Source: an uncultured Prolixibacteraceae bacterium
GTDB taxonomy: Bacteria > Bacteroidota > Bacteroidia > Bacteroidales > Prolixibacteraceae
NCBI GenBank assembly: GCA_903865775.1
Contig: CAIPKZ010000198.1
Coordinates: 1-36,785 of the forward strand
Direction of reading: 5' to 3'
Length of the DNA stretch: 36,785 nucleotides
The notes under the pieces are model-generated. The model made no database searches, was not told where the DNA came from, and was given only the letters and a program-made list of their open reading frames with translations. The translations under genes and the position numbers were made by a program. This document shows, one piece after another, positions 1-36,785 of the stretch (within the stretch, counting starts at the first letter, position 1; every line of letters begins with the position of its first letter).

Positions 1-1674
1 AATCGTTCATTAACCCCACTTGTTGGTTCTGCAAAACACAGGGAGGTTGCCCGCGAATGTGTCCGACAGTCGTTGGTGGTTTTGAAAAAGAAAGATGGTA
101 TTTTACCATTAACAAAAACAGGCCTGAAAATCCATGTTTCCGGGAAAAGCGCAAATAATCTGGAAAATCAATGTGGGGGTTGGACGCTTGGTTGGCAGAA
201 TTTTGAAGGTAAAAAAACAACTGGTACAACCATATTGCAAGGGATTAAAAACAAATTACCGGCTGCTAATGTGAGTTTTGCCGCTGATGGATCCAATGCA
301 TCGGGAGCTGATGTGGCAATAGCTGTCATTGGTGAAACTCCTTATGCCGAAGGCACCGGAGACAAAGCAGATTTATCGCTCGATGCTCAAGATGTAGAAG
401 TTGTTCGAAGGCTCAAATCAACAGGTGTTCCGGTAGTGGTAATTATAGTTTCAGGTCGCCCATTAATCATTAATTCTATTTTACCCTATTGCGATGCTGT
501 GATTGCTGCGTGGTTGCCCGGAACTGAAGGTGATGGCGTTGCCGATGTGCTTTTTGGCGATTATCAGCCTGTTGGCCGTTTAGGACATTCATGGCCCCGT
601 AGCATGAAACAAATACCTATCAATGTGGGCGATCCAAATTACAATCCGCTCTTTGCTTACAATTTTGGAATTACTTCGCTCTCTGATGCTCCTTTAGGTT
701 CAACGCCCCGGTTTTTCTCTGCTGTAACCACTTCAGGTGGCGATAGCATTGAAATTTCTTTTACCAAACCAATGGCCGATCCGTCATTGCATGTTGAAAG
801 TTTTCAAGTTAGGGTAAACAATGTGCTTAATCCTGTGGTGAAAGCTGTTTTAAAGAATTCAGATACAAATACTATTCAGTTAATCATTAAGAATCCAGTT
901 AAAGCAGATGATGCGGTAACATTTTCGTATTTACCAGGCACATATACAGCTATGGATAAGGGTGTTCTTGAGGCAATTACAAATGAAGACGTATTCAATA
1001 TTCTAAACGAGCTAAAGTTTATCATGAAGATCCCTGGAAAAATTGAAGCGGAAAATTACTTATTTATGAATGGTGTTCAGACTGAAAATACATCTGATGT
1101 CGGAGGTGGAAAAAATGTGGGGTACATTGATGCCGGCGATTGGCTTGATTTTTCTGTGGATATAGTGGAAGATGGGATTTATTCAGTGGAATATCGAGTA
1201 GCAGGCCAGGGAGCAGGCAAAATATTGCTCCAAACCCCCGGTGTGGCCGATTCCAAAACTTTGGCAACTACCACTTTCTCCGCAACTGGAGCTTGGCAAA
1301 CCTGGACAACAGTTAAAGCCACTGTTTCTCTAAAAAAAGGTAAACAAATTCTTCGCGTGTTTTTCGCTAACGGACAGACCAACATCAATTGGATTAATTT
1401 TGTAAAAGACACCAATACCGGCATAAAAACAATGAACGATACCGGTTTTGAGGTTTTTCCAAATCCGGCAAGCAAAGAATTGAAAATCAGGAGTGACGGA
1501 TTTGAATACACTAAAACTGAAATATGCGATATCAATGGAAAAGTATTGTATTCAATGGAAAGTAATTTCGAATCAGAAAAAAGTATTCCAATCAATTTGG
1601 CCAATGGCTATTATTTGATTGCATTGAGTAATTCAAAAGATATACGGATAAGAAAAATATTTGTAAACAAATAA
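1..1674 (+). CDS. Glycoside hydrolase family 3, C-terminal part, with CBM6 and T9SS sorting domain (5' truncated by window)
   Basis: The reading frame is open from base 1, so the start and the N-terminal TIM-barrel with the nucleophile Asp lie upstream. The first visible residues (GSAKHREVARECVRQSLVVL) are the typical entry into the GH3 C-terminal alpha/beta domain, which runs to about visible residue 225. The AEGTGDKADLSL segment near residue 117 is where GH3 enzymes often carry the acid/base Glu. Next come an Ig/SWM-like domain (about 234-335), a CBM6 module (about 344-467, with the IEAENY entry and a WINFV end) and a T9SS type A sorting domain (about 478-557, VFPNPASKEL). The protein is probably a secreted or surface-attached beta-glucosidase or beta-xylosidase releasing terminal sugars from a hemicellulose. 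It is first of six same-strand genes with gaps of 11 bp or less. Exact specificity cannot be read from the sequence. Confidence 0.9.
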   Translation, partial: NRSLTPLVGSAKHREVARECVRQSLVVLKKKDGILPLTKTGLKIHVSGKSANNLENQCGGWTLGWQNFEGKKTTGTTILQGIKNKLPAANVSFAADGSNASGADVAIAVIGETPYAEGTGDKADLSLDAQDVEVVRRLKSTGVPVVVIIVSGRPLIINSILPYCDAVIAAWLPGTEGDGVADVLFGDYQPVGRLGHSWPRSMKQIPINVGDPNYNPLFAYNFGITSLSDAPLGSTPRFFSAVTTSGGDSIEISFTKPMADPSLHVESFQVRVNNVLNPVVKAVLKNSDTNTIQLIIKNPVKADDAVTFSYLPGTYTAMDKGVLEAITNEDVFNILNELKFIMKIPGKIEAENYLFMNGVQTENTSDVGGGKNVGYIDAGDWLDFSVDIVEDGIYSVEYRVAGQGAGKILLQTPGVADSKTLATTTFSATGAWQTWTTVKATVSLKKGKQILRVFFANGQTNINWINFVKDTNTGIKTMNDTGFEVFPNPASKELKIRSDGFEYTKTEICDINGKVLYSMESNFESEKSIPINLANGYYLIALSNSKDIRIRKIFVNK

Positions 1675-1684
1675 ATATTTATAA

Positions 1685-3082
1685 ATGAGAAATTTGACAA
1701 GTAAAATAGTTGCACTTTACTTCATACTGACTGGCATTTTCTTTAGTATAAATGTACCAGCCCAAAATCCATTTCTTCCGGCATGGGAGCATATCCCCGA
1801 TGGTGAACCGCGCGTTTTTGGCGACCGTGTTTATATTTATGGTTCGCACGACAAAGCGGGTTCCAATACCTTTTGCGACACTAAACATGTGGTTTGGTCG
1901 GCAGCATTGAACGATTTGACCAACTGGAAAATGGAAAGCGAATCATTCTTTTCGAAAGCTGACGCAAAAGGAATTGACGATGTGCCCTGGAGCGACAACG
2001 ATTTGTATGCTCCTGATGTGGTGGAGAAAGGCGGAAAATATTACCTCTATTTTTATGTTGTTGGAGCGCCGGGTGGTGTGGCTGTGAGCGATAAACCGGG
2101 CGGCCCGTTTAAATTGGTGTCGCAGTATAAAACGCCAGCCGCTATGCACGATTCGCTCACCAACTGGAAACAGTTTATCGATCCGGGTGTATTGGTCGAC
2201 GACGATGGCCGGGTGTATATTTATTGCGGTTACAAATGGTCGTATATGGCCGAACTGAACCCCGACAACATGTACGAGGTTTTACCAAATACTTATCAGC
2301 GCGATATTATCCCGATAACGCAACCTTTCAATTTCTTTGAAGCTGCTTCGCCCAGGAAAATTAACGGAAAATATTACATGATTTATGCCGACGGCGGACT
2401 TATGGTTTATGCCACAAGTTATTCACCCAGAGGTCCTTTTAAATATGGCGGCGTGATTATCCGGAACGGGCGCGATTATCCGGGTGGCAATATTCATGGT
2501 TCGTTGATGGAAATAAACGGTCAATGGTACATTTTCTACCACCGAATGACCAACAACACCATCATGTCGCGCAAAGCCTGTGTCGAGAAAGTTCATTTCG
2601 AACCCGACGGAAGCATCAAAGAAGTAGATATGACCTCGATGGGATTTGCCGATAAACTCGACCCTTACAAGGAAAATTCAACCTACATCGCCTGTGTTTT
2701 AACGGGTGGAAATTACATTACAGAGGTTGATAGCCTGACACATCCGGTAATTAAAAACAAAAACAATTGCGTAATCGGCTTTAAATATTTCGATTTCACC
2801 ACCAAGTCAAAAAGCGGGCAAACCAAATTTTCGGCCTCAATTAAGGGCAATGTGGCTTCAGGAAAAATGGAGATTTGGATTGACTCCACAGACCCAACCC
2901 GCGGAACAAAGATCGGGACCGTAAATATCGAAAACCAAGGAGTTGAAGAAACAACCTGGCGCGAGATATCTACCCAAGTGGATCAAGTAACCGGCGTTCA
3001 TGGGCTGTATTTTAAATTCGTTTCAGAAAACGAAAATGGTATCATTTGCGACCTTAAGTCGTTCAATTTCAAAAAACAATAA
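1685..3082 (+). CDS. Glycoside hydrolase family 43 protein (465 aa), secreted
   Basis: A signal peptide (residues 1-26, ending VPAQ) is followed by a five-bladed GH43 propeller (about 27-330) and a C-terminal beta-sandwich resembling CBM6 (about 340-465). Likely catalytic residues by family pattern are Asp39 (IPDGEPRV, base), Asp166 (FIDPGVLV, pKa modulator) and Glu219 (FFEAASPRK, acid). GH43 enzymes remove arabinofuranosyl or xylosyl groups from xylan, arabinan or related glycans. No T9SS domain is present, so the enzyme is probably periplasmic, unlike its neighbours on both sides. It starts 10 bp after the GH3 stop and ends 3 bp before the GH44 gene, which supports one operon. Which GH43 subfamily it belongs to is not resolved. 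Confidence 0.85.
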   Translation: MRNLTSKIVALYFILTGIFFSINVPAQNPFLPAWEHIPDGEPRVFGDRVYIYGSHDKAGSNTFCDTKHVVWSAALNDLTNWKMESESFFSKADAKGIDDVPWSDNDLYAPDVVEKGGKYYLYFYVVGAPGGVAVSDKPGGPFKLVSQYKTPAAMHDSLTNWKQFIDPGVLVDDDGRVYIYCGYKWSYMAELNPDNMYEVLPNTYQRDIIPITQPFNFFEAASPRKINGKYYMIYADGGLMVYATSYSPRGPFKYGGVIIRNGRDYPGGNIHGSLMEINGQWYIFYHRMTNNTIMSRKACVEKVHFEPDGSIKEVDMTSMGFADKLDPYKENSTYIACVLTGGNYITEVDSLTHPVIKNKNNCVIGFKYFDFTTKSKSGQTKFSASIKGNVASGKMEIWIDSTDPTRGTKIGTVNIENQGVEETTWREISTQVDQVTGVHGLYFKFVSENENGIICDLKSFNFKKQ

Positions 3083-3085
3083 ACA

Positions 3086-4981
3086 ATGAATTCGATCTTT
3101 AAATCATTTGTATTTGCTGTGGTCATATGTATGCCAATAGTCGCAGCCTCTCAAGAAGAAGTTACCATCACAGTTGATGTTAAGGCCAATAACAAACCTA
3201 TTTCGCCCTATATTTATGGCCGTAACAATACACTGAGCTACGATAAAGCTAAACCTTTAACAACTGCCGACTGGACAAGAATAAAGGATTCCGGAGTTAA
3301 GATCTTGCGCGAATACCATGGCAATAATGGCACAAAATACAATTGGCGCTTAAAAATGTCGAGCGCACCTGATTGGTTCAATATGTGTTTTAAGGAAGAC
3401 TGGGATTATGCAGTGAAAACTCTTCAGGAAAAAGCGCCTGAAATACAGGGCATGTGGGGATTTCAACTTTCGGGCAAAGCAACAAAAAGTACAGCCTACA
3501 ACTACGATGTATGGGATTTATATATAAAAACAGGTCAAAAGGCATGGCCACCGGTTTCCTCCGACCAAAATCTTGCGGGTGGTGGTGAACCTGATTTGAC
3601 TCCGGGCGCAAAAAATGCATTAAAAGAAGGAAACTCCGATTTGTACCTGATGGACTGGCCGGCAGATTCAACTGTTGGCATCCTCGATCACTGGTTTGGC
3701 GATAAAGGCCTAAACTTTAAAAAAGAAAAAGCCCAATACTGGTGCATGGACAATGAAGTTGAAATCTGGAGTGGAACCCATAATGATGTTAAACCAGCTT
3801 TAACAGCTGACCAATTCATTGAGAACTATATTAAAACGGCTAAACTTGCCCGTGCAAAATATCCGGACATAAAATTGGTTGGCCCGGCAACTTGTAACGA
3901 ATGGTTTTGGTGGGCCTCCTGGGGCAAGCATACACCCAAAATCTGGCTCGAATATTTTATCAAACGAATTGCTGATGAAGAAAAAGCAAGTGGCGTAAAA
4001 TTATTGGATGTATTGGATCTTCACTACTATCCGGGGACCTCCGATTCAACAAAACTAATGCAAATGCATCGCGTTTATTTCGACAAAACATACAATTTTC
4101 CTGAAGCAAGTGGCGCTTCAATGGCCAATGGTGGCTGGGATACAAGCATCAAAAAAGAATATATCCTGGAACGCAGCAGAGCATGGTTAACCAAATATTT
4201 TGGTCCGAACCATAACATTGGACTGGGAGTGACCGAGACCGGTATTAACTCAAAAAATCCGAATGTGCAGGCTATTTTTTATGCATCGGTGATGGGCGAA
4301 TTCATGAAGAATGGTGGCGAGTTGTTTACCCCATGGAGCTGGAATGTGGGAATGTGGGAGGCTTTACACCTTTTCGCACGGTACAATAAATCAATTTGTA
4401 TACAGTCACCTTCCAGTCAGGAAGAGTTTGTGAATGCCTATTCAAGTATAAACAGCACATCCGATTCGCTGGTTGTTACATTGATCAATCGCTCAACGAC
4501 CATTGCAAAAACCACTAAGGTCAATTTTCCAAATTTCAGGTTGAACGAAGAAGGCTTTACCAGTTTGACGCTTAAAAACCTACCTAAAACGGAAACTTAC
4601 TTTTCGCATACTAAAAATGCTTTGATTAAATCAACTGTCACTAAAACAGAAAATTCTGTTGATATTACCTTAGCTCCTTTATCCATAACAACCCTAATAC
4701 TAAAAGGAGCCTATGACAACACTGTTTCGAGCCCAAGCCTAAAAAATGGAAATTCGTTCAAGATTTATCCAAATCCGGCAAAAAATGAATTGTACATCGA
4801 ATCAGGAGATTTTCAATATGATAAGATTGAAATTATTGATATGAATGGAAAATTGATCCAATCAAAACAGGTTTCTTTTGAACCAAAAACACGTCTGCCA
4901 ATTTCGCTCCCAGACGGCATTTATTGTTTGAAAATCAGTAATAAAAAAGATTTCTATACTCGGAATTTTATCATCAAATAA
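3086..4981 (+). CDS. Glycoside hydrolase family 44 endo-beta-1,4-glucanase/xyloglucanase with T9SS sorting domain
   Basis: The product has 631 residues. A signal peptide (about 1-22) precedes a GH44-type catalytic region. GH44 hallmarks are visible: KPISPYIYGRNN (37-48), a GNNGTKYNW segment near 79-87, YWCMDNEVEIWSGTHNDVKP (218-237) and LLDVLDLHYYP (306-316). By family comparison Glu224 (MDNE) is the acid/base and Glu384 (GVTETG) the nucleophile. A beta-rich domain (about 430-545) follows, as in other GH44 enzymes, then a T9SS sorting domain (about 553-631). GH44 enzymes cleave internal beta-1,4-glucan bonds in xyloglucan, carboxymethylcellulose or glucomannan with retention. The residue after DNE is Val, where GH44 commonly has Pro. 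GH30 or GH5 are less likely because the THxDVxP and DLHYYP blocks fit GH44. Confidence 0.85.
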   Translation: MNSIFKSFVFAVVICMPIVAASQEEVTITVDVKANNKPISPYIYGRNNTLSYDKAKPLTTADWTRIKDSGVKILREYHGNNGTKYNWRLKMSSAPDWFNMCFKEDWDYAVKTLQEKAPEIQGMWGFQLSGKATKSTAYNYDVWDLYIKTGQKAWPPVSSDQNLAGGGEPDLTPGAKNALKEGNSDLYLMDWPADSTVGILDHWFGDKGLNFKKEKAQYWCMDNEVEIWSGTHNDVKPALTADQFIENYIKTAKLARAKYPDIKLVGPATCNEWFWWASWGKHTPKIWLEYFIKRIADEEKASGVKLLDVLDLHYYPGTSDSTKLMQMHRVYFDKTYNFPEASGASMANGGWDTSIKKEYILERSRAWLTKYFGPNHNIGLGVTETGINSKNPNVQAIFYASVMGEFMKNGGELFTPWSWNVGMWEALHLFARYNKSICIQSPSSQEEFVNAYSSINSTSDSLVVTLINRSTTIAKTTKVNFPNFRLNEEGFTSLTLKNLPKTETYFSHTKNALIKSTVTKTENSVDITLAPLSITTLILKGAYDNTVSSPSLKNGNSFKIYPNPAKNELYIESGDFQYDKIEIIDMNGKLIQSKQVSFEPKTRLPISLPDGIYCLKISNKKDFYTRNFIIK

Positions 4982-4992
4982 TACTTATCAAA

Positions 4993-7620
4993 ATGAATTC
5001 AACCTATAGGAAATCTGTCCTGCTATTTTTTCTGGTACTGAATTTTTGGTTTGCGGGAATTTCTCAAATTACATTTCGAAATCCAATCATATCCGGATTG
5101 GCTTCCGACCCAAGTATTTGTCGTGTTGGTGACGATTATTACCTGGTAACATCCACTTTCGAGTATTTCCCCGGTTTACCAATTTACCAAAGCAAAGATC
5201 TGGTTCACTGGAAAATAATAGGATATGCTTTGCACAAAGCAAGTCAAAATCCACTGATGGGTTGCGATTCGGGTACCGGTGGCCAGTATGCACCTACCAT
5301 TCGATACAACAATGGAATTTTCTATGTGGTTTGTACCAATTATGGAGGGCAAGGTTCAAAGGGTGCTTTTTATGTAACAGCAACCAATCCGGCCGGTCCC
5401 TGGTCGGAACCTCATTGGACGGATAACTGGGGTGTTGACCCCTCGCTGCTTTTTGCAAATGACAGTATTTATTACACACATCCGGCCGGCTGCGATGGTT
5501 ATTTTATGCAAGCCACACTCAATCTTAAAACCGGCAAATTCAATAAACCCGAGAGGAAACTTGCAAACGGAACAGGCGGCGCTTGTCCCGAAGGTCCACA
5601 CATGTACAAACTAAACGACAAGTATTATCTTATGGCGGCTGAAGGTGGTACTGGTTATGGTCACATGGAAACCATGCAACGCAGCGATTCGCCCTGGGGA
5701 CCTTTTGTGAAAAGTCCAATTAATCCGATTGTTTCGCATAAAGACGACCCGGGTAATCCGTTTCAGGCCATTGGCCATGCCGATTTGGTAGAAACACCTG
5801 ATGGATGGTGGTTGGTTTGTCTGGGCTTCAGAACAAAAGGAGGCAATTACCATCACCTTGGACGCGAAACTTTTTTAGCTCCTGTAACCTGGAATGCCGA
5901 TGGATGGCCCAAGGTAATGCCTGATGGTATTGTAAAACAGGAAATGACAGCCCCAAATTTGCCTCAATACATTTGGCCAGCTGATCCTGTTCGCGACGGT
6001 TTTGATAAAACAAGCTTGAGGTTGGATTGGAATTTTGTCCGCAATCCGGGTAATTTTTGGTCATTGACTGACAAAGCCGGATCGCTTCAGTTAAAAGGTT
6101 CTTCATTAAGTTTTAAGGAAAAGCAATCACCGGCATTTGTTGGTCGAAGGCAAACCGCATTCAACTTGCTAGCTTCAACAAAAATTGATTTTGTTTCGAC
6201 TGCCGAAAACGAGGAAGCTGGTTTGGTTGTGCGTGGAAACGATGCCAACCATTTTGATTTTTTGATTACCACTTTTGCCGGAAAACGCATGGTAATGCTC
6301 CGTCAGTTTTTATCGGGCAAAACTGTGGGTCTTAATTACAGGGAAATTCCGGATGGTGAAATAATTTTGCGCATCAGCGCCACCGATTTGGAATACCAGT
6401 TTTGGGTTCAACAGGAAGGGAAGACTGCCGAGTTGATAGGGACAACACTAACCAAAAATATGTCAACCGAAGTTATTGGTGGTTTCACCGGGACTTTTAT
6501 TGGCATGTACGCCTCCGGAAATGGTAAAAACAGTACCAATCCGGCTTATTTCGATTGGTTCGATTTTGAAGAAAACCCTCAAATGCCTTTCGCTTGGACG
6601 ACAGGAACTCCGCCCACACAAAATAATATGGAGACCCCTTCGAATGTAGTTGCAGTTTCCAGCGCTTTTGATCAAATAAAAATTACATGGAATGACATTC
6701 AGGATGAAACCGGATATATCATTGAACGATACGACAATTCCCAATTTGTTGAAGTAGGTTCGACCGATGCAAACATTACAACATTTACTGACAAAGGATT
6801 AACAGGCAGTACATTATACATCTACCGGATTTCAGGAAAGAATGACCTTGGAAAATCGCTTCCCTCGGTTACATCCTCTGCCTTAACTTTGCCCACTCCG
6901 GGACCATACAGTGGAAAGGCAACTCAAATTCCGGGAAAATTGGAAGTGGAAGATTATGACATTGGGCCGGCTGGTATTGTATTTTCTGATTCCGATACAG
7001 GCAACTCCGGTGGAAAATACCGGTCAGACAATGTGGATATTGAGTCGTGCAGCGATACAGGAACCGGATATGATATTGGTTGGACAAATGCAGGTGAATG
7101 GTTGATTTACACCGTAGATGTTAACGATACTATAGTTGATATTGATTTCAGGGTTGGTTCGTCGTATGGTGGCAAAGCAAAACTCGAACTCGATAACCGC
7201 CTGATTGGTGAAATTTCTTTTACCGCAACTGGTGGCTGGCAGACCTGGAAGACATTTTCACTGAAAAAAGTAAAACTGCCCGCCGGGAAGAACAAAAAAC
7301 TCAAACTTACGATATCACAGGCTGGCTTTAACATCAATTGGATTAGTTTTAGTAAAAGCAGTACTGTTGGGATTCAAACAATTGACAGTCAGAAATTAAA
7401 GGTTTACCCAAATCCGGCAAAGAATGAACTTTACATCGAATCGAATGAATTTCAGTATGATAGAATTGAAATATTTGACATGACCGGAAAGTTGATTCAA
7501 TCGAAGCAGGTTGTTTTTGAGCAGAAAAAACGATTGGATCTTTCACTGCCAAATGGTATTTATTGCTTGAAAATCAGCAATAAAGAGCAATTGGTTACAA
7601 GAACATTTATAATAAAATAA
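4993..7620 (+). CDS. Multidomain GH43 beta-xylosidase/arabinofuranosidase with FN3, CBM6 and T9SS domain
   Basis: The product has 875 residues with a signal peptide (about 1-25). The GH43 propeller spans about 26-320, with candidate catalytic Asp39 (ASDPSI), Asp149 (GVDPSLLF) and Glu200 (CPEGPHMYK). A large C-terminal beta-sandwich (about 335-525), as in two-domain beta-xylosidases of subfamilies 11/12, follows. Next are a fibronectin type III domain (about 550-640), a CBM6 (about 655-790) and a T9SS type A domain (about 795-875). It likely releases xylose or arabinose from oligo- or polysaccharide at the cell surface. Its sorting domain is nearly the same as that of the preceding GH44 protein, which suggests domain copying within the locus. 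It follows GH44 by 11 bp and precedes the next GH43 gene by 6 bp. Confidence 0.9.
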   Translation: MNSTYRKSVLLFFLVLNFWFAGISQITFRNPIISGLASDPSICRVGDDYYLVTSTFEYFPGLPIYQSKDLVHWKIIGYALHKASQNPLMGCDSGTGGQYAPTIRYNNGIFYVVCTNYGGQGSKGAFYVTATNPAGPWSEPHWTDNWGVDPSLLFANDSIYYTHPAGCDGYFMQATLNLKTGKFNKPERKLANGTGGACPEGPHMYKLNDKYYLMAAEGGTGYGHMETMQRSDSPWGPFVKSPINPIVSHKDDPGNPFQAIGHADLVETPDGWWLVCLGFRTKGGNYHHLGRETFLAPVTWNADGWPKVMPDGIVKQEMTAPNLPQYIWPADPVRDGFDKTSLRLDWNFVRNPGNFWSLTDKAGSLQLKGSSLSFKEKQSPAFVGRRQTAFNLLASTKIDFVSTAENEEAGLVVRGNDANHFDFLITTFAGKRMVMLRQFLSGKTVGLNYREIPDGEIILRISATDLEYQFWVQQEGKTAELIGTTLTKNMSTEVIGGFTGTFIGMYASGNGKNSTNPAYFDWFDFEENPQMPFAWTTGTPPTQNNMETPSNVVAVSSAFDQIKITWNDIQDETGYIIERYDNSQFVEVGSTDANITTFTDKGLTGSTLYIYRISGKNDLGKSLPSVTSSALTLPTPGPYSGKATQIPGKLEVEDYDIGPAGIVFSDSDTGNSGGKYRSDNVDIESCSDTGTGYDIGWTNAGEWLIYTVDVNDTIVDIDFRVGSSYGGKAKLELDNRLIGEISFTATGGWQTWKTFSLKKVKLPAGKNKKLKLTISQAGFNINWISFSKSSTVGIQTIDSQKLKVYPNPAKNELYIESNEFQYDRIEIFDMTGKLIQSKQVVFEQKKRLDLSLPNGIYCLKISNKEQLVTRTFIIK

Positions 7621-7626
7621 AAACAT

Positions 7627-8988
7627 ATGAAAAAAATTAGCATTATACTATTTGCCAGCATTTTATGCTTAAATAGCTATGCCCAGCGTCCATTAATCTC
7701 GCATATCTATGCAGCCGATCCTTCTGGTCATGTTTGGCCAACTGACACAACAACCTTGTGGCTTTATACATCGCACGATGTGCCGGGGACCAATCATCAT
7801 GCAACCATGTTCGACTACCATGTTTTTTCGACCAAAGACAGGGTGAACTGGACTGATCATGGCAGAGTTCTGTCACTCGACGATGTTTCGTGGGCGGTAA
7901 GCCATGCTTGGGCCATCGATGCCGTTTACCGCCACGACAAATACTATTTAATTTATTGCATGATTGAAAAAGCTACCGGAATGTTCCGAACCGGAATATC
8001 CGTAAGCGATGTTCCACAAGGTCCGTTTACCGATTTAGGGTTTATAAAAGGTGTTGAATGGGGCCAGGATCCTTGTGTTTTTGTTGACAACGATAATCGC
8101 GCATACCTCTATTGGGGCGCTGGTGGTGGGTGCTCAGCCGCAGAACTTAACGATGATTTGCTTTCGATAAAACCCGAAACAAAACGCGATTTGAAAAGCG
8201 AGCTTTTCGAAGTTTTTGAAGGCCCGTGGACACATAAATACAAAGGGAAATATTACTTGTCCTACCCTGCACTTCCCGGTGGACAATGGCCTGAACAAAT
8301 GTACTATGCTGTGGCTGACAAACCTCTTGGCCCATTTACCTATAAAGGCAATTCTATTCCTTTTTTTAAAGGGCAGGCCGGAACAAACCATGGTTCAATC
8401 GTAAAATTTAAAAACCAGTGGATTGCCTTTCATCATGCTTCAATTGTTTCAGGAGGGAAAAGCGAGGTTCGTAACCTGATGGCTGATTTTCTGTATTACA
8501 ATCCCGATGGAACCATTAAAACCATTATTCCTGATAATAAAAGCATTACAAATGGAGAACCAACCAAATGCACCATTTTGCTCGAAGCCGAAAGTGGAAA
8601 AGCAGCTGGCGGAAATATGGGTGGAACATCTATTGAATCAAGTTTTCCAGGCTTTTCAGGCAAAGGATATGTTACCGGTTTTGATATTCCCCACGACTAT
8701 GTATCGGTTTTGGTTCAGGTTGCCAAAGATATGAAGGCAAACCTCAAGATCCGGCTATCAGCCGAAACTGATTATAAAGCGGATATCCTGATCGGAGCAA
8801 CCATGCTGGCAGGATGGGACGGATCGGCAATGAAGAAAACGAATGGTTGGGAGCTGGTTGATTTAGGAGACGTGCAACTAAAAGAAGGTGACAACATCAT
8901 TCGGTTTAGCTGCAAATCAAACATTAACCTGAAACTTGACTACTTTTTAGTTACACCAGAAATGAAATCAAGAGCAACAAATAAATGA
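7627..8988 (+). CDS. Glycoside hydrolase family 43 protein with C-terminal CBM6/CBM35-like module (453 aa)
   Basis: A short signal peptide (1-19, ending SYAQ) leads into a GH43 propeller (about 20-305). Likely catalytic residues are Asp31 (YAADPSGHVW), Asp148 (WGQDPCVFVD) and Glu198 (FEGPWTHKY). The C-terminal region (about 315-445, ILLEAESGKAAGG start, LDYFLV end) has the shape of a CBM6/CBM35 carbohydrate-binding module. Family members are mostly arabinofuranosidases, xylosidases or galactan exo-enzymes. With no T9SS domain it is probably periplasmic. It overlaps the following gene by the 4-base ATGA, indicating translational coupling. Substrate choice among GH43 activities is uncertain. 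Confidence 0.85.
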   Translation: MKKISIILFASILCLNSYAQRPLISHIYAADPSGHVWPTDTTTLWLYTSHDVPGTNHHATMFDYHVFSTKDRVNWTDHGRVLSLDDVSWAVSHAWAIDAVYRHDKYYLIYCMIEKATGMFRTGISVSDVPQGPFTDLGFIKGVEWGQDPCVFVDNDNRAYLYWGAGGGCSAAELNDDLLSIKPETKRDLKSELFEVFEGPWTHKYKGKYYLSYPALPGGQWPEQMYYAVADKPLGPFTYKGNSIPFFKGQAGTNHGSIVKFKNQWIAFHHASIVSGGKSEVRNLMADFLYYNPDGTIKTIIPDNKSITNGEPTKCTILLEAESGKAAGGNMGGTSIESSFPGFSGKGYVTGFDIPHDYVSVLVQVAKDMKANLKIRLSAETDYKADILIGATMLAGWDGSAMKKTNGWELVDLGDVQLKEGDNIIRFSCKSNINLKLDYFLVTPEMKSRATNK

Positions 8989-11222
8989 TCAAGAGTACCA
9001 TGAAAACAATCATTTTAGTATCGATGGTTTTTCTGATTGCTTGCAGTAATCCTGAAAAAAAAGAAAAGACTAACAATGTAACAGCCATTATTTCAGGAAA
9101 TAAACTATCCATAACATACAATGGAAAAGAAAAAATGGCAGGAGGAAACATTGTCTATGAAGCGAATGAAAAGAAAGACAGTTTCGCTATTAAAAGCGAA
9201 TCTACTGATGGATTCAAATTTGCCAATTCGAAAAAAGAACTTGAATTCGCAGTAAAAAAGAGCGAAATAGACAATGTGCTTGGCTTTTATCTGAAAGCTA
9301 ATGATAGCGAAATGCACGATGGGAATCAATTCATCGGGCTTTTTTTTAAACGAATGCCTGAATTTGAGCAGGGAGTGCAGATTTGGCGTTACAAACCGTG
9401 GAACTCATGGACCAAACCAATCAGGGTTTCTGATCCGTCGGAACTCGAAGAATGGGACGTTCAGTTTTTCTACTGGCAATACAACGACAGTACGTACGGC
9501 GCGGCAATGCCTCTGTCTGGCAATGGTTTCAGAACTACATTAGGTTCAAACGATAAAGCATTTGGAGCCAAAGCCTATACCTATACCAATTCAGTAATTA
9601 AAGGTGAAGTGCCGTTTATGGCTGTTGGTTTTGGTAACGATCCTTACCAATTGTTCGAGCAGCTTTATTCTGCCGGAATGAAAATGATGGGAAAACCTGA
9701 AAATCTTCGTGCAAAAAAAACTTATCCTAAAATCCTCGAATACTTTGGATGGTGTTCATGGAACAGTTCAGGTAATGGTGGAAAGTTGAACGAGAAGTTA
9801 CTTGACGATGCTGCCAACTCGTTTGTTTCGAATAACTTTCCGCTGCCCTGGATAATTATTGATGACGGTTGGTCGCAAAATACAAATTCACAGCTAACAT
9901 CCTACCAGCCAATTACCGAAAAATTCCCCAGTGGATTCAAACCTGTAATCGAAACGCTTAAGAAGAAGTATGGCGTGAAATATGTTGGAGCTTGGCAGGC
10001 TTTTAACTGTTACTGGTCAGGTATCAAAAAAGATTCTGAACTCGGGAAGCAATATAAAAATTTGCTTTATAAGTACATGGATTATAATCCAATGATAGCA
10101 AACGACAAAGGCAAAGAGTGTTTTATGATTAACCCTTATTCCGATTCGCTGTTGACTTTCTATGACAATTGGCACAGCTGGATGGTTGAACAGGGAATTG
10201 ATTTTGTAAAGGTTGACAACCAATTATCGGTTGAACGCATAGCAAAAAATAACTTTCCGATTTGGGATGTGGCTGACAGAATGCATCAGGCCTTATATAC
10301 TTCGGTAAACAAGCATTTTAAAGGAGACATCATCAATTGTATGGATATGACCAATGATGCCTTTTATAATTTTGGCACTTCGGCAGTTGCTCGTGCGGTA
10401 GAGGATTATTTTCCATACGAAGAAAATGAAAATTATAACATGCAAAAAGGCAATGCAGCTGCACATGTCACTCAGGCGCTGTATAATTCAAGCTATTTTC
10501 AGCAAATGGTATGGCCCGATTTTGATATGTTTGAAAGCTATAACCCCAATGCAACATTTCATGCCATTGCCAGAGCTATTAGTGGCGGACCAGTTTATGT
10601 AACCGATTTTCCCGGCAAACAGAACTTCGAAGTGCTTCGTCCCCTGGTTTATGCTGATGGCCGAATTATACGTGCTGACGTTCCTGGTCGTTTAACAACG
10701 GACTGTCTGTTTCAGGTGCAGGATGCCAAACCATTGAAAGCCTTTTCGTTGGCGAATAAGGCCGGTTTATTGGCAATTTGGAACGCAGCCGATACCAATC
10801 TGGTTAAGGGATCATTCAAGGTTTCAGATATTCAGGGAATAAAAGGCGAACAATTTGTTGTTTACGAGCATTTTTCGAAAGATGAAAAGGTTGTCAGCAT
10901 CAATGAGCCAATCGCTATCGAACTGGAACGTTTAAGATACAGATATTACAACATTGTGCCTATTGAAAAAGGCGTTGCAATTATTGGACTTACCAATAAA
11001 TACAATGCCCCAAAAACAATCGAAGAACAAACAATTACAGAAAAGGGTGTTTCAATCAAACTTCACGAAGGAGGTTTATTTTCGGCCTATTTGTATAAGA
11101 AACCAACTAAAGTTCTGATTAATAATATACCGACTACAAACTTCAAATTCGAAAGTAATTGGTTTCAATTAGCCATTGAATGCAATATTGATGAAGTAAA
11201 AAATGTGGAAATAGAATGGTAA
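8985..11222 (+). CDS. Lipoprotein of the raffinose-synthase/Sip1 (GH36-like) family, probable alpha-galactosidase
   Basis: The product has 745 residues. The N-terminus is a lipoprotein signal (FLIAC, Cys20), so the protein is membrane-anchored. The barrel shows family blocks FGWCSWN (about 254-260), PWIIIDDGW (288-296) and FVKVDNQ (407-413, Asp411 as the expected nucleophile). A VEDYFPY block follows (about 472-478, possible acid/base Asp), then RAISGGPVYVTDFPGK (530-545). In this superfamily the reaction is hydrolysis or transfer of alpha-galactosyl units. In this locus it would remove galactosyl side groups, for example from xyloglucan or galactomannan. The ATG overlaps the stop of the upstream GH43 gene. 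A second in-frame ATG at 9000 gives a more compact lipoprotein signal (Cys15) and is a credible alternative start. Confidence 0.82.
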   Translation: MIKSTMKTIILVSMVFLIACSNPEKKEKTNNVTAIISGNKLSITYNGKEKMAGGNIVYEANEKKDSFAIKSESTDGFKFANSKKELEFAVKKSEIDNVLGFYLKANDSEMHDGNQFIGLFFKRMPEFEQGVQIWRYKPWNSWTKPIRVSDPSELEEWDVQFFYWQYNDSTYGAAMPLSGNGFRTTLGSNDKAFGAKAYTYTNSVIKGEVPFMAVGFGNDPYQLFEQLYSAGMKMMGKPENLRAKKTYPKILEYFGWCSWNSSGNGGKLNEKLLDDAANSFVSNNFPLPWIIIDDGWSQNTNSQLTSYQPITEKFPSGFKPVIETLKKKYGVKYVGAWQAFNCYWSGIKKDSELGKQYKNLLYKYMDYNPMIANDKGKECFMINPYSDSLLTFYDNWHSWMVEQGIDFVKVDNQLSVERIAKNNFPIWDVADRMHQALYTSVNKHFKGDIINCMDMTNDAFYNFGTSAVARAVEDYFPYEENENYNMQKGNAAAHVTQALYNSSYFQQMVWPDFDMFESYNPNATFHAIARAISGGPVYVTDFPGKQNFEVLRPLVYADGRIIRADVPGRLTTDCLFQVQDAKPLKAFSLANKAGLLAIWNAADTNLVKGSFKVSDIQGIKGEQFVVYEHFSKDEKVVSINEPIAIELERLRYRYYNIVPIEKGVAIIGLTNKYNAPKTIEEQTITEKGVSIKLHEGGLFSAYLYKKPTKVLINNIPTTNFKFESNWFQLAIECNIDEVKNVEIEW

Positions 11223-11232
11223 ACGCATCATT

Positions 11233-11272
11233 TTCAAGGGGAAATGGAATTAATATCCGTTTCTCCCTTGAA
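11233..11272. terminator. Hairpin between convergent genes, probable bidirectional terminator
   Basis: TTCAAGGGGAAA at 11233-11244 pairs with TTTCTCCCTTGAA at 11260-11272, with one bulged base, across a 15-nt loop. It lies between the end of the glycosidase operon and the end of the convergent HTCS gene. The flanking T/A tracts are short, so the strength is uncertain. Confidence 0.6.
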
Positions 11273-11281
11273 TTCAAAGAA

Positions 11282-14200
11282 TCATTTCAACCTCTTCATA
11301 TATTCAGTAGGAGTGATTCCAAAATACTTTTTAAATGTTTCTGAAAAATAGGTGGGTGATGAGAATCCTACGTCAAAAGCAACTTCTGAAATGGTAAACT
11401 TTCCTGTTTCAAGCAGCTTCTCTGCTGTTTTCATCCGTAGCGTAAGAATAAATTGTTTCAGTGATAAATTTGTGATGGCTTTTACTTTTCGATATAACTG
11501 CAGATATTTCATCCCCATTTGGTTGCAAAAATCATCCAGTTCAAAATCCGAATCCGACAAATGATTTTCTACAATGGCAACTATTCTTTGCATAAACAAC
11601 TCATCAACCGAAAGTTTTTCAAGCTCGTGCGGCTGGTAATCAAAGCCTTTTTGTTCCTGTCCAACTTGGATTTTATACTTCTCCTGAAGTATCTTCCTTA
11701 ATTCAAGTAATTTACTGACTCTGACTGATAAATGCCTTGGATGAAAAGGTTTTGTTATATACGAGTCGGCACCCATGTCAAGTCCCTCAATTCTATTTTC
11801 AATATCCGATAAAGCTGTCAATAATATGATCGGAATATGACTGGTCAGCGGATTGTTTTTTAGCTGAAAGCAAAGGCTTATGCCATCAAGTTCTGGCATC
11901 ATCACATCCGAAATAATCAAATCTGGAATGCATTCATAAGCCATTTCAAGACCTCGTTTCCCGTTTGCAGCTTCAATGACTTCGTATTTTGAGTTTAGTT
12001 CAGTTTTTATAAAAGCTCTTACCTCGTCGTTGTCTTCTACCACAAGTATGATTGATTTGTCGTTTCCTTGATCGTCAGATTGAATTGCAGTATTTTCCTC
12101 CTCTTTAAGCTCTTCATCAGTCGGAGCAATTGAATCTTTGGAGGGGATTAAAAAATCTGAACTTGAATATTCCAATTCGGTTAAAGCATAATGGCCATTC
12201 CCCAATTTTAACCGAACATCAAAACAAGTGCCTCGTTCAGGATTATTTCGTGCGCTAATTTCACCTTTATGCATTTCAACAATCTCTTTGGTCAAATACA
12301 GACCTATTCCGGTGCTGTATTGCTCAACTGCATTTTCAGCCGTAAAATATTTCCTGAAAATCTGGATAAGCTCATTTTCAGGAATTCCGATCCCACTGTC
12401 TTCAACCTCAATAGAAACATGTTGTTGGCCGGATAGCCTGATTCGACATTGTATGTTTCCGCCATCAGGAGTATATTTAAATGCATTTGAAAGGATATTG
12501 TAAAAGACCTTTTCAAGTTTATTTTTGTCGAACCAAACTTTAATTTCGTGTTGCGGTGGATCAATGCTGAACTCAATATGATGAATTTCGGCATGTGCTT
12601 CAAAACTTCTGGCAATTTGAGCGAAGAAATCAACGATGTTTTCCTCGGAAACGTTTAGGTGCATGCTTCGGGCTTCAATTTTCCTAAAATCGAGCAATTC
12701 ATTAATTAAAAGCAAAAGTCGGTTTGCATTTCGTTTTATGACATGGACCTGATCAGAGAAAAAATTGTCAGTCTTGTACTTCTCTGTAAGGTGTTCCAAA
12801 GGTCCAATAATTAAGGTAAGAGGAGTGCGGAATTCGTGCGTAATGTTCGTATAGAAATTTTCTTTAATCCGATTGATTTCCAACTCTTTTTCGCGTTCAT
12901 GCTTTTCAAAAAACAACTTTCGCTGAAGCTTAATCCGGCTAATAGTAATATTCAGGTAAAAGGTCAGCAAACCTCCAATAACAATAAAATACAATAAAAA
13001 TGCCCACCAGGTCCGCCACCATGGGGGTAATATTTCAACGCGTAACTCAACCGGAGAGCTTGCCTTATCGTTTAATCCAGATACGAGTTTAACCTTAAAT
13101 GTATAGTTCCCGGCATCGAGATTCGTATAACTTGCTGAACGATTTCGGTAATCTGCCTTACGCCAGTTCTGATCAAATCCATCCATTTTATAGTAATAAT
13201 CTACCTTCGAAGTATTGGCGTAATCTAATGCAGAGAAAGTAAACGAAAAGCTGTTTTCAGTGTGATGGAACTTTACAAGATCGGAACAGCAAATATCACG
13301 CTCCAGTATCACATAATTATTGATCTTTTCCCCAGGCAAAACAGAATTGTCAAAAACCTTTAAATCAGTGATAAACAATTGAGGAATAAAGGTGGAGGAG
13401 GATAATTTGTCGGCTGTGAAAACTGTGAAACCTTGGGTACCTCCAAAAAATAATTCACCATTTGTTGACTTTAGTGCTGATCTTGGAGAAAGAATTCTGT
13501 TGGGTAAATTGTAATTCTCACCGAAATTCTTAACCTGCAAGGTCGTTGGATTAAAACGCGATAACCATCTGTTTGTACCCAACCAAAGGTTTCCTTCATC
13601 ATCTTCGGCAATACTGTAAATTTGATTATCGGGTAATCCATTTTTTGTTGTGTACCGTTTGAATATTTGAGTTTTTTCATCAAGCAAATTCAACCCGTTT
13701 GGAGTACCAATCCATAACCTGTTTTTTGAATCCTTGAACAGACAATCAATGGTATTTGAGCTTAAACTAAGGGTATCATTATCCTGATTGAAGAATTTGG
13801 TAATGACTCTTGTGCCGGAATTCAGATAGTTTAATCCAAAAAAAGTACCAATCCAAATATTCCCAAGATGATCTTTTAGAAGCGAGGTTCCTCCATTATG
13901 ACTTAACTGATACTTACTATTCAATTCTTCGTGTATTTGTTGGATTTTACCGCTTGCTTTATTGATGATATTTAAGCCGTCTGAAAGCGTCAAAACAAAC
14001 AAGTTCCCATTATTGTCTTCTGTTATGGCCGAGACATCATTTCCACTCAATGAATTATTATTGTTTTCATTGCTTTTATATCGGATAAACTGATTGTCCT
14101 TTTTATTAAACTTACATAGTCCACCCTGATAGGTACCAATCCAAAGTTGTTTATCCGAGTCAATAAATAAGCTTAAAACGACGTCAGCGCTCAATGAGTT

Positions 14201-15415
14201 TTTATTGGAAGCATTCAGAAAATAATGCGTAAAAATTCCTTTGGATCTGTCAAGACAATTTAATCCGTCACCGTCAGTACCAATCCAGATTTTCTTATTT
14301 TCATCCTCTGCAAATGCAGTTACAATATTGCCAGAAAGGCAATTTCCTGTGCGAATAGTACTTGTATAAGTCTGGAATATGGCATCTTGATTCAAATTTG
14401 CGACACTGAACCCCAGACTACTGAAAAACGCCCAAAGATTATTTTGTCCATCCACAAAAATCTGCGATGTTTTATTGTTCAGGATCGAACCTTGAAAATC
14501 TTCGTTTTTCCTGATTTTTTGGAGTGAGAGGGTTTTAGGATTGATGCAATAAATTCCATCGCCATCAGTTGATGCCCAAATTCTTCCACTTTTATCTTCT
14601 GCTATTTTGGTCACCAAATTACCTTTGGTTTCAACTACATCTGTAATCTTTCGGTTGACAAGTTCATCAATACTATTTGCAAACTTTATTCCTTTATCGG
14701 TTGCAATCCAGATTTGACCAGCACTGCTTTTAAACAGATGGTAAACCTTATTTGCCCCAAGCATTTGAGTGCTGATGTTCCAAATATTTTGCCCTGACAG
14801 AGTAAAAATAAATATTCCTTTCCGGTCAGTTCCTGATAAAATGTATTCCATATCGGAAATTACAGTTGAATGAACAAACCCTCCTTTGTCAATTTCCTTT
14901 ATTCCAGTATTCATCCGCAGAAAACACTCATTATCTGTTTGGTATTTGTAAAAGAAGAAATGAGTATGGCAAAACAATTCTCCTTTTTCGTCTTTGAAAA
15001 AACCTAAAACTGATTCATTTAGTGCAAATAAAGTAGTATCGGCATACAACGGAATATGTTTAAATTCATTTTGATGGGTTCCATAAAGATCAGGTCCTTT
15101 AGTAGTTCCAATCCATAATTTTCCGGAATTATCCTGAAAAATTGCATTTACCTTTCCTTGTCGAATACTTTTGTTATCATCGGGATTATGAATGAAATTG
15201 AGGTAATCATTTCCATCAAATCGATTCAATCCGACATCCGATCCCATCCAAATAAAGCCTTTTTGATCCTGTAATAATACATTGCATGTTTTGTTAAAAG
15301 GCAGACCATTTTCAAAGGTTAGTTGACGGAAAGACAACTTTTCAAGTTGAGCCGAAGCAATCAATCCAATAATGAAGAATAAAATACCAAATACTATTTT
15401 TTTTAAATCAACCAT
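11282..15415 (-). CDS. Hybrid two-component system (HTCS) regulator: sensor, histidine kinase, receiver and AraC-type DNA-binding domains
   Basis: The product has 1377 residues from the chosen start. Order: signal peptide/anchor (MVDLKKIVFG, about 1-23), a periplasmic sensor of two-component-regulator propeller repeats (many IWIGT-type motifs, about 25-700), a Y_Y_Y domain (about 715-795), one membrane helix (about 800-825), then HisKA with His860 (NITHEFRTPL). These are followed by an HATPase_c domain (about 960-1080, GIGIP and GIGLYLTKEI motifs), a receiver with Asp1170 (SDVMMPELDG) and an AraC helix-turn-helix (about 1270-1377). Such regulators sense oligosaccharides in the periplasm and activate their own polysaccharide locus, so the convergent glycosidase operon is the likely target. 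An upstream start at 15493 is in frame but lies before a -7 promoter motif, so I chose 15415. Confidence 0.93.
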   Translation of the reverse strand: MVDLKKIVFGILFFIIGLIASAQLEKLSFRQLTFENGLPFNKTCNVLLQDQKGFIWMGSDVGLNRFDGNDYLNFIHNPDDNKSIRQGKVNAIFQDNSGKLWIGTTKGPDLYGTHQNEFKHIPLYADTTLFALNESVLGFFKDEKGELFCHTHFFFYKYQTDNECFLRMNTGIKEIDKGGFVHSTVISDMEYILSGTDRKGIFIFTLSGQNIWNISTQMLGANKVYHLFKSSAGQIWIATDKGIKFANSIDELVNRKITDVVETKGNLVTKIAEDKSGRIWASTDGDGIYCINPKTLSLQKIRKNEDFQGSILNNKTSQIFVDGQNNLWAFFSSLGFSVANLNQDAIFQTYTSTIRTGNCLSGNIVTAFAEDENKKIWIGTDGDGLNCLDRSKGIFTHYFLNASNKNSLSADVVLSLFIDSDKQLWIGTYQGGLCKFNKKDNQFIRYKSNENNNNSLSGNDVSAITEDNNGNLFVLTLSDGLNIINKASGKIQQIHEELNSKYQLSHNGGTSLLKDHLGNIWIGTFFGLNYLNSGTRVITKFFNQDNDTLSLSSNTIDCLFKDSKNRLWIGTPNGLNLLDEKTQIFKRYTTKNGLPDNQIYSIAEDDEGNLWLGTNRWLSRFNPTTLQVKNFGENYNLPNRILSPRSALKSTNGELFFGGTQGFTVFTADKLSSSTFIPQLFITDLKVFDNSVLPGEKINNYVILERDICCSDLVKFHHTENSFSFTFSALDYANTSKVDYYYKMDGFDQNWRKADYRNRSASYTNLDAGNYTFKVKLVSGLNDKASSPVELRVEILPPWWRTWWAFLLYFIVIGGLLTFYLNITISRIKLQRKLFFEKHEREKELEINRIKENFYTNITHEFRTPLTLIIGPLEHLTEKYKTDNFFSDQVHVIKRNANRLLLLINELLDFRKIEARSMHLNVSEENIVDFFAQIARSFEAHAEIHHIEFSIDPPQHEIKVWFDKNKLEKVFYNILSNAFKYTPDGGNIQCRIRLSGQQHVSIEVEDSGIGIPENELIQIFRKYFTAENAVEQYSTGIGLYLTKEIVEMHKGEISARNNPERGTCFDVRLKLGNGHYALTELEYSSSDFLIPSKDSIAPTDEELKEEENTAIQSDDQGNDKSIILVVEDNDEVRAFIKTELNSKYEVIEAANGKRGLEMAYECIPDLIISDVMMPELDGISLCFQLKNNPLTSHIPIILLTALSDIENRIEGLDMGADSYITKPFHPRHLSVRVSKLLELRKILQEKYKIQVGQEQKGFDYQPHELEKLSVDELFMQRIVAIVENHLSDSDFELDDFCNQMGMKYLQLYRKVKAITNLSLKQFILTLRMKTAEKLLETGKFTISEVAFDVGFSSPTYFSETFKKYFGITPTEYMKRLK

Positions 15416-15469
15416 TTCAATGTGCACTAACAAGATGACGTTCCAGCCTTTCTCAGGGATTATTAGCGC

Positions 15470-15477
15470 CAAAGTTA
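15470..15477 (-). promoter_or_regulatory. Predicted -7 promoter element of the HTCS gene
   Basis: On the minus strand the sequence is TAACTTTG, which fits the Bacteroidota -7 consensus TAnnTTTG. A TTGG about 22 nt upstream could serve as the -33 element. The implied transcription start leaves a leader of roughly 45-50 nt before the ATG at 15415 and excludes the longer in-frame start. Confidence 0.5.
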
Positions 15478-15537
15478 AATTTATTTCCGCCAATCATTAC
15501 CAACTATTGTGCTTTGGATGTCTCGAATATGAGATAA

Positions 15538-15696
15538 ACTATTTCACTTTCTGTACAAACTATTTATCCGTACCTGAAAATTATAGAAAAGAAAGATAAA
15601 CTCACAAAAGATGAAATTGTCAAGTTTGAGGATGATGTTGAAAAGATTCAAAGTCATAGTACAATCCTCCAAAATCAATTTATGGATAGTCATTAA
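15538..15696 (+). pseudogene. Relic of a serine recombinase (coiled-coil fragment)
   Basis: An open stretch with no start codon, bounded by stops at 15535 and 15694. It translates to about 52 residues containing LTKDEIVKFEDDVEKIQSHS and ILQNQFMDSH. These match the coiled-coil part of the larger recombinase fragment about 1.5 kb downstream (RKDEITKTEREIEKIQSR and LQDQFMDKQ), and the DNA is visibly similar too. It is therefore a decayed second copy, in the same orientation, 45 bp beyond the upstream in-frame codon of the HTCS gene. It is too short to be functional. Confidence 0.7.
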
Positions 15697-15828
15697 TTTC
15701 ACCACAGTAATTTCACATTATCGCCTGCACTTTATTTTAGGTGTCCAAAAAGCAAAAATCAATTGATTTAATAGTGCGACTGACCGATTATTAATGTAAA
15801 TTTAGCGTTGTACGAATACCACTCTGAT

Positions 15829-15845
15829 GTTATAATAATTATAAC
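15829..15845. repeat. Perfect 8-bp-arm palindrome
   Basis: GTTATAAT and ATTATAAC are separated by a single A. It is an operator- or crossover-like symmetric site in the gene-free stretch, with no gene immediately downstream. Confidence 0.6.
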
Positions 15846-15877
15846 CTTACATATCAAGTGTCCCCGCTTAAAGAGAC

Positions 15878-15920
15878 AATAGCTCTTTGTCTTTTCGTTC
15901 CTCAAAGCCAAAGAGCTATT
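15878..15920. repeat. Perfect 12-bp inverted repeat with 19-nt loop
   Basis: AATAGCTCTTTG at 15878-15889 is the exact reverse complement of CAAAGAGCTATT at 15909-15920. It could be a terminator-like stem or a mobile-element structure. There is no T-tract directly following either arm. Confidence 0.6.
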
Positions 15921-15957
15921 CCAACCTATAAAGCAAAATGACGCTTAACTGAATTTA

Positions 15958-16042
15958 TCCCGAATTTAGTTCGGGAACCACCTCCACTGTTACGCTTGTG
16001 CAAATTTATCCGCCGTGCTGGGCCTGTCCGCCCTCTGGCGGA
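15958..16042. repeat. Pair of GC-rich hairpins
   Basis: The first stem is TCCCGAA (15958-15964) with TTCGGGA (15970-15976). The second is TCCGCC (16027-16032) with GGCGGA (16037-16042). A further CCGCC lies at about 16009. The pair resembles a REP-type or structured intergenic element rather than coding sequence. Confidence 0.5.
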
Positions 16043-16125
16043 AAAATTCAACATCAGCACCAAGGATTCTTGTATTTTCCTCAAATTGTAAAACATGTTA
16101 TTCAAGCAAATTATTTTCCTATTAA

Positions 16126-16161
16126 TTGATATTTGCAACTAATAATAGTTACATTTGCAAC
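16126..16161 (+). promoter_or_regulatory. Predicted hicAB promoter with duplicated 9-mer operator candidate
   Basis: TACATTTG at 16150-16157 fits the -7 consensus and a TTG at 16126-16128 lies 21 nt upstream as a -33 candidate. The 9-mer ATTTGCAAC occurs at 16131-16139 and again at 16153-16161, exactly 22 bp apart (about two helix turns). It overlaps the promoter, as expected for autorepression by the ribbon-helix-helix antitoxin. Confidence 0.5.
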
Positions 16162-16175
16162 ACAAATACGAATGA

Positions 16176-16433
16176 ATGGGAACAAAGGAAAAGCTGATTG
16201 AACGGTTTAAAAGGCAACCCAAGGATTTTACTTTTAATGAACTAACACGTTTATTTCATGTACTTGGGTTTGAGGTCAGTCAAAAAGGGAAAACTTCCGG
16301 CTCCCGAATTGAGTTTGTCAACAGTGAAAAGGAACTCTCTTACGGTGCTCATAAACCACACCTTGACAGCGCAATAAAAAGTTATATCATGAAGCAAGTT
16401 TTGGAATTTCTAACTTCGAACAAGTTAATATAG
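16176..16433 (+). CDS. hicA: HicA-family toxin (mRNA interferase fold)
   Basis: The product is a small basic protein of 85 residues with the double-stranded-RNA-binding-like HicA fold. It has an N-terminal helix (KEKLIERFKRQPKDFTFNEL), the conserved GFE turn (about 31-33), the KGKTSGSRIEF strand (37-47) and an AHKPH segment (58-62). HicA toxins cleave mRNA and are neutralised by the partner HicB. In this variant the first strand reads SGSR where many HicA proteins carry the catalytic His, but His is present in the AHKPH segment. That pattern is seen in a recognised subgroup. It is followed 8 bp later by hicB. The ATG at 16176 is preceded by another in-frame-incompatible ATG at 16172. Confidence 0.82.
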   Translation: MGTKEKLIERFKRQPKDFTFNELTRLFHVLGFEVSQKGKTSGSRIEFVNSEKELSYGAHKPHLDSAIKSYIMKQVLEFLTSNKLI

Positions 16434-16441
16434 ATCACATT

Positions 16442-16786
16442 ATGGGAACATTAAAATATAAAGGCTATTCAGGAACAGTAGAATATAGCGAAGAAGACAA
16501 CTGCCTGTTCGGCAAGGTAATCGGTATGAATAAAAACCTTATTTCCTACGAAGGCAAAACAGTGGAGGAATTGAAGGCTGATTTTGAGGCCGGGATTGAT
16601 TTATACCTTGAAAGTTGCAAAGAGCGAGGAGTACAACCTCAAAAACCATACAGCGGATCATTAAATATCCGGATTCCATCAGAGGTACACAGTCAATTAG
16701 CGCTAAAAGCTCAAATGACCGGACGATCAATCAATGCGATTATTAAAGATTTGATAACAAGTCAACAGGACCTGTTAAACGCATAA
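16442..16786 (+). CDS. hicB: HicB-family antitoxin with ribbon-helix-helix DNA-binding domain
   Basis: The product has 114 residues. Residues about 1-68 form the partial RNase-H-like HicB domain (YKGYSGTVEYSEEDNCLFGK, then a YEGKTVEELKADFE helix). Residues about 72-106 form an Arc/HicB-type ribbon-helix-helix (SLNIRIPSEVHSQLALKAQ). It should bind and inhibit HicA and repress the operon through the duplicated 9-mer upstream. The pair lies between two recombinase relics, consistent with cargo of a lost integrative element. Confidence 0.85.
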   Translation: MGTLKYKGYSGTVEYSEEDNCLFGKVIGMNKNLISYEGKTVEELKADFEAGIDLYLESCKERGVQPQKPYSGSLNIRIPSEVHSQLALKAQMTGRSINAIIKDLITSQQDLLNA

Positions 16787-16838
16787 TCAAAAAATAGAAA
16801 GATTCCCCAACCCACGACAACCCTTTGGTTTCATTTTT

Positions 16839-17554
16839 TTGTCACAGTTTTTGTATCAACCCACTGGCAACACAACTTGTTCCGATTCCTCGGGATTGTT
16901 TGTTGCTTTTGAAGGTTTGATTTTAAAGGTAAAAGCAAAAACCAAAGTAAGAACCACATGGGAAATCTATACCACTATTACATCTGTACAAAGTGTAAGG
17001 GTGGACAACGTCACCCGATAAATGATGTACATGAAAGTATTGAAAACATACTATCAACCATTTCAATCTCAGCACAGACGGTCAATTTATATCGGAAGAT
17101 GTTAGAAAAACTGTTTGATAAGGAAGACTCAATGAGAAAAGATGAAATTACCAAGACTGAAAGGGAAATTGAAAAGATTCAGAGTCGTATTACGTCACTT
17201 CAAGATCAGTTCATGGATAAACAGATTGACCCTCAAGATTATCATTTGATGAAACAACGTGTTGAAAAAGACCTGGTAGGATTAAGTTGCAAATTGAAAG
17301 ACCTGAAAGACGATAAGTCTCCGTTCAAGGAATACATTAAACACACGGTTCCTATGCTGGAAAACCTGGTGTCATATTACAGGAAGTCGGACGGGAATAC
17401 CAAAAAGAAGATATTAAGTTGCATCTTTTCGAAAAAAATCGTTTTGGAGAAATCAAAAGTTGCAACCTACGAATTCACGACACCTATACAAGTTTTACTC
17501 AATGCCGGCAAGGTTTGCAGAGGGACAAAAAAAAAGACAAGAGCTCGAAAATGA
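16839..17554 (+). pseudogene. Truncated serine recombinase, C-terminal zinc-ribbon/coiled-coil fragment
   Basis: The catalytic resolvase domain is absent. The longest open part (16958-17554, 198 residues) begins inside the zinc ribbon (YHYYICTKCKGGQRHP). It continues through the long coiled coil typical of large serine integrases (about 70-125, KTEREIEKIQSRITSLQDQF) to a basic C-terminus. Upstream, in another frame from about 16839, a residual CSDS segment followed by GLFVA looks like the first half of the ribbon with its second Cys lost. This implies a frameshift before 16958. The fragment ends only 14 bp from tRNA-Asn, a common integration site. It is not expected to recombine DNA. Confidence 0.75.
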
Positions 17555-17563
17555 ACTCTTGTC
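17527..17563 (-). terminator. Rho-independent terminator of tRNA-Asn
   Basis: Read on the minus strand, GACAAGAG (17563-17556) pairs with CTCTTGTC (17543-17536) around a 12-nt loop and is followed by nine T residues (17535-17527). It lies 5 bp after the tRNA 3' end. The recombinase fragment's last codons overlap it on the other strand. Confidence 0.85.
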
Positions 17564-17568
17564 CTGTA

Positions 17569-17645
17569 TGGCTCCTCAGGTAGGACTTGAACCTACGACC
17601 TACGGATTAACAGTCCGCCGCTCTAACCAACTGAGCTACTGAGGA
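17569..17645 (-). tRNA. tRNA-Asn(GTT)
   Basis: The minus strand folds as a full cloverleaf of 77 nt including an encoded CCA (17571-17569). The acceptor stem is TCCTCAG/CTGAGGA, the D-arm carries AGCTCAGTTGGTTAGAGC, the anticodon loop CTGTTAATC has anticodon GTT, and the T-arm is GTAGG-TTCAAGT-CCTAC. It reads AAC/AAU codons. It sits about 1.2 kb from asnS, whose product charges it. Its 3' end borders the serine-recombinase relic. Confidence 0.97.
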
Positions 17646-17697
17646 ATTTATTCAATACTTACACCTTTAGCAGAAATTGTTTCCTTTAAAAGCGTTG

Positions 17698-17705
17698 CAA
17701 AAATA
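17698..17705 (-). promoter_or_regulatory. Predicted -7 promoter element of tRNA-Asn
   Basis: The minus strand reads TATTTTTG followed by C, the form common at stable-RNA promoters of Bacteroidota. It lies 52 nt upstream of the tRNA 5' end. No clear -33 element was recognised. Confidence 0.45.
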
Positions 17706-17728
17706 GTAGCTTTTCCGAAAAGAAAAAA

Positions 17729-17736
17729 TATTTTTG
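17729..17736 (+). promoter_or_regulatory. Predicted -7 promoter element of the PfkB kinase gene
   Basis: TATTTTTG fits the -7 consensus. An in-frame TTG at 17734 lies inside it, so the ATG at 17752 is the more likely start. The resulting leader would be only about 8-10 nt, close to leaderless. Confidence 0.45.
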
Positions 17737-17751
17737 CATAAATATATTTTT

Positions 17752-18765
17752 ATGAACCCATTTATTGGCGCGCCAAACAAGCAAAAATCCATTCTCGGAA
17801 TCGGGAATGCCCTCATCGATGTATTAATTCATATCTCCGATGATGCAGTTTTAAAAAAATTCGGCCTTCCCAAGGGAAGCATGACTTTAGTTGATGCAAC
17901 TCTTTCAGAAGAAATAAAGAAAGAGACAAAAGGCAGTACCCGAAACATTCAAACAGGTGGTTCCGCGGCCAATACCATACACGGAATCTCCAGGTTGGGC
18001 GGTCAGTGCGGTTACATCGGTAAAATTTCGGACGATGAACTGGGCAATTTTTATCTCGAAGACTTCAAAAAGAACCGTATCAATACCCATTTCTTTTTCA
18101 GCGAAACGGGCACCGGACATGCTACCGGCCTGATCAGTCCTGATTCGGAACGTACGTTTGGCACCTATCTTGGAGCTGCCATGGAATTGACTGCTGAAGA
18201 AATGATACCCGATATTTTCAGGAACTATGGCATCATGCATATCGAAGGTTACCTGGTGCAAAACCATGCGCTCATCGAAGCGGCCATGAAAACGGCCCAT
18301 GAAAACGGACTTCTGATTTCGATCGATATGGCAAGTTTTAATATCGTGGCTGCCAATCTTGATTTTTTGCAGCATATCGTCAGGGAATATGTTGATATTG
18401 TGTTTGCCAACGAAGAAGAAGCTATGTCATTTACCGGCAAGCAGCCGGAGAAAGCATTGTCTGAAATCGCTGAAATGTGCAGCATCGCGGTGGTAAAACT
18501 CGGAGCCCATGGTTCATTAATTAAATCAGGCAACCGGATAATCCGGATCGAAGCCATTCCTGCGAAAAGCGTTGACACAACCGGTGCTGGAGATATTTAT
18601 GCTTCCGGATTTTTATATGCACTTGCCGAAAACCTCGACCTTGAAGTGGCCGGAAAAATAGGTTCTCTTTTGGCCGGAAATGTGGTGGAAGTGGTTGGTG
18701 CCAAAATTCCGGAAGAAACCTGGGACAGCTTACTTCCATTGATTGAGAACCTGAAAACGAAATAA
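17752..18765 (+). CDS. PfkB-family sugar kinase, adenosine-kinase-like
   Basis: The product has 337 residues from the ATG at 17752. The N-terminal strand with GIGNALIDVL is the substrate-binding entry of the ribokinase fold. GGSAANTIHGISRLGG (about 66-81) is PfkB signature 1. DTTGAGDIYASGFLYAL contains signature 2 with catalytic Asp281 in the GAGD anion hole. Family members phosphorylate ribose, fructose, adenosine or similar substrates with ATP. In Bacteroidota this type is usually annotated as an adenosine kinase, but specificity cannot be assigned from motifs. It is cytosolic. It lies divergent to tRNA-Asn and upstream of asnS on the same strand, with its own predicted promoter. Confidence 0.85.
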   Translation: MNPFIGAPNKQKSILGIGNALIDVLIHISDDAVLKKFGLPKGSMTLVDATLSEEIKKETKGSTRNIQTGGSAANTIHGISRLGGQCGYIGKISDDELGNFYLEDFKKNRINTHFFFSETGTGHATGLISPDSERTFGTYLGAAMELTAEEMIPDIFRNYGIMHIEGYLVQNHALIEAAMKTAHENGLLISIDMASFNIVAANLDFLQHIVREYVDIVFANEEEAMSFTGKQPEKALSEIAEMCSIAVVKLGAHGSLIKSGNRIIRIEAIPAKSVDTTGAGDIYASGFLYALAENLDLEVAGKIGSLLAGNVVEVVGAKIPEETWDSLLPLIENLKTK

Positions 18766-18846
18766 AAGAATCAGATCAGAATCTTAAATTTTCATAACCT
18801 GAATTGCAATTTGATAATCACGCAGGCGATATCAGGTATAAAAACA

Positions 18847-18854
18847 TATTTTTG
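18847..18854 (+). promoter_or_regulatory. Predicted -7 promoter element of asnS
   Basis: TATTTTTG fits the Bacteroidota -7 consensus and lies 32 nt upstream of the asnS ATG. A matching -33 element was not evident at the usual spacing. Confidence 0.4.
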
Positions 18855-18886
18855 TCTCGGTTAAAAATCTGCAAACAACACATAGA

Positions 18887-20323
18887 ATGAAACGACTCAA
18901 AATTAAGGAAATACTAAAAGGAGAATTAATAGGCCAACAGGTTGTTGTCAAAGGTTGGGTACGGACCAAACGGGGCAGTAAAAACGTCAATTTTATTGCC
19001 TTAAATGACGGATCGACCATCCATAACCTTCAGGTTGTTGCCGATGTTGAACGATTTGGTGAAGAATTATTGAAAGATATTAATACCAGTGCTGCACTGG
19101 GAATTACCGGCGAGCTGGTTGCTTCGCAGGGTAGCGGTCAGGTTGTTGAGTTAAATGCGACCGAAATTGTAATCTACGGAAAATCTGATCCGGATAAATA
19201 CCCCATCCAGCCCAAAAAACACAGCCTCGAATTTTTACGCGAGAATGCTCATCTGCGATTCCGTACGGCAACGTTCAGTGCAATTTTCCGGATTCGTCAT
19301 GCCATGGCATTTGCTATTCACAACTATTTCAACAACAAAGGATTTATTTATCTGCATACACCGATTGTTACCGGATCGGATGCCGAAGGTGCCGGACAAA
19401 TGTTCCGTGTGACCACGCTCGATGCCAAAAATCCACCGCTGTTGGAAGACGGAACAATCGATTATTCACAGGATTTCTTCGGAAAAGCAACCAACCTGAC
19501 GGTTTCAGGTCAGCTCGAAGGCGAACTTGGAGCAACTGCTTTGGGTGAAGTTTATACTTTCGGACCTACATTCCGGGCTGAAAATTCGAATACTGCCCGT
19601 CATCTGGCCGAGTTCTGGATGATTGAGCCTGAAATGGCGTTTTACGAACTTCAGGACAACATGGATCTCGCTGAAGATTTCCTGAAAAGCCTGATAAAAG
19701 ATGCACTGGATAATTGCATGGACGACCTCGAATTCCTGAGCAAACGACTTCAGGAAGAAGAAAAAAACAAACCAATGGACGAACGTTCAATGGAGTTGAT
19801 TGAAAAACTTCGTTTTGTTCAGGAGAACGACTTTATCCGTTTGCCTTATACCGAGGCAATCGAAATTCTGTTGAACTCGAATCACTATAAAAAGAAAAAA
19901 TTCCAATACCCGGTAGACTGGGGCACTGATTTACAGAGCGAACACGAACGTTATCTGGTTGAAAAGCATTTCAAAAAGCCGGTTATCCTAATCAACTACC
20001 CGAAAGACATCAAGGCGTTTTACATGAAACAGAATGCCGATGGCAAAACAGTTGCTGCTATGGATGTTTTGTTTCCGGGAATCGGTGAAATCATTGGTGG
20101 TTCGCAACGCGAAGAAGATTACGACAAACTGGTCCGGCGAATGGAAGAAATGAATGTTCCGGTTCATGAAATGGATTGGTACCTCGATACCCGCCGTTTC
20201 GGAACGGTTCCTCATGCAGGATTTGGTCTTGGCTTCGAACGATTGCTTCTTTTCGTAACCGGAATGGGCAACATCCGCGACGTGATCGCTTTTCCACGAA
20301 CTCCAAAAAATGCAGAGTTTTAG
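18887..20323 (+). CDS. asnS: Asparaginyl-tRNA synthetase
   Basis: The product has 478 residues, the normal length for bacterial AsnRS. The N-terminal OB-fold anticodon-binding domain (about 1-105) contains [22 protein letters not shown]. The class II catalytic core follows, with motif 2 around [21 protein letters not shown]'s first part (about 229-245) and motif 3 [15 protein letters not shown] (about 444-458). It attaches asparagine to tRNA-Asn using ATP, so direct asparaginylation operates here. The AsnRS-type sequence, together with the nearby tRNA-Asn, leaves little doubt. A strong hairpin follows the stop codon. Confidence 0.97.
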
Positions 20324-20360
20324 AAAATCAAATTTTAATTGAGATCTGAACAATAACCAG

Positions 20361-20396
20361 GAAGGCCTGAAAATCAATTGCTGATTTCAGGCCTTC
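20361..20396. terminator. Strong hairpin terminator between asnS and the convergent small gene
   Basis: GAAGGCCTGAAAATCA (20361-20376) pairs with TGATTTCAGGCCTTC (20382-20396), a stem of about 15 bp with one bulged A and a 5-nt loop. It lies between convergent genes and could act in both directions. The following T-rich stretch on the plus strand is weak. Confidence 0.8.
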
Positions 20397-20416
20397 TTGA
20401 TTAATTTATCCTAATC

Positions 20417-20701
20417 TTACTTCCATGGACTGTTGCCATTGCCGTTTCCATTACCATTGCTATTACCGTTGCCATTGCCATTGTCATCATGATGTTCTCT
20501 ATGATGTTCTCCATGATGTTCTCCATGTACGCTTGAGGATTCCGGCCTGTCTGCCTTAGCTGGATTACTTAATAAAATCATCATAGTTGCTGCTGAAGCT
20601 GCAATATACCCGGTTCTTCTGATTGCATCTTTGCGTGAAATCTTCTTCTCTCCAAAACTGACAATTTCCTTCTTTGCGATTTCTTCCATCTTGTTGTTCA
20701 T
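20417..20701 (-). CDS. Small exported protein P1 with conserved leader and His/Asn/Gly-rich tail (candidate modified-peptide precursor)
   Basis: The product has 94 residues. Residues 1-45 match the second small protein at 23732-23953 at 37 positions, including KKISRKDAI (19-27) and TGYIAASAATMMILLS (30-45). The basic segment before the hydrophobic run resembles a Tat-like signal (SRKDAIR). PAKA at about 47-50 looks like a signal-peptidase I site, leaving a mature tail of about 44 residues. The tail has GEHH/REHH repeats (metal-binding in appearance), an NG-repeat tract and a C-terminal SPWK. The start at 20701 is fixed by alignment to the paralogue. I do not recognise a named family. Its divergent neighbours, a PqqD-HPr-kinase fusion and a nucleotidyltransferase, suggest it may be a substrate for them, which is inference. 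Confidence 0.72.
   Translation of the reverse strand: MNNKMEEIAKKEIVSFGEKKISRKDAIRRTGYIAASAATMMILLSNPAKADRPESSSVHGEHHGEHHREHHDDNGNGNGNSNGNGNGNGNSPWK
20432..20527 (-). repeat. In-frame short tandem repeats in P1 tail
   Basis: From 20432 to 20482 the gene has a 6-bp repeat encoding Asn-Gly. From 20489 to 20527 it has three copies of a 12-bp unit (ATGATGTTCTCC on the plus strand) encoding Gly/Arg-Glu-His-His. All unit lengths are multiples of three, so slippage would change tail length without a frameshift. Confidence 0.8.
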
Positions 20702-21219
20702 TTTGTTTCTATTTATTGATAAAAAATTTAAATATTCTGTTATTTGATGTATATCAAAGTGTTATATAACTTTCTCCAGTTTAATAATGAGCGGCGAATG
20801 AATCAAAAGAATTAGATTTTGATTCTATTCGTACCCAAAGATGTTAACATTTGTTCAGATAACTGCAACCGAACAGGTTCTAAAAAAAAGCAATTACCAA
20901 ACCATGCTTTCTGATGATTAAACAGCTAATTCTGAAGAGTAAAACATTAATAGTGGCAAAGAATGTCCCACTTTTATGTCTGAAATTCACCCGTAATTTT
21001 TCAATTTTTTCCCCTCAGTATTTAAGCCATCAGAAGAAGCTGAATGTTTTGATAAAGTAAGCGTTGTGAAATAAGACTATCAATAGGTAATTTCCGTACC
21101 ATGGAAAGAACATTGAAAGAGGATTTTCATCGATTATGAATGAAGATTTTTTACAAATAGTCCTATCTTTAGACCATCACTTAACCATAGTTTCTACTTT
21201 TGAACCAAACGAATAGAAA
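20702..21219. promoter_or_regulatory. Divergent intergenic region with motifs shared with the region at 30.6 kb
   Basis: There is no gene in these 518 bases. Near the P1 start is the symmetric TTTGAT-N4-ATCAAA at 20743-20758. Further on, the plus strand carries CCCACTTTT (20967-20975), ATTTTTCAATTTT (20996-21008) and CAATAGGTAATTTCCGTACC (21081-21100). All three recur with one or a few changes upstream of the BspA-like gene at 30631-30716. The region separates minus-strand P1 from the plus-strand kinase operon, so the motifs may control either or both. Confidence 0.55.
21195..21202 (+). promoter_or_regulatory. Predicted -7 promoter element of the PqqD-HPr kinase operon
   Basis: TACTTTTG fits the -7 consensus 17 nt before the ATG, with a TTTAG 22 nt upstream as a weak -33 candidate (21168-21172). 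The implied leader is very short. Confidence 0.45.
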
Positions 21220-22365
21220 ATGCCATCCATTCCAATTCTAACAAAGAAAATAGGCCAGTCTTATTTGGTCTGGTTTCAAAACAGCAATTTATACCTTCAG
21301 CTGGAAGAGCCGGCCTGGTTCGTTCTCCGGCGAACCAGACAGCGATATAAATGTGAAACAATTGCCAAAGAATTCGCCGTCCGGTACGGAGCAACTTCAG
21401 AAGATAGCCTCCGGTTTGTTGAAGATATTCGTCTGAAAAGTAAAGAAATGAATCAGCCGACCTCTGTTCAAAACAAAGCTTCTGAAATCCCGGCTGATCT
21501 GAATAACCGTTCATTTACTCCTTATGCCATTCACCACTACCAGTTGGGCGATCGGTTGATTTCATTTTCATACGAAACCCCAACTTTCGAATATTACATT
21601 CACCCGTTAATCTGTCACCTTGAAGTAACTGATGAACAGGTAGGATTGCCTCTTTTTGAATTGTTTGCCTGGCAGGATTCCATCGTATTCCGGTTCAACG
21701 GCGATGTGAAGGGTGTCTGGAATCCTGACGAAACCAATTTTGTAAAAGGATCAATTTTTATGTCACTGATTAATGTGATGTACCAGAAAACCGATGATGA
21801 TTGGCTAATGACAGTTCATGCATCGGCGATCACCAACGGAAAGAAAACCATCCTTTTCTCTGCTGCTCCCGGAAATGGTAAAACAACTATTGCAGCACTC
21901 CTTCAGGCCAAAGGGTACCAGCTGATTTCTGATGATTTTGTTCCAATCGACCGCAAATTGTTGAAGGCATATCCTTTTCCAATTGCCATGTCGGTCAAAG
22001 AAGGTTCGATGGATGTGCTGGTATCACTTTTTCCGGAATTGGGACAAAAACCACTGAACTATATTTCGCCAGAGAAAAGCGTTCGATATTTGGCTTCCAG
22101 TGAAAATCCTGACTTTACGAAAAATATATTTCCGGCTCAGGAATTCATTTTTGTAAAATACGACCAATCGATTGATTTTGTCATGGAAAAATTGGATCCG
22201 TTACAAGCGATCAGATTGCTGCTCGACCAGACCTGGGTAACACCTTCAAGAGGCAATCCGGCCATCCTGTTTGATCTGATTTTACAGAAATCATTTTATC
22301 AGCTGAGCTACTCCAACAATAAGAAAGCGCTGGATGCGATAACCAATCTGTTCGAAAATGACTAA
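21220..22365 (+). CDS. PqqD-like domain fused to HPr-kinase-like (HprK-related) kinase
   Basis: The product has 381 residues. Residues about 5-75 have the PqqD/RRE-like pattern (LYLQLEEPAWFVLRR, then CETIAKEFAVRYG), the small winged fold that binds leader peptides in modified-peptide pathways. Residues about 100-381 resemble HPr kinase/phosphorylase: His200 in VHASAI, Walker A SAAPGNGKTT (214-223) and the Asp pair in LISDDFVPID (235-244). Related stand-alone PqqD plus HprK-type proteins occur in lasso-peptide and other peptide-tailoring clusters, where the kinase phosphorylates the peptide. Here the two are one chain. The gene overlaps the nucleotidyltransferase gene by 8 bp and is flanked by two small proteins sharing a leader. 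The peptide substrate is inferred. Membership in the kinase family is well supported, the PqqD part less so. Confidence 0.78.
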   Translation: MPSIPILTKKIGQSYLVWFQNSNLYLQLEEPAWFVLRRTRQRYKCETIAKEFAVRYGATSEDSLRFVEDIRLKSKEMNQPTSVQNKASEIPADLNNRSFTPYAIHHYQLGDRLISFSYETPTFEYYIHPLICHLEVTDEQVGLPLFELFAWQDSIVFRFNGDVKGVWNPDETNFVKGSIFMSLINVMYQKTDDDWLMTVHASAITNGKKTILFSAAPGNGKTTIAALLQAKGYQLISDDFVPIDRKLLKAYPFPIAMSVKEGSMDVLVSLFPELGQKPLNYISPEKSVRYLASSENPDFTKNIFPAQEFIFVKYDQSIDFVMEKLDPLQAIRLLLDQTWVTPSRGNPAILFDLILQKSFYQLSYSNNKKALDAITNLFEND

Positions 22366-23485
22366 CAAGGAACTCTTTTATTTTACAGGAAAATGCCTGA
22401 CACTCGACGAACATCCCGGCTTCAGGCACGAAATAATTGAAAGCTGCCAGGCAGACCGGATCGATTGGGAGCAATTTGTGTTTCTGTGCAGCAACCATCT
22501 TATCCTTCCTGCAATTTACCTGAAATTCAAAACCCATCAAATCCTCGAATATTTGCCTGAGGATTTGTCGGAACATTTAAAAGACATTTATGAATTAAAT
22601 GTCACCCGAAACGATCTGATTCTAAAACAGATTCAGCAAATTGTCAAGGTTTTGAACGAGAGCAATATCCATCCTGTATTTTTGAAAGGTTCAGGCAATT
22701 TGCTGGATGGGGTTTATTCGGAAATTGGGGAACGGATTTTGGGAGATATCGATTTTCTCGTGCCCGAAAAAGATTATCTGCTCTCTGCAAAACTTATGGA
22801 AGATGCCGGTTATTTAAAGACCGGTACTATTCAGATCGGTATCGATATTGCCACTATGAAGCATTATCCGCGTTTAATGCATCCTGAATTTGTTGCTACG
22901 ATTGAAATTCACCGGATACCAGTACCCGAAAATTACCTGAAAAGATATAATTCCACAATAATTGATCAGGAGAAAATGGCCGTTGAATCGCTTCCGGGAT
23001 GCTTTGTTCTCTCCGGGAAACACAAAATCATTCACAACTTCATACACAGTCAGTTAAGTAATAAAAGTCATGAATACGGAATAGTATCTTTTCGGGATAT
23101 CTATGATTTGTACCTTTTTTCAAAACGATTTGAGCTAAAAGAAACTCTGCCGCATATTCAAAACAAACAAATGGCTATTGCCTATTTTGCTTTTGCAGAT
23201 ACCGTATTCGGGCTATCCGGAAACTTCTATCCTTCAGGCAACCTTTCCTCCTGGTTTCTTTTGAAAAAGCACACCTTTAACCTGAATTCAGGTAAGTTCT
23301 ATCGTCTCCACCGGTCATTTATTTTTTTGCGCTGGCAAATAGTTTCCAAGTACTTTGGACAAATTACAGAAGCTTTCTATTCAAAAAAAATCAGGCAATC
23401 ACTGTTCAGGCGTATAGGTAACCGCCATTGGTACAAGACCCATCTGGATTGGTATAAAGGATTCTTCACCCAAAAACACAATTGA
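22358..23485 (+). CDS. Nucleotidyltransferase family protein (NTP_transf_5-like)
   Basis: The product has 375 residues. It contains the polymerase-beta-type nucleotidyltransferase motif: Lys110-Gly111-Ser112 in VFLKGSGNLL, then GDIDFLVP with Asp130 and Asp132 as probable metal ligands. The preceding helical region (IDWEQFVFLCSNHLILPAIY) is typical of the uncharacterised nucleotidyltransferases found next to HprK-related kinases in peptide-modification and exopolysaccharide/PEP-CTERM-type clusters. It may transfer a nucleotide or another phosphate-linked group to a substrate made by the upstream kinase. It overlaps that kinase gene by 8 bp, so the two are probably translated together. A terminator follows. 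Confidence 0.8.
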   Translation: MTNKELFYFTGKCLTLDEHPGFRHEIIESCQADRIDWEQFVFLCSNHLILPAIYLKFKTHQILEYLPEDLSEHLKDIYELNVTRNDLILKQIQQIVKVLNESNIHPVFLKGSGNLLDGVYSEIGERILGDIDFLVPEKDYLLSAKLMEDAGYLKTGTIQIGIDIATMKHYPRLMHPEFVATIEIHRIPVPENYLKRYNSTIIDQEKMAVESLPGCFVLSGKHKIIHNFIHSQLSNKSHEYGIVSFRDIYDLYLFSKRFELKETLPHIQNKQMAIAYFAFADTVFGLSGNFYPSGNLSSWFLLKKHTFNLNSGKFYRLHRSFIFLRWQIVSKYFGQITEAFYSKKIRQSLFRRIGNRHWYKTHLDWYKGFFTQKHN

Positions 23486-23509
23486 ATTTCAAAAATAATT
23501 GAAGCAAAA

Positions 23510-23539
23510 AAAACGGGCAGCCCGCAGGATACCCGTTTT
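23510..23539 (+). terminator. Terminator after the kinase/nucleotidyltransferase operon
   Basis: AAAACGGG (23510-23517) pairs with CCCGTTTT (23532-23539), 25 bp after the nucleotidyltransferase stop. A-rich and T-rich flanks extend the stem. Confidence 0.7.
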
Positions 23540-23731
23540 ACAACAGCACAGGAGTTGATTCCGGCACTGGTTTTCCACCCTTAAATACTAACTTATTTTC
23601 TTCCTTATAAACAAATCATTTTTCCTAACTGAGTTTTTTCTCCGGTAGTTAAATGTTCGACTACGACCTGACTGCTTGCCAAATACGTAAAGCATTTCGC
23701 TTCAGGCTTTCTATTATATTCTGAATCTCTA

Positions 23732-23953
23732 TTATTTCCAGATACCACTACCGCCACGATCTCCGTCTTTCTTTTCAGGTGGAGGGGCACAGCGCGATGT
23801 GTTCGCCTGACTTGATTTACTCAACAGAATCATCATAGTTGCCGCTGAGGCTGCAATGTAACCAGTTCGTTTAATGGCATCTTTCCGGGAAATCTTTTTC
23901 GTATCGAAATTCTCAATTTCCTTCTTCGCGATTTCTACTAGTTTATTTTCCAT
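23732..23953 (-). CDS. Small exported protein P2 with the same leader as P1 and a different tail (candidate modified-peptide precursor)
   Basis: The product has 73 residues. The N-terminal 45 residues share KKISRKDAIKRTGYIAASAA and the following TMMILLS with P1. SSQA at about 47-50 resembles a signal-peptidase site. The predicted mature part is only about 23 residues (NTSRCAPPPEKKDGDRGGSG, then IWK), with one Cys and a C-terminal Trp-Lys as in P1. The gene starts 33 bp after the stop of the large BspA-like gene on the same strand, with no evident terminator between them, so it is probably co-transcribed. It converges on the kinase/nucleotidyltransferase operon. I know no named family; the precursor role is inferred from leader conservation and neighbours. 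Confidence 0.72.
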   Translation of the reverse strand: MENKLVEIAKKEIENFDTKKISRKDAIKRTGYIAASAATMMILLSKSSQANTSRCAPPPEKKDGDRGGSGIWK

Positions 23954-23986
23954 ATCAATTTATATTTAATGGTTTGTATGCTTAAT

Positions 23987-26900
23987 CTACTCTTTTACTG
24001 GTATTTTGAATCGTTGCAACTTCCCTTTATCATTCACTGATAACATATAGATGGCAGTTTTTATATTCGGGGTACGAACAACATTTAAGTTTACTTCTTC
24101 CAGTGTTTTAACCAGAATCACTCTTCCCTGAACATCGTAAAGTGTTGCGATGGCCTGATTGCTCACTTGGCCATTGATCCGGATTTCAATATTCCGGAAT
24201 GCATAGGCACTCAGGTTATCAGCATTGTTATCTATCAATCCTGTACTCAGGCTCGAAGTATGAAGCAGGAACCGGTCTGAACTGCTTGAATTGGCTTCAA
24301 TCTCAGTCCGATAATCACTGATGGAAAGATCGGTAAATGTACCACTCAGCTTATCCTCCAGAATGACCTGACAATCAGCAGGTAAGTCAATGAATTTGGA
24401 TGAAAATACCAATTCGCCGCCAGTTTTGCTTTCGACACCTATAGGTATAATCATGGTGCTGAATTCATTGGCTGGTAAAGCCTGAATGGTAAACGGGATT
24501 CCATTGTCTTCGACCAAACGCGAATAAATGACCAGATCGGCACTTCCGCGAAGCAAACCTGCGTCATAAGTAACGTCCAATCCTTTGGTCATCCGGTTGT
24601 TAAAGGCGATAAGGGTTGAGCTTGTTTGCCCGCTAACTGAAGCTTCCAGCTTTATAGCTGGCCATACACTGTTGCCTGATTTTAATGCCAAGCCAGGATT
24701 GTGAAGCTGCATGGCCTGAGTATAACCTACAGAGGTCGCAGTCAAAGCGGAATTCATTTTTACCATAAATGCCTGTCCTTGCTGAACATCAAATGCAGCG
24801 TCTGAACCAAAACCGGGAGTATTTGAAATGATGGTGTAAATTCCCCAAGTACCATTGTTTTCATCAGGTTGGTCCCAAATATAGATGGCACCATAGGAAG
24901 GATCCAGATTCGATGCATTGGTTGCCAAAAAATTGGAGGAACTGCTGCTGCCTGTATTGATTCCGATGGCCGAAGTATAGGGGTTCCCAACACAATTCCA
25001 AAGTCCGGAAGCCATTCCTGTTGTAGATAAGGTTCCTGCATTCAATGTGCCGGAAAAAGTAACCGCACTGTTGGCATTGGTTCGCATTGAGAATCCTTTG
25101 CCCGTTTCCAGATTACCAAGAGTTGAATTGGTAAAATAATTGTTCCAGTCGTTGAGATCCGGATCATAATCCATCATACCTCTTGCCCCAACATCATCCG
25201 TTGCAACATTCCCATTCGAAGTCAGGAAATTCGCAATACTCTGTCCTGCAACCGGTGATGAAACAATGTGCCACCGATCAGTCGTCATATAGCGCTGAAC
25301 CGAAGCAGAACCTGCCCCGGAAACTATGCCGGAAATGATCAATGAACCTGTACCCGTTGCATTGGATGCTATGGTAAAGCTTGTACCACCTGCAATATCA
25401 ATGTTATTGCACGATGCATTCGTTAATACTCCAATAATCGGTTGGGTAACTCCAGAAGGAATCTTAATATTGGTGGCTGAACTAGGCACACCACCGCACC
25501 AGTTTGATTCAGTATTCCAGTCACTTGTAATACCCAACCATTGACCGGGTGATGCTATGGTTAAGCTAATTGCATTCGAAGTAGCAGTTGGGCTATTAAC
25601 ACAACCAAGGGTTGAAGTCATTATAACAGTAATGCTTCCGGCAATTGTTCCATTATCAGTGTATGTTTCACTATTCAAACCAACTGGTGTTGAGCCTTTA
25701 TACCATTGGTACTCCGGAGTTCCTCCATTTATTGGTGTAGCGGTATAAGTAACGGGAGTTCCTGAACAGATCGCTCCTGAAGGAACTGCTGCAATACTCA
25801 CACTGGCAGGCAGATTAGAATTGACATCAAAGTTGGTGATTTTGTCTTCAAAGTTAGAGGTACAACCATTAACTTCGATAGATGTAATCTCATAGGTATA
25901 GCTTCCCGGTTCATAAGCTTCCCCAATGAAAGTTGCAACTCCGTCAACATTAGATTCTACTTCCTTTGAACCTGTAGTTGTCACACCGTCTTTTGTTATT
26001 TTAAAGTGGATAATGTTCGTTACCTCTATTAAGAGACCGAATGCACTGAAATATATATCTTCACCGGAACAGGTTGAATTAACTATTGGCATATTCAGTG
26101 TCGGTGAAGGTTTTTCGATAATAACAGCAGGTCCAGTCATGTTAGTTGTACCACAAGCATTGGTTCCCTTAACAGTAAATGTTCCAGTTGGTTGATTTCC
26201 AAAATCAATGGCAGCGCCTGTACCTGCAACTGTACCTGGAGGGTCTATTGCAATATTATCCATATACAGAGTATAGTTAACCCCAACCTCAGAACCTGCC
26301 AGACCAACCGGATATCCTTCAGAAACAGAGCAATAAGTACCGCCACCGGTTACGTCAAAAGCTGTTGGAAGGGCATTGGTTGTGACAACATGTGTAGTTG
26401 TTGCAGGACCATTGCACCCTTCAGCACTGGCTGTTATGGTGGTTGCTCCACTCCAGCCTGCAGCGTAGGTTACCGCACCAGTTGATGAATTGATCGTATT
26501 GCCACCTGTTAAACTTGCACCATCCAGACTATAAACAATAGCTGCTGAATTATGGCTTGCTGTTGTCGTGGTGGTTACAGTACCTTCACCCTGACAACGG
26601 ATTGAAGTTGCGGGTGAAAACGCTGCTATGGTTACCGTTGGGGTTACAGTTATTGTTACCGGTTCGGTGTAAGATGAATAACACTTTACTCCATTTAATG
26701 CAGATACTGTCCTTCTCTGGTAACTCGTTGTTGCTGTCAGTGATGGTGGTGAATATCCTGCTGAAGTAGCTTCGGCAATCGTAACATAACTTCCGCTAGC
26801 ATTGGTCTGCCATTCATAACTGATTGTACCTGAACCGGTGCCCGCTGCTGTTGAGCTGAGTGGAGACGGAACAGTTCCATAGCATATCGTTTGATTTGTT

Positions 26901-29900
26901 GCAATCGTTCCCGCCATAACTGAGGTCTGTACAGTAATTGTTACCGGAGTGGTGTACGATGAAAAACAGTTTACCCCGTTTAATGCAGATACCGTCCTTC
27001 TTTGGTAGCTCGTTGTTGCTGTCAGTGATGGTGGTGAATATCCTGCTGAAGTAGCATCGGCAATCGTAACATAACTTCCGCTGGCATTAGTCTGCCATTC
27101 ATAACTGATTGTACCTGAACCAGTGCCTGCTTCCATTGAGGTGAGCGGAGACGGAACAGTTCCAATGCAAATTGTTTGATTTGTTGCAATCGTTCCTGCC
27201 GTAACTAATGCCTGTACAGTAATTGTTACCGGTGTGGTGTACGATGAAAAACAGTTTATCCCGTTTAATACAGATACCGTCCTTCTTTGGTAGCTCTTTG
27301 TTGCTGTCAGTGATGGAGGTGAATAGCCTGCTGAAGTAGCATCTGCAATCGTAACATAACTCCCGCTGGCATTGTTCTGCCATTCATAACTGATTGTACC
27401 TGAACCGGTGCCTGCTTCCGTTGAGGTGAGTGGAGACGGAACAGTTCCAAAGCAAATAGTTTGATTTGCTGCAATCGCTCCTACCGTAACTGAGGTCTGT
27501 ACAGTAATTGTTACTGGTTCGGTTGGGACCGACTCCCAGCTAAATCCATCTAAAGTAGAAACAGTTATCCGGTGAAAATTAGTCGTTTGAGTCAAAGCTT
27601 CCGGAGCAAATGTTGCATTGGTAGCACCGGTTGATGACCAAACTATACCATCAGTTGAATACTCCCAGCGGTAACTGACTGTTGCACCCGTCATAACTAA
27701 ACCAGGACTTGTGGATGTAATCGTTGAAGGCGTTGTGTTATAACAAATGGTCTGACTGGCAGCAATGGAACCTGCTGTGGGTATCTCTAAAATAGTTGTA
27801 AAATCTTTCCATTGGTTGGCTGCGGCATAAAGAACTTTAGTGCCATAAGGAACAAACAATTTACAGGTAGTTTTATTGACATTTAGAAAAACACCCACGG
27901 AAGGAATTAAATTGACAGGAGTTGCCGGATATGCAAAGATGGATGTCAAACCAGTAGAGTTATTAAAACTATATTCACCAATAAAGGTGACGGTTGATGG
28001 AATGGAAACTTTTGATAAGACCGTACAGTAGGAAAAAGCACTACTCCCAATAGATGTAACCGATTCCGGAAGGATAACCGATGCCAATTTGGTACAATAG
28101 TAAAAAGCCGCTGCTCCAACGGATGTTAACGATGAAGGTGTAGAAAAGGTAACCGATGTTAAACCGGAACAGTAGGCAAAAGCATTTGCTCCCAGAGATT
28201 TTACTGACGAAGGGATATTAACAGAGGTCAATCCGGTACAAGAAGAAAAAGCCGATTGTCCAATGGATGTCACCGAAGAAGGAATATTAACAGAGGTCAA
28301 TCCGTAACATTGATAAAAAGCAGCTTCTTCAATGGATGTTACCGATGAAGGGATAATAACCGAGGTCAATCCGGTACATTGATAAAAAGCATGAATTGGA
28401 ATAGAGGTAAGCGATGAAGGAATGGTAACCGAGGTTAAACCGGAACAATAAATAAAAGCCCCTGTTCCCATGGATGTTAATGATGAAGGTGCAGAAAAGT
28501 TAACCGATGTTAAACCGGTACATTCTTGAAAAGCATAATGTTCTATAGACGTAACCGATGTCGGAATAGTAACCGAGGTCAATTTGGTACATTGATAAAA
28601 AGCCTGATATCCAATGGATGTTACCGATGATGGAATAGTAATATCGGATAATCCACTGCAACGATGAAAAGCGTGGATATCAATTGACGTGGCGGTTGAT
28701 GGTAATATTATGGATGTTAAACTTGCTTTACTATTAAAAGCATACTGAGGAACTGTATTTGCCGGATATGTTACAGAACCAGTAGTAGTTCCACTTGTTC
28801 CGGTATAATCAGCAATTGTTGCATTACTGATATCTATTTCTGCCAGCATCGGCATATCATCGCGCATCGTCTTAAAATCGCGCGCATCAATGTTGCCGGT
28901 AATAGTAAGCCTGGTTATCTGGCTTCGTTGTGCGGCGTTTAATGCCGCAAACAAACCTCCTGCTGTATTATTGACTGTCACTAAAACTCCCAACTGGGTT
29001 ATAGATATGGTTTGAGTTGGTACACCTGCTGCAGAAACCGTAACTTTTGCAAATCGTGGTGAATAAGAGGTATTTTCTTCGGCAGTTAAAACAAGCGTGG
29101 CATTTGTGCTCCCGCTTGCAGGGCTTACTGTTAACCAGCTCTGGTTGGAAAGGGCAGTCCAGGGGAGCGCCGTGGTAAGTCCTATGCTGGCAGAACTGCC
29201 GCCGGCACTTTCAATCCTTGCCTGAGTTGCTGAAACCTTAAATTCCGCCATTTCTTCTCGATTGGTAAAATCTTCCCACTGGTCGGCAGCAGCATAAAGA
29301 GCCGATATCCCATAAGGAACATGCAAAACACAGGTATTTGTGTGTACACCACTAAAAACATTTGGGGAAGAACTTAAATTGACAGGTGGCTCCAACTGTG
29401 CATAGAAGGAATTTAAACCGGTACAGTTACCAAAAGCATAAGTTTTTATAGATGTAACCGCTGGCGGAATAGTAATCGAAGTCAACATGGTACAGCCATA
29501 AAAAGAATAACCTTCAATTGAAGTTACCGAAGAAGGGATATTAATCGATGTCAAGCTGGTACAGCTCTGAAAGACAGAAGATTCAATGGATGTTAACGAT
29601 GAAGGTTCCGAAAAGTTAACCGATTCCAACCCGGTACAATTTATAAAAGAATTATAACCAATTGAAGTTACCGAAGAAGGGATATTTATCGAGGTCAAGC
29701 TGGCACAGCCACTAAAAGCCGAATATCCAATGGATGTTAACAATGATGTCGCAGAAAAGTCAACCGATTTTAAAGCAATACAGGCAATAAATGCATTATT
29801 TTCAATGGTTGTTAACGATGAAGGTGCAGAAAAATTAACCGATTTTAATTTGGAGCAGGCATAAAAAACAGAGGCTCCTACAGTCGTAACCGATGACGGA

Positions 29901-30532
29901 ATGGTAACCGAGGTCAATCCTTGACATTGATAAAAAGCCCCATCTCCAATGGATGTTAACGATGAAGGTGCAGCGAAATTAACCGATGTTAAACTAGTAC
30001 AGTAAATAAATGCATAAGTTCCTATAAACGTAACCAATGACGGAATGGTAACCGAGGTCAAACTGGAACATTGATAAAAAGCCGAATTTCCAATGGATGT
30101 TAACGATGAAGTTGCAGGAAAGTTAACCGAGGTTAAACCGGAACAGTAGGCAAAGACACTTATTCCAAGGGATGTTGCCGATGAAGGAATAATTACAGAT
30201 TTCAGACTTGTTTTACTTGTAAAAGCATTGCTAGGAACTTCGTTAAATGGATACGTACCAGAAGAAACAGTTCCCTCAGTACCACTATAAGCAGCAATCG
30301 AAACCCCACTGATATCTATTACAGCCAATACAGGCATGTTATCGCGCATGGTTTTAAAATCGCGCGCATCAATGGTGCCGGTAATGGTAAGGTTGGTCAC
30401 TATTGCCAGTTCTCCGGCAATCGAACTTGAAGATAATGTACCTGCGGTGGTGATATTGACAGTTCTGGAAACTTGTGCATTTAGCATCACCGTAAAACAC
30501 AAGCTTAAAATGAATAGGAAGAATTTTTTCAT
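23987..30532 (-). CDS. Giant BspA-like leucine-rich-repeat surface protein with BACON, Ig-like repeats and probable T9SS sorting domain
   Basis: The product has 2181 residues. Order: signal peptide (1-19), a header with IDARDFKTMRDNMP, LRR block I of about 23-residue LRR_5 repeats (SLTSIGNSAFYQCSSLTSVT type, to about 415) and a BACON domain (about 431-514, SWLTVSPASGS). A second header with the same IDARDFKTMRDDMP signature and LRR block II follow (about 515-915). Then come PKD/Ig-like repeats (about 930-1660, three of them 95 residues long and nearly the same), a region opening GQWLGITSDWNTESNWCGG (about 1662) and a C-terminal sorting-like domain (about 2100-2181). BspA-type proteins are adhesins binding host or matrix proteins or other cells. 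P2 lies immediately downstream. The ligand is unknown. Confidence 0.88.
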   Translation of the reverse strand: MKKFFLFILSLCFTVMLNAQVSRTVNITTAGTLSSSSIAGELAIVTNLTITGTIDARDFKTMRDNMPVLAVIDISGVSIAAYSGTEGTVSSGTYPFNEVPSNAFTSKTSLKSVIIPSSATSLGISVFAYCSGLTSVNFPATSSLTSIGNSAFYQCSSLTSVTIPSLVTFIGTYAFIYCTSLTSVNFAAPSSLTSIGDGAFYQCQGLTSVTIPSSVTTVGASVFYACSKLKSVNFSAPSSLTTIENNAFIACIALKSVDFSATSLLTSIGYSAFSGCASLTSINIPSSVTSIGYNSFINCTGLESVNFSEPSSLTSIESSVFQSCTSLTSINIPSSVTSIEGYSFYGCTMLTSITIPPAVTSIKTYAFGNCTGLNSFYAQLEPPVNLSSSPNVFSGVHTNTCVLHVPYGISALYAAADQWEDFTNREEMAEFKVSATQARIESAGGSSASIGLTTALPWTALSNQSWLTVSPASGSTNATLVLTAEENTSYSPRFAKVTVSAAGVPTQTISITQLGVLVTVNNTAGGLFAALNAAQRSQITRLTITGNIDARDFKTMRDDMPMLAEIDISNATIADYTGTSGTTTGSVTYPANTVPQYAFNSKASLTSIILPSTATSIDIHAFHRCSGLSDITIPSSVTSIGYQAFYQCTKLTSVTIPTSVTSIEHYAFQECTGLTSVNFSAPSSLTSMGTGAFIYCSGLTSVTIPSSLTSIPIHAFYQCTGLTSVIIPSSVTSIEEAAFYQCYGLTSVNIPSSVTSIGQSAFSSCTGLTSVNIPSSVKSLGANAFAYCSGLTSVTFSTPSSLTSVGAAAFYYCTKLASVILPESVTSIGSSAFSYCTVLSKVSIPSTVTFIGEYSFNNSTGLTSIFAYPATPVNLIPSVGVFLNVNKTTCKLFVPYGTKVLYAAANQWKDFTTILEIPTAGSIAASQTICYNTTPSTITSTSPGLVMTGATVSYRWEYSTDGIVWSSTGATNATFAPEALTQTTNFHRITVSTLDGFSWESVPTEPVTITVQTSVTVGAIAANQTICFGTVPSPLTSTEAGTGSGTISYEWQNNASGSYVTIADATSAGYSPPSLTATKSYQRRTVSVLNGINCFSSYTTPVTITVQALVTAGTIATNQTICIGTVPSPLTSMEAGTGSGTISYEWQTNASGSYVTIADATSAGYSPPSLTATTSYQRRTVSALNGVNCFSSYTTPVTITVQTSVMAGTIATNQTICYGTVPSPLSSTAAGTGSGTISYEWQTNASGSYVTIAEATSAGYSPPSLTATTSYQRRTVSALNGVKCYSSYTEPVTITVTPTVTIAAFSPATSIRCQGEGTVTTTTTASHNSAAIVYSLDGASLTGGNTINSSTGAVTYAAGWSGATTITASAEGCNGPATTTHVVTTNALPTAFDVTGGGTYCSVSEGYPVGLAGSEVGVNYTLYMDNIAIDPPGTVAGTGAAIDFGNQPTGTFTVKGTNACGTTNMTGPAVIIEKPSPTLNMPIVNSTCSGEDIYFSAFGLLIEVTNIIHFKITKDGVTTTGSKEVESNVDGVATFIGEAYEPGSYTYEITSIEVNGCTSNFEDKITNFDVNSNLPASVSIAAVPSGAICSGTPVTYTATPINGGTPEYQWYKGSTPVGLNSETYTDNGTIAGSITVIMTSTLGCVNSPTATSNAISLTIASPGQWLGITSDWNTESNWCGGVPSSATNIKIPSGVTQPIIGVLTNASCNNIDIAGGTSFTIASNATGTGSLIISGIVSGAGSASVQRYMTTDRWHIVSSPVAGQSIANFLTSNGNVATDDVGARGMMDYDPDLNDWNNYFTNSTLGNLETGKGFSMRTNANSAVTFSGTLNAGTLSTTGMASGLWNCVGNPYTSAIGINTGSSSSSNFLATNASNLDPSYGAIYIWDQPDENNGTWGIYTIISNTPGFGSDAAFDVQQGQAFMVKMNSALTATSVGYTQAMQLHNPGLALKSGNSVWPAIKLEASVSGQTSSTLIAFNNRMTKGLDVTYDAGLLRGSADLVIYSRLVEDNGIPFTIQALPANEFSTMIIPIGVESKTGGELVFSSKFIDLPADCQVILEDKLSGTFTDLSISDYRTEIEANSSSSDRFLLHTSSLSTGLIDNNADNLSAYAFRNIEIRINGQVSNQAIATLYDVQGRVILVKTLEEVNLNVVRTPNIKTAIYMLSVNDKGKLQRFKIPVKE
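26646..27500 (-). repeat. Three tandem 285-bp repeats inside the BspA-like gene
   Basis: The marker ACAGTWATTGTTACCGG recurs at 26646, 26931, 27216 and, with one change, 27501, that is every 285 bp exactly. Each unit encodes a 95-residue Ig/PKD-like domain containing YEWQTNASGSYVTIADATSA. The near identity points to recent duplication or gene conversion and potential copy-number change. Confidence 0.85.
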
Positions 30533-30998
30533 GATGTTTTGTTTTTATATGTGAATATTTTGATTTTAGTCTATGCCTGCAGAAAGGAATGATGTTCATA
30601 GTTAAATTTCGACTAATAAATGGCATGAGTCAATAGGTAATTTACTACCCCCACTTTTTGATTTTTACTCCATTTTTCGATTTTAATTGATTTTAGGGGT
30701 CGGAAATTACGTATTGGGGAATATGAATATGCAATGAATTAAGGGAAAAGTGTTTTTAGAAAGTTTGAAGTATTTTGGAGATCAAGGTTTAATCTAAAGC
30801 TTGATCCTCAAAATATTCAAAGATTATTTCGATCATTTACTGAAAAGTTAAACCCTATTTTGTTTCCGTAAATTGAATTTCAAGCTGTATTTAGTACCAA
30901 AGAAAATTGTGATATTTGCCGGAAATATTTGAGCCGTACCAATTGACTCAGGTTTAATCTCTCAGGAGATTTGAGTTCGGTAGGCCTAATCCTGATTC
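30533..30998. promoter_or_regulatory. Divergent intergenic region with a palindromic regulatory element
   Basis: There is no gene in these 466 bases. At 30631-30649 lies CAATAGGTAATTTACTACC and at 30698-30716 its inverted partner (reverse complement CAATACGTAATTTCCGACC), 16 of 19 positions matching. The 48 bases between them contain CCCACTTTT (30650-30658) and ATTTTTCGATTTT (30672-30684). The same words occur in the P1/kinase intergenic region. The element lies about 100-185 bp upstream of the BspA-like gene and about 280-370 bp upstream of the DUF5723-like gene. Confidence 0.6.
30956..30971 (+). repeat. Small perfect hairpin in the leader of the first DUF5723-like gene
   Basis: AATCTC (30956-30961) pairs with GAGATT (30966-30971) around a 4-nt loop, 27 bp before the ATG. 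It may lie in the 5' leader and affect translation. Confidence 0.4.
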
Positions 30999-32483
30999 AT
31001 GAAGCGATTTCAAAGGAACAAACGAATATATATTCTTCTGGTATGGTTAGTTTTGGCGGTATTAGGAAGCAAGGCACAACCCAACTTAGCTTTCTATCCC
31101 TTAGAACAACAATTCAACGCTTCCAGTTATAATCCGGCATTTCTGCATCCAAAGGAGAAATTCACGTTCAGTGTTTTCCCTTTTGGAGGAACAAGCATCG
31201 GATACAATAATCAGCAAATAATCAAAAGTCTGGTAAAACAAACTCTTTCAGGAATTTCAAGCGATGACGATTACAAAAAAGTGCTGCAAAGTTTAACCGA
31301 TCGTTCCGCTTTTACCCAGGATTTGGAAAGTACGCTTCTCACCTTCACCGCACGGTTAAAGCCGGGAAATTTCAATTTCCGGATCAAGGAAATCCAGAAT
31401 TTCTCAACCTCATTGAAGGGACAGATTACCCGCTTTATTTTTAATAATGATATTCAAAGTGCAGTTGTCGGACAAATCCAGGATTTGCCAGCTCAGGCCA
31501 TGCATTACCGTGAATATAGTTTGGGCTATTCGCTGCCTTTCCGGAACCATAAATTTTCAGCCGGAATCCGTGCCAAAATCTACTTTGGCAAAGCGGCTAT
31601 TGTGTCCGGACTTTCAGGTTCAATTCACAACATTTCAAACGATTACATTTTACAGACTGGCGGAAAAATCAACTTATCGATTCCATTGGTACAAACGCCG
31701 CAGAATGGTGAATCTTCCACCACTCTTTCATTAAGCGGATCAAATGCAATGGAATACCTCATGAATTCGGGCAATACAGGTTTTGGAGCCGATCTGGGAA
31801 TCAAATACAATATAACTCCCAAGCTGGGATTTTCATTAAGTGTTATCGATCTTGGCCGGATTGACTGGAAAAAAAACCTGAATTCCAAGGTTTTTGATGG
31901 GGAATATCCGATTTTCATTGGAAATATTTCATCAGATATTTCAGCGAATGGAACTGAGATCCTCACCAAGAACTTTAGAAACTCTTCTTTTGCAGATTCA
32001 ATTCCTAATATTTTCAACCAAACATACGACACGACCACATTTACCACTTCATTGCCAGTGAATATTTATGCAGGCATAAAATACCGGATTAATCCTAAAA
32101 TTACAATTAGTCTGGTTGACCGGTATATGCTTCTTAAAAATTTGAATTACAATAGTTTTGCGATGATGGCCAGTTTCGAATTGAATAAACAGCTTTCTGT
32201 AAGTACCGGTTACACAACCATCAGCAATTCATACACCAATGTTTCCCTTGCCCTTTTGTTCCAAGGAGATTGGGGTCAGATGTTTCTCGGAACGGAGAAC
32301 TTATTGGCATTTATCATTCCTTCTCATTCTGATTTTGCCGGGGTTAGTTTCGGAACTTGTTTTTATCTTTTCAAAAATAAGAATTTATCCAAATCGCTTT
32401 CTGACGATTACCCTTTCTTCAGGCAAAAAAGCACCCGCCGCAATCAGCATTCAGGGCTAATCGTGAAAGAATACTCCGAATAG
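30999..32483 (+). CDS. DUF5723-like predicted outer-membrane beta-barrel protein, copy 1
   Basis: The product has 494 residues. A signal peptide (about 1-26, ending SKAQ) is followed by the signature NASSYNPAFLHPKEKFTFSV (about 41-60). The rest alternates hydrophobic and polar residues with many Gly/aromatic strand ends (HYREYSLGYSLPF, GADLGIKYNITPKLGFSLSV, IYAGIKYRINPKITISLVDRY), typical of a barrel. Aligned blocks recur in the next two genes. Members of this uncharacterised family are found in Bacteroidota near gliding/T9SS or surface genes, but no function is established. The basic tail (RQKSTRRNQHSG) is unusual for a barrel C-terminus. It is separated from copy 2 by 207 bp containing a palindrome. 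Confidence 0.72.
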   Translation: MKRFQRNKRIYILLVWLVLAVLGSKAQPNLAFYPLEQQFNASSYNPAFLHPKEKFTFSVFPFGGTSIGYNNQQIIKSLVKQTLSGISSDDDYKKVLQSLTDRSAFTQDLESTLLTFTARLKPGNFNFRIKEIQNFSTSLKGQITRFIFNNDIQSAVVGQIQDLPAQAMHYREYSLGYSLPFRNHKFSAGIRAKIYFGKAAIVSGLSGSIHNISNDYILQTGGKINLSIPLVQTPQNGESSTTLSLSGSNAMEYLMNSGNTGFGADLGIKYNITPKLGFSLSVIDLGRIDWKKNLNSKVFDGEYPIFIGNISSDISANGTEILTKNFRNSSFADSIPNIFNQTYDTTTFTTSLPVNIYAGIKYRINPKITISLVDRYMLLKNLNYNSFAMMASFELNKQLSVSTGYTTISNSYTNVSLALLFQGDWGQMFLGTENLLAFIIPSHSDFAGVSFGTCFYLFKNKNLSKSLSDDYPFFRQKSTRRNQHSGLIVKEYSE

Positions 32484-32574
32484 TCCTTTCAGAAATTGCA
32501 AAAGAGGAGATTGGAAAGCATAATCTATTTACTTCATGTTTTTTTTTCTATCCTGAAACCTGATACCCCAATTA

Positions 32575-32590
32575 TTTGTTTATAAACAAA
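32575..32590. promoter_or_regulatory. Perfect 16-bp palindrome, operator candidate for DUF5723-like copies 2 and 3
   Basis: TTTGTTTATAAACAAA is its own reverse complement. It lies 101 bp upstream of copy 2 in an otherwise featureless 207-bp gap. Dimeric regulator binding is a reasonable guess. Confidence 0.5.
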
Positions 32591-32690
32591 AAAGAAAATA
32601 CCAAGATTTATCGTTATATTAATCCTGATCAAATGGAAAAATTTTTAATCCTAAAAGTTAAGGACAGTCAGATAAGCATAACCTGAAGAT

Positions 32691-34139
32691 ATGAAGACAG
32701 GATTGAGCGCAAAACGAAAATTCATCTTATTGATTTATCTGTCAATTCTGGCTTTATTCGGAAGGGCGCAGACCAATCTTGCCTTATACCATTCCAAAGA
32801 CCAAATGAGTTCGTCGGGTGTTAATCCTGCATTTCTGACTGATCAGAAGAAATTCACATTCAGTATTTTTCCTTTGTCCGGAATGAGTGTAGGTTATAAT
32901 GATCAGCATGCTGTAAAAAGTATGCTGAAAGATTTTCTTTCCGGAGCACTCGACACTGCCGCTTTGAAATCTGTATTTAACAGCCTGATAAAAGAGGATC
33001 TGTTTTTCCAAAGATTCGAAACTTCCCTGATCAGTTTCGGATACAATTCAGGTATCGGTTCGTTTAGCTTCCGAATAAACGAAATTGAGCAAATCCGGAG
33101 CAGTCTTAAAGGCGATATTACTGAATTTCTGACTGTGCCCGCAATTCAAACTGTCGCACTGAATCATCCACAAATTTTATCTGCCGATATGGTTCACTAC
33201 CGGGAATATAGTCTGGGATATGCCCGCGAGCTTATTCAGCACAAATTGTCGGTCGGCTTAAGAGCAAAAATCTATTTTGGAAAAGCTTCCTTAGTTCCGG
33301 AAGTTCCGATTGAGATCAGCGGGAAAGACAATAAATATTTTTTTGGAACCTCCGGACCGATAAAATCGTCACTACCCGTTAATTTTGTACTCGATGAAGA
33401 TACAATCATCACCGGAGCAACTGCTTCCAAAAACTTTTCGGCACTGAACTACCTGTTTAACAAGCAAAATATGGGAGCAGGTATTGATCTTGGTTTTTCC
33501 TATCAAATCAATTCTGAAATTAACCTTTCCGCCAGTGTTGTTGACCTGGGAAAAATAAACTGGAACAGTAATCTAAACACGATAAATTTGAAAGGCCAAT
33601 ATGAAATTCTTCCTGTGTACACCTTACCACCAAAACCCGGAAACAATTTCATTGCTAAATCTGATTCATTTTTAATCAATGATGGCGATTTTAACCAATT
33701 ATTTAAAAGCAGAATCGATTCAACAACCAGGTATTCAACAAAAATGCCCACATCATTTTATGCCGGACTGCAATACCAAATCGATTCTTCGCTCCGGATT
33801 GGTGTGGTTGACCGGTTTATTTGGTCAAAAGGGATGAGCCAGAACAGCATCTCGCTAACAGCAAATTATGAGATAAACAAGAAATTCACCGTCATTTCAG
33901 GTTACTCCTCCATTGGAAAAGCATACTATAATATTCCGTTTGCCGTTATCTACAACTGGAGCGGCGGCCAGTCGTTTATGGGAACCGATAACCTCTTGTT
34001 GTTTTTAATGCCGCAAAAATCTGATTATGCCGGAATATCCTTCGGAACTTGCTTTTACCTGTTCAGGCCAAAATTAAAATACAAGCAGTCAGAATATTTG
34101 CCATTTTATAAAGAAAAGAAGCATAGTACAGTAAAATAA
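32691..34139 (+). CDS. DUF5723-like predicted outer-membrane beta-barrel protein, copy 2
   Basis: The product has 482 residues. A signal peptide (about 1-27, ending FGRAQ) precedes the same architecture as copy 1: SSSGVNPAFLTDQKKFTFSI (about 40-59), HYREYSLGYAR, GAGIDLGFSYQINSEINLSA, SFYAGLQYQIDSSLRIGVVD, YAGISFGTCFYLF. It is the most divergent of the three paralogues in its middle part. It lies 36 bp upstream of copy 3 on the same strand, so those two probably share a transcript. Its function is unknown; outer-membrane location is inferred from signal peptide and strand pattern. Confidence 0.72.
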   Translation: MKTGLSAKRKFILLIYLSILALFGRAQTNLALYHSKDQMSSSGVNPAFLTDQKKFTFSIFPLSGMSVGYNDQHAVKSMLKDFLSGALDTAALKSVFNSLIKEDLFFQRFETSLISFGYNSGIGSFSFRINEIEQIRSSLKGDITEFLTVPAIQTVALNHPQILSADMVHYREYSLGYARELIQHKLSVGLRAKIYFGKASLVPEVPIEISGKDNKYFFGTSGPIKSSLPVNFVLDEDTIITGATASKNFSALNYLFNKQNMGAGIDLGFSYQINSEINLSASVVDLGKINWNSNLNTINLKGQYEILPVYTLPPKPGNNFIAKSDSFLINDGDFNQLFKSRIDSTTRYSTKMPTSFYAGLQYQIDSSLRIGVVDRFIWSKGMSQNSISLTANYEINKKFTVISGYSSIGKAYYNIPFAVIYNWSGGQSFMGTDNLLLFLMPQKSDYAGISFGTCFYLFRPKLKYKQSEYLPFYKEKKHSTVK

Positions 34140-34175
34140 AAGGTAAAGATCTATCAGTAAAGAAAACTTAGTTGT

Positions 34176-35681
34176 ATGAAGTTCGGACCAAAAAATACAC
34201 ATTTATTACTGACCATGTTCATGATTTCAGTCTTTCTGTTTCAGGGGAAGGCACAAACCGGTATGGCTTTTTATCCCATTGAAAATCAATTTAATTCTTC
34301 AGGATTCAATCCCGCCTTTTTAACTTCAGATGGACAATTTACATTTAGTATTTTCCCTTTTGCCGGAACGAATGCCGGATATAATAACCAGAAGGAAATT
34401 CAAAATCTGGTAAGCAAATTGCTTACCGGAATAAATGAGGACACTGAATACATCGATCTTGTAAAAATCATGGTGGATCGACCAAGTTATAATCAAAAAC
34501 TGGAAACTGATTTGTTAAGTTTTACATATCGGTCGAAGGAAGGTTTTTTCAATTTTCGAGTTGCTGAGAATGCGTCATTCTCTGCTTCTGTTAGAGGACC
34601 TGTAAGCTTGTTCATGATAAAACCTGAAGTTGAAAGTGTTGTTGTCGGACAGGTTCAAAGTGTGCCTGCATTAATTTTACATTATCGTGAGTACAGTATT
34701 GGATATTCAATGCCAGCCAATCACAAGAAGCTATCGGCTGGAATCAGGGCAAAACTCTACTTTGGAAAGGCTGCTTTTTCCTCCGGAATTTCAGGGTATA
34801 TTGATGGACTTGGAGGACATCCATATTTAAAAATGAAAGGATTAGGTAAAATGTCCGTTCCGGAAGAAACCTATCAAAATCCTGATGAATCAATAACTAG
34901 TATTCCAAGTCTTTCCGGAACATCGTTATCAAGATACCTCATGAATTCAGGAAATCCAGGAATAGGAATTGATCTGGGAATCAAATATAAAATTACACCC
35001 AAATTTTCGTTTACGATGAGCATTATTGATTTTGGGAAAATAAATTGGAAAAAAAACTTAGCATCAAAAAATTTTAATGGACAATACTCCTTATCAAGTT
35101 CAAAACTTTTTTTAATTACTAAAAATGGAGTGGAAAGGTTTACCAAAAGTACGATAGACAGCATCAAATTTGATGAAAAAATATCCACCCTTTTCACGGT
35201 AGTTCCAAATAAATCATCGTTTTCAACCCGAATGCCAACAACTTTTTATGCCGGATTAAGTTATCAGCTGAATCCGGTAATAAAAATTAACCTGACGGAA
35301 CGATTTATCCGGTTGAAAACCATGAATCACAACAGTTTTTCACTGACAGCAAATTTCGAACTCAATAAGAGGTTTACCATCAGTACAGGCTATTCTGCAA
35401 TTGGAAACTTGTATGATAACATGCCTTTAGCCATCTTATATAATCCTGATTTCGGACAGATATACCTTGGAACTGACAATTTCCTGTCCTTCCTCAAACC
35501 ATCAATTTCCGAATATTCAGGCTTATCTTTTGGTATGTGTTTTTACCTTTTCAGGAAAAGAGACCTGTATGACCCGCCAACGGATGCCTTTCCCTACCAC
35601 CGGCCAAAAAAGGTGAAAAAGGTGAAAAACAGCGGGCGCATCATGCAGGAATATGATGAAATCTATTACCCTCAGCCTTAA
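34176..35681 (+). CDS. DUF5723-like predicted outer-membrane beta-barrel protein, copy 3
   Basis: The product has 501 residues. A signal peptide (about 1-27, ending QGKAQ) is followed by ENQFNSSGFNPAFLTSDGQF (about 35-54) and the barrel blocks HYREYSIGYSMPANHKKLSA, GIGIDLGIKYKITPKFSFTM and TTFYAGLSYQLNPVIKINLT. It resembles copy 1 more than copy 2, including the tail with clustered Lys (RPKKVKKVKNSGR) and an IMQEYDEIYYPQ end that recalls copy 1's IVKEYSE. Triplication implies paralogues with different partners or regulation. rpoN follows 115 bp later with its own promoter motif. Confidence 0.72.
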   Translation: MKFGPKNTHLLLTMFMISVFLFQGKAQTGMAFYPIENQFNSSGFNPAFLTSDGQFTFSIFPFAGTNAGYNNQKEIQNLVSKLLTGINEDTEYIDLVKIMVDRPSYNQKLETDLLSFTYRSKEGFFNFRVAENASFSASVRGPVSLFMIKPEVESVVVGQVQSVPALILHYREYSIGYSMPANHKKLSAGIRAKLYFGKAAFSSGISGYIDGLGGHPYLKMKGLGKMSVPEETYQNPDESITSIPSLSGTSLSRYLMNSGNPGIGIDLGIKYKITPKFSFTMSIIDFGKINWKKNLASKNFNGQYSLSSSKLFLITKNGVERFTKSTIDSIKFDEKISTLFTVVPNKSSFSTRMPTTFYAGLSYQLNPVIKINLTERFIRLKTMNHNSFSLTANFELNKRFTISTGYSAIGNLYDNMPLAILYNPDFGQIYLGTDNFLSFLKPSISEYSGLSFGMCFYLFRKRDLYDPPTDAFPYHRPKKVKKVKNSGRIMQEYDEIYYPQP

Positions 35682-35771
35682 TAATTCTATTTTTCAACGG
35701 GTATAATATGTTACGCTAACATTGAATCCCTCTTTTTACAGCCGGAAGTTACACCTTTCGATTTAAAATCT

Positions 35772-35779
35772 TAATTTTG
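35772..35779 (+). promoter_or_regulatory. Predicted -7 promoter element of rpoN
   Basis: TAATTTTG fits the -7 consensus 17 nt upstream of the rpoN ATG. A clear -33 element was not found. Confidence 0.45.
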
Positions 35780-35796
35780 GGGAAACTTAAACCCGA

Positions 35797-36785
35797 ATGG
35801 CAGATCAGAGATTAAGCTTACAGCAAAGGTTACTGCAGAAACTTTCGCCGCAACAAATACAGGTTATTAAGTTGCTGGAGATACCTACCATGCAGCTGGA
35901 GCAACGTATAAAAAGCGAACTGGAAGAGAATCCCATTCTGGAACTGATTGAAGGAGACGATCTGGATGAAAACTTCGACGATCAACAGGATGATTCACAA
36001 TCGGATGACGAGTTTACGCTTGAAGATTACATCAACGAAGAAGATGTCCCCAATTACCGCCTGTCAACCAACAATTATTCGAAAGACGACAAACCGGTTG
36101 ACATGCCATACTCTTCAGGAGTTAGTTTCCACGATTCACTGATTGAGCAGATTGGCCTTTCGAACCTGACCGAGGAAGAAGAATTAATCGCGGAATACAT
36201 TATCGGCAACATTGATGAAGACGGTTATCTGCGCCGCGATCTGGCATCTATTTGCGACGATTTGGCTTTCCACCTCAACATGGAAGTTAACCTTAAAGAC
36301 CTGCAGCGTTTGCTCGAAGTCATTCAGGATTTTGATCCTCCCGGCATAGGAGCGCGCGACCTTCAGGAATGCCTGAAGTTACAGATTCTTCGAAAAAAAG
36401 GAAAAGGCTCAACTTCCCTGGCCTTAAAAATCATTCAGGATAATTTCGAAGAGTTTACCAAAAAGCACTACGACAAAATCATCCGGAAATATGACATTTC
36501 CGAAGAAGAACTGAAAGAAGCGATCGACGAGATTTTGAAACTAAACCCCAAGCCCGGCAGTTCGTACAGCAATCCGATGAGTAAGTCGAATCAGGTGATT
36601 GTTCCTGATTTTCTGCTCGATAACCTGGAAGGTGAGCTCCAGCTTAGCCTGAATCAGAAAAATGCTCCTGACCTTCAGCTCAACGGTACATACCTGAACC
36701 TGATGAAATCCTATTCGGGGAACAAATCCATGGCTTCGAAAGACCAAAAGGATGCGTTGTCGTTCATGAAACAAAAACTGGATTC
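35797..36785 (+). CDS. rpoN: RNA polymerase sigma-54 factor, N-terminal part (3' truncated by window)
   Basis: The frame is open from the ATG at 35797 to the window end (329 complete codons). Region I shows the diagnostic start (MADQRLSLQQRLLQKLSPQQ, then IQVIKLLEIPTMQLEQRI and ELEENPILEL), which binds activators and the -12 element. An acidic region II follows (about 50-85). The core-binding domain is present (about 110-310, with DEDGYLRRDL and FDPPGIGARDLQECLKLQI). The helix-turn-helix and RpoN box lie beyond the window. Sigma-54 directs core polymerase to -24/-12 promoters. Identification is firm. Confidence 0.97.
   Translation, partial: MADQRLSLQQRLLQKLSPQQIQVIKLLEIPTMQLEQRIKSELEENPILELIEGDDLDENFDDQQDDSQSDDEFTLEDYINEEDVPNYRLSTNNYSKDDKPVDMPYSSGVSFHDSLIEQIGLSNLTEEEELIAEYIIGNIDEDGYLRRDLASICDDLAFHLNMEVNLKDLQRLLEVIQDFDPPGIGARDLQECLKLQILRKKGKGSTSLALKIIQDNFEEFTKKHYDKIIRKYDISEEELKEAIDEILKLNPKPGSSYSNPMSKSNQVIVPDFLLDNLEGELQLSLNQKNAPDLQLNGTYLNLMKSYSGNKSMASKDQKDALSFMKQKLD

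Follow-up and report, generated by a model that had tools for sequence, protein, structure and literature searches.

Gene linkage points to a little-known peptide-modification system associated with type IX secretion in some Bacteroidota

Small proteins with a conserved leader co-occur with a predicted kinase (K) fused to a PqqD-like domain, and most of their genes lie directly behind genes for large type IX secretion (T9SS) cargo proteins with one sorting-domain subtype. These observations suggest that some Bacteroidota have a little-known system for modifying peptides that is linked to type IX secretion. A peptide-tailoring system of this kind is the best explanation of the data, and we consider its chances to be about even. 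The literature searched yielded no description of such a system and did not connect type IX secretion with PqqD-guided tailoring of peptides.

Organization of the locus

The window (the whole stretch of 36,785 nucleotides analysed) contains the following features.

20417..20701, minus strand: P1, putative precursor peptide, 94 aa, open frame
20552..20701, minus strand: leader of P1
20417..20551, minus strand: Gly/Asn/His-rich tail of P1 (stop included)
21220..22365, plus strand: K, PqqD-like N-terminal domain fused to a predicted HprK/PEPCK-fold kinase
21220..21459, plus strand: PqqD-like N-terminal domain of K (about residues 1-80)
22358..23485, plus strand: N, nucleotidyltransferase-fold protein of NTP_transf_5 (PF14907)
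23732..23953, minus strand: P2, putative precursor peptide, 73 aa, open frame
23804..23953, minus strand: leader of P2, followed by the tail NTSRCAPPPEKKDGDRGGSGIWK
23987..30532, minus strand: T9SS cargo, 2181 aa, with BspA-type leucine-rich repeats and a BACON domain
23990..24409, minus strand: sorting domain of the peptide-linked subtype (last 140 aa of the cargo)

The K and N genes overlap by 8 bases and lie between P1 and P2. P1 is divergent from K, and no T9SS gene is found upstream of it. The cargo gene is on the strand of P2, and 33 bp separate its end from P2; this neighbour was absent from the initial annotation. No RNA families were found in 20300-24100.

As previously noted from the sequence, P1 and P2 flank the K/N pair, align with 37 identical positions among their first 45 residues and share a final Trp-Lys. 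Over these 45 codons, 20 were identical, 17 differed synonymously and 8 non-synonymously, so the leader has been kept as protein. The two tails indeed diverge completely, as had been claimed; across relatives this did not hold, and T9SS-linked tails have common Ser-Pro features. P1 and P2 gave no meaningful match to known protein families and were the only leader members found in the window's genome (two matches, with a third at E=1.06). Leader alignments of 109 distinct peptides showed the conserved leader expected of ribosomal (RiPP) precursors.

The leader looks like the Tat signal peptides of Bacteroidota, and the inspected sequences that fell just short of the leader profile also looked Tat-type. 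In place of the twin arginine of the Tat motif, the leaders mostly carry Arg-Lys and one carries Arg-Glu; larger phylum proteins with Tat-like starts also showed Arg-Lys. A TatC gene was present in 12 of 12 genomes tested.

The PqqD-kinase and its looser partner

The best NCBIfam match of K was HprK_rel_A (TIGR04352, E=1e-16), on the kinase half. The score of 60.9 bits against a curated cut-off of 200 places K outside this family, which works with a separate PqqD partner. Foldseek searches with the predicted model matched the kinase fold to PEPCK (1e-6) and HprK (3tqf, 8e-4). Of 108 relatives, 80 were kept. His200, Lys221, Asp238 and Asp239 of K were invariant in relatives, with the His-Lys-Asp-Asp motif in 28/28 and 79/79. 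This motif is reported for lasso precursor kinases in an excerpt of PMC9266682. Judged by its predicted model, K is thus an HprK/PEPCK-fold kinase with the motif of lasso-tailoring kinases.

The N-terminal domain of K was modeled as three strands and three helices (pLDDT 90), and its best PDB match was TfuB1 (E=9e-4). PF05402 was the most frequent family for this region: 13 of 40 members matched it at E<=0.1, the best with E=1.3e-4. The window's own K had no PF05402 match, and its PqqD assignment draws on the family and the predicted fold. Together, these results support a PqqD-like domain with weak likeness at the sequence level.

N matched PF14907 with E=3.2e-31 (109.2 bits, gathering cut-off 31.2), and its model showed a nucleotidyltransferase fold with modest structural matches. 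It is located near K in 65 of 80 named K loci, and 13 of the 15 K loci lacking it have more than 4 kb of sequence behind K. These counts support N as a looser partner than the PqqD-kinase. The recurrent neighbour families of K that were named (10 representatives among 22 listed clusters, 80 loci) were housekeeping-like. A TrkH/TrkA potassium-transport pair also recurs near K and looks like synteny.

Co-occurrence of the leader and K

Among 120 family genomes, 42 carried both leader and K, 3 the leader only, 4 K only and 71 neither (Fisher 5e-24, relatedness ignored). K was therefore found in 42 of 45 leader-bearing genomes. Across the phylum set of 395 genomes, K and leaders in small frames at E<1e-5 were found in the same 5; this cut was chosen once the phylum results had been seen. 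The threshold set beforehand, E<=0.01, gave leader matches in 37 of the 395. In the 32 of these without K, the matches had E of 8e-5 or worse and lay inside frames of at least 168 aa. Inspection of 12 large-frame loci (11 from the phylum set and one other) revealed 11 Tat-like starts and one locus with no frame. A general Bacteroidota signal was thereby ruled out as an explanation of the leader. The initial annotation had proposed that the leader and the PqqD-kinase belong together, and that leaders widespread without the enzymes would speak against this; the first proposal is borne out by both genome sets, and the adverse pattern did not appear.

At 27 K loci without a leader, a pattern scan revealed no convincing diverged version of it. 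Of these loci, 23 led to 22 genomes (several also among the 120 family genomes), in which 21 passed E<=0.01 and 19 had a convincing leader elsewhere. Matches in G529 (a 162-aa Tat-like frame) and G516 (a 40-aa fragment) were dismissed as unconvincing. In G068, G088, G097 and G111, K was present and no leader was found.

Link to one T9SS sorting-domain subtype

Of 109 distinct peptide genes, 81 lie directly behind a gene for a large T9SS sorting-domain protein, at a median distance of 27 bp, and 21 have no same-strand gene within 400 bp upstream. P1-type long-tail peptides were not adjacent to T9SS genes. Upstream C-termini were compared (85 of 88 distinct ones, with three left out and three sorting-domain-less neighbours kept on purpose). 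A separate scan of cargo genes covered 10 of 57 listed ones. TIGR04183 was matched at E<=1e-3 by 80 of the 85, and 42 of the 85 also matched the type C model NF033708. The window cargo scored 22.8 against a cut-off of 23 for TIGR04183 and 16.9 against 27 for PF18962.

The window's genome had 102 T9SS-domain matches but one match to the subtype profile A9, which was the neighbour of P2. The same pattern of one subtype match beside a peptide was observed in three relatives. Peptide-linked domains were themselves the source of profiles A8 and A9 (A9 includes the domains from the window, G101, G073 and G092), and another sorting-domain model had 21 of the cargos in its training set, so only the scarcity of other domains scoring near A8/A9 is informative. 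In G345, 8 of 9 subtype-level sorting domains had no peptide behind them. The peptides are strongly associated with one sorting-domain subtype, not with T9SS genes in general.

Core peptides and alternative explanations

T9SS-linked tails have a median length of 11 residues and are Ser/Pro-rich. In Flavobacteriaceae they are QSPEAPGTGF-like and conserved between species. The initial reading of a conserved leader with a variable core had to be revised on this point: these tails are short Ser/Pro peptides that do not vary freely, and a hypervariable core is ruled out for the T9SS-linked peptides.

This conservation speaks against a diversified natural product. An unlikely, though still credible, explanation is that the peptides form a new class of ribosomal natural product, a signal or antimicrobial that is modified by K and N, exported and released, with the position behind T9SS genes reflecting shared expression only. 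The PqqD-like domain with tailoring enzymes, the stand-alone P1-type peptides and the kinase and nucleotidyltransferase of pseudomycoidin (excerpt of PMC9266682) would fit such a product. The link to a single sorting-domain subtype argues against it, and no dedicated transporter family recurred near K besides the TrkH/TrkA pair.

It is rather improbable that the peptides are Tat-exported accessories of T9SS cargo without covalent modification, with K and N acting on cargo, lipid or another substrate and merely co-inherited. The Tat-like leader is consistent with this, as is G073, a genome rated about 100% complete that has a cargo-peptide pair and neither K nor N. Against it, peptides and K co-occur even where, as in several genomes, the peptides lie away from K on other contigs, and K has a PqqD-like fold. 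In addition, every one of the 109 tails contained serine (104 unique; 84 expected from composition).

Remnants of a lasso cluster that lost its cyclase and protease are very improbable: a kinase and a nucleotidyltransferase do belong to the tailoring parts of lasso clusters (excerpt of PMC9266682) and the PqqD-like domain matches TfuB1, but no lasso cyclase (C) or leader protease (B2) was found in the 21 Pfam-scanned window proteins, at the thresholds used, or the 10 K-neighbour cluster representatives, which rules out a lasso cluster within the window and named neighbours, those neighbours are housekeeping-like, and two separate families of the phylum have retained K along with the peptide.

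Proposed mechanism

For the tailoring system linked to type IX secretion, we infer the following course. The small proteins would be precursors with a leader of ~50 residues followed by a short Ser/Pro-rich core. The leader would have two roles, as a Tat-type export signal and as the site where the PqqD-like domain of K docks. In the cytoplasm, K would bind the leader and phosphorylate a serine of the core. N may cap the phosphate with a nucleotide, or help to add a hexose as its lasso-cluster counterpart PsmN appears to. The precursor would then exit by the Tat route, and signal peptidase cleavage behind Ala-X-Ala would leave a modified peptide, about 10 residues long, in the periplasm. There it would work with the co-encoded T9SS cargo, whose sorting domain is of the special subtype. 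Several cargo-peptide pairs could be served in trans by a single K/N pair.

As a speculative and doubtful extension, the tailored peptide may be the dedicated cell-surface partner of one T9SS cargo class, either as the amine acceptor that the sortase PorU joins to the cargo in place of lipopolysaccharide, or as a release or anchor signal, with the subtype as the recognition site. If true, the peptide, K, N and the subtype would give type IX secretion a second route of attachment, one that is genetically encoded. An excerpt of a T9SS review states that short peptides can serve as acceptors and that how PorU chooses between released and anchored cargo is open (PMC10202324). A cargo subtype with its own peptide and tailoring enzymes would make this question testable in culturable Flavobacteriaceae, e.g. 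Polaribacter. The system would also connect PqqD-guided peptide tailoring with type IX secretion and provide a small tailoring pair of kinase and nucleotidyltransferase that includes a fused PqqD-like domain.

Comparison with known systems

In the literature searched, the only comparable cargo-partner linkage was type B cargo, which is clustered with PorP/SprF, a beta-barrel partner (excerpt of PMC10202324). Like T9SS type A cargo (TIGR04183/PF18962), most peptide-upstream proteins match TIGR04183; unlike type A cargo generally, they carry the subtype found beside peptide genes.

The precursors share the leader motif R(K/R)EA(I/L)K.. and a hydrophobic run with Bacteroidota Tat-signal proteins, which we take to be gluconate dehydrogenase subunit 3-like. 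Unlike these, the precursors have no folded domain, and the signal makes up most of the protein.

PsmK, PadeK and ThcoK are HprK-like kinases, and in lasso systems the leader is bound by a PqqD-like protein (B1). In the excerpt of PMC9266682, PsmK/PsmN (pseudomycoidin) and PadeK/ThcoK (paeninodin-type) resemble our system in having a His-Lys-Asp-Asp tailoring kinase, theirs acting on a precursor serine, and the pseudomycoidin cluster likewise places a kinase beside a nucleotidyltransferase. Unlike in lasso systems, no cyclase or leader protease accompanies K among the scanned window proteins, and kinase and PqqD-like domain form a single protein. The system described here further differs from lasso clusters in its Tat-like leader, its Ser/Pro core and the location of most precursors behind T9SS cargo genes.

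Locus layout

The locus and its neighbor in the window comprise the following features.

11282-15493, hybrid two-component regulator, beside a polysaccharide-use cluster
20417-20701, minus strand, precursor peptide P1, on one side of the K/N pair
21220-22365, plus strand, PqqD-like/HprK-type kinase K
22358-23485, plus strand, nucleotidyltransferase N
23732-23953, minus strand, precursor peptide P2, on the other side of the K/N pair
23987-30532, BspA-repeat/BACON protein of 2181 aa with a T9SS-like tail, scoring slightly below model cut-offs

The initial annotation described a leader common to P1 and P2, and alignment confirmed it: 37 of the 45 N-terminal residues are identical, and both peptides end in Trp-Lys. 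Among the 25 codons that differ between the leaders, 17 are synonymous. The BspA-repeat/BACON gene precedes the start of P2 with a gap of 33 bp. Profile searches of the window's genome found no third peptide of this type.

The polysaccharide-use cluster (73-11219) encodes GH3, three GH43, GH44 and a raffinose-synthase-type protein. CBM6/CBM35 modules occur in several of its proteins, and three have T9SS tails. A probable HicAB toxin-antitoxin pair lies at 16176-16786, with HicB assigned from Pfam and its partner, without a Pfam match, presumably HicA. We take 16958-17554, also without a Pfam match, to be a possible serine recombinase remnant.

Co-occurrence of leader and kinase

One draw of 120 family genomes was scored with the leader profile (E<=1e-4) and the K profile (E<=1e-15). 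Leader and K were both present in 42 genomes, leader only in 3, K only in 4 (G068, G088, G097 and G111) and neither in 71 (Fisher 5e-24, optimistic because of relatedness). G115 was scored leader-positive from a 40-aa fragment. The leader-only genomes were G047, G073 and G103. Since N sits at a contig start in G047 and G103 is 68% complete, gaps in the assembly may account for these two. G073 truly departs from the pairing: its genome, rated about 100% complete, holds a cargo-peptide pair of the peptide-linked sorting-domain subtype (L084) without K or N.

The leader/K pairing implied by the initial proposal of a peptide maturation system also held across 395 phylum genomes: 5 contain K (E<=1e-20), and exactly those 5 contain small-frame leaders (E<1e-5). 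With the cut-off relaxed to E<=0.01, leader matches appeared in 32 further genomes of this set, only within frames of at least 168 aa. Leader-like starts of larger proteins include NRKEAIKRTGLLLGG and similar. At L114, L116, L117 and L120, larger Bacteroidota proteins have Tat-like starts with Arg-Lys in place of the twin arginine.

Among the 80 named K loci are some from Prolixibacteraceae (Sunxiuqinia, Mariniphaga, Maribellus, Gaoshiqia) and some from Flavobacteriaceae (Polaribacter, Tenacibaculum, others). A leader was present in the flank of 53, in 33 of these on K's strand and at most 500 bp upstream. The 22 genomes of leader-less K loci gave a leader match elsewhere at E<=0.01 in 21 cases, convincing in 19.

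Kinase and nucleotidyltransferase

The predicted model of K (pLDDT 90) begins with three strands and three helices, the PqqD pattern, followed by an HprK/PEPCK-type kinase. Foldseek matched it to PEPCK (1e-6) and HprK (8e-4). PF05402 was matched by 13 of 40 K N-terminal domains at E<=0.1 (best 1.3e-4), with no match for the window's own domain, and a profile of this domain found TfuB1 in the PDB (9e-4). Every relative compared (28 of 28, and 79 of 79 named ones) keeps His200, Lys221, Asp238 and Asp239, a motif that has been described for kinases acting on lasso precursors (PMC9266682).

The model of N (Pfam family PF14907, pLDDT 92) has a nucleotidyltransferase fold, with MenAT1 (2e-4) and JHP933 (6e-4) as best matches. 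At the locus level N is the less consistently present partner: it lies near K in 65 of the 80 named loci and, of the other 15, 2 end directly after K and 13 have more than 4 kb of sequence without N. L222, L229 and L232 exemplify these 13, with peptide or cargo near K and N undetected in more than 4 kb behind it. On contig G116:C57 (L076), full and broken N-like nucleotidyltransferase copies are arrayed within 20 kb, and no K was found in that stretch.

Neighbor clustering (758 genes of at least 110 aa within 7 kb of K at the 80 loci, cargo clustered with the sorting tail trimmed) placed K in 80 loci, N in 64 and one cargo cluster in 41. Other clusters in at least 10 loci were Mur ligase (41), TrkH (31), TrkA (30), RadC, peptidase M28 (17), DAHP synthase and others. 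Clusters of these types are confined to loci L202 and up, mostly but not all Flavobacteriaceae, and such recurrent neighbors have the appearance of synteny. Of two small clusters with mixed membership, one was a TPR-histidine kinase (7), the other an integrase (5). Three consecutive DUF5723 genes (Pfam) occupy 30999-35681 of the window, and proteins that resemble them by eye form a cluster close to K at four loci of Prolixibacteraceae.

Peptide tails and T9SS cargo

Flavobacteriaceae leaders typically end in K(K/Q/E)AQA, with a tail resembling QSPEAPGTGF, and many of the loci have the order cargo-peptide-K-N. Short Prolixibacteraceae tails read SPAPPPPW or QSPAPRPGW, and a second, P1-like type is long and often Gly/Asn/His-rich, its gene divergent from K. 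Serine is present in 109 of 109 tails, where composition predicts it in 84 of the 104 unique tails. Pro follows Ser within 3 residues in 77 of 81 T9SS-linked tails.

Among the 109 distinct peptides, 81 lie directly behind a sorting-domain gene, at a distance of 4-323 bp (median 27). For 21 there is no same-strand gene within 400 bp upstream, 4 follow another gene and 3 are at contig edges. We tested 85 of the 88 distinct upstream C-termini with TIGR04183, a model independent of the peptide-linked domains; 80 matched, and 42 additionally matched the type C model. T9SS sorting domains occur in about 2.4% of the window genome's genes (102 matches at E<=1e-3, gene number estimated). Ten of 57 listed cargos were scanned; 9 had a T9SS tail, and elsewhere these proteins carried Ig-like, G8, lamin-tail or Calx-beta domains, or no recognized domain.

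A profile of peptide-linked sorting domains gave 250 matches in seven genomes, three from Polaribacter/Tenacibaculum named loci and four others. Forty-seven scored E<=1e-25 (next best 6e-17), and 30 of these have a peptide behind them. The seven genomes yielded 31 peptides, all accounted for, the last being in tandem, so the other 203 matches have none. Without G345 the fraction is 29 of 38; G345 alone gives 1 of 9, and the stretches behind its other 8 such domains showed no leader-like frame.

Profile A9 was built from peptide-linked domains, including those of the window genome, G101, G073 and G092. Within the window genome it matched only the gene before P2, with no second match at E<=1e-6. 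G101, G092 and G073 each gave one match, adjoining a peptide. G035, of the same genus as the window's genome and with a P1-type peptide only, gave one weak partial match (6.5e-7); G080 and G098, without leader or K, gave none. No leader-type peptide lies behind any of three further window proteins with above-cut-off T9SS tails.

Proposed mechanism

Linkage, co-occurrence, predicted folds and the kinase motif form the established part of the case. We propose that K would dock on the leader and phosphorylate a core serine, which N would cap; the capped peptide would then be exported by Tat and released by signal peptidase. A substrate completed in the cytoplasm would fit Tat export. All 12 genomes examined for a TatC gene carry one. 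According to a T9SS review, cargo can be joined by PorU to short peptides or to a seryl-sugar of A-LPS (PMC10202324), so the tailored peptide could possibly serve as an acceptor for PorU-joined cargo.

In the open-licence literature, we found no description of a peptide-kinase/T9SS system and no paper with 'type IX secretion' and 'PqqD' together. Papers pairing 'type IX secretion' with 'RiPP' included none on this system by their titles and abstract openings, and a term search of a Bacteroidales RiPP survey (PMC10352776) turned up no mention of T9SS. The T9SS coupling was not found in print; the tailoring chemistry already has precedent.
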